64,000 nt of DNA from Romanomermis culicivorax (lineage: Eukaryota > Nematoda > Enoplea > Mermithida > Mermithidae). The translations under genes were made by a program, and so were the position numbers. A model generated the notes under the pieces. It worked only from the letters and a program-made list of their open reading frames with translations. It made no database searches and was not told where the DNA came from. Of the stretch, positions 1 through 64,000 are shown one piece after another (the first letter of the stretch is position 1; each line of letters opens with the position of its first letter). The stretch covers positions 372,001 to 436,000 of the forward strand of contig CAWUHX010000263.1 in NCBI GenBank assembly GCA_963922205.1. The letters are read 5' to 3'.

Positions 1-1085
1 CAGAATATTTTGCTTACAAAAGATCAATTTTTAGTAGAAGATAGAATCCTGTACCACTTGGATGATGATTCTCTTGAGCCTAAACGTGTCGTTCCATCAA
101 TTTTGGAAGACGAAATTTTGGCAGCTTGTCATGATGATGCCTCTGCAGGACATTTTGGCTTTATTCAAATTTTGGCATGCATCAAGACGCAGTACTACTG
201 GCCCTGACGTTATAGAGATGTCAAGTATCATTGTGAAAACTGTCTTAGCTGTTCTATGAGCAAACCATCAGGGAGAAGAATCAAAGCTTCTTTAATACAA
301 ATTCCCGTTCATGGGCCTTTTGATAGAGTTGCTGTTGACCTCCAATGCCCTTTACCTGTGAGTGAAGGTGACAATAAATATGTCATTGTCTTCACTGAAT
401 ACATTACTGAATATTCCACAGTTGTCCTAATTCCTAATGGCACTGCAGAAACTTCTGCTCGGGCTTTCCCTACTGAATTTGTCTTACAATTTAGAGCTCC
501 TTTAACATTATTATCTGATTGTGGTACAAATTTTTTCCTGCAGCGTATGCTCAAAATATGGGAACTTTGTGGCACCAGAAAACTAAACACCACATTTTTT
601 TACCCACAAACTGATGATTTAGTTGAGAGATTTAACAAAACATTAACCACAACTCTATCCATGTACGATAATTCCTGTCACCCTGATTGGGACAACTAAC
701 TTCCCTATGCTTGCTTTGCTTATAACACCACATCAGATCAATCCAAAAAGTACTCACCATTTTTCCTGCTATATGGCTGACAACCAAATCTTCCAATTGA
801 TGCTGCACTCACATTTTCTCCCAGCTGCCACGGAATTGACATCGAGGACTATGCTGAGCAGATCCAACAACTTCTGAGCTAAGCCTGGGAGGCTGTAAAA
901 CGAAATAATTTTATTTCTCAGAGTTCACAAAAAATATAGCATGACAAAATGGCACACGATCCCGATATTTCTGAAGGAAATAAGGTTTTTGAATTCAACC
1001 CTTGAGTAAAAATCAGACACTCTCCTAAGTTCACCTTCCCCTCGAATGGCTCCTATCTGGTTGAGCAACACAGCACCTCAATATG
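1..1085 (+). pseudogene. Ty3/Gypsy retrotransposon pol relic (integrase, 5' end off window)
   Basis: This is the C-terminal part of a Gypsy-type polyprotein. In order it shows an H2C2 zinc-binding region (His residues in CHDDASAGHFG near 130-165, then CENCLSC near 235-256), an integrase core with AVDL (about 330), LLSDCGTNF (about 512) and LVERFN (about 620-635), then the LPYACFAYNTT and SPFFLLYG blocks and a degenerate GPY/F-like GSYLVEQ block near 1050. In-frame stops interrupt it near 207, 697, 778, 880, 937 and 1003, so it is dead. It resembles the integrase of the intact-looking element at 26962-43207 only distantly and is probably another Gypsy lineage. No LTR could be recognised on its right side. 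Confidence 0.85.
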
Positions 1086-1682
1086 ATGATACGATTGGAA
1101 GGTAACCTGGACTCTCCTGCCGAATGAGTCCACATTCCTGCCGAATGAGTCCACATAAACTTATTGAAAAAGAAAAATCGAAATGTTTTTTCCATCTCTG
1201 AAAAACAACCATCTGAAAACGATAAAAATCAAAAAGCAACTTTTTCGGGTGACTCACTATAACTAGACCACTGTTTGAATTATAATATCTACATATTTGT
1301 TCCACATGCAGTTGTTCCGTTTCATTTTATAGAGATTTTATTGATATTAAGGTGTACAAAGATACGTTTTATGTTTGGATGGTAATTAACATCCTTCATT
1401 TATATGCTTAGTATATTTCACACATATCTTTTTAGATTTGATATCTTATTTTTTTTGTATAATCGTTCAAAAGTTTGGCGAATAGTGGATTTTGTTTTGA
1501 TTGCAACCACAATTGGATCGACCGAGATCAAACAGAATTAATATTGAGAAGAAATAGTGGGAATAATCGACATAAGATCGATCAATTCGAAAGACCCCTT
1601 ACTACACTGAACACCTGCTCCAGTTCCCCAATCAGAAACCTCGATCTTGAGAAATTATTTACTTGACAATTTTGGGTGACAC
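1086..1682. other. No gene seen; short direct duplication
   Basis: AT-rich sequence after the Gypsy relic. The phrase CCTGCCGAATGAGTCCACA occurs twice in direct repeat (about 1114-1156). This may be the remains of a 3' UTR or LTR of the preceding element, but no paired LTR is present. I see no coding region. Confidence 0.5.
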
Positions 1683-2860
1683 CCTACAAGGGAAGTACTA
1701 TAGATGTGAAGGCCGGGAAATCTGCCCAACAGCATGTGAAAATCTGTTGAGTGATCCTAATCATCCTGGAATCTTGTCTACTGATACTAAATTTTTGTCA
1801 AGAAGGCAGAAATGGGAAGAATAGCCTAAAAATGTCCATCAACTTTTCTCCGACCATCAGTATGGTGAACCCACATCCTTTGGATCATTCTTGGCCACTA
1901 TCCGAATCTTCAGGATGGATAGTGACATAATTATCTCTGATCTATTAAAAATGCATGCCATCCCTGATTGCCTAATCAATCTTTTGATCAACACCACTGA
2001 CTTCATTGCCTTTGATGGCAATTGTGATTGGAATGCTATGATAAATACTGATAAACGTTAAACCATCTTCCATGCTGGTGCTGATCCTAAAGCAATTTGG
2101 GAAAATTTTTGCTACAGTAAACGGTAAAATTTCTGTTAGAAATACTTTCTACAGTACTCTAAATAGCTAAATTTCATTTTGAATCTCCCTTATGATTTCG
2201 ACTCCATTTCCCCAAGTTTACTATCCATTGCTCATCAAGTCTTGGGGATGGAGATAACCAAGCCCTTCTCGGGGTATGGTCAGGAATGGGCCAACTAAAA
2301 TCTGCCTGAAATTGTTTACTATTCTGCAGCACTAGATGCCTTCTCGACCTTAGATATTCATGTAGTATTGGACCCCCATTTTTCCACTTTTACTCGGGTC
2401 AAGAGCTTACTATATAAACAACAAAAATTACTGTCACCATCCTTGTTAGGTGCTCCACTCCCGACTCAATCTGACATAACTCTGACTAAACAGGAGCATG
2501 TATCTTCTCGCGACTTACCATCGCCCCTGGAGCTGGTGGCGATTATTTTTGAGAACGATTCGAATGATGAATCTACTGTGTTGATAAAGCCGACTTTGGT
2601 GCTGGAAAAGAAGTTAAAGAAGCGATGCCCACATCATGACATCTTTTGTTATCACTGACCAACACAAAAAGCATACCAGCCGCCCCAAGGCACAAAAAGC
2701 ATACCAGCCGCCCCGAGGCACGAAAAGTGCCAATATTGTTCCCCTAATGAAAATCATAATTCAAAATCTGTCGATGAAAAGCTTTTGCCAAGCAACAATG
2801 TCATCAGGGCTGACAGAAAAATCTGCATGACTGGAACTTACTGATGAAATTTCCGAACTC
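1683..2860 (+). pseudogene. Decayed DEDDy 3'-5' exonuclease-like gene with possible zinc knuckle
   Basis: Reading through stops and frame changes gives a coding-like stretch resembling a DEDD-superfamily 3'-5' exonuclease. The parts are FIAFDGNCDW (about 2005-2035, an ExoI-like FD element), a HAGADPKAIWE block (about 2070-2105, ExoII-like) and, most convincing, SIAHQVLGMEI (about 2225-2255) followed by YYSAALDAFSTLDI (about 2320-2360). The last matches the ExoIII YAA-DA signature of WRN/EXD2-type (DEDDy) enzymes. Downstream lies CQYCSPNENH (about 2730), which looks like half a zinc knuckle. At least three stops and one frame change make it non-functional. It could be a host exonuclease pseudogene or a gene carried by a mobile element. 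The family call rests on motif recognition only. Confidence 0.55.
2663..2718. repeat. 28-bp direct duplication
   Basis: Two tandem 28-bp units starting CACAAAAAGCATACCAGCCG (2663-2690 and 2691-2718), followed by a partial third (CACGAAAAG). They lie inside the decayed exonuclease-like gene. Confidence 0.85.
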
Positions 2861-3665
2861 ATTGCCTGTACGATTGACGATTTCACGCATCATTTTATGA
2901 AAAAATGGGCAACATCAAGTTGGTTGATGAGCTGCAACATTATGCCAATCTTTGGGGCAGCCACTTAATCGCGGAATGTGAAAGTTGTCTACACAGATCA
3001 AATACAATTGCCATTGGATGACGTACCATTTGTACGTCAGAATGCTTACGGCATTCAAAGATAGTTCATTCAACATTCAAATGACAAAGAGAGTTAAGCC
3101 TGCCGGGGTCTGCAGAAAAAAATGGTAACATCTTCTGATGTTTTTTCCATGCTGTTACACTGATAACCTAAGTTCAAATTGTTTTCAACTTCTTGGTTTG
3201 TTGCTATAATTAACACGATTTTGTTCGGTCCCTTCTGATGAGCAGGAGCTCTATTTCTTTGAGGAGGAAAATGTCAAGAAGGCAATCTTACTGTATTTCT
3301 TACTGTAGTCTTACGGTAAATACTCTTGGGAAAATCCCTGCCTTATTATGAAATTCGCTTATGAATTTCAATCTTCTAATTCTCTAATTTCTTGAATATT
3401 GCATGAGGACTTAAATTCCAGAGTTTTTATGACGTTTCATCGTTTTTGAACACAAAAAACTAGTGGAATAAACTATTTCTGCATTTTTTTCAGAATTATA
3501 AGATCTGCCACCATCACAGAAACTTCTGATTCACTTAGTTTAGGTCGCCAATCACCCACCTCACTGCTACTCACCGTTTCCTATAATACACTCAATGTAG
3601 CAACGACAGAGACCCCCAGGAACAAGTTTCGTTCTATCAAAGACCAGGAAAGGTCTAGATTAAAA
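2861..3665. other. No gene seen
   Basis: AT-rich sequence with no convincing exon. It contains TTACTGTAGTCTTACGGTAAA-like short inverted motifs near 3285-3325, a common flavour of repeat debris in this window. Confidence 0.4.
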
Positions 3666-3733
3666 ATATTGTATTGATATATAAATATATATACATATAT
3701 ATATATATATAGTGTTTTTTTGCAGGAAATAGA

Positions 3734-3777
<44 letters not shown>
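3666..3777. repeat. (TA)n tract and 42-bp poly(T)
   Basis: A TA-rich stretch at about 3673-3711 is followed by an uninterrupted run of 42 T at 3736-3777. The homopolymer might be the poly(A) tail of a minus-strand retro-insertion, but no retrogene body was recognised beside it. Confidence 0.9.
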
Positions 3778-3781
<4 letters not shown>

Positions 3782-4251
3782 GTACATTTGAATTTTGATT
3801 GGTCGATCTCAGACTATCAGGAGTGACCCTTACCATCATGAGATTTCGTGCAAATCGTTCTTATCATTATTTTTTCCCGCTGTGTTCGTTCTGTGCTCTT
3901 ATCTTTCCGGGTTGATCTCTTGTTAACAACTCAGATTTCGAATGTTTAAGTTTAGTTGCCCACACTTGCTGACCAGTATAGTAAACGTTCCATTATGCCC
4001 AAAAACCTTGAACCAAAACTATAACCCAAACCCATTCAAAACTTTACAGGCCAGTATTTGTGGGTTTAAGTATTTATCATTTTTGTCCATCTCGGGTAAG
4101 TGTGGGACGGTTGGAACCTCATACATTAAAGTCAATCCTCGGCTATCTCTCCTGCCGATTCTCTATTCTCTTCCGATTTACGGACTAGGACATGTAACAG
4201 CCTGGGCGATCCTTAAACCCCTCAATTATCTCAAATATAACAAAGTCAGCC

Positions 4252-6620
4252 ATCAGCATGATTGCGTGTAATGTTCATTCGGAAGAATTTTAATGTAGTG
4301 TACACCAGTGTTGATTTGCACAGTGAAAAACTTATTCCGCACGTGTAAAACTTTTTTTTCAGATTTTTTGCACCCTGTAAAAATATTTATCAAAGCCAAT
4401 TTCATCTTTTAGCATTATAGCACAAATCATTTTTGGCGTGCAAAACCTTCTTGGTAGTTTTTTGCACTGTGTAAAACAGCTCCTGCAAAAAAACACTGGT
4501 TGACCCAATGGGAACGAAAAAATGCGCGAAGCTGCAGAATACACTGTTTTGCAGACATGTCAAATTTTTTAATGAGAAAGAATGAAATGCAATATTACAA
4601 AACTGTATTTTTTAAACTCTCGCCCAAGTTACCAATAACCAACTCCACCGCTTTTTCTAGCTTGGCAAATCCAAGCAAGTATATTCTCCTTTCTCTGCTC
4701 GATGGGGCATTTTCAAATAAACTAGTAGATAAAAACTCTGCTTCATTTTCAAAAATCATGGTTATAATTTTTTCGATAAAGCCAAGAGTGAACTGATGTG
4801 CTTGATTTTTCACGCGCAGTTTTTACAAACAACCAACCCGCAATAAATTAGAAATTTACAGGATTTGTCATCATCGAAATGACTATTTGATAATAAAATA
4901 CAAAAAAATCGAAATATTGAACAAATAAATGGTCCCGTATGGAGCCGACCTCATATACTCCTGAAGAAATGCGAATCTACTGGCGGGAATTTGGTTGCAG
5001 ATACCCTTAATGGTATGTATCCTACCTGACGTCAGCAAGAAGGTGACGCCTGGGCGTACAACTCTTCGCAGGCTTAGTGTAACCCTCGACGACTATGCAA
5101 AATAATATTAACAGTGCCAATATTAAAAAGAAAGTGGATGACCATTAATATTACGCAAATTGAAGACGGAAAACGGGGATAAGGTTTATTTGAGGGGGCC
5201 GGCATGAAAATACCACGAATATTATAAAACTATATAAAACCAGATTTTCATAATCATTTTTCTTCTTTCTTTGGCGTTCTGCGGTACGCCCATCGTTGAT
5301 TAACATGTCGATTTCCCGACGGTGAAATGGGTACCAACAGGGTGCCCAACAATATAAAATTAATTAGTTTTTCAGTGTTTATTGGTTTTTCAGTGTTGAA
5401 CTTATAGTTTCATGATATCGTTGCATCGATTATTTCAAAATGAATCGAGCATAATAATGATTCAACAAATAACGAAGTGTGTGATTTTTTGGATCCTCCA
5501 TTCGTCGTTTTACTACCAAAATATCACAGGGTGTTTGGAGTCTCTCCTCAATGTATCTCCCGAAAGTTCCAAGAAACGTGATTTGTACGAATTTTCCTTA
5601 TTTCGCACCCTGAAAATTCTTCTAATCCCATAAAAGCTTTCTCTTTGAATTGCTGACGGTGAACTAATCACTCAAAAATACAACATAACTTGGAACAAAA
5701 ACAGCAGGAAAATTGAAATTTGAGCTTGAAATGGTGAGAAATTAATTCCTAGTAATCTTTTTTCCGTGTGATTTAATTCGAATTCCGAACAGTCTAAAAA
5801 GGCAAAAGTTGAAAGGAGATAATGTATTTAGATTCTTCAGCTGAGGAACGAAAAGTTATTTAAGGTCTCTGCTTCACATCGTGCATCTAGAACTGATCAT
5901 ATTCGGCCGCATCTGATGCCTAAAAGAGTGAAACTACAATGCAACGTTCTTAATGATTGCTCTTACTGAGTCAGATTTTTCAGAATGAAACAGAAACAAT
6001 AAAACAAGCAGAAGCTACTAAAAATAGGAAAAAATGAAATGCTAATAAAATATTGCAGAAAATTTTCCTTATTAAACCCTCTGTTTTGCTACTTTCGAAT
6101 AAGTTTACTTTGATTTCATTCTTTGCAAAATGAATTCATCCTATTCTGTAAAATTTATTCAATCTATTAAATCTTTTCCGCAGTCTTGTCCATCATCTGA
6201 GTTAGACTTACTCTTTCAATTCGTTTTTTGTTCCTTCGGTTTTTGCGTTTTTCACTGTTTCTTTCTGTTTCTTCATTATGCATTTGCTTTTATTCTTCCT
6301 ACTTGCTTGGATAACACCACGGATGTCAAGTTATGTCAGGGCCCGAAGCAAGAGGACCACCGAAATGAGCTCATTTTCGACGGAACTTTGTCAAAATTTG
6401 AAGAAGTATCGGAGTCCCAAAGAAAGAACTATCAAAAGTGATTCGTCACTGCGGTGCTTTTCGGACATTGAAGAATTTCACACTGATTTTGTGCACTTTA
6501 ACTCGTTTGGAAATGATCGTCTATTTTTCATAATAATTAGTTTCTTAACTTAGGTGTTATTGACTTGAACTGCAACAGATCAGAATTTGACTTTTGTATA
6601 TGATAATCGACAGGAATCAT
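4252..6620 (+). repeat. Dispersed repeat, copy A
   Basis: This 2.4-kb block is collinear with 15890-18575 and diverged from it. Shared landmarks include AAAATGCGCGAAGCTGCAG (4520 / 16120), GTATGTATCCTACCTGACGT (5014 / 17048), GGCGT-CTGCGGTACGCCCAT (about 5273 / 17297) and a stretch ending GTGCACTTTAACTCGTTTG (6490 / 18488). I found no terminal repeats or conserved ORF that would classify it. It could be an old transposon or a segmental duplication. The small ORFs in it (for example 6130-6441) are not conserved in the other copy. Confidence 0.75.
4316..4498. mobile_element. hAT-type MITE, TIR CAGTGTT...TTGCAC, older copy
   Basis: Bounded by CAGTGTTGATTTGCAC on the left and GCAAAAAAACACTG on the right, as inverted termini. 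Flanking octamers GTGTACAC and GTTGACCC look like diverged copies of GTTGACAC, the clean 8-bp duplication around the homologous MITE at 15944-16088. The interior is full of GCAC-GTGC palindromic phrases. The insertion predates duplication of the surrounding repeat. Confidence 0.75.
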
Positions 6621-8009
6621 ATGTAATCTTGCGCAAGCGCTAACAAATTGGAAGCTCTGATAGGTGCATGAAACTACAGTCACCTCTTTATCATGAAGTT
6701 ATGCTGGTTCTGGCGTCTGTAAGCCTTATATTACGGATTCATAGTGTGCAATTTTTGTAGTTCCGACTGAATGTAATAGTCGACATCAAAATATTGTGAT
6801 ACAAAACTTGATTTTATGATATATGCGTTTTTTAAAGCTTGATCCCGAACAACAAGGGGTGAATGAGTTCCGGAAAATGCCACGAACAACAACTTTTGAA
6901 CGCGTCACCATTTTCGTGGTCCTCTACAAGTCGAATTTTTGTTCAAAATATTGTCAGTCAACACTAAGTCGGAATTTTAAGCTAGACCCGAAATTTGATT
7001 CCTCATGAAGACGGTTAAACTTTGATGGATAGTCTGTTAGTGACTTATAAGTTGGCACTGCACGAAGATCATAATCTCGGCAGCAAACTTTTTGCTTTCT
7101 GTTCAAACTCAAAAGTTTCGAAACGCGGAATATTTCCATCAGTCATGCAATTGGAAGTATTCTAGTCTGCAAAACGTAAGAAATGCCAGATTTTCTATAG
7201 CATAAGATCTGTTGACATGATGCCGACTTGATGATTTTTTTTTAATAACCATCTTCACTTGATCCGTCCAAATCATACGAATTATTGCCGAAACACTTCG
7301 ACTGACATTATATATTGCATTAGCAACTCAGCACAGGTTACTACAGAATTGATGATCATTTCCGAAAACTGAAAATTTTACATTATTATCAGAATTTTCC
7401 AAAAAGCAAGATTTACCCTTTTAAAATCAAAAATAAAAATAGATCAAATATCAAAAATAGTTTTTGATCCTTGCCAAGATTTTCAAGAGCTCCGAATTTT
7501 TGCTCATCATTCAAATTTCCTAAGTTTTCTATCATGACCAAAACATATCGAAAACGGAATTTTTAGATCGACCAGATGTTCTTTCTTTTCGGGAACTTCG
7601 ATCTTCATTAAAATTTCCAAAACCTCAAAATTTTTGATCCTGATCGATTCATGGTTATAATATCTAAACGTTCAGCGAATCAGAAATGTTTATCCTGATG
7701 AATATATTTCGATACTTTATGAATATGAATGAATTTTTTCCTTCCATTTAAAAGTCAGTTACCAAATTTTTGGTGTCAAATTTGAAAAAACATTAGGTAT
7801 AGTCGGACACGAGAGAAGCAAAAACAAAAAAGCTGGGTCAATATCCAACGAAGGATACGGTTAAACAATCAAAAAAGTCGAAAAATCGAGATAGTCTGGG
7901 AATCGAACTTTTCTGAGAATCGAAGAAAAGAAACTCAGCTTCTAAGTGTTCCTGCTGGCTTTCTATAACTTTGTCGATAAAATACTGTGATGAGCGAACA
8001 TTTTTTGAA
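6621..8009. other. No gene seen
   Basis: Low-GC sequence with only short ORFs (about 60 codons) lacking recognisable motifs. No terminal repeats were noticed. Confidence 0.4.
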
Positions 8010-8640
8010 TATTTTACACTATACGCTGAAATTGAAAGCTTGGCGAGGTAAGATGAAGTTGAAAATCTAGCGAGGCCGCAGATCTCCGGAGGCTACCATT
8101 ATGGAGATGAATACCCGAAATCACTCCATAACTCTACGACCTATTCACAACACTACCACGAAGAAACGGATTTGAATTGGGACATTACAAGCCATTTGAG
8201 TGCAACAAGAAACTTGTTAGTGTTAAAAATTATAGTAAAATCCATGAAATGATAACGAAAATTTGTAGTTTAAGGTCTAAAACTTGGATAAGCATGCCGT
8301 TTTATTACAGCGCTAATAGGCTACAGGCCTTCCAAGGATGTGCGAATTAATTCATATCTCACAGGAGACAGGAATGTTCGACAAATGAAAAGCGAAATGA
8401 ACATCTCTTCGCTATGTTCAAAATTATCAATGCTCAACATCAAATTGACTAGTCGCAAGTGAACATCGCAAACATTGAATATTGCTCTTCTTTGTGAGAC
8501 AGGCCTGACGAGCAAAGTCAACGAGATGAACACCTGCTTTTCTCTTTCACATAACATGGAGAAACGCGTGATAACAGGAAGTATGATACAACAGGGCTCA
8601 ATTTTGGATAAATAGGACCTGAAAACGCAGAATATCACAG
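8010..8640 (+). repeat. Inverted repeat partner of 18545-19145
   Basis: Reverse-complement homology to 18545-19145 runs from GAAAGCTTGGCGAGGT (8036) past AATTGGGACATTACAAGCCA (about 8177) to GTGCGAATTAATTCATAT (about 8338) and further towards 8640. Divergence is moderate, with an insertion of TA-rich sequence in the other copy. Inside lies an open frame at 8082-8252. Confidence 0.75.
8082..8252 (+). other. Possible terminal coding exon (56 codons)
   Basis: An open frame follows a plausible acceptor (GAGGCCGCAG, ends 8081) and runs to TGA at 8250-8252. It reads ISGGYHYGDEYPKSLH, then a stretch ending TDLNWDITSHLS. Within the inverted repeat partner the segment around TDLN-DITSHLS is kept in the same frame, although that copy has stops. 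This hints at real but perhaps decayed coding sequence. I do not recognise the family, and the upstream exon is not identified. Confidence 0.3.
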
Positions 8641-8667
8641 TGTATTATTCACATAGCTATCTCCGAA

Positions 8668-11658
8668 ATGGTTTCCAACGCAGTTACCCGATTAGTATTC
8701 TTCTTATCGATAGTCAGTGCTTTGTGCCGTTATATTGCTCAGGTGAGAACTGAATTTTTCGATCGCTCAATTATATAATTTAAAGCGATCAAGGATATTA
8801 TGAAAGTCATTATAGCAGTTTCAAATTTATGCGATACGATACTGAGCATGACTATTTTTTATACATCTTCGAATGCAGCACCATTCGTTGGGCACGTGGG
8901 ATAAGTTCCAAAGATGAAGTAACTGAATCATTTCCAGGAATCTGTAAAATTAACTCCTTATAATATGTGGAAGATGCTCATTACTCTTCGAAATCTAAAA
9001 ATGCTCACTGATTTCCCAATGCTCTAATGTTGAGAAAAATTGATATTCCAGCCTATATCCCCAATTAAGTTTTGACATGGAATTGAAATATCGTTAGCTT
9101 ACAGATCTCTTTTGACTATTATCGCATTTTAGCAAAATTACGCGAAAATACTTTCAGTTGATATCCTCGCCAAAGAAAGGGAAATCTAAATGATCAGTTT
9201 TCTCATGAAAGAACTAACATTGTGGATCTAATGAGTGATTTATGCCACAAAGACAAAGTACAATTTTGTTAAAGGCTAAACCGGTCGAGAACGGTGAGAC
9301 AGTGGAAAGAAAACCCTACTGGACGATTCATCTGCTCAACCTCAAACCAGGAACCTTGGCTTACGACTGCGAGGCAGTGCTCGTACCACCAAGAGAAAAC
9401 GAAGCTGTTCAGACTTCTCAGCTCTTGCTAACAACTGTTTACTGCCTAGAGATAAAAGATACATGGTAAATTTTCCGAAATTTACTGCTTGCCTCAAATT
9501 TCGAGATAGAAACAGTTTTTGAAGTCTGGATTAGATAAATAAGTCATCTTCATATTGTCTTATTGGCTTAATTTAGCATTAGTTCAGATAATTTGTTCCA
9601 AAAAGTTAAACATTAGTCTTTCAGGGGCGACAGGATCAGGATAGCAAATGAGAAAGAAATTTCAGCTCTTTTTATTGAGCGCGATTCCAACGGCCGATTC
9701 CTGAAGTCTTTTGAAATGGAAGTGGAAAAAATTCTAATCCACGAAGATTTCTACACAGTAACTTACGAAACCGACGTTGTGGCCCTGATAAAGCTGAAAA
9801 AAGCGGTTCAAATCCCTCAGACTATGGCGCCAATCGCCTTTTCAGACCAACCTGTTTCTAACGTCAGCCGATGCTTTGTCGCCGCTCGTCCGGGCGTTCG
9901 ACGGATATATACTATTCAAAAATGGAACCTGACGAACAGAGACGTTTACGTCAACGAAGCTGGTAAAAATATTTCATTCTTGTCTCCATGTCGTCAAATC
10001 GAATTTCCATAGGTTTAAACAACCCTATCACGTTGGTCAACGTGGAAACCCAGTTGGACGACCAGGAAATAAAGGCCGACGTTTTGGAGTCTGAAGAAAA
10101 AGCATTGCTTCGAGTGAGCTGAGATGCAGTCGATTTTTCTGGGCCTTTACAGGCTATTCCGATAAAAAACGCTGCACTGACTGGCGAGGGAAGGTTTTCA
10201 TCAGGTTTAAATTCCAGATGTTACAGAGCATTTGATAACCAATTGGCAAGAGGTAATTTTGCACTAACTTTTTGGCTCATTTACCACATCTAAAATAAAG
10301 TTTGCATAAGTGGTGAGCCCGCATATACCACATTCAAACAATACTGAATGCTTAAAACATGCTAAGTCATGCATTTAAACATAGTATTCTAGCACTAAAA
10401 TAACACTCAGGAGCTTGCAGGCAGGATATTGTCTTCTTTTGAGAAACTTTTCCTTTGTTGGCGGATTTTTTCTAATGTAATTTTCCACCTGTTCATATCT
10501 GCTACAATGCCTGGGATCAGGTAGATGCGAAATTTCGATTACTCAGCACATTTATGCAAATTTTGGTATGAAGAATGTCTACAGACAAATATTGTCACTG
10601 TAACATAACCGAGATTACTGTTTCATCAAATGCTTGTTGTTGATGTTTATCTGAAAGCTAAATGTTTTCATGCATTACTTTTCGAAGAACCAGAACGATA
10701 AAAATCAGAGGTAATATATCCAACACTCGATTGTGGGATAGGCAGACATTCGCCTGGGGTGTTGGGAGTTCAAGTTTGGAGCTTATGGAAAAAAACGTTC
10801 TTGAAATGCTTCTAAATAATCAAAATGGAAAGCAAGTTGTAATTTCGGATTTTCACAATTTGGTGATAAACAATATATCATTATAGGACTGGAAATTCGT
10901 GAGCATACTGACCTAACCTTTAACAATTTTTCGAGTAAAAAACTTTACAGTAAGAGCTCTATGTAAATGATTTTGACGACAGTACTGATTTGTGTCACTT
11001 TTGTATTTGGAAGCATTTTATAAAAAACAGACTATAGGAGAACTAGTTTTTTCTGTTCGGAAACGCAGCAAATACGATATTAACGGATAGATCTCTTAGA
11101 AATTGATAAGAAAAAATCTGCATTTTCGAAGAAGTTAGGGTAGCTCCAGGCCTGAAGCAGGGGTTTTGGGGGGCCATGTCCCCCGAAATGTTTCAAGTGT
11201 TGAAAAAGGCAAAAGTTGACCTCTGATTTCTTTTCTACAAGAAATAGTCGAGGCAAAAATGCCAATTTTGCACTAAATTGAGTGAAAAAATGTGTTACCT
11301 CCCCCAGAAAAAAATTCCTGACTACTGACCTGGATAGCTCGAAGTTTCTGACTTTTGACCCTGTGAGATTTATCCTCCCAGTGATCATATATGCCCCTAG
11401 AGATCTACTGTCAACAACTGAGCAAATACCAGTACGAATATGCGCTTTGTATCCTGAAGTGTTTTATCTACGAATAGATTTATCAACCTTTATAGTTCAC
11501 TCTTGGATCTCCACTCGTTTGTCGCCACAATGAAGTTGATGTCGTCCAAGGTCTCGTAGATGAAGTACATTACGACAGAGGATCGGTAAGTGCTTTTCAA
11601 ATATATAATATGCAAGTCTACTCTTGATTACTTGCAGATTCGATGCATTTTATTATAA
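8668..11658 (+). CDS. Secreted trypsin-fold serine protease homologue (8 exons, 330 aa)
   Basis: Proposed exons are 8668-8742, 9275-9465, 9625-9962, 10013-10113, 10153-10252, 11382-11458, 11496-11585 and 11638-11658. All junctions are GT/AG and the phases agree throughout; introns are 532, 159, 50, 39, 1129, 37 and 52 nt. The product starts with a signal peptide (about residues 1-20). It then shows KPYWTIHLL (38-46), a Cys57-Cys82 pair around LLLTTVYC (75-82), DVVALIKL (139-146), the half-cystines of SRCF and SRCY, and RICALYPE followed by TLGSPLVC (296-303). This is the chymotrypsin-fold order. The catalytic His is Tyr81 and the Ser position is Leu297, while Asp139 is kept, so it is probably a non-catalytic homologue. 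It resembles the nematode trypsin-related families of the DUF316 type. The exon 2 start is the least certain junction. Intron 5 holds a hAT MITE. Confidence 0.75.
11147..11332. mobile_element. hAT-type MITE in intron 5 of the protease-like gene
   Basis: Termini are CAGGCCTG (left) and the reverse complement of CAGGTCAG (right). The flanking octamers GGTAGCTC (11139-11146) and GATAGCTC (11333-11340) match at 7 of 8 positions. The interior (GGGGGGCCATG-CCCCC, CACT-AATT-GAGTGAAAAAAT, CCAGAAAAAAATT) is the reverse complement of the MITE at 25449-25652. Confidence 0.85.
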
Positions 11659-13084
11659 GTGGCATTTATCATCATTTTTGTATGAAATTACAGTATGTAC
11701 AATTGCCCTGAAGCTTCCCAAAGAATATTAAGGATATATGCTTTCGGGTAGTAAATCCTGAGTTCCAATCATGATGTTATTGACTTCTTTTTGTTTGAGC
11801 CATTCAGTGAAAATTTTATTTCAAGTTGAACCTAACTGTTTTGGTTATGCGACTGTCATTTAAAAGTGAATAGCCGGGGCGTGCGATCTTCTCATATTCC
11901 CATTTACATGCATGATTGACTTCCCCAAGATATTTTCTTTTGTGAATGATCAGAGTAAGAATCACTGATAAAAAGACTACCATTTGGAAGGATGTTTCGA
12001 GGCTAAAGTTAGTATTGATGGCTTATCAATCTTTTTTTTAGAAATATAACCATAGATTAGTATTCACCGACGTTCACAAATTTTCGTCCTGGATTGCCCA
12101 AACTTCCGAAAAGATGATGCAATGAGAACTGTGAAATGTTTCCGGTGCCTAAGCACACAGTAATTGATAGTAGTGAATTTATTTGATTTATCTAAATTAG
12201 TAAAAGTTCAATGTGCTTTTGCATTCCAACTCGAGACATCTGTGTAAAAACGATATCTCCAGAAACAAGAACTAGAATAGAAAAGAAATTGCTGTACAGA
12301 AAACTATAGTCAAGCGATTGGACTCAACCTGATTCAAAGCCTGGAAAGAGCACTAACTGACACGGTATCGTTATCTGAATTCTAGAATTCTCCGTTCTGT
12401 ACAATTCTATGTCGCCTAGCATAATTTTCTATGTGGAATGTGTATTTAATGATGGAAATAGTGAACCGTCTAATTATGATATCTTCCCTTCAAATTGTGA
12501 AATTCTTGAATATTGGAGAAAACACCGTTTGAAGATGTCTATAGAAAACTCAAAGAATTCGCACTACACTTACCAAATGCCTCATGTGCACCGAGATAAT
12601 GATAGGTGGCGCGGTAGCGACAACCTAAAATATACTTGGACCCCCAAAATTCGCATCCTGCTCTAGAGCCCAAACGGTAAGAGCTAGTACCTTGGGTTTT
12701 TTCTAATTTCGGGCTTAGGGACAAACTATGGGTTGCATGTCGTCATTTGACCTCTATCAGCAAATAATGCTCGGTGGTGCCCCAAAAACGTGCAAAAAAC
12801 TGCCTTTTGGAGCTTTTAGTCCTATCACGCCATAGATTGCATGTAGCTTTCCCGAACTGGATACTTCGCCTCATGCATCTACCCACTGCCCTTAGTTTAC
12901 ACTTTTTTCTTTTTTGAAAACATGGCCCCAATCCAATTATACCATGGCCCAAAGTCCCGAAAATCACCAAAATTCTACTATTTTGTTATATAATACTTAT
13001 GGCTTCAAAAAATATTTTTTTCCATTATAATGCACTACAGTGCCAAATTTTTTTGCAGTTTCAATTGAACCAGTAGTGTTATTG
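11659..13084. other. No gene seen
   Basis: Intergenic AT-rich sequence. An 85-codon open frame at 12409-12666 has no recognisable motif. No poly(A) signal could be assigned with confidence to the gene upstream. Confidence 0.4.
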
Positions 13085-13745
13085 GGATTTTCAGGGTGCC
13101 AGGGTTTTCGATCGGGAATTCCATAAATGCGGTCAGTTTACACAAAAAAAATTATCTGGTGTGTAAACAAACGTATTCCCGAGAATTTTTGGTGCAAGGG
13201 GTTTTCGACCATCGGAAATTCAATGGACGCAGTCACTCTACGCAAAAACATTATCCTGAGCGTAAACAAGCGTTTTTTCGTGATTTTTTGGCGGGAGGGA
13301 TTTCTGGTCACAGAGAATTCAATGGATGCGATAATTTTACACCAAAAATTAAAGCAAGTGTAAACAAATTGATTTCTGCAAATTTTTGGGGAATGCCTTT
13401 AGATACAGAGATTTCGATGGATCCAGTCACGTCACACAAAAAATTGTCCTGAGTGTAAACAAACGTATTTGCTATTTTTGAGGGAAGGAGTTTCTAACCC
13501 TGAAGAATTCAATGGATAGGGTGACTTCACACAAAAAACTATTCTGAGTGCTGACAAATGTACACCAACGATTTTTTTGGGAAAGAAATTTTCGATCATG
13601 GGGAATTCAATAAACGCTGTCACTTTACACAATAAACAGTTCAAAGTGTAAACAAAGGTGTTTCTGGAAATTTTTAGCTGAAGGGGTTTCTGACCATGCG
13701 GAGTTACATGGATATGGTCACTTTACACTTTGTTCACAATCTTTC
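13085..13745. repeat. Minisatellite, about 98-bp unit, about 6.5 copies
   Basis: Equivalent positions (GTCACTTTACAC-like) recur at 13132, 13232, 13330, 13426, 13521, 13619 and 13717, a spacing of 95-100 bp. Each unit contains a GAATTCAATGGAT-like phrase, then GTCACTTTACACAAAAAA and a few bases later GTGTAAACAAACG, so each unit can form a TTTACAC/GTGTAAA stem. The last copies degenerate. Units differ at many positions, so the array is old. Confidence 0.9.
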
Positions 13746-14469
13746 AAAAACTATGCAGTTTATACATTTTTTTTACTTTAAGGGAGTGAGAATTCGCAGC
13801 CAAGATTGCTTTTTATGGTTTCTTGGATGTGAAGATGGTCAAACTTAAAACTTCTCTCGTCCATAAAACAGGAATTCACTGTGGGAAGTAGGCACATTAA
13901 ATCCAGCTTAGTTTTTGAGAGAAAAAGTTACAGCATAAAGTCTTCTTAGAAATCAATTGTGTGAACCAATTCCAAGCGACAGAATTGTGCAGATGAGGAA
14001 AATGTGTTATTTTTGTTGCTTTTATACTATATTATTTTATGGCTTTGGCTGAATATATATATTATTGGCTGAATCAGGTGACTTTTAAAAGCATTTTTGT
14101 ATGCCTTACCCTGTTGGCCCATTTGCCGATGTCGCCCAATGATTTTAGCCAGAGCTCAGTTGCACTAGGATCTACGCTCGAGTTCAAGATAATCTTGAAC
14201 AAAAGGACGACCACCTCAAATTCAGTGATTGTACCAGCATGTCGATTATCTCAAATTTTTTATAAAATCAATGTCATCAGGATAATCCCACTCTCGATGT
14301 CGAAATTATCCCAGCTCGAGCTGTCTGACTAACATTTTCTCATATCTTTTCAAGTCTAGAGCAAATAAATATAAAAATATCCACAATGCCCGAACTCGAG
14401 CCTAAACCTCAATATTAGTTAATCCTGAAGTGAGGATTGTTAGTGCAACTGCAGGGAAAGTAATCTCGA
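13746..14469. other. No gene seen
   Basis: AT-rich sequence. It holds repeated CTCGAG-containing phrases (about 14177, 14311, 14395) in an otherwise unremarkable stretch. Confidence 0.35.
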
Positions 14470-14635
14470 CCAGTGTTTTTTTGCACGAGCTCTTTTGCAC
14501 GGTGCAAAAAAATCGCCAAAAAAATTTTTTGTACTATAAACAGGGTTTTTTTGTACATGACCCATTTGCATATGTACAAACAGCAGCCAATATTTCATTT
14601 GTACAATTTGTACATAGCAAAAACAGGTATAAATA
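14470..14635. repeat. GCAC/GTGC palindrome cluster, one end of a hAT-type MITE
   Basis: Begins with CAGTGTTTTTTTGCACGAG at 14471, the terminus seen in the hAT MITEs at 4316 and 15944, followed by GCACGGTGCAAAAAA and GTACATATGTAC-like palindromes. No matching right end or target duplication was found, so it is a partial or degraded copy. Confidence 0.55.
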
Positions 14636-14639
14636 AGTA

Positions 14640-15660
14640 ACCTGTGTTATTTTACGTCATGGCCAAAGGCTAATAACCAAATCAGTGTAATTTTCAGATT
14701 TTATTTGTAACTACAAACATTAAAATTGAGCAAAAAATTGAAATTTTCGAGTTTCAAGTCTAATTTACAAGCATTGTGGAACAAATTTTCTAGAAAACTG
14801 TTCAATAGCGTGATGAATTTGCATTAGATGATAAATCGATGGTTAAGTCCTCTATGATGACAAGCGAAAGCCCAAAAGGAAAAATTTTTCGCCTTTTGAC
14901 ATTCGGCAACGCAGCAAAATCAATTTTCCAGACATTTATTTCAAGAATTAGATTCAAATTTTGTGTTCAAAAGTCGTAATTTTTCGAATTTTACTATTTG
15001 AAAAATTTTAAAACCAGTAATTTATTTGTTGACTCTCATGAACTTGGCCAAAAAGATATGAGTGGAAGAGTAGAAATTTCCGAAAAGTGCTTCCATGAAG
15101 CTTCTGAATTGATTTTACGTTAAGGAAGGAATAATTGCTTCAAAAAGTTTAGAGACTTGACGTATTGATCTTTCTCAAAAAATGTTTCAAGGAAAAACTG
15201 TGAATCTTCATTAAATATCAAGATAATATTGAAGATTACCATTTAAAACATGAGATAATACGTTTGGGATGATGAAAACTATTATATACATTAAATGATA
15301 GGTGAAGATAGACATTCTGAAAGCCGCGTCTGAGCTATGTAATACATGTTAATGATTATTTAAATTATAACCGGCGCGAGGCGCCGGAAAATTTTGAGAT
15401 TATGACCTTCTGAAATTCACCAAGTTGATGTGTTGATCTTTCTCAAAAAATGTATGAAGGAAAAATGGGGATCTTCATTAAATATAATGATATAATATTG
15501 AAGATCGCCAATTAGACATGAAATAATACGTTTAAGACGATGAAAACTATTAAAATTTAGTGATAAGTGAAGGTAGAGATGCTAAAAGCCGCGTCTGAGC
15601 TTGGTAATAAGTAGTAATGATTATTAAAGTTATACCCGGCGCGAAGCGCCGGAAAGTTTT
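14640..15660 (-). repeat. GC-hairpin repeat family, inverted relative to 50095-50720
   Basis: The reverse complement of this block matches 50095-50720 over several hundred bases, sharing ATCAATACGTCAAGTCTCTAA and CATAGAGGACTTAACCATCG among others. Two CCGGCGC-GCGCCGG hairpins (15371-15387 and 15636-15652) lie 265 bp apart and mark two tandem units. The flanking AT-rich sequence makes the 7-bp GC stems stand out. Confidence 0.85.
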
Positions 15661-15889
15661 AAAATTTGGACCTAATAAAATGACCCAAAATGCATCTTTT
15701 CTTTACGAAAACACGAAATTTTTTTCCACATTGATACATATTTTTTTGCACGGTGCAAAAAACCTGGAAAATAAGTTTTGCACAGTGCAAAAAAGAAACA
15801 CTATTTTTCAGCTAGAGGAAGAAGCACAGTTCTGAATCAGTCAGGAGCTAGAATGCTATTCGTTTACCATTTCTATACATTGGTATGAA

Positions 15890-18575
15890 GTCAGCATGAC
15901 TGCATGTAATTTTCATTCAGGAAAATTCTACTGTAGTTGACACCAGTGTTTTTTGCACAGTGCAAAACTTTTTCCACACAAGAGAAACTTTTTTTACAGA
16001 TTTTTTGCACTGTGCAAAAATATTTATCAAGGCGTGCAAAACCTTTTTGGTAATTTTTTTGCACACAGCTCGTGCAAAAAAAACACTGGTTGACACAATG
16101 CTAAGAGAAGGAAAAAATGCGCGAAGCTGCAGGATATACTGTTTACAGATATGGGAAATTTTTTAATGAGAAGAATGAAAATGCAATATTACAAAGCTGG
16201 ATTTTTAAACTCTCACCCAAGTTCTCAAAAACTTACTCCACCCTTTTTTCTAACTTGGCCAAGCAAGTTAATCCAAGCAAGTAAATTTTCCTTTTTCTGC
16301 CGGAAAGGGGCGTTTTCCAATAAACTAGTAGATAAATACTCTGGTTCATTTGCAAAAATAATTATTATAATTCAAATCGATAAAGCCAAGAGTGAACTGA
16401 TGCGCTTGATTTTTCACGCGCCAGTTTTTACAGACTATAAAACCAACCGGCAATAGATTAGAAATTTATAGGATTTGTCATTATCGAAAATGTTATTTTA
16501 AAATAAAATACACGAAATATTGCGAAGAATTTTGTGAATATAAATTTCAATTTCCTCGCAAAACTTTTGTAACATTAACTTATCAAATTCTTATAATGAG
16601 GCAAAATGATGCAAAAGAAATGTATGGTTGCTGTTTATTTTAATTTGAAATGATGGACGCAGCGAAGACCAAAAAAGTAAGCGCGCACTTTTCTCTCATT
16701 GGAAAATTTTATACTCTAAAAATTACATCGTGAGAATGTGAAAGGCCAACGCAAATCTATTTTGACCAATTTACCAGATTATTGGAGGCGATTTTCAATC
16801 TTTCAGGTTGCCGCTCATTGACAAAATTTTTTCCCAATATTGTTGCACACGTTTTTGCTTGGTGATAAAAAAGAATCTATAGTCAGAGAAACTAGTTAGA
16901 ACTACTCCTTGGCTTGGCCTCAGATCTAGTGCAACAGTTCTCACCCAGACCTGACAACAACAAACAGAAACAAATAAATGGACCCTGATAGAGCCAACCT
17001 CAAAGACTCGTCGAAAAACGTAAATCCACTGGCGGATGGGGCCCTCAATGGTATGTATCCTACCTGACGTCAGCAAGCAGGTGTCGCCTGGGCCTACAAC
17101 CCTTCGTAGACTTAGTGTAACCGTCGACGACTATGCAAAATAATATTAACAATAACAATATTAAAAAGAAAGTGGTTTACCACTAAAATTATGCAAATTG
17201 AAGACGGGAAACCGGAAAAAAGGTTAATTTGTGTGGCCGGCATAAAATCCCACAACCATATCAATGATTTTCATCATCATTTGTCTTCTTTCTTTGGCGT
17301 CCTGCGGTACGCCCATTGTTGATTTGCATGTCGACTTCCCGACCGTCAAATGGGTACCCAGAGGGAAGCCAACAATAAAACAATAATTAGCTTATTAGTT
17401 TTTCCATATTGAACTTAGTTCCATGGTATCGTTGCATCGATCATTTCTAAATGAATGGAGTAAAATAACGATTCAGCTGCAAATAACGAAGTGCGTAATT
17501 TTTTGCATCCTATACTTGTCGTTTTAATACCAAAATGCCATAGTGTGCCTCAGATCTCCCGTTACTGAATCATCCGAAAGTTCCAAGAAACTTGATTAGC
17601 ACGAATTTGGTCTATTTTGCTCCCTGAAAATTCATCTATCCCCATGAAAGATTTACCTTTTCCATTGCTAACGGTAACCTATTTAGTCCAAAAATTTAAC
17701 AATACTTAAATACAAAAACATTAGAAAAAATTGAACTAATAGTGCGGAAAAATCAATTTATAGTAATTTTTTCTGTGTGATTTAATTAGGATTCCAAACA
17801 GTCTAAAAAGGCTAAAAATTAAACAGGATAAGTCTACTTGGGTTCTTCAGCGGAGAAACAAAATTTTTTTAAGACCTCTGCTATACATTGTGCGTCTAAA
17901 ACTTATCGAATTCGGCTGAATCTGATGACAAAAAGAGGGTAGTAAAATGCGACGTTTATAATGATTAACCTTACTGAGTCAGGTTTTGTAGAATGAAGGA
18001 GAAACAAAAAAACAAGCAGAAGCTACCAAGAATAGGTAAGAATAAAATGCTAATAAAATATTGCACAAAATTTTCCTTATTAAACCCTCTGTTTTGCTAT
18101 TTTAGAATAAGTTTGCTTTGATTTCATTCTTGTATAAAATAAATCAATTTTTCCTTTTATTCATTCTATTAAAACTTTTCCCCAGTCTTGTCCATCATCT
18201 CAGTTAGACTTATTCTAATTATTCTTTTTTTGTTCTCTCGGCTTTTGCATTTTCTACTATTTCTGTCTATTTCTTCTCTATGCATTTGTCTTTATTCTTC
18301 CTAATTGTTTGGATAACAGCACGGATGTCATGATAAGTGAGGCCCCGAAGCAAGAGGACCGCCGAAATAAGCTCTTTTTCGACAGAACTTTGTCAAAATT
18401 GGGAGAAGTATCGTAGTCCCAAAGAAAGGACTATCAAAAGTGATTCGTCACCCCAGTGCTTTTCGACCATTATAGAATTTCGGATTTTGTGCACTTTAAC
18501 TCGTTTGTTAGTTCGAGTGCTATTGACTACGACTGCAATTTGACTTTAGAATATGACAATCAACAGGAATTGTAT
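15890..18575 (+). repeat. Dispersed repeat, copy B
   Basis: Collinear with copy A at 4252-6620 in the same orientation, about 11.6 kb away, with many substitutions and small indels. It carries the same hAT MITE at the same relative place. No ORF is conserved between the two copies. Confidence 0.75.
15944..16088. mobile_element. hAT-type MITE with perfect 8-bp TSD
   Basis: Starts CAGTGTTTTTTGCAC and ends GTGCAAAAAAAACACTG, flanked on both sides by GTTGACAC (15936-15943 and 16089-16096). It is 145 bp with no coding capacity. An 8-bp duplication and CA-starting termini indicate the hAT superfamily. Confidence 0.9.
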
Positions 18576-19145
18576 TGTGGTCTTTGTCCTGATGCACCTG
18601 CTCTATTTCTGTTAAGCTTGTTCTGCGAAATACATGCATTGTGCAATGTAGCAACATTATGATGTTCATTTGCAACTACTCAGTTCGATGCTGAACAGTG
18701 ATAAAGTTTGATCAAAGCTATAGAGATGTTCATGTTGTTTTGCATTTGTCCAACATTCTATTTTGTCTCCTGTGTGATATGAAGCAATTCTCACATCATT
18801 GGAGTGTCTGTAGCCAAATAGCACTGTAATAATAAAACATGATTATCCAAGTTCGAGACAAAAGTTTTATTTTCCGTTATCATTTCATTTATTTTGCTAT
18901 AATTTTTAACATTACAATTTTCCTTTTACTCAGATGGCTTGTAATGTCTCAATTCAAATCCGTTCCTTCGTGGCGCTCTTGCGAGTAGGTCATGTTCTAG
19001 GGTGGTTTTGGGAGTTCATCTCTATGTGCACATCAATTATATAATATAGAATATAATATATGAGCTTCCGGAGATTTCCGCCTTCGTAGATTTTCAACCT
19101 TATCTGACCTCGCCAAGCTTTCAATTTATGCGTAAAGTGTAAAGG
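18545..19145 (-). repeat. Inverted repeat partner of 8010-8640
   Basis: The reverse complement aligns with 8010-8640. In this copy the frame corresponding to 8082-8252 contains stops and a TA-rich insertion (about 19041-19063), so any gene here is dead. Confidence 0.7.
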
Positions 19146-19344
19146 CCGTGTCATACTTCGCCGGGCGCTACCGCGCGGCGCCGTACGGCTCCGCTTTTTT
19201 AGTTTCGGATTTTGCTCTTCTCAAAAATTGTGTATTGCTCGTCTCGACAAATGCCAAATACGAAAAATGCGAAAAAAGATGAAAAATACGAAAAAAAATC
19301 GAAAAATAAAAAGCGTAAAAGAAAAATAAAAACCAAAAATAAAG

Positions 19345-19937
19345 GCCCAGCTAAATTGAACATTTCTAAATCTATTCAAAAAACTTGTACCCAAAATAAC
19401 ATTAGCTGAACAATTCTTTTGTACGGAAGCAACAATGTTTTCATCTACATCGTCTACAGCGACATTTATCATTATAGTTCCTTCTACTGTTATATACCCA
19501 CCAATGGCTGCAGTAGGCTTAATTTGAGTTTCCCTAATATTTATTCCCGGCAGTTTACAAAGTAATTCCTCATCTACCAAAGAAAATACTGCACCAGTGT
19601 CTACCAATGCATGTGCTTCAATGGCTTTATTTAGTAACACTTTTATATGCCGAGTTCGTAGCAAGTTCACAGATATTTGAACTAGACTGACAATCTTTTC
19701 TTGATTAGCTTGTGCTAGCTGAACTTTTTTCCCCATTTCTTTCAACTCAATTTTTTCTTCTATATCTATGTCTTCTTTTTCACCCATCTTATCCTTGTTT
19801 TTATTAATAACTGCTATTCTACTTAATCTTAATAGCGGGTTTCCCAAACTATCTTTGAAACTCGTTTGATGCTGTAAGTTTACAGGTGGTACATACGATA
19901 TACTCGTGCATTTACCCCCCCCCCCCAAATTTGTCAC
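19345..19937 (-). pseudogene. Gypsy retropepsin relic
   Basis: A minus-strand frame encodes a linker rich in Lys and Glu, then HIKVLLNKAIEAHALVDTGA with the retropepsin DTG active site, and NVILGTSFLNRF with the ILG flap-region counterpart. This is clearly homologous to the second protease domain of the element at 26962-43207 (HIKVLLNK...ALVDTGAVFSL and LVLGTNFLGRF). After about 19345 the frame runs into low-complexity Phe-rich sequence, so the element is truncated; its upstream side reaches the assembly gap. Confidence 0.8.
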
Positions 19938-19989
19938 TGCCCAATATCAAATGTGACTCGGGTTAGTACTCTGCGTTGATACCACTGCT

Positions 19990-20089
19990 NNNNNNNNNNN
20001 NNNNNNNNNNNNNNNNNNNNNNNNNNNNNNNNNNNNNNNNNNNNNNNNNNNNNNNNNNNNNNNNNNNNNNNNNNNNNNNNNNNNNNNNN
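19990..20089. other. Assembly gap (100 N)
   Basis: Exactly 100 N, a conventional placeholder for a gap of unknown size. It lies next to the retropepsin relic and a poly-G/C run, so unresolved repeat sequence is likely. Confidence 0.99.
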
Positions 20090-22155
20090 TTCCAGGTGGC
20101 CATTGTTTAGTCCTTATGAATTTTATATAATTACTTTACTCCTTTACTCCTTACTTTACTCTATTATCTGTACTATAGAATTATCAAATAACTAACGGAC
20201 TATAGTTTGATGTACTAATTGTTCCACAAATAAACATTTTTCACTATGCAAAAAAGTTTAAATTGTCGAAAAAGAAAAGCAAAAAAAGGAAAATCCTCTG
20301 TAGGGTACTCCCGAGCACCTTCAGCAATGATGCCAAAGAATTATATATTTTTATATTTTAGTTCATACATTCATAGTAGCTGTGAAAGTAATATCGTCCT
20401 TATCGTTCACCGTTTTGAGGACTATAGAGCTTTGCATACAATGAACTGTCATTCGAATATTTTTCGAACCTGGATAAATGCCCAACCAATTAAGTTCTGG
20501 GACTACAAGATGCTTCTTTGCCTAATACATAAGAAGAAAAAATGTGGCTCCAAGTCATTATAAATTTTCATTAACCTAGGTTTTATGGTTGCTGAACGAA
20601 GTGCCTCAAATGAAAAATCGAAAATTTTGAAAATTTTTAATAAATCTCAGGTTATTTAAAATTTATCAACAGGAAAACCAAAAGAGTTATTTAGATGCCG
20701 TTTGCTGCATAGGAAAGGCGCTGCAGTCTACTATCACTTGGTCTATTTTTGTATGACTGACATCACGTGGTGTGAAACAGACTGCCTTCAACTATAGAGA
20801 ACCTTCTCACAGCTGATAAGATAGGCCGGAGTGTGACAGCCGAAATTTTGTTTTGCAACATTAAACTCGCAGCTTCGATATGTTCAATCAAATTCTAGAA
20901 GTGAGGAATTTTTGTTGCGTCTCTTCTGAGGCATCCTGTTGCCCAACCATTGTGAATAGATCGATGAAATTTTAACAGTGATTCGATTCACATCTTTTCT
21001 TTTTTTCGCTTAATCTGAAGATTTTTAATTTTTTCTGTATTGCGTTGATGGCATGTTTGGTGGAATTAATCAGAATTGTTGTACCAACTTTCAGAATGTG
21101 CAGAGATCTATAGCTCCTAGAAAAGTATATTAATCTGACTGAAATTTCAACACAATATGTCGGACATTAGTGGCTACAGAAATGAAGAAAAAAATTCTGC
21201 GGTATCCTATGGGAAAGTGGTCAAGTAAGGTTTCAAATGGCTTTTTCGTTTTATATTCGACTTAATTTTTGACACTTTAAAATAGCATGTAGGGGATTGA
21301 AAATTCTTTTTCAATATGAATGTAGACCACTAACTTCTGCAGGTAATGAATATTTGGCGATAGAGTAACGTCTTTTCTGAGCTGTGATATTTCGAAACAC
21401 GTATACAGACTGAAAACTATAAAAAATTTAAAAATTCAAAACTACAGAGTACTGTAGCTATGCGAATTTTGACTTTTATGCGAAGTGAATGTTGCCACAA
21501 TATTAGCGTGTAAAACTAATCAAAATATCTCATTTTCGGATATTATTAATTTTCAACTTATCATAGGTCAATAGAACAGAAGGTTGAATCTGTTAGAAAT
21601 CGTGTCTTAACAGTTACCAGTATTCAAGGCAAAACAGACTATAGTTCTTTGTGATAATCTAATCCTACGCTGTTATCGCATTTAGCCATCAAATTTTAGA
21701 AAATAAACTTGGAGTTTGTGCAAAAAAAGATTTGATATCTGTGCATTGTCACTTAAACGCTGCAATTTTTACAATGTCATGCCAAAAGAATGAGTACTTA
21801 ATTACGCGTGAATCCGTTGCTATTCACAATATTCATTCAAACTTTAGTTTAAACTATTTCGAGAGAAATTACTGAGCTCACTAGAGCTATCTCAGTTCAC
21901 GAGACTTGCCAAAGTTCACGGCGCTATCAGAGACATATCATGCATGATTGTATAATTTCAACGATCGTCCTTAATCGTAAGTCTTCGATGCAATTAAACT
22001 CTAAAACTTTCGTAAATAAAAGAGCTGATTTGTCACACTGAAAACAGTTGCATCGGCAGGAACACTCATGGTATCGCTGAGATACAAAGTGCGATTCGAA
22101 CCATGCAAAAATGAATGTAAACGACACATTGTCGTGTCGATATGTTAGAAACTTA
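20090..22155. other. No firm gene; possible small Cys-rich exon on minus strand
   Basis: Mostly featureless. On the minus strand at 21927-22127 an open frame contains YHECSCRCNCFQCD and ends ...CMICL before a stop, preceded by an acceptor-like GTATCTCAG. It might be the 3' exon of a secreted Cys-rich peptide gene together with the signal-peptide-like frame starting at 23231 (minus), with the MITE at 22156-23088 between them. No convincing donor was found. Confidence 0.25.
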
Positions 22156-23088
22156 AGCCGTAGGCATACTTAGCCGCAACGGGCGAAAAAGTCTGCGGCT
22201 CGCACACTTTTTTGCGGTTTTCAAAAATTGCGACCCGCAAGTCACCCGCAAAACCGCAATGCGGTTGCGGTTGGCAACCCGCAACCGCATTGCGGTTTAG
22301 TGCGGTTTATCGACCCGCAAAGAGTTCTCGAGTGGAGTACTTTTTGCGGTTCTGGCAGCCGCACTTGATACAGTATATGCCGTTTCGCGCTGAATAACAC
22401 TGAATACATGATCTTTATCAACTAGAAAACTCAATTATTTCCAGAATTTGCTTTGTCCAGTGTTTTTTTTCTGCAAAGGAATCTTTTGAGGAGAAAAATT
22501 CGGGAACAAAGAATAAAATTTATGCAAGGTTCTCATTGTCGAAAAAATTTTCGGGAATCGGAAACTGAAAAGATGTATTTTGGTGAACACTGTTTTTCCC
22601 GCCGGCTTTTTCGTCAAATGGCGATAGGGGTAAAAAATTTTTCCCCAATTTTCTAAAGTCTTTTTTCGCTTAAAAATGCTCATAGACGGTTTATTTTAGT
22701 GTTTTTAAGCTTTTAAAACATGATGTTTTTAGAGCGGTTGATTTTTTCCACATGAGAACCGGACCCAAAATTTTTTTCCTCATTTTCCAAAGATTTTCCC
22801 CATTTTTAAAAACGTTTGTAATGTGCCTACCTACGGATACTTTTCCATGCAATTAGGAGCATACCCAAGCATTTTGACGCTTTTGGATTCGGAAACCTAC
22901 AACCTTGCATCTCTTAAGTAATTTCCGGTTCGAAATTGCGGTTAACTATGCTTACAATTGCGGTTTTCCGGTTCCGCATTTTTGCGGAACCGCGGGAAAG
23001 TATGCCATTGTGAGAGCCGCAACTGACCCGCAATTGCGGGTCGCAAAATTTGCGGCTGCAAAAAAACCGGTCAAGTATGCCTACGGCT
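22156..23088. mobile_element. PIF/Harbinger-like MITE, TSD TTA
   Basis: 933 bp with perfect 16-bp inverted termini AGCCGTAGGCATACTT, flanked by TTA on both sides (22153-22155 and 23089-23091). Subterminal regions are dense in CCGCAA/TTGCGG phrases on both sides, giving extended inverted complementarity. There is no transposase. The 3-bp TTA/TAA duplication points to PIF/Harbinger. Confidence 0.85.
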
Positions 23089-23099
23089 TTAGTACTTAA

Positions 23100-23231
23100 A
23101 AGAATGCTTAGTATTTTTCCGATATAACTTTGTTCCAATAAATGTCTTGAGAATAAGCACTTCCAAGTCACGACAGTCTCGGCTCTAATAGAATGAGTCG
23201 TCAGGAGCAGACACAGTAGCATGGCTCGCAA
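23100..23231 (-). other. Possible signal-peptide exon interrupted by MITE
   Basis: On the minus strand ATG at 23231-23229 opens a frame starting MRAMLLCLLLTTHSIRA, a good signal peptide, with a TATA-like TTTATAAGC about 55 bp upstream (23281-23290). The frame runs into the terminus of the Harbinger-like MITE. It could be a small secreted protein gene, possibly disrupted. No splice donor was recognised. Confidence 0.3.
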
Positions 23232-25081
23232 AATAAATAAATTCTGGCGATGTCAAGATGATAACATCCGACACTGGCTGAGCTTATAAACAACACAGAA
23301 GTTGTGGGCACATTGAATCAGATTTCGTTTATATCCGTAATAGTTTCATTTATCACACACCATTAGGAAACTGATCATCGAGAAAACTGAGGCGTTAATT
23401 TTGCTTACAGCAGCAAAAAGGGTGAAAAAACAATATATACGTGATGACACGACTCACTGCATAAAAACGAAAAAAAGAAGCACGTTTACGCCATGTATAC
23501 GCCGAATAGTTGATAAAATTGAAGTTATAAAACACAATGTCTACGAGGATTTAGCTTTGTCGCTATAAGTCAAAACAAAAGTGTGCCCGTAAATTCCCAT
23601 GTGCGGTAGTTATCGAACGGATCTGACATTCACTTTGAATGAGGTTGTAAATTTGTTGTGCTTATAGTAAACTGAAAACCAGAATTTTACGAGTTTTTGT
23701 CATTTTTTGATACATTTTCCTTCAACATATATCTATTGTGGTGCGAATATAATGGCTTGATGAATTTTTGCGAAACCGTCAAATATCCGCCAAGCTATAG
23801 TAGCGAAAGTAAGAAGTGCAGTCAAAGTCCCTATTGTCCAAGGGATTCCAGAACGAAAAATCAGTTTCGTGCAAAAGATATCGACACAGCTTTGTTCAAC
23901 GTGTTCTTTCGGGTGTCTGTTGTGATTTGGTTAGACCACCTCCGTGAATTTCGATTGGTCTCATTGAGAGACGTTTCAAGACACTTCATTCTGTGTTAGT
24001 CAGTGCTTCGTGAAATCATCTAAACGGTCTTTAATATCGTTTTTGGTTGAACAATTTGCATTGAAATGTCAAAAATAATATAATTTGTTATAAGAAACGC
24101 TATAATAACTAGTTTTTTATTTTTTTTGCGAAATTTTGACAGTCCCTTTAGCACCTTAGCAGGAGTGCCTACTGAAGAAATGTTTTATGCAGCCTTTCAG
24201 GAATGAAAAGTTGGAGTACTTTTTTCTGAGAAAATTATCACTTTTTTCCTTTGAGAAGTCAATTTTATTGATAGGTAAACTGTTGCTGACTCATCTGAGT
24301 ACTGCTGGACTAAAATTCACGAAGCTATCATATTCACACACAGTAGGTATATAATGAAAGAAAATACACCAAAAACGACGAAAAGCTTGTGCAGTAGATA
24401 CCGTAAGTATCTGCACAACCGAATTACACCATATAAATAAAAATATTTACTACGATTATGTAATGTTTCATTTCGCTAATCTTGTTTACTATTGTATTTT
24501 ATCTTGACGAATTCAATATTAAGACGAGAGAGCCGGTAATGTCATACATAGTTTTATTCTTTGTTGCTGACCACTGTAAATTATGGAACTTGACAAGTTT
24601 ACATGTTGTGTAATTAACCAACCAAAAAATCTTTTTAAAATTTTGCAAGTGATTTCAGGGAATGTAATGCCCCCGCCAATATTCAATAATCAAGCACGGA
24701 AAACACAGTCAAAATTCAAACGGTTCTGTCGAAGGTAATGGAAATTTCTTGCAAAACAACTTGTTTTACTCGAATTAGTTCACATGGAATATTTCAATAG
24801 TTGAGCAGTGATGCTCATGAGCTCATAAACAGTTGATCCTGATTTCGGAACTTGATGAACTAAACATAAACATAAGGAGTTCACTCATGAGACGTGGCCT
24901 GTGATTGAGCACATGATCTGTATCCTGCATTATTACACATTTGATGGACCAGAACCGTTTGGAGTTTGTTTTCATCTTGATGCGAAGTCTATTGGAGAGT
25001 GGTCACAGAGAGCGGGTTCAGTTACTGTTCACAAATTATTCAAGCAACATATACATTTCAATATGAACTGAATTAGAGTAA
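23232..25081. other. No gene seen
   Basis: A 100-codon frame at 23697-23999 shows no recognisable motif. Otherwise unremarkable AT-rich sequence. Confidence 0.4.
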
Positions 25082-26016
25082 AGCCCAATTCAGAAGTGAA
25101 AAAATTATAGGAATTTTATCGCCGACAGTCGCCGATTGTCGCTGATTCCGTATGAATTTCATCGACGACTGTTCCCGATTTTACTAATTCAGAAATGAAA
25201 AAATCCTAGGATTTTCGTCGTCGGCAGTCGCCGATTGTCGTCGATTTTAATCATAGAAATCGGGGTGAAATACAGGAAATAAAGCACTGTTCTATTTTTC
25301 AGGACTGTCGCCAAAATTGCTCGAGGCATCACAACGTTATTTTTAACATTGCCTAAACAATATAAAACCCCAAGAACATTCAGAGTGCATGTGTATACAA
25401 TCCACATGTGTGGAAAGAAAATTTTGTTTGGCTATTTTCAGGTGCAACCAAGCCTGTAGCCAGAAATTTTTTTCGGGGGGGGGGGGGCACATATTTTTTT
25501 CACTCAATTTACCATAAAATTGGCATTTCTGATTTGACCTTCTTTTTTCTGACTTGATTTGAAAAAAAACCAAAAGTTTTTTTGCCTTTTTTAACATTTC
25601 AAACGTTTTGGAGGGGCCATGGCCCCCCCAACCCTCCCTGTCTGCAGGCCTGGGTGCAACCGTAGGTTGTTTTCTTCGAGGGAAATATTTACACTCATTT
25701 TTTTAAAAATGTTATATTTTTTGATTATGTGGTTATTCGATGAACATCCATTCCCACCCAATGTCCCATTTTCCCCAATATTAAATAAAACTCCAGTTTC
25801 CACCAACAATGCATCAGTTCCTATTACTTGAACGTCCCGATTCCCCGAATACTGAATAACAGGACACTCTCGATTTCCCGATTCATTAATAAAATTTTAG
25901 AAACGGGCGCCGATTGTCGCCGATGAAATCCTAGGTATCGGCGACAGTCGACGAATCTGCCGATTACCGATTCATTCCATCGGCGACGGCTGGCGATTTT
26001 GCTTCTGAAATTGGCT
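25082..26016. mobile_element. PIF/Harbinger-like MITE, TSD TAA, with nested hAT MITE
   Basis: Left terminus AGCCCAATTCAGAAG and right terminus CTTCTGAAATTGGCT are inverted, flanked by TAA at 25079-25081 and 26017-26019. Both subterminal regions contain runs of GTCGCCGATTGTCGCC-like sequence. Length is 935 bp including the 204-bp hAT insertion. Like the element at 22156 it starts AGCC and has a TWA duplication, suggesting a related family. Confidence 0.85.
25449..25652. mobile_element. hAT-type MITE nested in the Harbinger-like MITE
   Basis: Termini are CAAGCCTG and, inverted, CAGGCCTG. Perfect 8-bp duplication GGTGCAAC at 25441-25448 and 25653-25660. The interior matches the reverse complement of 11147-11332. 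It contains a 14-G run and a GGGGCCATGGCCCC palindrome. Confidence 0.9.
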
Positions 26017-26089
26017 TAAGAATCATCAATGCTTTGAAAATCTTCTGTACTGAACTATAGGTGTGACTTTTGATTTTTGTGATCCATTT

Positions 26090-26156
26090 CTGATCTGACG
26101 TGATCTGATGCGATCTAATCGATCTGATGCGATCTAATCGATCTGATGTGATTGAA
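26090..26156. repeat. Short tandem repeat of GATCTGATGC/GATCTAATC
   Basis: Alternating GATCTGATGC and GATCTAATC phrases, about six units. Confidence 0.8.
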
Positions 26157-26314
26157 TCTTAATCCATTTGGTTTTTTCTTAAACCCGCAAGTCGAGCTAT
26201 AACTTATTCGCTTTAAAACGGCAGTCAGAAGGCCTACCAAAAAAGTACGTTCAATTTGGCAGATAATTTTTGTGGAGAGGAAAATTTTATACTGTACCGA
26301 AGAGAGGTATTTTC

Positions 26315-26957
26315 ATGTGAGCGATTCCCGAATGAGCGATTCCCAGCTGAGCTATTCCCAAGTGAGCGATTCTCAAGTGTGCGATTTCCAAGAGAGCGAT
26401 TCCCAAGTGAGTGAATTCCCAAGTGAGCGAATTCCCATTTAAGCGATTCCCATGCGAGTGATTCCCAATTGAGTGAAATCCCAAATGAGCGAATTCCCAA
26501 TTGAGCGATTCCCATGTGAGCGATTCCCATGTGAGCGATTCCCATGTGAGCGATTCCCATGTGAGCGATTCCCATGTGAGCGATTCCCAAGTGAGCGAAT
26601 TCCCAATTGAGCGAATTCCCTATTGGTCGATTCCAAACGAGCGATCAATAATGTAATAACACTTTCGTCATATTTTCCTTCTTTACCTTATATTTTTCTT
26701 TGTAAGTACTTCTTTTTTCTTTCGTTTTTTGTGTGTATTGCTCATGTTTTCGTTTATGTATGTTTCTACATTTTCATCTTTTGTCTGTGCTTTCTTTCAT
26801 TTTCTTCCTTCTCGTCATCTAATTATTTCGTTTTTTGCTCATGATACAATACATTACGAGCTGTCATTTTTGTTCAGTTCGGCATGCTTGGGTCTTTCAT
26901 CGTATAAGTGTGAAGATCTTCATAAAAAATATAAACAAAAGAACGAACGAATTAAAG
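26315..26957 (+). mobile_element. Foldback element, left arm (15-bp minisatellite plus unique part)
   Basis: The outer part (26315-26645) is a 15-bp minisatellite of GAGCGATTCCCATGT-type units, with five or six nearly identical ones at 26505-26594. The inner part (26646-26957) is unique T-rich sequence whose reverse complement occurs at 43212-43480 (for example AATACATTACGAGCTGTCAT against the sequence near 43264-43285). The two arms thus form a foldback element of about 1.2 kb into which the LTR retrotransposon inserted near the centre. No transposase was seen. Confidence 0.8.
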
Positions 26958-26961
26958 AAAG
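26958..26961. repeat. Target-site duplication AAAG (left)
   Basis: AAAG directly before the 5' LTR is repeated directly after the 3' LTR at 43208-43211. A 4-bp duplication is usual for Gypsy-type integrases. Confidence 0.85.
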
Positions 26962-28428
26962 TGTCACGTGCCGCTCAATTCTCCAACGTCACGTGATCCC
27001 GATCATGCCGACATTTTGTTATTTTTCATGTTTCGATTATTACTCGATCATGCTTTTGTTTATTTCATTTTTACACATACATTTTGTGTTCGTTTTTATA
27101 TTTTCATGCATTTCTATGTTTCGTTTTGTTGTATTTTTATTTCTTTACAAACGCGGGCTACAGTAGGCCCTTTAGCTAAAAACGTCCGCCAGTCGTGCTC
27201 CACGAGCACATGGCTATTTTTGGTGTGCTCAGGCACCTCTTATCATCAAAATTAGCGTCGTTTTTGTTACGCAAAGACGACTAGCTAAGAAGTTTTAGCT
27301 AAAGACGTTCATATGCTTAGCATAGGCACTGCAGCCGGCCTCAGTGCTAAACGCATGTGAATGAAAAAATGTCTATGTGCTCATAGGCATCTTCTGCATC
27401 GCGTCTAGCTGCAGAAGTTAGCTTGAGCGCCGAGAAACTCCGCCCAAGCTGCAGCTGTAGCCAAACATGTCCTTAAAAGGACATGTTTCTTTAGTTTTTC
27501 GCTCATTCTTGGGTTCACCAAGCTTTCGTCTGGTTGTAACTCCGCGTCCGCCGCTCTTCGTCGAATTTGCATATTTTTATTGTACACCCGTGCGTCCGCC
27601 GCCTTACTACCAATAAATTTGCATAAATTTACCCGTGTTCACTGCGTCCGCCGCTTACCGCCTACAGTACCCCGCTGCCCATCAGTGCCAGGTGTCCGAC
27701 CGCCCCGGTTCGTGAATTAAACGTTGGAGTTTCGCCTCCCGCTCGCTCCCCCGCGCCGCCGCTCACTCTCGCTCGCCGCCTAGGACGTTTGAGGATCGCA
27801 TCCCCCGCTCCCAGTGCCAGAAGACCGAAAGCATCCAGGGACTTGCCGCCCGGTGCGTCGTAATCGCTTGAGAAACAGGACTAGGTGAGTCTTCTCAGGG
27901 GATTATTGTTATTTGTGGGTTATTTGTTGGGAAATCCTTCCTAAGTCGGTTTCCCAAGGTTTCCACAGATAAGTAGGGCCTCCACCTCTCAGGTTCGGGC
28001 TAAAAGGGGCTGTCTGGTTCATAATCGGGTCCCACAAACTGGGTCATTTTACGGGTGACCCTGTCCCCACTCTCACTGAGTAGGACTCGGGGATTGTTGC
28101 ACCTAGCCTGGCAGCGTTGTCCATTACCCTACAGCAAGACCCCAAGGACAACACAAGAGAACCAACTATAGATCTCTCTATAGCCACCATTTGCCAGGTT
28201 AGGCCCCAACGCCAACTTGGGAAGCCTGGGGAAAATGCCAGTATCCATCAGGAGTCACAGCCTATTACTCACTGTAATAGGATCAATCTGATATGGTTCA
28301 CCATCAATGTGACATCTAAAACACGGTATTACCTGATGAGATACCCAAACCTCCCCAGCTCTCCCAAATCCACATGTCATACACGATCCAGGCGTAAAAA
28401 TGTGACATGGATGGCGCAATATGTGACA
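26962..28428 (+). repeat. 5' LTR (1467 bp)
   Basis: Begins TGTCACGTGCC and ends ATATGTGACA. Features are two CACGTG E-boxes near the start (26965-26970, 26990-26995), a 12-bp-stem perfect hairpin at 27463-27488, and AATAAA at 27612-27617 as likely poly(A) signal. Small open frames inside the LTR are not genes. Confidence 0.95.
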
Positions 28429-28440
28429 TGGCGAGGCTGG
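28429..28440 (+). promoter_or_regulatory. Putative primer-binding site
   Basis: TGGCGAGGCTGG follows the 5' LTR immediately and begins with TGG, complementary to a tRNA 3' CCA end. The tRNA species was not identified. Confidence 0.55.
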
Positions 28441-29428
28441 AAAATCGACCTTAAGTCTGGCACTCGCCCTTAAGTGCAAAAAACTTTACCCTTGGGTCAG
28501 AACTACCCCCAGGTCGGGTCAATTCCCATTTTAAGTCGGACAAGCCCCCTTAAAATCGGGTACTAGCCATCCAATAAGTCGGAGACCCCCCCAAATTCGG
28601 GTTTACTGCCTAATGGGTCGGGAATGCCCCTTATTTCGGATTACCGCTACCGTAGGTCGGATACCTCCCCTCAAGCCGCGTATTATTACTGTAAGTCGGA
28701 ATCTTTCCCCGTGCCACCGAGAGTTATTACTGTAGGTCGGGAATTTATCCCTGAACATCGAATTTAATGACTGTAAGATGGGATTTGCCCTTACGAGTGA
28801 TTTAAATGTGATCTATATATGTAAATAATTATCTCATGCGTGTGTATAACCCCCTATGAGTAATAAATCCCCCCTGAGTCGAGTTATTTATCCTCAGAGT
28901 CGAGTTATGTGTCCCAGAGTTGAGTTATATATCGAGTATTCTGTATTTCTCCTCTGATTCATTCTGTACATTCCACATCCTTAATCTGTGTTGTAAACTA
29001 CCTTATCTGTCTCTTTTACCTTATTCCCCCCCTTCTCTAATCCTAGGTGGTATACTGTAGCCCTCCGGGTGGGTGCCATTACAGTACGCCTATGCCCATT
29101 CCCGTACTGTAACTACAGTATACCCATACGCGGGTACTGGTATCACAGCGGTAGGGGTTTACGGCCTCTCCTGACTGTTGGGGGTCCGTGACCCCCTGAT
29201 ACCGTACACCCTCCACGTATGATTCTGGACGTCGTACGTGGCTGCGATTTGTTAATTGTGTACAGTATTTTTGTCTGTCGGCGGAAACCGTCGGAATTGC
29301 TCACTTTTCCAGCCCCAAAATTTTCCATTTACTGTTTACACACTTAACACGCGTATGTCCATATATCGTATTCCCCTTCTTTGGTTGTCTTCCACTCCAA
29401 TTCTTTCCTCAGGTCATCTGAGCGGTGT

Positions 29429-29464
<36 letters not shown>

Positions 29465-32083
29465 CTGTTTTTCTGATACCACTGCTACAGTATGACCCCT
29501 TACGTAAGTTTCTCTCTCTTTCTCATTTCTACTTACTGTAAGGTCTCTGTTTCTTCTATTCTCCGGTTGTTGCATCTCGAACATAGACTTTACGGGTCAT
29601 GCTCTTTGACGTCAGCAACAACAATGTTACGGGTTGTTGTTGTTGTGTGGTTCAGCCCCACGGATGCAACCACCGAAGTCTGCAACAGCCGCTTCACTTG
29701 CTGTTGCTTTGAGGGGTGGGTAGCCCTCCGGGTTCTACTCCTGACGTCAGCAACCGACATTACGTGTTGTTGTTTAAGTTAACACTCCAGCAGTAATGAC
29801 TTCTGACGTCTGCAACAGGTGAAGCCTACGTTGTTGTAACAGGTTCGGCTGGTTCTCTGCACCCCATCTGTGACGTCAGCAATGGTGACGCACCGTGTCA
29901 CTATTCAAAGATGTGCAGGTCTTACGGGTGCCACATCTGACGTCTGCAACAACTGCATCTCATGTCATTGACTTAAGGTATCGGACCCTCGGTTCCACCT
30001 TTTGACATCAGCAACGACAACACCATGTGTTACTGTATACAGATAGTTGGCTTCAGGGCCCTATCGCTGACGTCAGCAATGACAATGTATCATGTTCTCG
30101 CAGCAGGAATTGAGATTACATGATCCTATTTCTGACGTCCGCAACGGTAACATTACGTGCTACTGCAGGGGTTCTGTTGGCCTTAGGCACTCACCCCTGG
30201 CGTCTGCAACTGCGACATGGTACTTGAATACTCTTATCCCAGGCACCTGCAGTCAGCACCAAGGTCATGCGTTGGTTCATACCCCCACCTTTTGACGTCA
30301 GCACCAGGTTACTGTCGGCCCTATGAGTATTCCACTTGAGTTGTAGGTGGTTGCTGGCGCATGGTCCTATCACCTACCTCTCTTGTCCTAGGGTTGTGTG
30401 TGTCTGGGGGCTGATGCCTGGGAAACATCAGTCCACATATATACACCACCTGAGATGCTCACTAGCCTGCGTACTGATCAGGTTGTCCGCCCGGGTAGCG
30501 GCACTGTTGATCAGCACGTGGCTGTTCTCAAGCTTTAACTGCAGGTTTGAACGAGTTACACTCGGCCTCAGCTGGGTTGGTTGTCTGACTCGTGCAGGCA
30601 GCAGGCATTTGCAGTCGGTACTGCCTGTGTCTGACGTCCGCAAGAGTTCGGCAATCTTCTTGTAAATTTCTTATCTAAATTCACTCATTCTCTTTCATCT
30701 CATCGAGCTGTCATACATAGATCTTCTTTAGTGTCCCCGCCGTAGTGGTTCCCAAGGGACCGCGGCACAGCCTCCGGTTGGGCCTAGAGTGTATAGGACC
30801 CCCTGTCATATTTCATTCACTCGAACGCCTTCGTTAACTGGCTTAACGATGCCCGCGCTAGAGTCGCCACTGACCCAGAGTCCGCCTCCGCGGTCCACCC
30901 CTGTTAGTCATGTAAAGTAGTAGGCACCGTTGAGTCCGCCTCAGCGAAGGTATTGAGTACGCCTCGATACATATTTTACACTCATATTCAATCAGGGACA
31001 CCTTGTACCCGTGATCCCTTAGATGTTTTCGGGTGCGCCCTCAAAACATCCAGAGTAATTCATTTTAACTGACTGAGTGTGTCAGAATAGCACCCTTGGT
31101 ACCCGTGCTCCTTCCCTCTTCTACTGTGTGACCTGCGAACCTCACTTCATCTCAGTGATCGGCAAACCCGGCCACCAGCTGTACATAATACTCCTGGAGA
31201 GTGTCCGTTCTGTTCGGAATGCGGGCTCCCGTTTCGGACACGGCTGTAAGTTACTTGCGAATGTCGTCCAACACGGAACCTCCTGTATAGTCCATCTCAC
31301 TATGCAGAGATCGCAATCGCTCCTGGCGAGTGAGGCCCGTTGTGGAACTGCAGGACCCCTTTGTGTAACTGGGTTTGTAAATTAGTTTTGTCCCTATTTA
31401 TTGCTCCCTTTTAAGTTCACTTTCAGTTGACCCCATCCTTTTCACCTTATGCCACTTTATGCGCTACTCCTGGTGAGTAGGATCTTGCCAGCCACGAGTC
31501 CGCCTCGCCCCAAGGTTTGTAAACTAGTACAGCGGTCGAACCTCCAGGAAAAATCCCTCCTGAGCGGGTTCATCCGTCATCTTATTTTTCGGCAGGAAAA
31601 ACCGCCTCTTCTCCCCTCTTATCGCTGATCATCCGTCCACTTCAGCTATTGCCATTGCCGGGTCCAGGCCCCAACTCTACATTTTCGGTCGGGATCGATT
31701 CCCCCATACCTCAGGCCATGCCTCTGTCCATCACGGGCGACCAGATAAATTCCCTTCTGCGTCACCCTGATGTACTCTGATCTTACATCTTATAATCCTA
31801 TTCCATTCTAGCTCCCTTTTCGTGGTCGCTAGTCTTAAGCTAAATCAAGTTTACGTCACAAACGCCGTCACGCACGCGTTTCCCGAATTCACGCGCTCTT
31901 TCGCCGCGAATTCAAAAGTAGTACTCACTTTCATTCTACACAATAGAGACACCCCGTCGTTCCTGCCGTCTCAGTACCCAGCCTGTACAGACCAGTGAGC
32001 CACTCTCTATCCAATTTGACTTAATTGGTTCACGGGCAAGGACGTCTGTTCTAACCACCTTACGGGAAAACGAACCCTCGGAC
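28441..32083 (+). other. Long non-coding leader of the LTR element
   Basis: 3.6 kb without a convincing gene. It begins with a degenerate array of GTCGG/TCGGG phrases every 30 bp or so (28448-28790), then T-rich sequence with a 31-bp poly(A) (29430-29460), then the TGACGTCA-type site array (29607-30639), then sequence with AGTCCGCCTC repeats (about 30860-30980 and 31495). Confidence 0.7.
29607..30639 (+). promoter_or_regulatory. Array of about 11 TGACGTCA-like (CRE/bZIP-type) sites
   Basis: TGACGTCA or one-base variants followed by GCAAC occur at 29607, 29742, 29804, 29871, 29938, 30003, 30068, 30133, 30293 and 30632, with a weaker one (GGCGTCTGCAAC) at about 30199. Most are 60-70 bp apart. 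The core is the palindrome bound by CREB/ATF-type bZIP proteins. The regularity also fits a decayed tandem repeat with a conserved core. Whether it acts in transcription or in RNA form cannot be told from sequence. Confidence 0.6.
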
Positions 32084-33835
32084 ATGAAGTCGGAAGCTGA
32101 TCTCCCTTCACAGATCGAGAACAAAGTCCAGGCAGCATTTGAGAATGCTCTTGGACCCCTCAACCAAAAGTTAGAGGCCATGAATGGTCGGAGGCACCCT
32201 CCCGTGTCCAGCTTTATGGCCCCTCCCACCTTCTCCCGTGCTTTTGGTGAGTCTATCACTGATTTTATGTCGCATCTTACTCATTTCTTTACACTCCAGG
32301 GTGTAAGCGAAACGGATCATGCGTATAAAATCGCCTTTCTGGAGTCATGCCTCACGGGTCCTGCTCTTGCCTCCTACCGAGACTTTAGCAGCAGCACTCC
32401 GATACCTACCCGCTACGAAGAGTTTACGGCTTTTCTACGGAGAGATTTTCCGGTAGGGCGCGACTCTGACCTGCATCAGCAGCTGATCCAAGATCGACTG
32501 CAGAAGCCGACAGAGTCCGCGATAGTCTACCTTGAGCACCTCAAGAGACTATCCAGGGTAGCGTATCCAGATCTCGCGACGGATGTCCGAGATTCTATCA
32601 TCAAACCTATCTTCCTGCGAGGACTGAAGCCGGTCCTCCGAGATAGTATCAAGTTTAGGGAGTTCACGACTCTTGAAGAGACACTCAAGGCAGCCTGTTA
32701 CGCAGAATCCCAAATCTTTCGGGACGAGATCCGGTACACTGCTCCATCTAACGCCGTTTTCTCTTCAGAACCTAAACACGCCGGATATAATCCCGATATG
32801 CCTAACAGAAGCGCAAACGGTCGTCAGAGCAACGCTCCAACGTCGTCATCCTCCGCCGATGAGGTTCGCCGCTTGAAACAGGAAATGGCCAGGCTCACGG
32901 CCCACGTAGCAAAGCTCACGGCCCAGCAACGTGCACCCGCGCCAATCCAACAGATGCCGCCTCCACAGCCGTCGACACCAAATCAGTCCGCCGGGCGACG
33001 CTCGTCGGGAGCACACCTTCAAACGTGCTCCTTCCACGGACTGTGTACACATAGCGACGCCGACTGCCGGGCCCAGCGTCCCACCGGTGCGGCTCCCGGT
33101 AACAACGCCGCTAACGGTGGTCGCTGTTATTTTTGCCGTACACGTGCCCACCCCACGGACCGATGTGATAGGCCATGCCCTCATTGTCGTCAAGTGCGAG
33201 TGCACCGATCAACTGCCTGTCCGCAGCGCAATCCGGCAAACACGGGTGAGAATGTCTACCAAGATACTGGTTATTCTTCCCAGGGGACAAATGTGTATCA
33301 TCAGAGAAGTGGTTATCACCCTCCTAACGGGATGGGAAACCAATATCGGCAGCCCATACGTCGCAACAACGCCGTTGGGGCTACCGATGGCCCTCCTCAT
33401 CCAGATCCTCTTGACCTGGATGATGAGGCACTTGCTGAACACCTGACAGATTCTTCACAACAGTGTTATCCTGTCTGTGTAATCAGTATTGGATTTTCAG
33501 TGGTCCAAGCAGCCCATGTACCCGTACCGATGAATGTATCGGACATACCGCTGCCACCACCACCACCAAAGTATGCGATGCCGGTCACTCTGGACCTCTC
33601 GATGACACCGCAGTTTGTTGGCCACGCTAACATCCTCGCATCGTATCACATTCCTAAAATTAAGACTGCCGAGCCAGCTCCAGCCGCGAATACGACGTCT
33701 TCGGCGCCACCGGCCCGCATCGTCCCTCCAGGACCACCGCCTTCGATCCCCACGGATTCGGCTACGGAAGTCCTCGACCAGGTCGAGCCCATGAATTTGT
33801 CAGGTATACTACCTTCTTCTTCAGGTGATCCTAGA
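32084..33835 (+). CDS. gag: Gag: capsid and nucleocapsid region
   Basis: The frame opens at ATG 32084. Residues about 40-225 have the retrotransposon Gag (capsid) pattern, including FLESCLTGPALASYRDF, YEEFTAFLRRDF and IVYLEHLKRLSRVAYPDL. A Pro/Gln-rich spacer and a short Leu/Lys coiled stretch (EVRRLKQEMARLTAHV) follow. The nucleocapsid carries a zinc knuckle CYFCRTRAHPTDRC (CX2CX4HX4C, Cys348-Cys361), a second CPHCRQVRVHRSTAC with one extra residue in the loop, and an imperfect CSFHGLCTHSDADC upstream. It then becomes Pro-rich. The open frame continues to 35146, but from about 33835 it is out of register with the coding-like frame, so I end Gag here. It should form the particle and bind the genomic RNA. 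Confidence 0.85.
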
Positions 33836-34626
33836 GTAGGAACCAGAAATCTATCTCAGTCCACGACTCTATCGATTTCTTGTTCACAGCGCCATCGCCC
33901 GTCCAAGACGCGATGTTGGCCATCTGGTCAGTTGACCTGGCCAAGAAATACCCGCATTTGCCGTGGACTCTGCTCAACGAGCCATCGCATGTCGAAGCGC
34001 TCACGGCCGCCGACGTCGTGCTTGCAGCACCCGTCTCGATGCGACTCTTACGACCCGACGTCGCCCGACGGGCACTCGAGTTCATTGCCAATGGGACTAT
34101 TACAATCTCGCCCCTCGAGAAGTTCTAATTGGACGGGGAGCCATCCTCGCCTTCAGTCGATGCCGTCCGCCGAGCAGTCGAACAGGCCAGTCGGATCCTC
34201 CTGCCTGCTGTCGCCGCTACATCACCGGCAGCAGCGCCACCTGTTGCCGCGACATCCCCAACAAAAATGGACATTACTGTTTCCTCCCCCCCGGCCAAGG
34301 AACCCGCAAATGGTCCAACACTGTCGGCAACAGCCCAAAATACATCGTCGGCAACAGCCCAAGTCAAATCGCCGGCGCCAGCCCAAACGACATCTCCGAC
34401 CGCTGCGACCAAGTCGCCCGTCGTCGAACACATGGCCATCGACGAGACCTTACGTCCGGTTAACGAAGATGTCAGCATCGTTGAGGAATCTCCGTTCCCA
34501 ACGGCAGTCGCCCCACGGTCGCCAAAAATCGGTATCCTCCGGGAAATCCACCCGTGCGGTGGATTGGTCCTCGATTTCCCCGGCCAGGAGCCAATTTCGT
34601 CCGACAGCGACGAAGAAGAAATCTGA
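33836..34626 (+). pseudogene. Gag C-terminal continuation in another frame, with a stop
   Basis: The coding-like frame here is shifted relative to Gag. It reads FLFTAPSPVQDAMLAIWSV, then ALEFIANGTITI up to TAA at 34126-34128, then a long Ala/Pro/Thr-rich stretch and an acidic end SSDSDEEEI before TGA at 34624-34626. Composition suggests a single disordered Gag tail interrupted by one stop and joined to Gag by a frame change. It could alternatively be a separate small ORF beginning after the Gag stop. Function unknown. Confidence 0.5.
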
Positions 34627-34639
34627 CACTGCCCCTCAG

Positions 34640-36430
34640 GCCAGATTTGTGAAATTGAGTGAACACTTACAAATTACGTTTGTACAGTTGTTTTTGACAA
34701 CAAAATTGACCTTGGTAGCATCACTGTTTCTAGAGGTGAGTTTGTCAGCACCGGCGGCTCAGTATCAATTTTGCGGTCTCTCAAGAAGCGGACATCCACT
34801 TGAGTTACCCCAGCGTGTAGAGTGTAAACCACCGCAATCTTCATGGAGCCCGCGGCGCATGAATGTTACGGTGTATGTCCCTAGTTCAGACCCGATTACA
34901 GCCACAGCGTGGAAATGCACATTGCGCTCCCGCAAAGTCTGCACCAACACTGGTTTCTTCGGCTCTAGGGGCATCACTGCAGACGTCATCACCACTCAGC
35001 ACTTAGCGCCTGCGGCATGCACGCTAGCACATCGCACTAAGATGTTTGGTTCACAAAAACTTGTCGGCGTTCGCCCTGGCTTTTATAGCACAAACCAAAC
35101 ATTGGAATGTACGAATGGTGCTGCAGTGACGTCTGCAAGACAGTGACTAACCTCTTCATCGAGGAGGGACAAGTCGCTTCGTGGGATGGCACTACGGCCC
35201 TAAGCACCTTAGGCGATGTAGGTGGATGCAGTCCCACTGCAGGCCAGTGCACTACTCTAGACGGGGTCATTGTCTGGCCTGCACAAAACTTCACGGCGCG
35301 GTGTCATTATCACCCCAAGGGAAATTACACTGCGTTCATGTCAGGGAACCACGTCATCATCGATGATCTACAGGTTGCCCTCAAGATCCCGGGAAACTCC
35401 CGCGTCTTCCAACTGTGCCCAGAACTACGTTCCACCACAGTCCGGACGGATCAGGGTCTTCTCCTACGCATCCACGGGAGATACAATTTGACCCAAAACT
35501 TGTTCAGAGTGGCAACGGACAGCCGTCCCGATCCTGTCAATGCCAAACTGAACTACCTGGCTCAGCAGATCAAGGAGTCGGAAATTAACGGTTTCCGGTT
35601 CACGTGGCTTGAGCTCTGCTCTCACGCTCAACGCTACCTTGATCTGACTTGGCAGTTGCTTCGCTTCGACCCTACTCTGGGTGCCCGGGCATTCCTCCAG
35701 AGGAATGACCTGACGGCGGAATTCACAGGCGATGCGCTGACAATATGGCCGTGTCAGAAGGTCAACGCCACCTACGTTTACCACTCGTACCGGGTGGGGA
35801 ATGTTTGCTACAAGTACTTACCTGTACAGGTTGGCGGCACCATCTACTTCGCCACCCCCGGTGGTCCGGATCTCATTAAATCTAGCCCAGTTGTGCCGTG
35901 TCATCACCACTTTACAGGGATTTTCCGAAATCGCTCGGGCTGGTTTACTGAGTCTGGCGCGGTCCATGTGAGCCACATCCCACTGGAGCTCTTCTGGAAG
36001 CAGCGTTTCAACATCACTCACTTTGAGGCACCGGCGCTCTTCCATGACCAGTTGGCGATGACCCCTTCAAACTTTGCCTTCTTTAAACAGTACGTTTACA
36101 AGACTGAGCAAATTGAAGAGGTACTCAACCGGCTGGTAAACTTTACCGCTGGTCTATCCCTGCAACCAGACGCCATTTACCAGGCCTTTGCAGGGGTAGG
36201 AACCAACATCAAGGCCTCTCTGGAAGGTGTCGGTTTGGCAGCAAACCATGTTATTACAGGTCAACAACACACCCTCGTCCAGGGCTTGCATGCTGTCCTG
36301 AGCGGGCCGGTCCAGCTGATCTTTAACATCCTAATTACCCTGACAGTGCTGATCGGTGTCGGATACCTTGCCTATCTTGGTGTATCTTATTATCTCAGCT
36401 ACCGTCTGCGGAGCAAACAGGTCAGGTTTG
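34640..36430 (+). CDS. Env-like glycoprotein domain (broken by one frame change)
   Basis: A splice-acceptor-like CCCCTCAG ends at 34639. The frame that follows has a hydrophobic signal-peptide-like segment ending LSAPA (about 34670-34755), then a Cys-rich region. The frame changes within 35107-35146 and continues to a single strong membrane span (ILITLTVLIGVGYLAYL, about 36328-36378). Between them lie at least eight N-glycosylation sequons (such as QNFT, GNYT, YNLT, VNAT, RNRS, FNIT, VNFT) and many Cys, the mark of an extracellular domain of type I topology. The spacing IWPCQKV...GNVCYKYLPV...VVPCHHHF recalls glycoproteins of chuvirus-like elements, but that is a suggestion, not an identification. 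It lies upstream of Pol and shares a frame with it, which is unusual for Gypsy elements. Confidence 0.65.
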
Positions 36431-36479
36431 TTAGCCGTTTCTCCCCGTTGGGTCTTTACCGCAAAGTCCAACGCTGGAT

Positions 36480-37870
36480 CGGTTTTCACTACGTGCAAAA
36501 CGATGTGCCTTCCCAGCTTGACCCAATCACACCGTGTTTTGTCGTGCTGCTGGACACCAAGGAAACTCCTGCTTTCCTTGACACGGGTTGCCCCCGCACT
36601 ATCATTAGCCAACGCCTTCATAAGGCTTTGGCTAAAGAAAGTCCGAAAGCGGTCATGGCGTTCCAGCAACATCACGACTTTAACCCATTGATGAGCATCA
36701 ATGGTAAAGCCGTTCATACCATCCTTTCGGGACCATATGAAATCATGTTGCCCGGAAACCGCCAGCCGAACACACGGATCGATATACATCTCCATGTGTG
36801 CAAGACTACGTCTCCCTTCTGGGCACCTGTTGACCTCATACTCGGACTGGACTTCTTAGAACAGTTCAAGAACATTATGTTTGACTACCAACGTAATGTT
36901 TGTCGGCTGGACACGGTAGAATTACCCCTCCTACTGACCACGCCGGAGATTGACCAGATCGACCCCTGGTGGGAGAACACCCGTGCTCTCTCGCGAAACT
37001 CACACAGGTCGGGATCACGATCGCAGTCCAGGGCTTCGTCCATCTCTCGGCCACACTCACGGGCCTCCTCAGTTGCCTCATCACGTGGGTCAACTAGGGG
37101 ATCCCGGGCCTCTTCTAGACGGGCAAGTCGTCGTCTGTCGACCTTGCACGGGTCAGGTTGCCCTCGACCTCCGCCTGGAACCTCTCCAGTCACGCTAGAG
37201 AAAGGCCGATACCGTGAGCCAAGTGATTCAGATGCTCCGGCATCACCCGTACCAAACGCGCCACCGCTATCGGATACGGAGATTGAATCACTAGGAGCTA
37301 CTCAGAGCCCGAAGGATCACTCAGACCATGTACTAACGGTGCAGGATGAGTCCACCCTTCTGAATGACCCGGAACCCTCCGTCGGCTACGCTCTGGTAGG
37401 TCTACTACGTCGTACGGGACTGCCGATTCCAAAGCGGTCCGGTAAGACCGAACACACTTGTGGTGCCACCACACCTGATTCCGGTCATGTGGTCACTGCT
37501 TTTTACCCAAATGATATTCGGACACCCCATATCAAAGTTCTCCTCAACAAATGGGTAGAAGCAAAGGCACTGGTCGACACAGGAGCTGTTTTCTCACTCC
37601 TGGACCACAAGTTAGCGGCCCAGCTGCCCAACTTGTCACTATCACCAACCAGGGCACGCCCTATCACAGCCAATGGGTCCCCGATCCCACTGCTAGGAGC
37701 AGCCTACATCACAGTTACAGTGGCTGATGTCTCTGAACGGATTCAGGTCCAAATACAGGAGAACTGTTCAGCTGAACTGGTCCTTGGAACCAACTTCCTT
37801 GGCCGGTTCAATTGTGTCAGCTTGAACTGGGAGAAATCCTTCCTCCAGTTCAAAGAAAGTAGAATCCCCT
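36480..37870 (+). CDS. Two retropepsin domains separated by an Arg/Ser-rich linker
   Basis: In the frame 35107-38550 (1147 codons) the first protease has TPAFLDTGCPRTIIS (Asp492) and DLILGLDFLEQF (about 577-588), beginning about 60 residues after the membrane span. A linker follows (about 625-690) packed with RS/SR dipeptides (SRSQSRASSISRPHSRASS). The second protease has KALVDTGAVFSLL (Asp824) and ELVLGTNFLGRF (about 890-901). Both keep the DTG active site and the ILG/VLG motif of retropepsins, which normally act as homodimers. Two complete domains in one polyprotein could form an internal pair or be cleaved separately. The solitary relic at 19345-19937 matches the second domain. Confidence 0.8.
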
Positions 37871-38199
37871 GTGACGGTCTCATCCACAGCCCACCTTCTG
37901 CCCGCGGCGCCTTGCCCCTGAAGGACTTGGTAATTCTGGAGCCTCGCTCCCTGACACGATTCACTGTCCCTGTTCCACCAATCTATACGAACGTGCCTGA
38001 GGTGGCCTTCTTTCCGAAGCACCTCACCGGATCTCAAAGACACGTATATTTTGCTGGAAGCGTGAGTAGCGTGACCAACGGTCCCATACCACTTCAGGTA
38101 GTCAACCCGAGTACTCATTCCGTGGTTCTCTACCTGCACACGACCATCGGTCATGTGCAGATGCATAGTGAGCCCTCACGGGAATCACCGGTCGACTCA

Positions 38200-39640
38200 G
38201 ACACCGTCCTCGATCGTCAGTGGGTCGAGGCCAATGCTGTAATCTCACCGGACATCTCCCCTCCGGACCGGGCAGCCTTACTCGATCTGCTGGTTGCATA
38301 CACTGACCTTTATGCTCTTGATGAAAAGGACACAGGTTCCACTGATCTCGTCCAGCACGAAATCAGCACGGGCGATGCCCGCCCAGTCCGCCGTTTCCCT
38401 TACCGGTCCTCACCTAAGGAGAAGGATCTCATCATGCAAGAGGTCAAGGCGCTCCAGGAGAAAGGTATTATTCGGCCGAGCACGTCTCCGTGGGCTACTA
38501 ATACTGTCCTGGTGCGCAAGAAAAACCGGTTCTCACCGTATGTGTGTTGACTTTCGTGGTCTTAACGAGGTTACGAAAAAGGATGTCTACCCTCTCCCAC
38601 GGATAGATGACATTCTCGACACACTCAAGGGTATGAAATATTTCACAACCCTTGACCAGGCTAACGCTTACTGGTCAATCCCGATTGCCGAGGCGGATAA
38701 GGAAAAGACGGCTTTTAATACGCCTATTGGACTTTACGAATTCAATTATTTGCCTTTCGGTTTATGCAACGCGCCAGGGAAATTTCAACGCCTTATGGAC
38801 CTCCTCCTTACTGGAATCCAATGGCGCACGGTTCTGACTTATCTCGACGACATTTTGGTGTTCGGGAACTCTCACACCCAAATGCTTGAGCGCCTGGCAG
38901 ATGTGTTCGCCCGTCTTCGCCGGGGTGGAATGAAGCTCAGACTGAGCAAGTGCAAATTCTCGCACTCAGAGGTAGAGTACCTAGGCTATCGCATCTCACA
39001 GAGCGGCCTAGAACCTGACCAAGCCAAGCTGGCCGCCGTCCAAAACCTACCCATTCCACAAAACGCCAAAGACATCAAGTCCTTCCTAGGCCTCGTGTCT
39101 TACTACAGGCATTTCATCCCTGGTTGTGCCCGGCTCAGCGAGCCACTCACCAAGCTCTTACGGAAGGAAACTACTTTCCAGTGGTCAAAACCTCAGCAGG
39201 AGGCGTTCGATGAACTCCGCCGCCTGCTGACCAACCCGCCTATCCTGCGCCATCCGGACTTTTCGAAATCCTTTATCCTTCAAACTGATGCGAGTATTTC
39301 GGGGATAGGAGCGGTTCTTAGCCAGTTAGACGAACATGGATACGACCATCCTGTCGCGTACGCCAGCCGAGGGTTAACAGCGGCCGAGAAAAACTACTCC
39401 ATTACAGAACTGGAGACTCTCGCTGTTGTCCATTTCGTCAAGCACTTTCGACCGTACCTCTTCCAGCACGAGGTGGTCGTTCAGACTGACCATACCGCGG
39501 TCAAAGCAGTGTTGGAGAAGCCTAACCCCTCTGCTCGGATCGCTCGGTGGGGACTCGCGCTCGCCGAATTCAAACTGACAATTCGGCCGCGAAAAGGTCA
39601 GTCAAATGGTAATGCCGATGCATTATCACGCCTGCCGGAT
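38200..39640 (+). CDS. pol: Reverse transcriptase and RNase H
   Basis: RT starts in the frame of the proteases (QWVEANAVISPD, then IIRPSTSPWATNTVLVRKKN up to about 38520) and continues one frame over after a break at about 38515-38530 near AAGAAAAACC. The second part is in the frame 38294-41221. It shows CVDFRGLNEVTKKDVYPLPR, FTTLDQANAYW, the LPFGLCNAP block and the catalytic YLDD (residues 183-186 of that frame), then the connection and RNase H with ILQTDASISGIGAVL (Asp332), AYASRGLTAAEKNY and NADALSRL. The break looks like a single-base indel rather than a programmed site; an assembly error is possible. Confidence 0.93.
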
Positions 39641-39699
39641 CCTAACTCCCTCACCGGTCAGAGTATTGATGATACTCCCCTCTACAGACCTGAGGGGCA

Positions 39700-39880
39700 T
39701 GTTATGATGATCACCGATGGTGCGCAGCACCTGGCGAGATCAAGAACCTTGACCGATGGTGTGCAGCACCTGGCGCGTTCAAGTAATTCAGCACCAATCA
39801 CTGTTGGCGCGGAGCGCCCGGTACGATCAGAGTCTTATGCCGAGATATCGGTTGGTGCGCAGCACCCCGACCTTTTCGCT
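39700..39880 (+). repeat. Fourfold repeat in the RNase H-integrase linker
   Basis: The coding sequence repeats a motif read as TDGAQHLARS, TDGVQHLARS, TVGAERPVRS and SVGAQHPDLF, about 35-50 bp per unit. It lies in the spacer between RNase H and integrase. Confidence 0.8.
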
Positions 39881-41221
39881 GCTCAGCTGGAGGATCCGGA
39901 CTTAGCCGACATCATTCGCTCTCTTAAGCCTCTGGGCGACCAGAATGATGTGCGGGGCTACCATCTGTTGGATAACGTCCTTCAGAAATGGACAGGCGAG
40001 TCCAACAAGATCATCATACCCCGATCCATGGTTACTACCATTATCCGGGCTCATCATGATGACATCTTAGCTGGACACTTTGGTGCTAAACGTACTGCGC
40101 GGCTCATTGCTCGCAGATACCACTGGCCTTCCCTCAGTCGGGATGTCAAGTCCTTCTGTCAGCGGTGTGATCTTTGCCAATGGAATAAGCCCGCTCGACA
40201 GAAAACCACTGCGACCCTGAAACCTATCACCATCACGGGACTGTTTCACCGGGTAGGTGTCGACTGTATGGGACCAATGACCACTAGCGAAGCTGGCAAC
40301 CGTTTCATCGTAGTCTTTATCGACTACTTTACAAAATGGGTCGAGGCTTTTGCTACTCCGGACATCACTGCGCACACCATAGCCCGGCTGTTTGTAACGC
40401 AAATTGTCTGCCGGCACGGGGCACCGCAGATTCTTCAGTCAGATCGTGGCACTGATTTCACATCAAAACTGATGACTGAGATCACTGCGATCTGCGCAAC
40501 GAAGAAAATCCACTCTACCGCCTATCATCCGATGACCAACGGTGAAGTGGAAAGAGCTAATCAGACGCTAGCCACACGGCTACGTATGTATGTTCATCAT
40601 GGACATACCGATTGGGATGAACACCTACCATACGCTGTGTTTGCCGTCAATATCAGCATGAATGAGTCAACAGGGTGCTCGCCCTTTGAACTCATGTACG
40701 GTCGCACACCCATGCTCCCTGTTGATGCCGCGCTCTCATTCAACCCTCCGGCCCATATCATTAATGTTTCCTCATATGATATGGAGGTCAAACGTCATTT
40801 CACGAATGCGTTAACCCTAATCCAGAGTCGGATTGAGAAAGCACAGGAGGCCTATGCACGGTCGTACGACCGGAAGGCACATGATGTCTCGTACATAGTA
40901 GGGGATCAGGTGCTCAAACTGCGCACCTCCAGCAAACGTGGACTCACTCCTAAATTGCTGCCCATCTACGATGGGCCCTACCTTGTAACAAGTGTGGCAT
41001 ATCCCAATGTCACACTTCGTCTCGAGATGGATCAGGAAGACACTGTACATGTCAACCAGCTTCGACTTTACGTGTCCCCTGAACAACCGAGTGAAGCAGA
41101 GGATACACCTCCCACTTCACAGGCAACAGGTTCGGCACCCTTATTGTATCCCTCAATAAGCCGGGACTTTACACCAAATCTGATTGACCCACATCTTGAT
41201 GCAGAGGTCCCCGACCCGTAA
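39880..41221 (+). CDS. Integrase, H2C2 and DX35E with GPY/F-like end
   Basis: Residue numbers follow the frame starting at 38294. Zinc finger HHDDILAGHFG (His587 onward) with CQRCDLC; core Asp657 (VDCMGPM), Asp717 (QSDRGTDF) and Glu753 (NGEVERAN), exactly 35 residues between the last two. Blocks LPYAVFAVN and SPFELMYGRTP follow, then a GPYLVTSVAYPNVTLRL end of the GPY/F type. The frame ends with TAA at 41219-41221. The protein should join the cDNA ends to target DNA; the AAAG duplication is its footprint. Confidence 0.93.
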
Positions 41222-41730
41222 CTCAAGATGCATTCTCTTCATTGTCCCCGCTTACGGACGAGGACGTCCTTTTTCGAAGGACCGCCGTGCCCCTCACGAA
41301 GTGTCCACTCTTGTCCATGCTGGATCTTAGTGGATAGAAGAGAGCGTTCAGCAACCGCGTCACGCCTTAGGCGCATCCACACGCGATAGCCTACACTTCA
41401 CTGGGTACATCCCCTGCGATAGCCGGACAATCTGTACCTCACTGGGCGCATCCTCTGCGATAGCCTACATCTTGCCCTGAAAATTTTTCTTTTCTGTGTT
41501 CCAGACTTTCGCACAGGATATTCAATGTCGGCAACTTCACGCATCAACAACCTCCGGTTACCATACCGCCGAACGAATTACGATCAAAGAAGGCTTCATC
41601 CGCCGACAACCCAACGGACCTATTCGACCACTTCCGCCGTCACACCTTGGAATGACCCACGGACACGCCGTACAAAACCTCACTACTAACAACTGCAAGG
41701 ACGAGGACGCCCTTTTTCGAAGGACCGCCG
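41222..41730 (+). other. 3' UTR of the LTR element with duplicated boundary sequence
   Basis: GGACGAGGACG(T/C)CCTTTTTCGAAGG and the following ACCGCCGTG occur twice, at about 41260-41292 and again at 41699-41731, the second abutting the 3' LTR. A short CACTGGG(C/T)(A/G)CATCC-CTGCGATAGCC phrase is repeated at 41398-41470. No ordinary purine-rich polypurine tract is visible before the LTR. Confidence 0.65.
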
Positions 41731-43207
41731 TGTCACGTGCCGCTCAATTCTCCAACGTCACGTGATCCCGATCATGCCGACATTTTGTTATTTTTCATGT
41801 TTCGATTATTACTCGATCATGCTTTTGTTTATTTCATTTTTACACATACATTTTGTGTTCGTTTTTATATTTTCATGCATTTCTATGTTTCGTTTTGTTG
41901 TATTTTTATTTCTTTACAAACGCGGGCTACAGTAGGCCCTTTAGCTAAAAACGTCCGCCAGTCGTGCTCCACGAGCACGTGGCTATTTTTGGTGCGCTCA
42001 CGCACCTCTTATCATCAAAATTAGCGTCGTTTTTGTTACGCAAAGACGACTAGCTAAGAAGTTTTAGCTAAAGACGTTCATATGCTTAGCATAGGCACTG
42101 CAGCCGGCCTCAGTGCTAAACGCATGTGAATGAAAAAATGTCTATGTGCTCATAGGCATCTTCTGCATCGCGTCTAGCTGCAGAAGTTAGCTTGAGCGCC
42201 GAGAAACTCCGCCCAAGCTGCAGCTGTAGCCAAACATGTCCTTAAAAGGACATGTTTCTTTAGTTTTTCGCTCATTCTTGGGTTCACCAAGCTTTCGTCC
42301 GGTTGTAACTCCGCATCCGCCGCTCTTCGTCGAATTTGCATATTTTTATTGTACACCCGTGCGTCCGCCGCCTTACTACCAATAAATTTGCATAAATTTA
42401 CCCGTGTTCACTGCGTCTGCCGCTTACCGCCTACAGTACCCCGCTGCCCATCAGTGCCAGGTGTCCGACCGCCCCGGTTCGTGAATTAAACGTTGGAGTT
42501 TCGCCTCCCGCTCGCTCCCGCTCGCTCCCGCGCGCCGCTGCTCACTCTCGCTCGCCGCCTAGGACGTTTGAGGATCGCATCCCCCGCTCCCAGTGCCAGA
42601 AGACCGAAAGCATCCAGGGACTTACCGCCCGGTGCGTCGTAATCGCTTGAGAAACAGGACTAGGTGAGTCTTCTCAGGGGATTATTGTTATTTGTGGGTT
42701 ATTTGTTGGGAAATCCTTCCTAAGTCGGTTTCCCAAGGTTTCCACAGATAAGTAGGGCCTCCACCTCTCAGGTTCGGGCTAAAAGGGGCTGTCTGGTTCA
42801 TAATCGGGTCCCACAAACTGGGTCATTTTACGGGTGACCCTGTCCCCACTCTCACTGAGTAGGACTCGGGGATTGTCGCACCTAGCCTGGCAGCGTTGTC
42901 CATTACCCTACAGCAAGACCCCAAGGACAACACAAGAGAACCAACTATAGATCTCTCTATAGCCACCATTTGCCAGGTTAGGCCCCAACGCCAACTTGGG
43001 AAGCCTGGGGAAAATGCCAGTATCCATCAGGAGTCACAGCCTATTACTCACTGTAATAGGATCAATCTGATATGGTTCACCATCAATGTGACGTCTAAAA
43101 CACGGTATTACCTGATGAGATACCCAAACCTCCCCAGCTCTCCCAAATCCACATGTCATACACGATCCAGGCGTAAAAATGTGACATGGATGGCGCAATA
43201 TGTGACA
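41731..43207 (+). repeat. 3' LTR (1477 bp)
   Basis: Same TG...CA limits as the 5' LTR. It differs by roughly twelve substitutions and a 10-bp tandem duplication of CTCGCTCCCG near 42515-42530. AATAAA lies at 42381-42386. Confidence 0.95.
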
Positions 43208-43211
43208 AAAG

Positions 43212-43770
43212 AATAGAGCGTGCCGAATTATATAAGAGTTATATGAGAGACAAAGCCTTGAAAATGACAACTTATAATGTATTGTTTCATGAGCAAAAAA
43301 AGTAGATGTCAAGAAAAAAGAAAACGAAAGAAAGCAGAGACAAAAGATAAAAATGGAAAAAGATAAATGAACGGAAACATAAGCAACACACAGGACGAAA
43401 GAAAAAGGAAATATGTACAAAGAAAAATATAAGGTAAAGAGGGAAAATCTGAAGAAAGTGTTATTACATTCTCTACCGCTCGTTTTGAATCACTCAATTG
43501 GGAATTCACTCATTTAGGAATTCGCTCAATTGGGAATCGCTCGCATGGGAGTCGCTCAATTGGGAATTCGCTCATTTGAGAATCCACTCAATTGGGAATC
43601 GCTCACATGGGAATCGCTCAGTTGGAAAGTCGCTCAATGGGAATCGCTCACATGGGAATTGCTCACTCGGGAATTCACTCACTTGGGCATTCGCTCACTT
43701 GGGAATCGCTCAATTGAGAATCACTCACTTGGGAATCACTCATTTGGGGACCGCTCACTTTGGGAATAGG
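43212..43770 (-). mobile_element. Foldback element, right arm
   Basis: Reverse-complement counterpart of 26315-26957: unique A-rich part 43212-43480, then the 15-bp minisatellite of GGGAATCGCTCAC(A/T)T units (43488-43770). The minisatellite units of this arm are more varied than those of the left arm. Confidence 0.8.
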
Positions 43771-46008
43771 CCTAGAATTTCATAAGGACAACGAGGAGCC
43801 CAAAATCATTGAAACAAAATTTTGTTTAGTCATTTTTTATTTCGTAGGAACTGTTTGACCATTTGACCAAGTATTGAAGAAAGTTATCGTTTTTCTGTTG
43901 GTCGCTCGTGGACGAGAAAATTTATTTCATCGACTACAGTTTACTAATTTTTCCATGTTAAACTTACTTTCCTCAGTTTGCTGTATCTGCCATGTTAAAA
44001 TAAATAGACAATAGAAGGCGAATACCATTAAAATTTTCAGCTCTTCGTATCGGAGTTCTATTAGAAGTATGGTTTCTATTAGGAGATGGGTTTTTATTGG
44101 AGGACGGGTTTAATTTGATTAAATGCTGTATTTAAAACATTTTCAGAGAATACACATTTTTATCCAAAAAGGCGGCTGACCTATTCTACTTTTTCAAGTG
44201 AGACTTGGAACACATAGGAAAGGAAAAAACAACCTACATTCGCTCACACCTCTATTCAAGAATTTACTGTAGCAGATAGACCAACAACACGGCTAAAAGA
44301 TGTCTACGTCCACTGCGGGATTTAAGCGCTTTGAAAAATCCTTCACTTGTCCTACGTTCTGATTATTTTTCAATAGATGGACTATACTAGTCTCCATGTC
44401 GTTTTCTTAAGTTTCCAAACTCAAAAAATATCAATTTTTCTACGTCTTATTGCCATTGAATTTAGTTTCTCTTGCGTCTCACTACACAAGGTACACAAAA
44501 CTTACTATTACAAAGCTACAGAAATGATCAGTAACGTCCAAATTTGTTCTTAAATGATTATTGAACTGACATTCTTTCACAATCGGATTTTGTGATTTTA
44601 CAAACTTTCTTCGAAATTTGTATCATTTTGCATTTGCATTCTGTTGTTGTGCATATCACCACCCAAAGATGACACGTTTACTGTAATTAATCATCTCATT
44701 CTGATTTGGATGCAATTTTACAATATTATTGAGTATACTTCAATAAATCTTTCACAATCATTTTGATGTGCATGATCAAAATCAGTTCTTGATAATGCCG
44801 AAAAAATTAGCAATAATTGTTTTCTTGATGAACTATAATACTACTATAACTCGAGATTATAGTTGCAAAGACGATGCTGTTTTCATGCACAAATGACCGA
44901 CTATTGAAAATTTTTCAACTGATAATTTACGGGGTTAATCGACATTTGTCCAGGTAAATTTTCCAAGAATTGGATAAAAATCCGAAAATTTCAGAGCAAC
45001 CGACACTTGAAAAAATGAAATTTTTATGGTTGAAATCGCTTGAAATTTCTATGTCTTGGAAGTTGGAAAAAGTCGAGAAATACGAATTGAAATGTGGAAA
45101 AACGAGGATTTTCTTTGTTGCTTGAAACTATGAGCTATAAAAAATCAACGACATCACGAACTGAAACGGGGAAAAATCGTCGTTTTTCGACAACTTGGAA
45201 CATAGAATTCTGAATACTGGGAATCGGGCCCAGATACAAAGGTGACACCGCCCGAATACAAAGACAGAAAGGAGACAGACTGACGAGAATAATTTTAGTC
45301 ACGCAATTAAGTAGTACGTTCCAGCTCTCGCTTGAGAAGCTATTTCCGTATTATTTCAGGAAGAATGAGGGAGAAGAACGGTGCTTGTATACCGTATTAT
45401 TTATAATGTCGTTCCATCCCCATAAAGCATTGCGACGACGACTACTGTTTTATTTCATCTCCTTGGTATCCTAATTAAAATGTTTGACAGCAAAATGACA
45501 AATTCATACATCCTCGATTTCTTGACTCTTCCTTTTTGCCGTTCGATTTTTTCCCTTCATTTCCACACCTCCAAAAAAGATTCACACGTTTGAGATATTT
45601 TCCCTGTGACTAGAAATCCTGAGACAAATGCTTCTCACGGTTATCCAGAGGCCCGTTTTTGAACAGTGTGTTAGACAATGCTACGCAGATTTACCACTGT
45701 TCAGAAATTGGCTTGAGCTGCAGTTATCACTGCGTCTTTCAGCGTTTGAGAAGAGTTCTATGTCAAAACTTTGTTCCGGGACATTTGTATTCAAGACATT
45801 AATTTACAAAATTTGTACAGTGTGTGAACTCATTTGATATTAATAGATGCATAATGGCATTAACCGCTCAAATTGACCGCGTAAGCGAAGGGCGCGTGGA
45901 AGTGGAAATTTTTGAGTAAAAAAATTCCTGGCCCTGGTGAAAAGGATTTTCAAATCAGTTCAGATCTTCCATTTGCAAACATTCTATAAGAAAAAAGTAA
46001 CTCTTAAG
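43771..46008. other. No gene seen
   Basis: AT-rich sequence without terminal repeats or convincing exons. A 69-codon frame at 45628-45837 has no recognised motif. Confidence 0.4.
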
Positions 46009-46160
46009 ACACATTTCTGAGACTGTCGACTTCATTACATATAACAAATTAACAATATCTGTTGAATTTTGATCAAACATTCTGCACGAAATTCAAAATT
46101 CACGCAGCTACAGTAAATATCGCGAGTTAAGTATTTTTAAACCTCAATCAATATGCAGGT
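46009..46160 (+). repeat. Diverged copy of the palindrome arm
   Basis: ACATATAACAAATT-ACAATATC...TTGATCAAACATT...AAATTCAAAATTCACGCAGCTACAG follows the same order as the left arm at 46674-46903, with many changes. Confidence 0.5.
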
Positions 46161-46673
46161 TGCTCGATGGAGGTCGTCTATAATTTGGTAAGAAGGCATA
46201 CCATATATAATCCTGTGTTTCACATTTTTCGGGCAATTTTTATGTGTCAAAAGACTGGTGGAGAAGAAACCCAACTTTCAAGCATACTGCGGACGGCAGT
46301 ACTGGGAAAATTTTGTCTATTCATCGGGTCATTGAAGAAAATAATCAACTTGTCTGATCATTCCAAAACATAAAAATTTTCTTTAATGATTAAAGTAATA
46401 AGCTTACTAATTTTTCCTCGTTGAACTTGATTTGATAGGATCACTGCATCAATGATTTCAGAATAAATGGAGTATGGTAAGTCTGATAGCATACGATACA
46501 ATCAGGTAGGGAATAAATCATGTGTGAGAAATTTTGGAGCAAAAACATCGAGAGTCATCGCGTGAATGATCAACAAGTCAGAGAAATTTCTGTCATTATT
46601 CTTCCATTTATAAGGATTCCAAGAAAGGATTATGATACCTTCCTGAGAGATTTCACCCCGTCAGATAACATAC

Positions 46674-47290
46674 AACAAATTGAAAATATCTTTTGACAAA
46701 ACATTTTATGTGAAAGTTCAAAATCACACAGTTATGGTAAACACTGCATGTTCACGTTAATTAAACCTTGATGAATGTGCTCTTTTTTCATTTCATTTGG
46801 CATGAAAAACATTCTGTATGAGAGTAAAAATTGACATAGCTACAGTAAGTACTGAATGTTCACTATTTAATCTCGATTAATGTGCAGATCCCACGAAAGT
46901 CTAATCAACTAGAAACAATAAATTTCAACCAAGATAGTTTCTTCCAAAAATCCTTTTGAACACTAATTACATAAAAAAATTACGATTGTTTTCTTTAATA
47001 AGCTGATTAAATCATTAAAATTTCTCTAGTACTTCCAACAGGCACTTTCATATATAATTATAGACTTTCGTGGGATCTGCACATTAATCGAGATTAAGTA
47101 GTGAACATTCAGTACTTACTGTAGCTATGTCAATTTTGACTCTCATACAGAATGTTTTTCATGCCAAATGAAATGAAAAAAGAGCACATTCATCAAGGTT
47201 TAAGAAACGTGAACATGCAGTGTTTACCATAACTGTGTGATTTTGAACTTTTACATAAAATGTTTTGTCAAAAGATACTTGCAATTTGTT
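46674..47290. repeat. Near-perfect 230-bp-arm palindrome with 157-bp loop
   Basis: 46674-46903 is the reverse complement of 47061-47290, ungapped, with about seven mismatches noticed (about 97%). A transcript across it would fold into a long double-stranded hairpin. No ORF or terminal duplication was found. Confidence 0.9.
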
Positions 47291-47818
47291 GCGGAAGCGA
47301 TATCGAGCGCGATGGAAAAATAAGTTTACTACGTTTAGCTCATCGCGAGGATAGAACATTTTCTAAACTAACGATGTAGCGCCAAGTGAAGAAGGCCAAA
47401 TTTTTAATTTCTGTCCATTTTCATCCCGGTTTTCTGTAATATTGATGTTTATTTGGGGATTTTAATCCAATTTATGGCTGGTGTGCATCTGCCCGACTGA
47501 TTTTGTTTGAAAATTCTTTTAAAATTTAGTATTTTTGGAAATATCAATTTTTTTGCTCTTTTTATCATCCGTGTTGTTTTAATTTCCCTAATTCCAGATA
47601 ACTTTTACTTTCTTGATATCTTTGACGTCGGAGTATCAACTCTTGAAAAATTTAAACAGGTGGAAAATTACTATTTCTAAAAAAATTAAAATCGCCACAG
47701 TAAGCTAACGTGTCGCTGGTGATATCGCGCCAACGCTAGACTGTTCCCGAAGCGAGGATAGCTTCGCACGATAAGTGACAGTGAGCCCTGAGTTATATTT
47801 AACCAGGATAGTGTAAAC
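47291..47818. other. No gene seen
   Basis: Contains GC-richer phrases with GCGAGGATAG at 47344-47353 and 47751-47760, otherwise featureless. Confidence 0.35.
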
Positions 47819-48938
47819 CATACATGCACGTGGACGGAAGTTGGGGGGTTTGGACCCCCAGCAGACTTTGATTGACTAGACCCCGGAACCGTGAGTATTT
47901 TCAGTACCCTTACAGTTACGGTTATTTTAACTGAACTTATTTGTGGTTACGGTTATAACTGTGATTTTTTCTTACGGTTATGGTTATAACCGCGGTTGTG
48001 CATGAGAAAATATGTGCATTACAAAATTATTTATTCAAAAACAAGACTATATCTTCAACATAGGATTCAGACATGACAGATTTTAAAAAATGATTGTCAA
48101 AATAAAGTCGTTTACTTCCAAATATAAGCAACAAAACTAAGTACGAGTCGCTATAAGCACAATTTTTGTGGATAATCAAAATTTTCCACACTTTACAGGA
48201 ACACCAAATAATAGTACAGTTTTGGGACAATTTTCTTGCTTGAAAAGGTGCACCTTATAGCGACAATTTCAGCCCATTGCCTTTAAAGCCTGAGGTCGTC
48301 TCATTTTTTGAATACTTTCTATGAAACCCATTAACACATAAGGCATCGCGTCTCTACCGACAGCCTAATTTAAAATTCAAGAAAAAGACATTTTTGTTGT
48401 CCTATAAAATTGGAAGAAAAGATCATAGAGCTTTTATTTCAGTGCATGAGACGTTCCAATAAAATAAAAGTAGCATGCTTTAAAATATGTGTAACCGTGG
48501 GATAACCGCCAATAATATGGACGGTTACGGTTATAACTCTAAAAAGCAGGCACGGTTACGGTTAAAACCGTGGCACTCCGGGGTCTATGATCGACCCCAG
48601 CAGATTCTTGCTAACCCCCAGCTGATTTGACCAGCCCAGCAATGATAGAGAAGATGACGAAAGAAAAGGCGCAAGAGAGAAGCGAAAGTCATCATAAAAA
48701 TGGAAATGATGCAGTAGTTTAACAATTTTTCCAAACAAAGCATACTCGATTGCAAAAAAGTAACAAACTTTATAGAAGTGCAGTCTGAGCAAATAATTTC
48801 ACATATCTGACTATGAAGCTTGAATGTTAGAAGACCTATCTAAGACGTTTTTTTTATTATCAAGAACGAAAATTTTTTTTGTATTCCACCCCCTGTCCTG
48901 GCTGACCCCAGCAGAATTTTGATACCTATGCATGTTTG
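47819..48938. mobile_element. hAT-type element with nested mariner-like MITE
   Basis: Left end CATACATGCACG; right end, inverted, CAAACATGCATAGG. Flanking octamers GTGTAAAC (47811-47818) and GTGTGAAC (48939-48946) match at 7 of 8. Repeated ACCCCCAGCAGA phrases lie at both sides. No transposase. Confidence 0.75.
47879..48585. mobile_element. Mariner/Tc-like MITE with GGTTAC/GGTTAT-rich ends
   Basis: 707 bp. Left end GACCCCGGAACCGTG, right end CACTCCGGGGTC, in inverted orientation and flanked by TA on both sides (47877-47878, 48586-48587). Next to each end lie several GGTTACGGTTATAACC-type hexamer repeats, themselves partly palindromic. Confidence 0.75.
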
Positions 48939-49682
48939 GTGTGAACCCGCTTGTCCCATCAAGTATCTTCCAAATATCGTCTAATGGACAATGGGATGTA
49001 CAGATTTAACTTTACACTTTGATTTTTCCTCTATATATGCTATCTTACACATAGAAAAACTAGCCAGCCCGGTTGCCCATACCTATACGCTTATCTTACA
49101 CGTTCAGAAACTTGGGAAAAATTAGGGATTTGCTTAAGTGCATAAGCACCGATATGAAGTCGTTCATCTGCTCGATCAGCATTTTATAACCCGCCAATGA
49201 AACAAAGGACGTAACGACACTACCTTGAGAAATAAAGCATGTTGTACATTTTACATTAAAATTTATTCAGAGATTGAGTTTACTGTGAAAGTATAGTACA
49301 GGACGTAAAAAATTTAGTCTGTATCAGGCTTTTTTTTGTGCACGGACATTTGTGCCAATTGGCACAAGAGGCCAAAAAAATTTGTGCCTATAGCACAAAA
49401 AATTTTTTTCTACTAGAAACATACTGAAAACTGCGGAAAAGTTTTGGGCCAAAAATTTTGATGGAAAGTTAACGTTTTACACATTACTTTTTTGTAAAAA
49501 TCGTGCCCTACCTATTTTTCAGCTAACCAAGTCAGTTAGATAAGAAAAAACTGTGCGGGAAAATAGTTCACGACGACTCAAAAAGGAATGGATGCTGAGA
49601 AAATTTAAATAACTCTAGAACTGTTCAGAAAATTCAAACTGATTCAATTTTTGACTACGAATATGAATATCTTTAGGTCATC

Positions 49683-49970
49683 CATACCTGTACTTGGGGA
49701 GGGGGTTTGGGGGGGGGCGACCCCCCCCAACTTGGCCAACTCAGTACCTAAAATCATTTCCCCCCCAACCCCCCCCCCCCCCAGTTGGGAAAAAATTAAA
49801 AAAATTTGCAAAAAAGTGTATGTCTTTTGGCCTTTTTGGGAAAAATTTCGACTTTTTTCTACCCCCCCCCCCAAAATTTCGGATTTACCCCCCCCCCCCA
49901 ACTGGTCGGAGGTCTTACAGGTATGTTACCCCCCCCCCCCCCAACTGGTCGGAGGTCTTACAGGTATGTT
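49683..49970 (+). repeat. Poly-C/G-rich repeat block (inverted copy at 51700-51930)
   Basis: Starts CATACCTGTACTTGGGG; contains many C runs of 8-14 and the duplicated phrase AACTGGTCGGAGGTCTTACAG (about 49910 and 49942). The reverse complement of the block recurs at 51700-51930, ending TACAGGTATG. Open frames here are by-products of base composition. Confidence 0.8.
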
Positions 49971-50094
49971 TTTCGGGTAAAAAAAATTCGGAAAAGGGAA
50001 AAAAATTTTGGGCGCTTTCCCCATATGGGGAAGAAAATTTTGGGGATCGGATACAGAAAAGATGAATTTTGGTGCATTTTAGAAGGTCATAATC

Positions 50095-50720
50095 TCAAAA
50101 TTTTCCGGCGCTTCGCGCCGATTATAAGTTTAACAATCATTATTATGCATTACTAACCCCTGGCGCGGCTTTTGGCATGTCTACCTTCATTTATCATATA
50201 ATCTGTAATAGTTTTCATCATCTTGAACGTATTATCTCATGTTTTCATTGGTAATCTTCAATATTTTATCATGATATTTAATGAAGATTCGCATTTTTTC
50301 CTTTTGAGAAAGATCAATACGTCAAGTCTCTAAGCTTTTGATGCAATTATTTCTTTTCTAACGTAAAATAAATTCAAATGCTTCATGGAAATATCTTTCG
50401 GAAATTTATACTCATATATTTTCGACCAAGTATGAGAGTTTACAAATAAATTATACTGGTTTTAAAATTTTTCAAGTAAAATTCTAGAAATTACGACTTT
50501 TGAAAGTTCTTGAAATAAATGTTCGGAAAATTGATTTTCCAGCGTCGCAGAATATCAATACCCAAAAAATTTTTCCCGCGCTTCGCGCCGGAAAGATTAA
50601 CATCCCTTTTGGGTTCTCACTTGTCATCATAGAGGACTTAACCATCGATTTCTCATGTAATTCAAGGTCATTATGCTCTTGGATAGTTTGCCGGAAAGTT
50701 TGTTCCAATGCTTGTAGATT
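50095..50720 (+). repeat. GC-hairpin repeat family member with two hairpins
   Basis: Hairpins at 50105-50120 (CCGGCGCTTCGCGCCG) and 50576-50591 (CGCGCTTCGCGCCGG) bracket a roughly 470-bp body homologous, in inverted orientation, to 14640-15395. A hairpin at each end of the body suggests the limits of one unit. Confidence 0.8.
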
Positions 50721-51282
50721 AAACTTTGAACTCGGAAATTTCAATTTTTTCCTCAATTTTATTGAATTAACGGGTCTGAAAACACCAGAAGGCTTGAAAA
50801 AGCTCAAAAACACGTAAAAGCGTCTGTGAGCATTTTTAAGCGAAAAAACGACTTCGGGAAAATGGGGAAAAAATTTTGATCCCTTTCCCCATTTGGGGAA
50901 AAGGCCCGGGGGAAAAAAACAGTGGTCTGTATCAGTGTTTTTTGTGCACCTGTAATTGGGCGGAGCGGGGGACCCCGCCAGTTGGCCAACCATATACCCA
51001 ACCCCGCAACCTCCCCAGTTTGAAAAAAAAAATTTGAAAAAATTGGCAAAAAAGTGTGAAAGTGGGGTGACTTTGATAAGATTATGGCATTTGATATTTA
51101 TTTGAGATCAGCAGGTCATTTTTGCTGCGTAGACAACCCCACAGCTTTTTATTCAGTAAATTTTAAAGAAAACTTCGGCATTTTATATTTTTCTTTAATT
51201 TCGGCCTTTAATTTTTTATATTTATTTTTAAAAATATTATTCTTATCTTAACACCGATGTGATGAAATTAAAGGTGTCCACA

Positions 51283-51935
51283 TACCTGTAATTGGGGGGG
51301 GGGTTGGGGCCCCCCCACCCCAACTTGGTCAACCCTATACCCGACCCCACCCCCAAATTAGGAAAAATTGGAAAAAAATAGAAAAAAAGTGGCCTTTTTT
51401 GAGAAAATTTTCGAAATTTCTTCGACTTTTTTGGGGTCTTATCGGCCGTCGGCCACCCTCCCTAAAATTTTGGAAATTTCGGGAACCCCACCCGAAAATA
51501 TGCGTGTCCATAATTGCTTTCCCCTGAAAAAAACTAAGCCGAACGTCGCGTCGCTTAAATTTTTGATTGAAAAATTGTGCCAACAGTGTCAATTTTTCTG
51601 TTCGAATCCAACACCAAAAATAAAACTTCCGGTTTCCAATCACACTGAATGAACAGTGGAAGTTGACAATTTCTATTCATTTTTCAGTCATTGACAATCT
51701 CATAGTTTGTTCCGATGACCTCTGACCAGTTGGGGGAGGGTAAATCCGAAATTTTTTTTTGGGGGGGGGGGGGTAGAAAAAAGTCGAAATTTTTCCCAAA
51801 AAAAGGCCAAAAAACATACACTTTTTTGCAAATTTTTCCAATTTATTCCTAACTGAGGGGGGGGGGGTTGGGTGATGTGTTGGTCAAGTTGGGGGGGTCC
51901 CCCAACCCCCCCCCCCACGTACAGGTATGTATTCG
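51283..51935. repeat. Block with CATACCTGTA inverted ends
   Basis: ACATACCTGTAATTGGGG at the left and GTACAGGTATGT at the right are inverted. The flanking octamers do not match, so the limits may come from two insertions. Confidence 0.45.
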
Positions 51936-52999
51936 AATACAATTCTATCGGGTTCTAAACAAATAAAAGTAACCAATATTATACTTATTGACTCGGCGCG
52001 CATCGCCGAGAAAATTTTGCGTTTTCAGCCCCTAAAATGATTAAAAATGAAGGAAATTCAGCCTTCGACCGGTCAAAAAATTTGTGCCACAAACGCCCAA
52101 AATTTTTTGTGCCATTCCAATTTTTTTTGTGTCAAAAACTGTGTTTTGGCACAAAAAACACTGATGGAAATAATATTGCCTTACTCGTATTTCACTCGAA
52201 CGCGAACGAGTTCTCGTCGAAGACTTGCTGCAAGTTTTATAGGCTTTCAATGACTTATAAATGAGAAGAAAGTCTGAATTTCTCTCTTCATTCAGTCAGA
52301 GTCGGATTTGAAAATGAAATTCTTACTTTTTGTGTTTGATCGGTTCAAATAGAAAAATCGATATCGTTTGTACAATGTTTCGACCGAAAATTTACACAAT
52401 TTTTTAGACGATATTTTCTCTAGTCTTTACATTGTTGTTAAATATTGAATACCATTCGTCATCGAAAATTGAATCAATATGAACTTCCTGAACAATGCAA
52501 GAGTTATTTATAAATTTTCTCTGCATTCTATTTCTTTTTTAGTCGCCGTGAACCATTTTCTTGCACAGTTTTACTTTCCTCACTGAGATGGTTAGCTGAA
52601 AAATAGGTTGGGCACAATTTTTACTTTTGCAAAAAATTAACGCGTTAAACGTAGCTTTAATTAGTTATATTTTTATCAAACTTTTGGCCTAAAATCTTTC
52701 TGCAGTTTTCAGTATGTTTCTAGTAGAAAAAAATTTTTGTGCCATTGAAACAAATTTTTTTGCCCTCTTGTGCCAATTGGCACAAATGTCCGTGCACAAA
52801 AAAGAACGCTGGTCTGTATGTAAATATAATTCAGCATTGCCGAAAGCGAATTTAGCCACAGTTTTCTTTCTCAAATGGGGTATTTTTGGGGGAAAAATTT
52901 TGAAACGAGGAAAAAAATTTCGCGCATGGTTCGGTTCTCATTGTGGAAGAAATTTTTGGCAGGTCAAAACCAAAAAGATGCATTTTTTGGTTAATTTTA

Positions 53000-53290
53000 G
53001 AAGGTCAAAATCTCAAAATTTTCCGGCGCTTCGCGCCGCTCGTGGGTATAATAGTCATTGTTTTCTATCAGGCGCAGCTGTTAGCAATATGTCTTCCTTC
53101 ACGTACTAGTTAACCTTCAACAGTTTCTACCAATTGAATTACCTTTTTCCTGATTTATTCGATATTTTGCCGAAAATTGATATTTTTCATCAGTCCTGTC
53201 AATTTTTTCTTTTGCCAGCTTTGGACTTTTCAAATATTTTCAACGTGAACTTGTGGATTTATAAATGATGAAGATTGAAGACATCATTCT
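53000..53290 (+). repeat. GC-hairpin repeat unit
   Basis: AGAAGGTCAAAATCTCAAAA directly precedes the hairpin at 53023-53038, followed by AATAGTCATTGTTTTCTATC and a GGCGCAGC phrase, as in the other units at 54222 and 54471. Confidence 0.75.
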
Positions 53291-53399
53291 AGACTGTAAA
53301 TTAAGGGCTTCTATTCGGCAATGTTTGTTGCAAAGATTCATTTTTCAGCGTTTTAGAATGTGAAAATTTGAAAATTTTTATATTGTAAAAGGATCAAAA

Positions 53400-54121
53400 A
53401 CAAAATTAACAGTCTATTGAAATGATTTAAATCCACATTCCAATGTTGCGAAGATTAATTTCTCAGCATTTTAGAATGTAAAAAGCGGTAAATAAGAAAT
53501 ATTAAATTCGATTATTCATAATCAGAATCACAGAAACGTTAATAGCAGATGAATTAATCAGAAACCTAACGTTAATATGCTTCCAATTGCTGTAGAACAT
53601 CAAACCAATGCGTCGTTTAATGTTACATCCTGATTAGCTATGAAGAACTAATCGATTGGATATAACTGGAACTGTAAGGATAATGTAGGTAGAAAAATTA
53701 CTCAACGCAAATGCTAGTCTAGTGATGAGATAGGACAACACGATCTTACTATAGCAATGTAGGTCGAATGTTGAACAATAAAGGAATTCTTGAAGAATGA
53801 TAGCAATACTTCACCCGCGAACAACTTTCCAACTCAGGCGAAAACATAAATAGACCAAAAACTCGTCCACCAAGTTTTAGCTTCCGTAACTAAACTGTGA
53901 GTCTAGACGTCAATGACGTTAGTTCATCCATTGATTTGGTGCATGTGTTTCCCTATACTTTCCATTGAGAGGAAGTACACGTTTTCATGATGCCGTGTTT
54001 TTAGGATCCCAGTTTCATGCTGCAGTGATGAGCAAAAATAACATGGCTGGAAACTTATTTTCCTATTCAAGAAAAATCGAAGGTAATTAACCACAACAAA
54101 ATTCACACGTATCTTTAGATC
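53400..54121. other. No gene seen
   Basis: AT-rich, featureless apart from a second TTTTCAGCGTTTTAGAATGT-like phrase repeated at about 53343 and 53470. Confidence 0.35.
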
Positions 54122-55014
54122 CAAGGCTGTATTTAGGGGGGCGGGGGCGCGGCCGCCAGCCCCTTGGGACTTTGTTATATGTCGATTTGGTGTCTGTCAC
54201 TGAGAAAAATCTCGAAATTTTTCGGCGCTTCGCGCAGGTCAATGAATGTAACAGTCATTGTTTTCTATCAGCCACGGCCATTAGCATATCTACTTCGACC
54301 TACTAATTAAACTTCAACAGTTTCAATCAACTGAATTACCTCATCTCTTTTTTCATTAGTTACAAGACAAAATTTTGGGCATGGTTCTCACTGATGGAAA
54401 ACTTTTTTTCATTTCAAAACCGAAATGATGTATTTTGGTGAACTTCAGAAGGTCAAACGCTCAAAATTTGCCGGCGCTTCGCGCCGGTCCTGAGTATAAT
54501 AGTCATTGTTCCCTATTAGGCGCGGCCATTAAGATATCTACTTCCATTTACTAACTAACTTTCATCAGTTTCTATCAACTGATTCACTTCATCTCTTCTT
54601 TTACTTGTGAAGAGCCAATATTTTACTGGTAATTGAGGTTTTTGATCACTTCTTAAAATTTTATTCTCCTACTTCGTTTGGAGTTTTCCAAACATTTTGA
54701 AACGTGAGCCTTCGCAATCTGCGTTGAAAAATGGTAAAAACGTCATTCTAAGACTGTAAATTTAGAGCTTTTATCTAGGAATAATTGTTGTGAACATTCA
54801 TTTTCCAGCATTTTGGAACCAAAAGATACGAAAATTTTCTCCGCGCTACGCGCCGAAATAAGAAAGGTATTACGACCCCTTAGTTTAATTCCGATTTATT
54901 ATCATTGTTATCAAGATTAATTTTCCAGCCTTCCTGAGTGTAAAAACCTGAAAATTTTCGAAAATTTTTTTTTTGCTTGGTCCCCCCCTAAAAAAATTCC
55001 TGGCTACGGCCCTG
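54122..55014. mobile_element. hAT-type element carrying GC-hairpin units
   Basis: Perfect 8-bp duplication TTTAGATC at 54114-54121 and 55015-55022. Left end CAAGGCTG, right end CGGCCCTG (inverted CAGGGCCG). Inside are three GC hairpins, at 54222-54237, 54471-54487 and 54841-54855. Length 893 bp, no transposase. Confidence 0.85.
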
Positions 55015-55481
55015 TTTAGATCATTATGGTCTGCCTGACAGAGGTCCCCAAGACCAGATTTTTTAGGTAGGGGTAAAACTGAAAATTTGCAGGGTCATGT
55101 AGCTAAATGCCCACTAAAAATGTCATTTTATCTCAAAATTAGGCAATCAGTTATCAATTTTCAGGACTTTAGGTAGGGGTAATAGCACCCTCATGTCTCT
55201 CCCTATGGGGCAGTCTGCTTCCTGATTTCTTAGCTCAATGTGATTGAAAGGGCCGTCCTTAGGAGTGGGCAAGCTGGACGGCCGTCAGGGGCCACTAAAA
55301 ATTCAGAGCTGCTAATGCTTCAAGAATGCCTTGTATGTGCAAACAGTACGAAATTCCCGCAAACAATTTTGGCGTAAGTGTAAGATCTATTGCTTTTACT
55401 CGTTTTATCAAGGTGTTATGCGCAAGCGTTGCATTAAATGCAAGTGTATGCTGTGTAATGTCGTTTATTATGCATGAGCAT

Positions 55482-55745
55482 CATAAATGCACATAGGGGG
55501 GGTCAGGGGGAGGTAAACTCTCCCACCTCGGACCCTGAACACCACTCCCTGGCCTGAAAAAAATCGTCAAACGCTCCTCCCTGAACTTTTTTGAATACAG
55601 TATTTTTGATATTTTTGATGCATATTTTGCGTGAATAGAATGCTTGTGGAACTTTTTTTAGTTTTTTTTGCTCACCCACCCATATCCCCCTTCGATGAAA
55701 AGTTCGCGGACCCTCCCCTTGGAAAATTCTTGCCGTGCATGTCTG
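55482..55745. mobile_element. hAT MITE, CATACATGCACATAGG family, copy 1
   Basis: Starts CATAAATGCACATAGG, ends TTGCCGTGCATGTCTG; perfect 8-bp duplication ATGAGCAT (55474-55481, 55746-55753). Confidence 0.9.
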
Positions 55746-55879
55746 ATGAGCATACACAGAGTTGGGTGGGGCCTGTTGTAGTCGTTCAGCCGGTTCATAA
55801 ATCTATTATTTTTAGAGAATAAAATCTTGTAATAATAGAATTATGCGTCCTTTTTAGATATTCTAAAGTATGTACAGTA

Positions 55880-56122
55880 CATACATGCACATAGGGGGGT
55901 AGGGGGGTAAACCCCCATACCTGAGACCCTGGCCACCCCCTGGCCAAAAAAAGTCGTAAAAACACCCTACCCTGAACTTTTTTCATGATTTTTGTGCATA
56001 TTTTGTATGAAAAACAGGCTTGTAGAACTTTTTTGTTTTTTTTGCTCACCCACCCCCCCCTACCCCCTGGGAAAAAGGTCCATGGACCCTCCTCCCTGGA
56101 AAATTCTTGCCGTGCATGTCTG
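55880..56122. mobile_element. hAT MITE, same family, copy 2
   Basis: Starts CATACATGCACATAGG, ends TTGCCGTGCATGTCTG; perfect 8-bp duplication GTACAGTA (55872-55879, 56123-56130). Confidence 0.9.
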
Positions 56123-56946
56123 GTACAGTAGCTAACGTATAAAAATTATTGAAAAAAATTGGGGACCGACAAACCTAAGTCTGCACAGGGCCGCTAAAAT
56201 CCGAAAAATGGCTTGTGTGACTGACCTCATTAGCATTTTTTCTCATTTTTGCAGGTTACTGATCGCTTAGACGTCAGAATTCTTGAGTATGCTCCTAAAA
56301 TGCAGAAAAAAAACATTCGTGGCCACATTACAAACGTTTTTAAAAATGCGGAATATTTTTGGAAAATAAGGAAAAAATTTTTGGATACGGTTCTCACGTG
56401 AAAAAATATTCGCTTGCAAAAACGGTGTGCAGCTTCATTACCAGGATATAATGATATCTGATAGACGTGTATACCGCTTCGTTAAATTTGTTCATAGTTT
56501 AATAACCAGTTCAAAAATAAATTTTGATTATGATTTGCCTGAATTATCTTTTTTAACTATCTATTTACGAAGATTTTTCGAGCCTAAAGTAGCTAACAGT
56601 TGATTAATTCTGGAGCTTCGTTCCAGACCCCATCAGGAAGCTCCTAGACGCGCCGTTCTGAACCTCTCAGCCTGACAGTTAAAAATTTTTGGAATTCATC
56701 TCCCTGAAAAAATTCCTGTATTTCAATTTTTCCAATGTCCAGGCTTCTATAACTAGATTTGGGGACATGTTCAATCCAGTCAGTTTTTCATTTACGTTAA
56801 TTCAACTAGAGTTTAAAATGTTTTTCGACTTTCACTTGATATTTTTTTGCTGTAGAATTTCATTTTGCATGTATTTCTAACCTGAATTTTGCGAAATTTC
56901 TGGCGATTCGTACCGATTTTTCGGCACGTATGCAATGAGATTAAAG

Positions 56947-57139
56947 CACACATGCACAGCAAGAATTTTCCAGGGGAGGGTCCTTGGACTTTCCATCGAG
57001 AGGAATGAGCAAAAAACAAAAAAAGCCTTCCAAGAAGTTCAGGGAGGTGTGTTGACTTTTTTCCAGCCAGAGAGGGATGTCCAGGGTCTCAGGTAGGAGG
57101 GTTTACCTCGGCCTGAACTTCCCCCTATGTGCATGTATG
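56947..57139. mobile_element. hAT MITE, same family, copy 3, inverted
   Basis: Starts CACACATGCACAGCAAG and ends CTATGTGCATGTATG. The flanking octamers GATTAAAG and GAATTAAT agree only in part, so this copy is older or its edges are approximate. Confidence 0.7.
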
Positions 57140-57338
57140 GAATTAATGACATTCAAACTAATATCCATTCTTTCTGCGAATACAGGGGCCGGTTTCTCAA
57201 AAAGTATTCAACGCTAAACGCGTCTAACTCACGTCTAAAATGACGTCATATGTTTACTCAATGTTTCTCAAAAGACGTTCAAGCTAAACACGTTTAAATT
57301 TAGACGAAAAATTTAGACGGGGTGGGACCAGACATGCA

Positions 57339-57584
57339 CGGCAAGACCAGGGGGGAGGGTCCTTGGACTTTTTTCCCAGGGGGTAGGTGGGTGGGTGAGC
57401 AAAAAAAACAAAAAAAGTTCTACAAGCCTGTTTTTCATACAAAATATGCACAAAAATCATGAAAAAAGCTGTCTTGAAAAAAGTTCAGGGGGGTGTTTTG
57501 ACGATTTTTTTGGCCAGGGGGGTGGCCAGTGTCTCACGTATTGGGGTTTATCCCCCTACCCGCCCCTCCCTATGTGCATGTATC
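57339..57584. mobile_element. hAT MITE, same family, copy 4, inverted
   Basis: Starts CAGACATGCACGGCAAG, ends CTATGTGCATGTATC; perfect 8-bp duplication GGTGGGAC (57331-57338, 57585-57592). Confidence 0.9.
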
Positions 57585-57922
57585 GGTGGGACCCTGGGTT
57601 AAGTAATGTGAAAATTTTTGAAATTATGCACACGTTTTTTGCTTTATATTATTGTTGTATTTTATTGTTGTACTCTGTGATGGGGATACAAGGGGCTGGC
57701 ACTTGTAAATCAATTTTGAATTAGGCTTTAAGGCGAACTTTTTCTCAATTGATCATCTTTTCATTGACCGATAATAAATTCTAGGAAAGTTTTGGATTTT
57801 CAAAAGTTGCGTTTGCAAGGATTTGGGCATTAGTACCACAGTTGAGATAACATTGTGTCCGATGTGAGATTAATACGAATTTGGCTGCAACTAAAAGCTA
57901 CAGTTTCGAGATTGTGACAAAA

Positions 57923-57996
57923 ATGACGGATTATTTACCAACAAATATCATAGACAAATATGCTAAATTTCCAGATTATGCAAACGATGTTATCGG
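57923..57996 (+). other. Possible first coding exon
   Basis: ATG at 57923 opens MTDYLPTNIIDKYAKFPDYA and reaches a donor-like GG|GTGCGT at 57997. The codons look protein-like, but I recognise no family and found no partner exon. Confidence 0.2.
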
Positions 57997-58111
57997 GTGC
58001 GTAGTAGGGACCTGCACAGGCTGCAAGGACGCGGCACGGCCCGCCCAGCTTAACTTCTCAGCCAGAGCCTTGTCCGTGAAAGCTCGTTTTTTAAAAAGTG
58101 TGTCACAATGA

Positions 58112-60079
58112 TGAAAAATTATCATAACGCAAAAAATTAACCAAAACCAAATCAAATTTAAGTTGCTAAATAAAAATATATCAAACTAGTAATTTTTCTA
58201 GAACTGATTGTATTCACTTGCAGCACCATAGTGTTTAAAAATGTTTGAATTTTAGGAATGAAGCATTTGCACTTGGAAAATGAGTAAAACATCACGAGCA
58301 AAAGACAGTACCGGAAGTTGTTGAAGAATTCCAATTCTTCATTAATTGCACGATTTTCGATTTTTTTGTATTTTGGTTTATTTTTTTGGCTGCATGTTTT
58401 CGATATGATTTTTGCATTTTGCCCGACTGGAAAACGATTGAATGACTGAAAATTTAGACTTTTTATCCATGAAATAAATGCTGAAAAAATTCTTGTGCTA
58501 GCATTGTTGAATATCAAAATCCGAAAGTTTTTTCTGGCAGTTTGCACCGGAATTAGTGATATTCGAATCCATTCCAGGTGTTTGCACTTTGCGGGCAATT
58601 TTTTTCGGAGTTTATTCAAGCTTTAGGTAATTTGAGAATCATCATTTGAAATATAAGAAATCATTTAGCTTACTGTTACCATTATCTGAACTCAAAAAGT
58701 CGATTTTTCTTAATTTTTAGTTCCCTCTGTATATATTTAATTTTTCAAAGCCAAAAAGCACGAATAACGCATCTGGGGATTTTTTTGAGTGAAAAAGGTG
58801 ACTTGAAGAAAATGGCTGATAAATGAAAATGAAGAAAATACAATATTGACCTCCTTCGCCAAATGGCGAAACGAGCCATGCAAAAAAGCAGTGCAGAAAG
58901 ATGCCTTATCTCCATTTCTGATGAACTTATTAATGAAATTCGATCAGAGAAGAGATGCATGCTGGTAACAGGGGTCTTCAAGTTCGTCAGAATGCTGAAC
59001 AGTATTGCTAATAGCTAAAACTGCATCTGAAACAAATAGTAATTATGCTGACAAAAACATTTAAATTATTAAATACACACTAAATGTAATAGCAGTTATC
59101 CTGGCAAATTTCAAATTAGGAAACATACAATAAATGGACGTTTGTCAGAAGTTCACTTGTAAGCGTAAATAGTTGCTTAGATTTTCGGGCTTTTATGGGC
59201 CTGAACCCTCTGGCATGGCTCGGCCCAATAATATTTTTCTATGGCCCGAAGCCCAGCCCACTCTCGAGCCGGGCGACTTCCCATTGAGAAAGTATATACA
59301 CAAAACGGCCATGCACTTGGTCAATTTTTAAAAATCTTATGCTATAGACCTCCATATATTTTGTTTGATTCTGTTTTCGCTAGTCCTTATAATTTGAATT
59401 TCTCCTGTTTGATGACTAGTGATTCCAGAGACCCTGAAGTGTTTCGATGCACAAAAACACATAAATAAAGTGTCTATGTGCATTTTTTAATGTAAAAGTA
59501 GTATTGTGAAAATGTGGAATTGACCTATTTAGGGGAAATTTTTTTTCTGTTATTGACCTATTTAGTGAAAAATTTTTCAAGGAATATTGTTGTGATTTGC
59601 ATCGTTAGGCTTTTTTCGCAGCTTCGATTGAATCATGCAACTTCAGTCAGTAAAGCTGAATGTGCAGAAAATTGTTAGGTTTCTCATTCAAAAAGTCGAC
59701 AAATTCGCTCATATTAGCATTGAAACTCATTGTCAGATTCAATTTCTTAGAAGGTAAATGTTTTCGATTGTTATTGACAAATCTTTTTGTTTGCGCATTG
59801 CACATGAAGTTTTTCGAACTAAGGAAGGCTTGAGGCTGATATAAATTAAGAACATACATTTTTTAAATGTGGGTAACGATTAAAAAGTCTTTTCAATTGA
59901 TTTGTAAGGCCAAACCTTTTATTCTGGATTGAGTATTGTGCAAACTCATTTTCTAACGTTCTACGATGTTAAAATCTAAAAATTTCCTCGGAATCTGATG
60001 TTATTTTCCTGAAGATCAGATATCCCTAAGCATACCTGCACATAGGGAGGGGGCCTGGAATTATCCCCGGGCTAAGGTC
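58112..60079. other. No firm gene
   Basis: AT-rich. A protein-like stretch LLRQMAKRAMQKSSAERCLI at about 58850-58910 (+) has no recognised family. A GGGC/GCCC-rich patch at 59187-59275 looks like MITE debris. Confidence 0.3.
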
Positions 60080-60580
60080 TAGCCCAGGGATTTACTATCT
60101 GAGCATTCTGGAGACCAAGTATTCACTGTGTTATGCATACAGGCCAGTGATTTACTAGCTGAGCATTCTAAAGGCAAGGAATGTACAATTTAGGCACATG
60201 GAGAATACTTATTTACTATCTGAACACTCTGCAGAGCAGATATTCACTATAAAAGTGTATACAGACCATGATTTACTATCTGAGCATTTAGGAAAGCAGG
60301 TACTAACTATATAAGTATCTACTCTACATACCAGTGATTTACTATTCTGAGCATTTTGAAGACCAGGTATTTACTTATTAGGTACTTACATACCATGATT
60401 TTCTATTTGATTATTTTAAAGACCCCATACCTATATGATTCAGGTACCTAAAAACCAGTGATACATCGAATAATTTAAAGATCAGATAGTTACTATTTAT
60501 GTTGCAATTGAGCAGTGATTTACTATCTAACAGTTCTGAAAACCAGGTATTTGATTTTTTGGGACCTGCAGGTCAGGTAT
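60080..60580. repeat. Minisatellite, about 60-68-bp unit, about 8 copies
   Basis: TTTACTATCTGAGCATTCTG-like phrases recur at about 60092, 60151, 60211, 60272, 60340, 60402 and 60517, each followed by a CCAGGTATT-CTAT phrase. Units are diverged and vary in length. Confidence 0.8.
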
Positions 60581-60699
60581 TATCTCAGCATCAAGGACTG
60601 CATTTTACGTTATAATATAGCTGCATTATTATGACAATAAAAAATATTAAAAGCAGACTTTTGTTAAAATATGGCACTGCTAGGCAAGTAGACAAAATC

Positions 60700-62165
60700 A
60701 GTTTGTTCAACTTCATCATGCAATTTTTTTCATCTATAGTCTTCTTTTTTTGCTGGGTTGGGTCATCAGTACGCAGATGATTGACAGCAACCCAGGCTTT
60801 GGCATATTTGCCAACTTTGAATTGTTGTAAATCTTTGATTCTCAAACGCAATAGAGTATCAAGGCTTAGTTCTTCCAAGCTTGATCAACGACTTGAGCAA
60901 ATATGATTCATTACAGAAAAACCCCTTTCTGCATCCACACTCCCGATTGGCAGTATTAATATAATTTGAATCAATTAGAGTATGTTTCCAGGCCACACAA
61001 TCTTGTCGCTTGTCAAGTAGTGTTGCCAAAATGTGATTGGGGTGGTTTTCTGGAACCCCCAAAAGTCATCCATTTTTTTTACTTGGAGCAGCATTTGGGT
61101 CCATTGATTACTTGTGCTTAGAGGGTCAAGTCCAATAAAACTGCCAATGAAGTGATCTTTTCCTTTCCATACAGTAAAATCGCTGATTCTTGTTGTGGAA
61201 GGTTCTTTGGGTCAAGCACATAAAAATCTTCTAAATTTCCAGTTGGAAAGTAGCTGTTGATTTCCGATACAATCTCTGTCAAAAAAGTTTTCCGAAATGT
61301 TGACAGCCTTGGAACTCTGCCTTCATCGGACAACTCAATCATTTGCCAGCAAACAGATATTGATGAATAATAATTAGCAATACTGCATTTACATCCAGTG
61401 GAATCAGAACATACTATAGTGCTCATATAGTATGCGCTGAAACTGCCATCATGTGTCTTCAATTGTTCAAATGTCTTAAGCATCTGGGATTTGTATTCTT
61501 CAGAGCCTATCAACAAGCCTGCACGTTGTTGGAGCCGTTTGGACCAATGTGATAGCATCTGGAGACAATCACATGTGAACTGCAGGGTTAGCAAAAAATT
61601 TTTGTTCATTAATTTCTTTGCAAGACCCTTGGCTTGGCTTCGTGTGTCTGCACTGAAACTCGTGTCAATTGAGATGGCTTCAGGGTCAGTGACTAGCAAG
61701 TACCATGTATCATTCAATGTTTTCAGTGAACAGAATTCAGAACTGATCCAATGTGCTTCATAGATGTAGGATACTTCATACATTCATGTGTTCGGGACTT
61801 CAGCTTATGCTCTCAGATGGGCTTTTCTTTTGTGTCCGTGTCGGTTGTAGAAATTGTGAACTTCATTGACATGATCTTCAAATTCTTTATAATAATCCAC
61901 AGACTTGAAGGCATTTCGTATTGCCAGATGAAGCCAATGAGCCATGCAGTGTATGCTGTAAAGCCCATTATCTGTCCAGTCGTTTAATAATTTCACCAGT
62001 CCACCTTTTTTCCCCATCATCACTGCAGCACCATTAGCCTCGTTAATTCTTCTTCAGTTGCTGGGTAAATCCGTGTGGTTCTTTGTTCCATGTTTCAACT
62101 AATTTGTTCAGCAATGAATACGAATTCAGAGAAGCTGAAAAGCAAAGCAATGTAAATTTTTCAGT
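60700..62165 (-). pseudogene. hAT-superfamily transposase gene, broken (ZNF862/KIAA1586-like)
   Basis: Read on the minus strand from 62165, fragments in several frames follow the order of this transposase group. They are ANGAAVMMGKKGGLVKLL (about 62040-61990) and HCMAHWLHLAIRNAFKSVDYY, then EAHWISSEFCSLKTLNDTWY (61755-61695), SIDTSFSADTRSQAKGLAKK and MLSHWSKRLQQRAGLLIG (about 61560-61507), and the C-terminal dimerisation region (GCRKGFFCNESYLLKSLIK, then LSLDTLLRLRIKDLQQF, near 60940-60820). The usual DGA is NGA here, and frame changes occur at about 61790-61810 and 60870-61080. The frame 61118-61783 (221 codons) is still open. As a hAT relative it could belong to the group that mobilised the many 8-bp-TSD MITEs here, but no matching termini flank it. 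Confidence 0.75.
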
Positions 62166-62171
62166 TCAGTT

Positions 62172-63553
62172 CTGGGGCTGTGTTCATAAAGAAGCTGAAG
62201 TCTTAAGTCTATAGACCGAGCTAAAGTCTATAGACCGGTCTACATAAAGATTTTTTTTGCTGTTTAGATGGAGATCGGTCTATAGACCGTTTAGATGGAG
62301 ATCGGTCTATAGACCGTTAGAAAAAGACTAGTAGAAACTTTGATATTATATACTAATAGAATCAAATATTAGTAGCTATAACTCTATAAATAAATAAGAT
62401 AGAACTTTTTGAAGATGTTTTTGGGTTGGTCTTAGAGAGAACTATAGATCGATGCCTAGTTTGTCGCATTCTGGAAGAAAAAACTCAGATTCACAGAAAA
62501 AAGGTTTCCCAAACCGCAAATTTAAATGCAAAATGTTCAAATATGAAATGAGAGAAAATACCAATAATTCCTAATTGCTCGATCAAATATTTTATCGTCA
62601 TTATATCTTCCAAAAACTTTTATGTGCGATAGGATAGTCGTTGAAGTCTCACTGGTAAATGTTCACAATAATGTTGCTATTTGTGAAAAATTCCACTTTC
62701 AATCAATAAAGAGAAAAAGTAAGATAAATTTATATGCCTTTCATAACTATGAATGAAGCATAGAAGTAAAAAATACTCCAAAATATTATGTCGGTCATTG
62801 AACAAAGAGTATAAGCGTCGCCATGCCTCAGCTCCAAGTTTGAGTAAATTAAGTTAAAAATATTTTCTACCATGTCTAAAAAACACAATTAACGGATATA
62901 GTCGTACATCTCGTTGGTCCCTGATCAGCATAATAAACGTCAGATTACAATTTACAGCTAATGAGGAAGCAATGATCGTTGAAATGTACTGATAAATAGT
63001 TCGACATGCAGTTGGTCGAATAATACTATCTTTCACCGATTACCATTTGAAATTTCCCACGAGAATAGTACCGTATGGCAGTGCAAACTTTCAAAACAGC
63101 ACGAATAGCTCAATGTCTTTGAGTCGGACGTTCAATATCTCCACGAATCAATTCAGTAATGACGATCAAAACGTAATCTTTGCATGAGTTTCCTATCAGA
63201 CAGAGCTAAGGGATCTCGTATATCTCGAAAAATTCGTTCTTTCTCGCCTCAACACCCTCTGATATTCAACACCCAAATTTAAAAAAAGGCAGCTATTTCA
63301 TTCAAAAATGTTGGTCTAAATACATTTAGCTCGCTAGGGTAGCAGGCTAAATTTTTGGTCTAAAAGTCGATCGATTTTGACCGACTTTTAGACTTTAGAC
63401 TTTTTTTGAATAACCGTTTTTTCCCGACTTTGGTCTATAGACTTTAACCTTTTTATGAATACGGCCCCAGACTTTTTATGAATATCGTTTTTTCCCGACT
63501 TTGGTGTATAGAACGGTCTGTAGACTTTAGCCTTTTTATGAATACGGCCCGAG
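62172..63553. mobile_element. TIR element rich in GGTCTATAGACC palindromes
   Basis: Left end GGGCTGTGTTCATAAAGAAG; the right end occurs twice in tandem, each ending TTTTTATGAATACGGCCC (to about 63468 and 63551). Both sides carry AGTCTATAGACC phrases, and near the left end AGATGGAGATCGGTCTATAG is duplicated (about 62265-62325). No coding region. Target duplication not resolved, so the superfamily is open. Confidence 0.6.
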
Positions 63554-63876
63554 ATGTGTTCTAAAAATTTGTTCAGAAATGTTTTAATTACGCGCTTTTC
63601 GCGGTCAAAATCGACGTGAAACGAAACCATCCAGTGTCTATAATTGGATTTTCGCGCCTATTCTTCATCGTGTATTGTCTTCTCGTCTTAATCAAAGAGA
63701 TAAGTTTATTTTTTAGATTTATTCCGGAACACGAATGTAGAAGCTGCGAAATTTTCGATATTATTGCTCGCTCCAATTGAATAATTTAGAATATATTTAT
63801 TTATTCGTCCTTTAGTTCGCAGTGTCCGAATATCCATCGAAATACGAAGCACCAATTCCGCCCGCTTTTTTACAAC
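63554..63876 (+). other. Presumed promoter and 5' UTR of the CaMKI gene
   Basis: Between the TIR element and the start codon. No TATA box or splice signal can be named with confidence. Confidence 0.35.
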
Positions 63877-63965
63877 ATGCCATTTTTCGGTTCAAAGAAA
63901 GAGTCGAAGAAAGAAGCTATTGTCAATATAAGAGATCGATACGAATTCCGGGACGTGCTTGGAAC
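63877..63965 (+). CDS. cmk-1: Ca2+/calmodulin-dependent protein kinase I, first coding exon (partial)
   Basis: ATG at 63877 opens MPFFGSKKESKKEA, then IVNIRDRYEFRDVLG, and stops at donor GTAAGT (63966) after two bases of the next codon. The IRD-Y-FRDVLGT block is the start of the kinase domain of CaMKI just before its Gly-rich loop. The MP-F plus Lys-rich N-terminus is like invertebrate CaMKI. The kinase is a cytosolic/nuclear Ser/Thr kinase activated by Ca2+/calmodulin and CaMKK. The rest lies outside the window, so catalytic and calmodulin-binding parts cannot be checked. The symbol follows nematode usage and would be CaMKI/CAMK1 elsewhere. Confidence 0.85.
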
Positions 63966-64000
63966 GTAAGTTGATTTCATTTGATATTTTCCCTCTCACT

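What the first reader, a model, noticed from the sequence alone, without database searches (positions are those of the whole stretch)
34640..38550. Env-like glycoprotein placed between Gag and Pol, in frame with the proteases
The sequence shows a signal-peptide-like segment, a Cys-rich ectodomain with at least eight sequons, and one membrane span. The same open frame then runs into retropepsin and RT. Known Gypsy elements with Env have it 3' of Pol, usually on a spliced mRNA. Here the polyprotein would put Pol on the cytoplasmic side of a membrane, or the domain may serve as a membrane-bound particle protein rather than an entry protein. A splice-acceptor-like site (ends 34639) just before the signal peptide suggests a spliced Env-Pol mRNA.
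Basis: partly seen in the sequence, partly recalled or inferred. Interest (0 to 1): 0.9.

Follow-up and report, generated by a model that had tools for sequence, protein, structure and literature searches.

The report
Retroelement with envelope inside its polyprotein
A high-copy retroelement carries a virus-type membrane-fusion protein between its particle and enzyme proteins, in most examined copies within one long reading frame, which is an unusual layout for a retrovirus-like element and would thread the whole product through a membrane.

Summary
The window has a 16.2-kb Ty3/Gypsy element (LTRs 98.7% identical). Between Gag and the proteases lies a class III-type (gB/chuvirus) fusion glycoprotein: Pfam Monjiviricetes_fusion E 2.7e-14; the best Foldseek hits are chuvirus-type glycoproteins and herpes gB (weak model). 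The window copy is damaged: its frame breaks in Env and in RT. Elsewhere in this genome, 59 of 96 scored Env copies and 62 of 108 scored RT copies have one open frame of at least 3000 codons, the length of Gag to integrase. Env is under purifying selection (pN/pS 0.07, 20 copies); nine LTR pairs are 97.5-100% identical. Three proteins from other sources have Env fused upstream of PR-RT; one (2294 aa) is a single Gag-Env-Pol frame, apart in the best RT tree (one clade not rejected). Best reading: a Gag-Env-Pol polyprotein with an internal signal peptide, Env luminal, Gag and Pol cytosolic. A spliced Env-Pol mRNA is not supported (weak acceptor; no frame-A ATG at 34640-34750 in 35 of 40 copies) but not excluded. 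A gene X, overprinted between Gag and Env, is under selection in another frame.

The parts
26958..26961 (.). 4-bp target-site duplication AAAG (repeated at 43208-43211)
   Evidence: 4-bp duplications also at 5 of 8 testable other copies, 3 of 8 without
26962..28428 (+). 5' LTR (TGTCAC...GTGACA); strong splice-donor-like site after 27884
   Evidence: 98.7% identical to the 3' LTR; donor score 10.5, its 11-mer present in 19 of 20 LTR pieces
28429..28444 (+). primer-binding-site position TGGCGAGGCTGGAAAA
   Evidence: directly after the LTR here and in 8 of 8 readable copies; the tRNA was not identified
28445..32083 (+). 3.6-kb leader; no ORF of 120 codons or more listed at 29000-31900; holds nine TGACGTC motifs
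32084..33910 (+). Gag (frame A): Ty3-type capsid, two CCHC-like knuckles, PPxY motif at 33563-33574
   Evidence: Pfam Ty3_capsid E 3e-7; CCHC-like motifs; PPKY/PPRY in 40 of 40 copies; pN/pS of tail 0.43
33911..34639 (+). frame-A link between Gag and Env, basic (50 K+R, 5 D+E of 252), its amino-acid sequence not under selection
   Evidence: a frame-A stop here in 6 of 40 copies
33913..34626 (+). gene X (frame B, overprinted): ATG 33913 to TGA 34624-34626; the window copy carries a private stop inside it
   Evidence: pN/pS 0.19 in frame B against 1.97 in frame A over 33865-34623; ATG conserved 40 of 40; terminator conserved 40 of 40
34640..35106 (+). internal signal peptide (about 34640-34759) and N-terminal part of Env, frame A
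   Evidence: tblastn of P0002 residues 5-124 to 34751-35107; pN/pS 0.30; position set by alignment with P0069
35107..36315 (+). Env ectodomain body, class III fusion-protein type
   Evidence: PF24664 E 2.7e-14; pN/pS 0.07; Foldseek
36316..36372 (+). Env membrane span
   Evidence: hydropathy 2.26 over 19 residues; span after the ectodomain also in P0002, P0012, P0069
36511..36930 (+). PR1: extra retropepsin-like domain, DTG at about 36580
   Evidence: partial Pfam gag-asp_proteas E 0.0029, below its cut-off; pN/pS 0.08
36931..37500 (+). S/R-rich linker between the two retropepsins
   Evidence: no Pfam match; pN/pS 0.21 over 36931-37476
37501..37920 (+). PR2: the retropepsin shared with relatives, DTG at about 37573
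   Evidence: gag-asp_proteas E 9.5e-9; 37-48% identical to the PR of P0011, P0012, P0002
37921..39680 (+). reverse transcriptase and RNase H (frame broken near 38.5 kb in this copy)
   Evidence: RVT_1 3.2e-33, RT_RNaseH_2 1.4e-36
40016..41221 (+). integrase (H2C2, rve) and end of the polyprotein frame
   Evidence: Integrase_H2C2 1.6e-20, rve 1.3e-8
41731..43207 (+). 3' LTR; no room for a second env between pol and this LTR
   Evidence: 509 bases lie between the frame's end and the LTR

Best explanation
A recently active Ty3/Gypsy-type LTR element, in an unnamed 359-Mb genome, whose genomic RNA is translated into one polyprotein: Gag - basic link - signal peptide - Env (class III-type fusogen) - membrane span - PR1 - PR2 - RT - RNase H - integrase. 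SHOWN by sequence: the order, a single open frame of that length in most scored copies, selection on every Gag-tail/Env/PR1/linker piece measured (PR2, RT and integrase were not measured), family homology of Env, and Env upstream of PR-RT in other elements. INFERRED: the internal signal peptide sends Env into the ER lumen during translation while Gag and Pol stay cytosolic; signal peptidase separates Gag from Env; the retropepsins cut Env's tail from Pol; membrane-tethered Gag and Env-Pol assemble at membranes and bud with help of the PPxY motif in Gag; Env then fuses the particle with a target cell. X, overprinted between Gag and Env, is probably made from a spliced RNA (donor 27884 to acceptor 33824, after which the X ATG is the first ATG in 39 of 40 copies) and may be an accessory factor.
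For: Single frame of at least 3000 codons in 59 of 96 scored Env copies and 62 of 108 scored RT copies. Gag tail, signal peptide, Env and PR1 in the same frame in the 7 other loci checked piece by piece; in one of them the frame changes inside the linker. P0069: one 2294-aa frame with Gag, clear signal peptide, Env, span, PR, RT, IN; P0002 and P0012: Env-PR-RT in one frame. Purifying selection: Env ectodomain pN/pS 0.07, PR1 0.08; signal peptide + Env N-part 0.30. Env homology: PF24664 in window, P0002, P0012, P0069; 33-41% identity, 8 Cys columns in all four rows; Foldseek's best hits are chuvirus/mononegavirus glycoproteins and gB. No frame-A ATG at 34640-34750 in 35 of 40 copies. LTR pairs 97.5-100% identical in 9 measured of 10 fetched. 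PPxY in 40 of 40.
Against: No RNA or protein data. The signal peptide of the window family is only moderately hydrophobic. Frame A across X shows no amino-acid selection and carries a stop in 6 of 40 copies. Its openness is only weakly more than chance: 0.16 stops per copy against 2.58 in synonymous shuffles (P 0.0075-0.11 in the 12 of 38 copies printed), and the control frame C also has fewer stops than its shuffles (5.00 against 7.39), so the test leans towards fewer stops. Only P0069 shows Gag upstream of Env in one chain: the predicted P0002 starts just before Env's first Cys, and P0012 starts inside Env. The AlphaFold model is poor (mean pLDDT 42), TM-scores are about 0.2, and fusion loops were not identified. 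Copies share recent ancestry, so variants are not independent. A strict 1:1:1 Gag:Env:Pol ratio would be unusual.
Confidence: 0.66

Rival explanations
1. Env-Pol is made from a spliced subgenomic RNA using the acceptor at 34639; Gag is made from the unspliced RNA. The long frame is open but Gag is not fused to Env in the main product.
For: The acceptor stretch is identical in 39 of 40 copies; strong donor-like sites exist at 27884 and 31472; frame A across X is not under amino-acid selection; the frame-C control weakens the openness test.
Against: The acceptor ranks 49th in the element; conservation is unremarkable in young copies; no frame-A ATG lies at 34640-34750 in 35 of 40 copies, so an upstream exon would have to supply one; frame A has no stop from Gag's tail to Env's N-part in 32 of 40 copies; P0069 has Gag and Env in one chain.
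Confidence: 0.18
2. Same polyprotein, but Env serves mainly as a membrane anchor or assembly platform for Gag and Pol, not for cell entry.
For: P0011, in the same RT clade (100/100), keeps a signal-peptide-like stretch and a membrane-span-like stretch but no ectodomain, in one Gag-Pol frame: the membrane threading seems able to outlive the fusogen.
Against: The ectodomain has the lowest pN/pS of the pieces measured (0.07; PR1 0.08 is close; PR2, RT and integrase not measured), and Cys and sequence are kept across four divergent elements, as expected for a working fusogen. P0011 may simply be decaying.
Confidence: 0.2
3. Ribosomes shift frame: Gag runs into X, and a +1 shift at the X terminator returns to frame A to make Env-Pol.
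For: X ends 14 bases before 34640 and its terminator is conserved in 40 of 40 copies.
Against: Constraint switches from frame A to B near the X start codon (A 13 syn/10 nonsyn before, 14/33 after, Fisher P 0.039; B 7/18 before, 27/20 after, P 0.025), which suits a separately started X, not a Gag-X fusion; I saw no slippery heptamer in the codons printed for 33782-33905.
Confidence: 0.05
4. One-off insertion, rearrangement or assembly artefact.
For: The window copy itself has broken frames.
Against: Env at 95 other places of this genome at 97-99% identity, 59 of them in a frame of at least 3000 codons; Env upstream of PR-RT in three proteins from other sources.
Confidence: 0.01

Closest known systems
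Atlas virus and other hookworm belpaoviruses (PMC9094657; passages read)
   Same: Intact LTR element coding one long polyprotein (2828 aa) that includes a glycoprotein related to those of a negative-strand RNA virus family
   Different: Order is Gag-Pol-Env with the Gc-like part at the C-end; BEL/Pao, not Ty3/Gypsy; class II phlebovirus-like fusogen, not class III
Anakin elements of mosquitoes (PMC7642597; passages read)
   Same: LTR element with a chuvirus-type glycoprotein, the same broad kind as PF24664
   Different: BEL/Pao; in the passages I saw no claim of a Gag-Env-Pol order. The 2023 follow-up reports no clear capture by Gypsy (PMC10084718, passages)
Metazoan errantiviruses (Chary and Hayashi 2025, eLife 108449, not held; known to me through passages of PMC13172572)
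   Same: Ty3/Gypsy elements with Env across animals; a figure legend says some gypsy elements and RNA viruses share type III fusion glycoproteins
   Different: That Env there is a separate gene 3' of pol is recalled, not read; the gene order of those elements could not be checked here
Cer1 of C. elegans (PMC10309623; passages read)
   Same: Gag-Pol without a stop in between, plus an accessory protein from a spliced RNA that partly uses a reading frame of its own (CERV, needed for gRNA export), a parallel for X
   Different: No viral-type Env known; no homology between CERV and X was tested
Alphavirus and flavivirus structural polyproteins (recalled)
   Same: Cytosolic capsid followed by an internal signal peptide and luminal envelope protein in one polyprotein
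   Different: RNA viruses; no reverse transcriptase; no homology claimed

Membership tests
Ty3/Gypsy LTR retroelement (Metaviridae) | LTRs with TG..CA ends, short target-site duplication, primer-binding site | tested here: met
   (4-bp duplication here and in 5 of 8 testable copies)
Ty3/Gypsy LTR retroelement (Metaviridae) | domain order PR-RT-RH-IN with Ty3-type capsid | tested here: met
   a solved Ty3 Gag-Pol RT is among the two best matches of a profile that includes P0002
Ty3/Gypsy LTR retroelement (Metaviridae) | Env, when present, 3' of pol | tested here: not met
   Env lies between Gag and PR. That an ORF downstream of pol is the usual env position: passage of PMC5408684
Errantivirus | RT groups with named errantiviruses | not tested
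   no row named as an errantivirus was in the tree
Class III (gB/G/chuvirus-type) fusion glycoproteins | sequence match to the family profile | tested here: met
   PF24664 E 2.7e-14 in window, 1.6e-17 to 1.3e-16 in the three relatives
Class III (gB/G/chuvirus-type) fusion glycoproteins | class III fold | tested here: inconclusive
   Foldseek's best hits are gB and chuvirus/mononegavirus glycoproteins, but the model is poor (pLDDT 42) and TM-scores are low
Class III (gB/G/chuvirus-type) fusion glycoproteins | fusion loops and fusion activity | not testable with these tools
   needs structure and assay
Troyka superfamily | LTR ends 5'-CG..CG-3' and 3-bp duplications (PMC12440569, abstract and first part) | tested here: not met
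   ends TG..CA and 4-bp duplication

The most novel reading that the evidence does not exclude
A distinct class of LTR retroelements defined by a membrane-threaded Gag-Env-Pol polyprotein (capsid, internal signal peptide, class III fusogen, membrane span, then Pol in one chain). It is present in two places of the best Gypsy RT tree, recently active at high copy number here, and overprinted by an accessory gene in this family: a retroelement that solved envelope supply in the manner of alphaviruses rather than by a spliced env.
Probability: 0.5. Interest if true: 0.92.

Novelty: new variant of a known kind. Interest (0 to 1): 0.85.

Why it matters
Retroviruses are described as gag-pol-env with Env from a separate spliced mRNA (passage of PMC10309623), so that Env and Gag-Pol meet only at assembly. 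A Gag-Env-Pol chain would couple capsid, fusogen and polymerase in one membrane-threaded molecule. It would show another route by which a retrotransposon becomes virus-like, and it raises testable questions about Gag:Pol ratio, how Pol is packaged, and whether a membrane span can persist after the fusogen is lost (P0011). The many young copies make RNA and protein tests practical in the host.

Tried and rejected
Scans of viral contigs with P0002, the window Env piece and a two-row alignment gave no relative. PDB sequence search with the Env piece gave only weak hits (adhesin E 0.013; gB E 0.15). The first AlphaFold job with two rows was useless (pLDDT 33). A profile built from the four Envs found only those four among the 129 proteins in hand. 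Hydropathy alone does not single out these elements: 37 of 120 proteins have a hydrophobic 19-mer upstream of RT, so P0011's stub rests on reading two such stretches between Gag and PR. Whether Env-bearing elements have one origin is open: P0069 lies apart in the best RT tree, but one clade is not rejected (AU p 0.113). Host species was not identified. Two Pfam queries for X were read in the wrong frame (piece 2; piece 3) and were redone (no match). A genome search with X as query never got an answer. On checking, I lowered the main confidence from 0.68 to 0.66 and raised the splicing rival from 0.17 to 0.18, because the frame-C control had been left out.
Full report
What is there. The window (G000:C263:372001-436000 of an unnamed 359-Mb, 595-contig genome) holds an LTR element at 26962-43207 with 98.7% identical LTRs, TG..CA ends, a 4-bp duplication AAAG and a primer-binding-site position next to the LTR. 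The element sits between inverted arrays of 15-bp repeats, probably an older foldback-type element. Coding pieces in order: Gag, gene X, Env, PR1, PR2, RT, RNase H, integrase. Nothing env-like follows pol: 509 bases separate the end of the frame from the 3' LTR.

Is it an Env? The piece 35089-36400 matches Pfam PF24664 Monjiviricetes_fusion (E 2.7e-14, cut-off passed) and weakly BDV_G (E 8.4e-4, below cut-off). A protein search scored 7994 candidates and returned one relative, P0002, 40% identical over 96% of the piece, with PF24664, retropepsin, RT and RNase H in one 1424-aa chain. A last search with P0002's pol part scored 7975 candidates and listed 120 of 1323 hits; among the listed, PF24664 occurs in P0002, P0012 and P0069 (confirmed). 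The four Envs align at 33-41% identity, with eight Cys columns present in all four rows and 16 shared by the two rows with a complete N-end. An AlphaFold model from four rows is poor (mean pLDDT 42) but has a long helix followed by a better-predicted beta region. Foldseek's 26 viral hits at E up to 0.001 are, where named, glycoproteins: chuvirus-like, mivirus, rhabdo-like, a bornavirus and an entomopoxvirus gB among them; the first 32 PDB hits are herpesvirus gB. Given the weak model I take this as agreement with the sequence match, not as independent proof of fold.

Is it a one-off? No. An Env query scored 96 of 3801 candidates in the genome, the window copy included, at 97-100% identity and without stops. 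In 59 of 96 the surrounding open frame has at least 3000 codons, 38 of them exactly 3092. An RT query, which does not presuppose Env, scored 108 of 8558 candidates, and 62 of 108 have at least 3000 codons. I then took 20 of the 46 RT-found copies with shorter frames: 14 of 20 keep the signal-peptide, Env, PR1, linker and PR2 pieces at 0.94 or more; L090, L091, L097, L101 and L102 lack most of Env, L094 lacks parts, and the gap ends differ apart from L101 and L102, neighbours on one contig. This looks like decay, not an Env-free sister family, though both genome lists are capped.

State of the window copy. Tblastn of P0002 shows the frame changing inside Env near 35.1 kb and inside RT near 38.5 kb. 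The Env break is a short deletion that the 40 other copies examined lack; the window's X carries a private stop. In the seven other loci checked piece by piece, Gag tail, signal peptide, Env and PR1 share a frame; in one of them the frame changes inside the linker. So the usual layout in this family is one frame of the length Gag to integrase, and the window copy is a damaged example. Intact copies exist; none is singled out.

Is it used? Pairwise codon comparison among 20 copies gives pN/pS 0.07 for the Env ectodomain (85 distinct synonymous, 25 non-synonymous variants), 0.20 for span and tail, 0.08 for PR1, 0.21 for the linker, against 1.56 for a wrong frame of the ectodomain; 4 of the 20 have at least one stop in this stretch. 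Among 40 copies, Gag tail 0.43 and signal peptide plus Env N-part 0.30. Ten LTR pairs were fetched, nine could be compared: 97.5-100% identical, one of them over 1073 bases only. Env is therefore kept by selection in a recently active family; copies share ancestry, so the counts are not independent.

Gene X. Between Gag and Env, 33865-34623 is selected in frame B (pN/pS 0.19) and not in frame A (1.97). Constraint leaves frame A and enters frame B near the X start codon at 33913, which is conserved in 40 of 40 copies; the terminator is conserved in 40 of 40. The acceptor-like site at 33824 (AG in 36 of 40 copies, one of the two best scores at 31900-35100) has the X ATG as first ATG in 39 of 40, so a spliced X RNA is a sensible guess. 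X has no Pfam match and no BLAST hit among 129 proteins. Frame A is open from 33488 to 35083 in 32 of 40 copies; six have a frame-A stop within X. Observed frame-A stops in X are 0.16 per copy against 2.58 in synonymous shuffles of frame B, but the control frame C is also below its shuffles (5.00 against 7.39); among B-synonymous variants seen, 1 makes a frame-A stop against 3.9 expected. That is mild evidence that reading through in frame A matters.

How it most likely works. In unbroken copies Gag has no stop before Env in frame A, and 35 of 40 copies have no frame-A ATG at 34640-34750 from which the signal peptide could start. The simplest product is Gag-link-signal peptide-Env-span-PR1-PR2-RT-RH-IN. 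P0069, from another source, shows Gag, signal peptide, Env, span, PR, RT and integrase in one uninterrupted 2294-aa frame with a clearly hydrophobic signal peptide. P0002 begins just before Env's first Cys and P0012 begins inside Env, so these two show Env-Pol fusion but not what lies upstream. An internal signal peptide followed by one span puts Gag and Pol in the cytosol and Env in the lumen (inference from established membrane-protein rules). PPKY/PPRY in the Gag tail in 40 of 40 copies fits budding through the ESCRT route (function recalled; 2 of 46 proteins over 1400 aa in hand have a PPxY in their first 500 residues, and P0069 has none in its Gag part).

Relatives and origin. In an RT tree of 53 rows, chosen from 128, window, P0002, P0012 and P0011 form a clade (100/100). 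P0011 has Gag and Pol in one frame with two hydrophobic stretches but no Env ectodomain in between. P0069 and P0028 lie outside a 95/95 branch that holds the others, but one clade of all five is not rejected (AU p 0.113). Either the layout is old and often lost, or Env moved between lineages into the same slot.

Known work. Anakin (BEL/Pao plus chuvirus glycoprotein; passages of PMC7642597), Jingchuvirales glycoprotein fossils near Gypsy fragments with no clear Gypsy capture (abstract, introduction, part of methods and passages of PMC10084718), Atlas virus with a Gag-Pol-Env polyprotein (passages of PMC9094657), bdelloid Env-like ORF3 downstream of pol (passages of PMC5408684), type III Env in gypsy (passages of PMC13172572), Cer1 (passages of PMC10309623), Troyka (abstract and first part of PMC12440569). 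Eight full-text searches ran; no listed title or passage I read describes Env between Gag and Pol. The most relevant survey (eLife 108449) is not held, so the layout may be described there.

Verdict. The anatomy is secure; the polyprotein reading is likely; fusogenic function and topology are inferred. New variant of a known kind (LTR elements with captured glycoproteins), with an arrangement I could not find described.

Noticed in passing
33913-34626: Overprinted gene X (about 237 codons, acidic end, no relatives found among 129 proteins or in Pfam) conserved in a second frame between Gag and Env.
   Followed up: yes
36511-36930 and 37501-37920: Two retropepsin-like domains in tandem, both with DTG, joined by an S/R-rich linker; relatives P0002, P0011, P0012 have one. 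Perhaps a built-in dimer.
   Followed up: partly
26297-26870 and 43261-43769: Inverted arrays of a 15-bp repeat (GTGAGCGATTCCCAA) flank the element: it seems to have landed inside a foldback-type repeat element.
   Followed up: partly
29607-30638: Nine TGACGTC motifs, several followed by [A/T]GCAA(C), spread through the 3.6-kb leader; possible regulatory or packaging repeats.
   Followed up: partly
19221-19946 (-): Relic with a retropepsin 51% identical to PR2 of the element, from a related family; tblastn of P0001 and P0002 found no Env match elsewhere in the window.
   Followed up: partly
208-699: Integrase-like ORF of another LTR element at the window's left edge (by eye).
   Followed up: no
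46673-47291: Large inverted repeat, 231-nt arms (97% complementary), 157 nt between them.
   Followed up: no
P0011 (1903 aa): Gag-Pol frame of the same RT clade that keeps a signal-peptide-like and a membrane-span-like stretch but no Env ectodomain.
   Followed up: partly
G000:C17 about 1.930-1.954 Mb: Three RT copies about 12.2 kb apart, each with an open frame of 1883 codons: a local tandem repeat of a truncated copy; two of the three were checked and keep about a third of the Env body and none of its N-part.
   Followed up: partly
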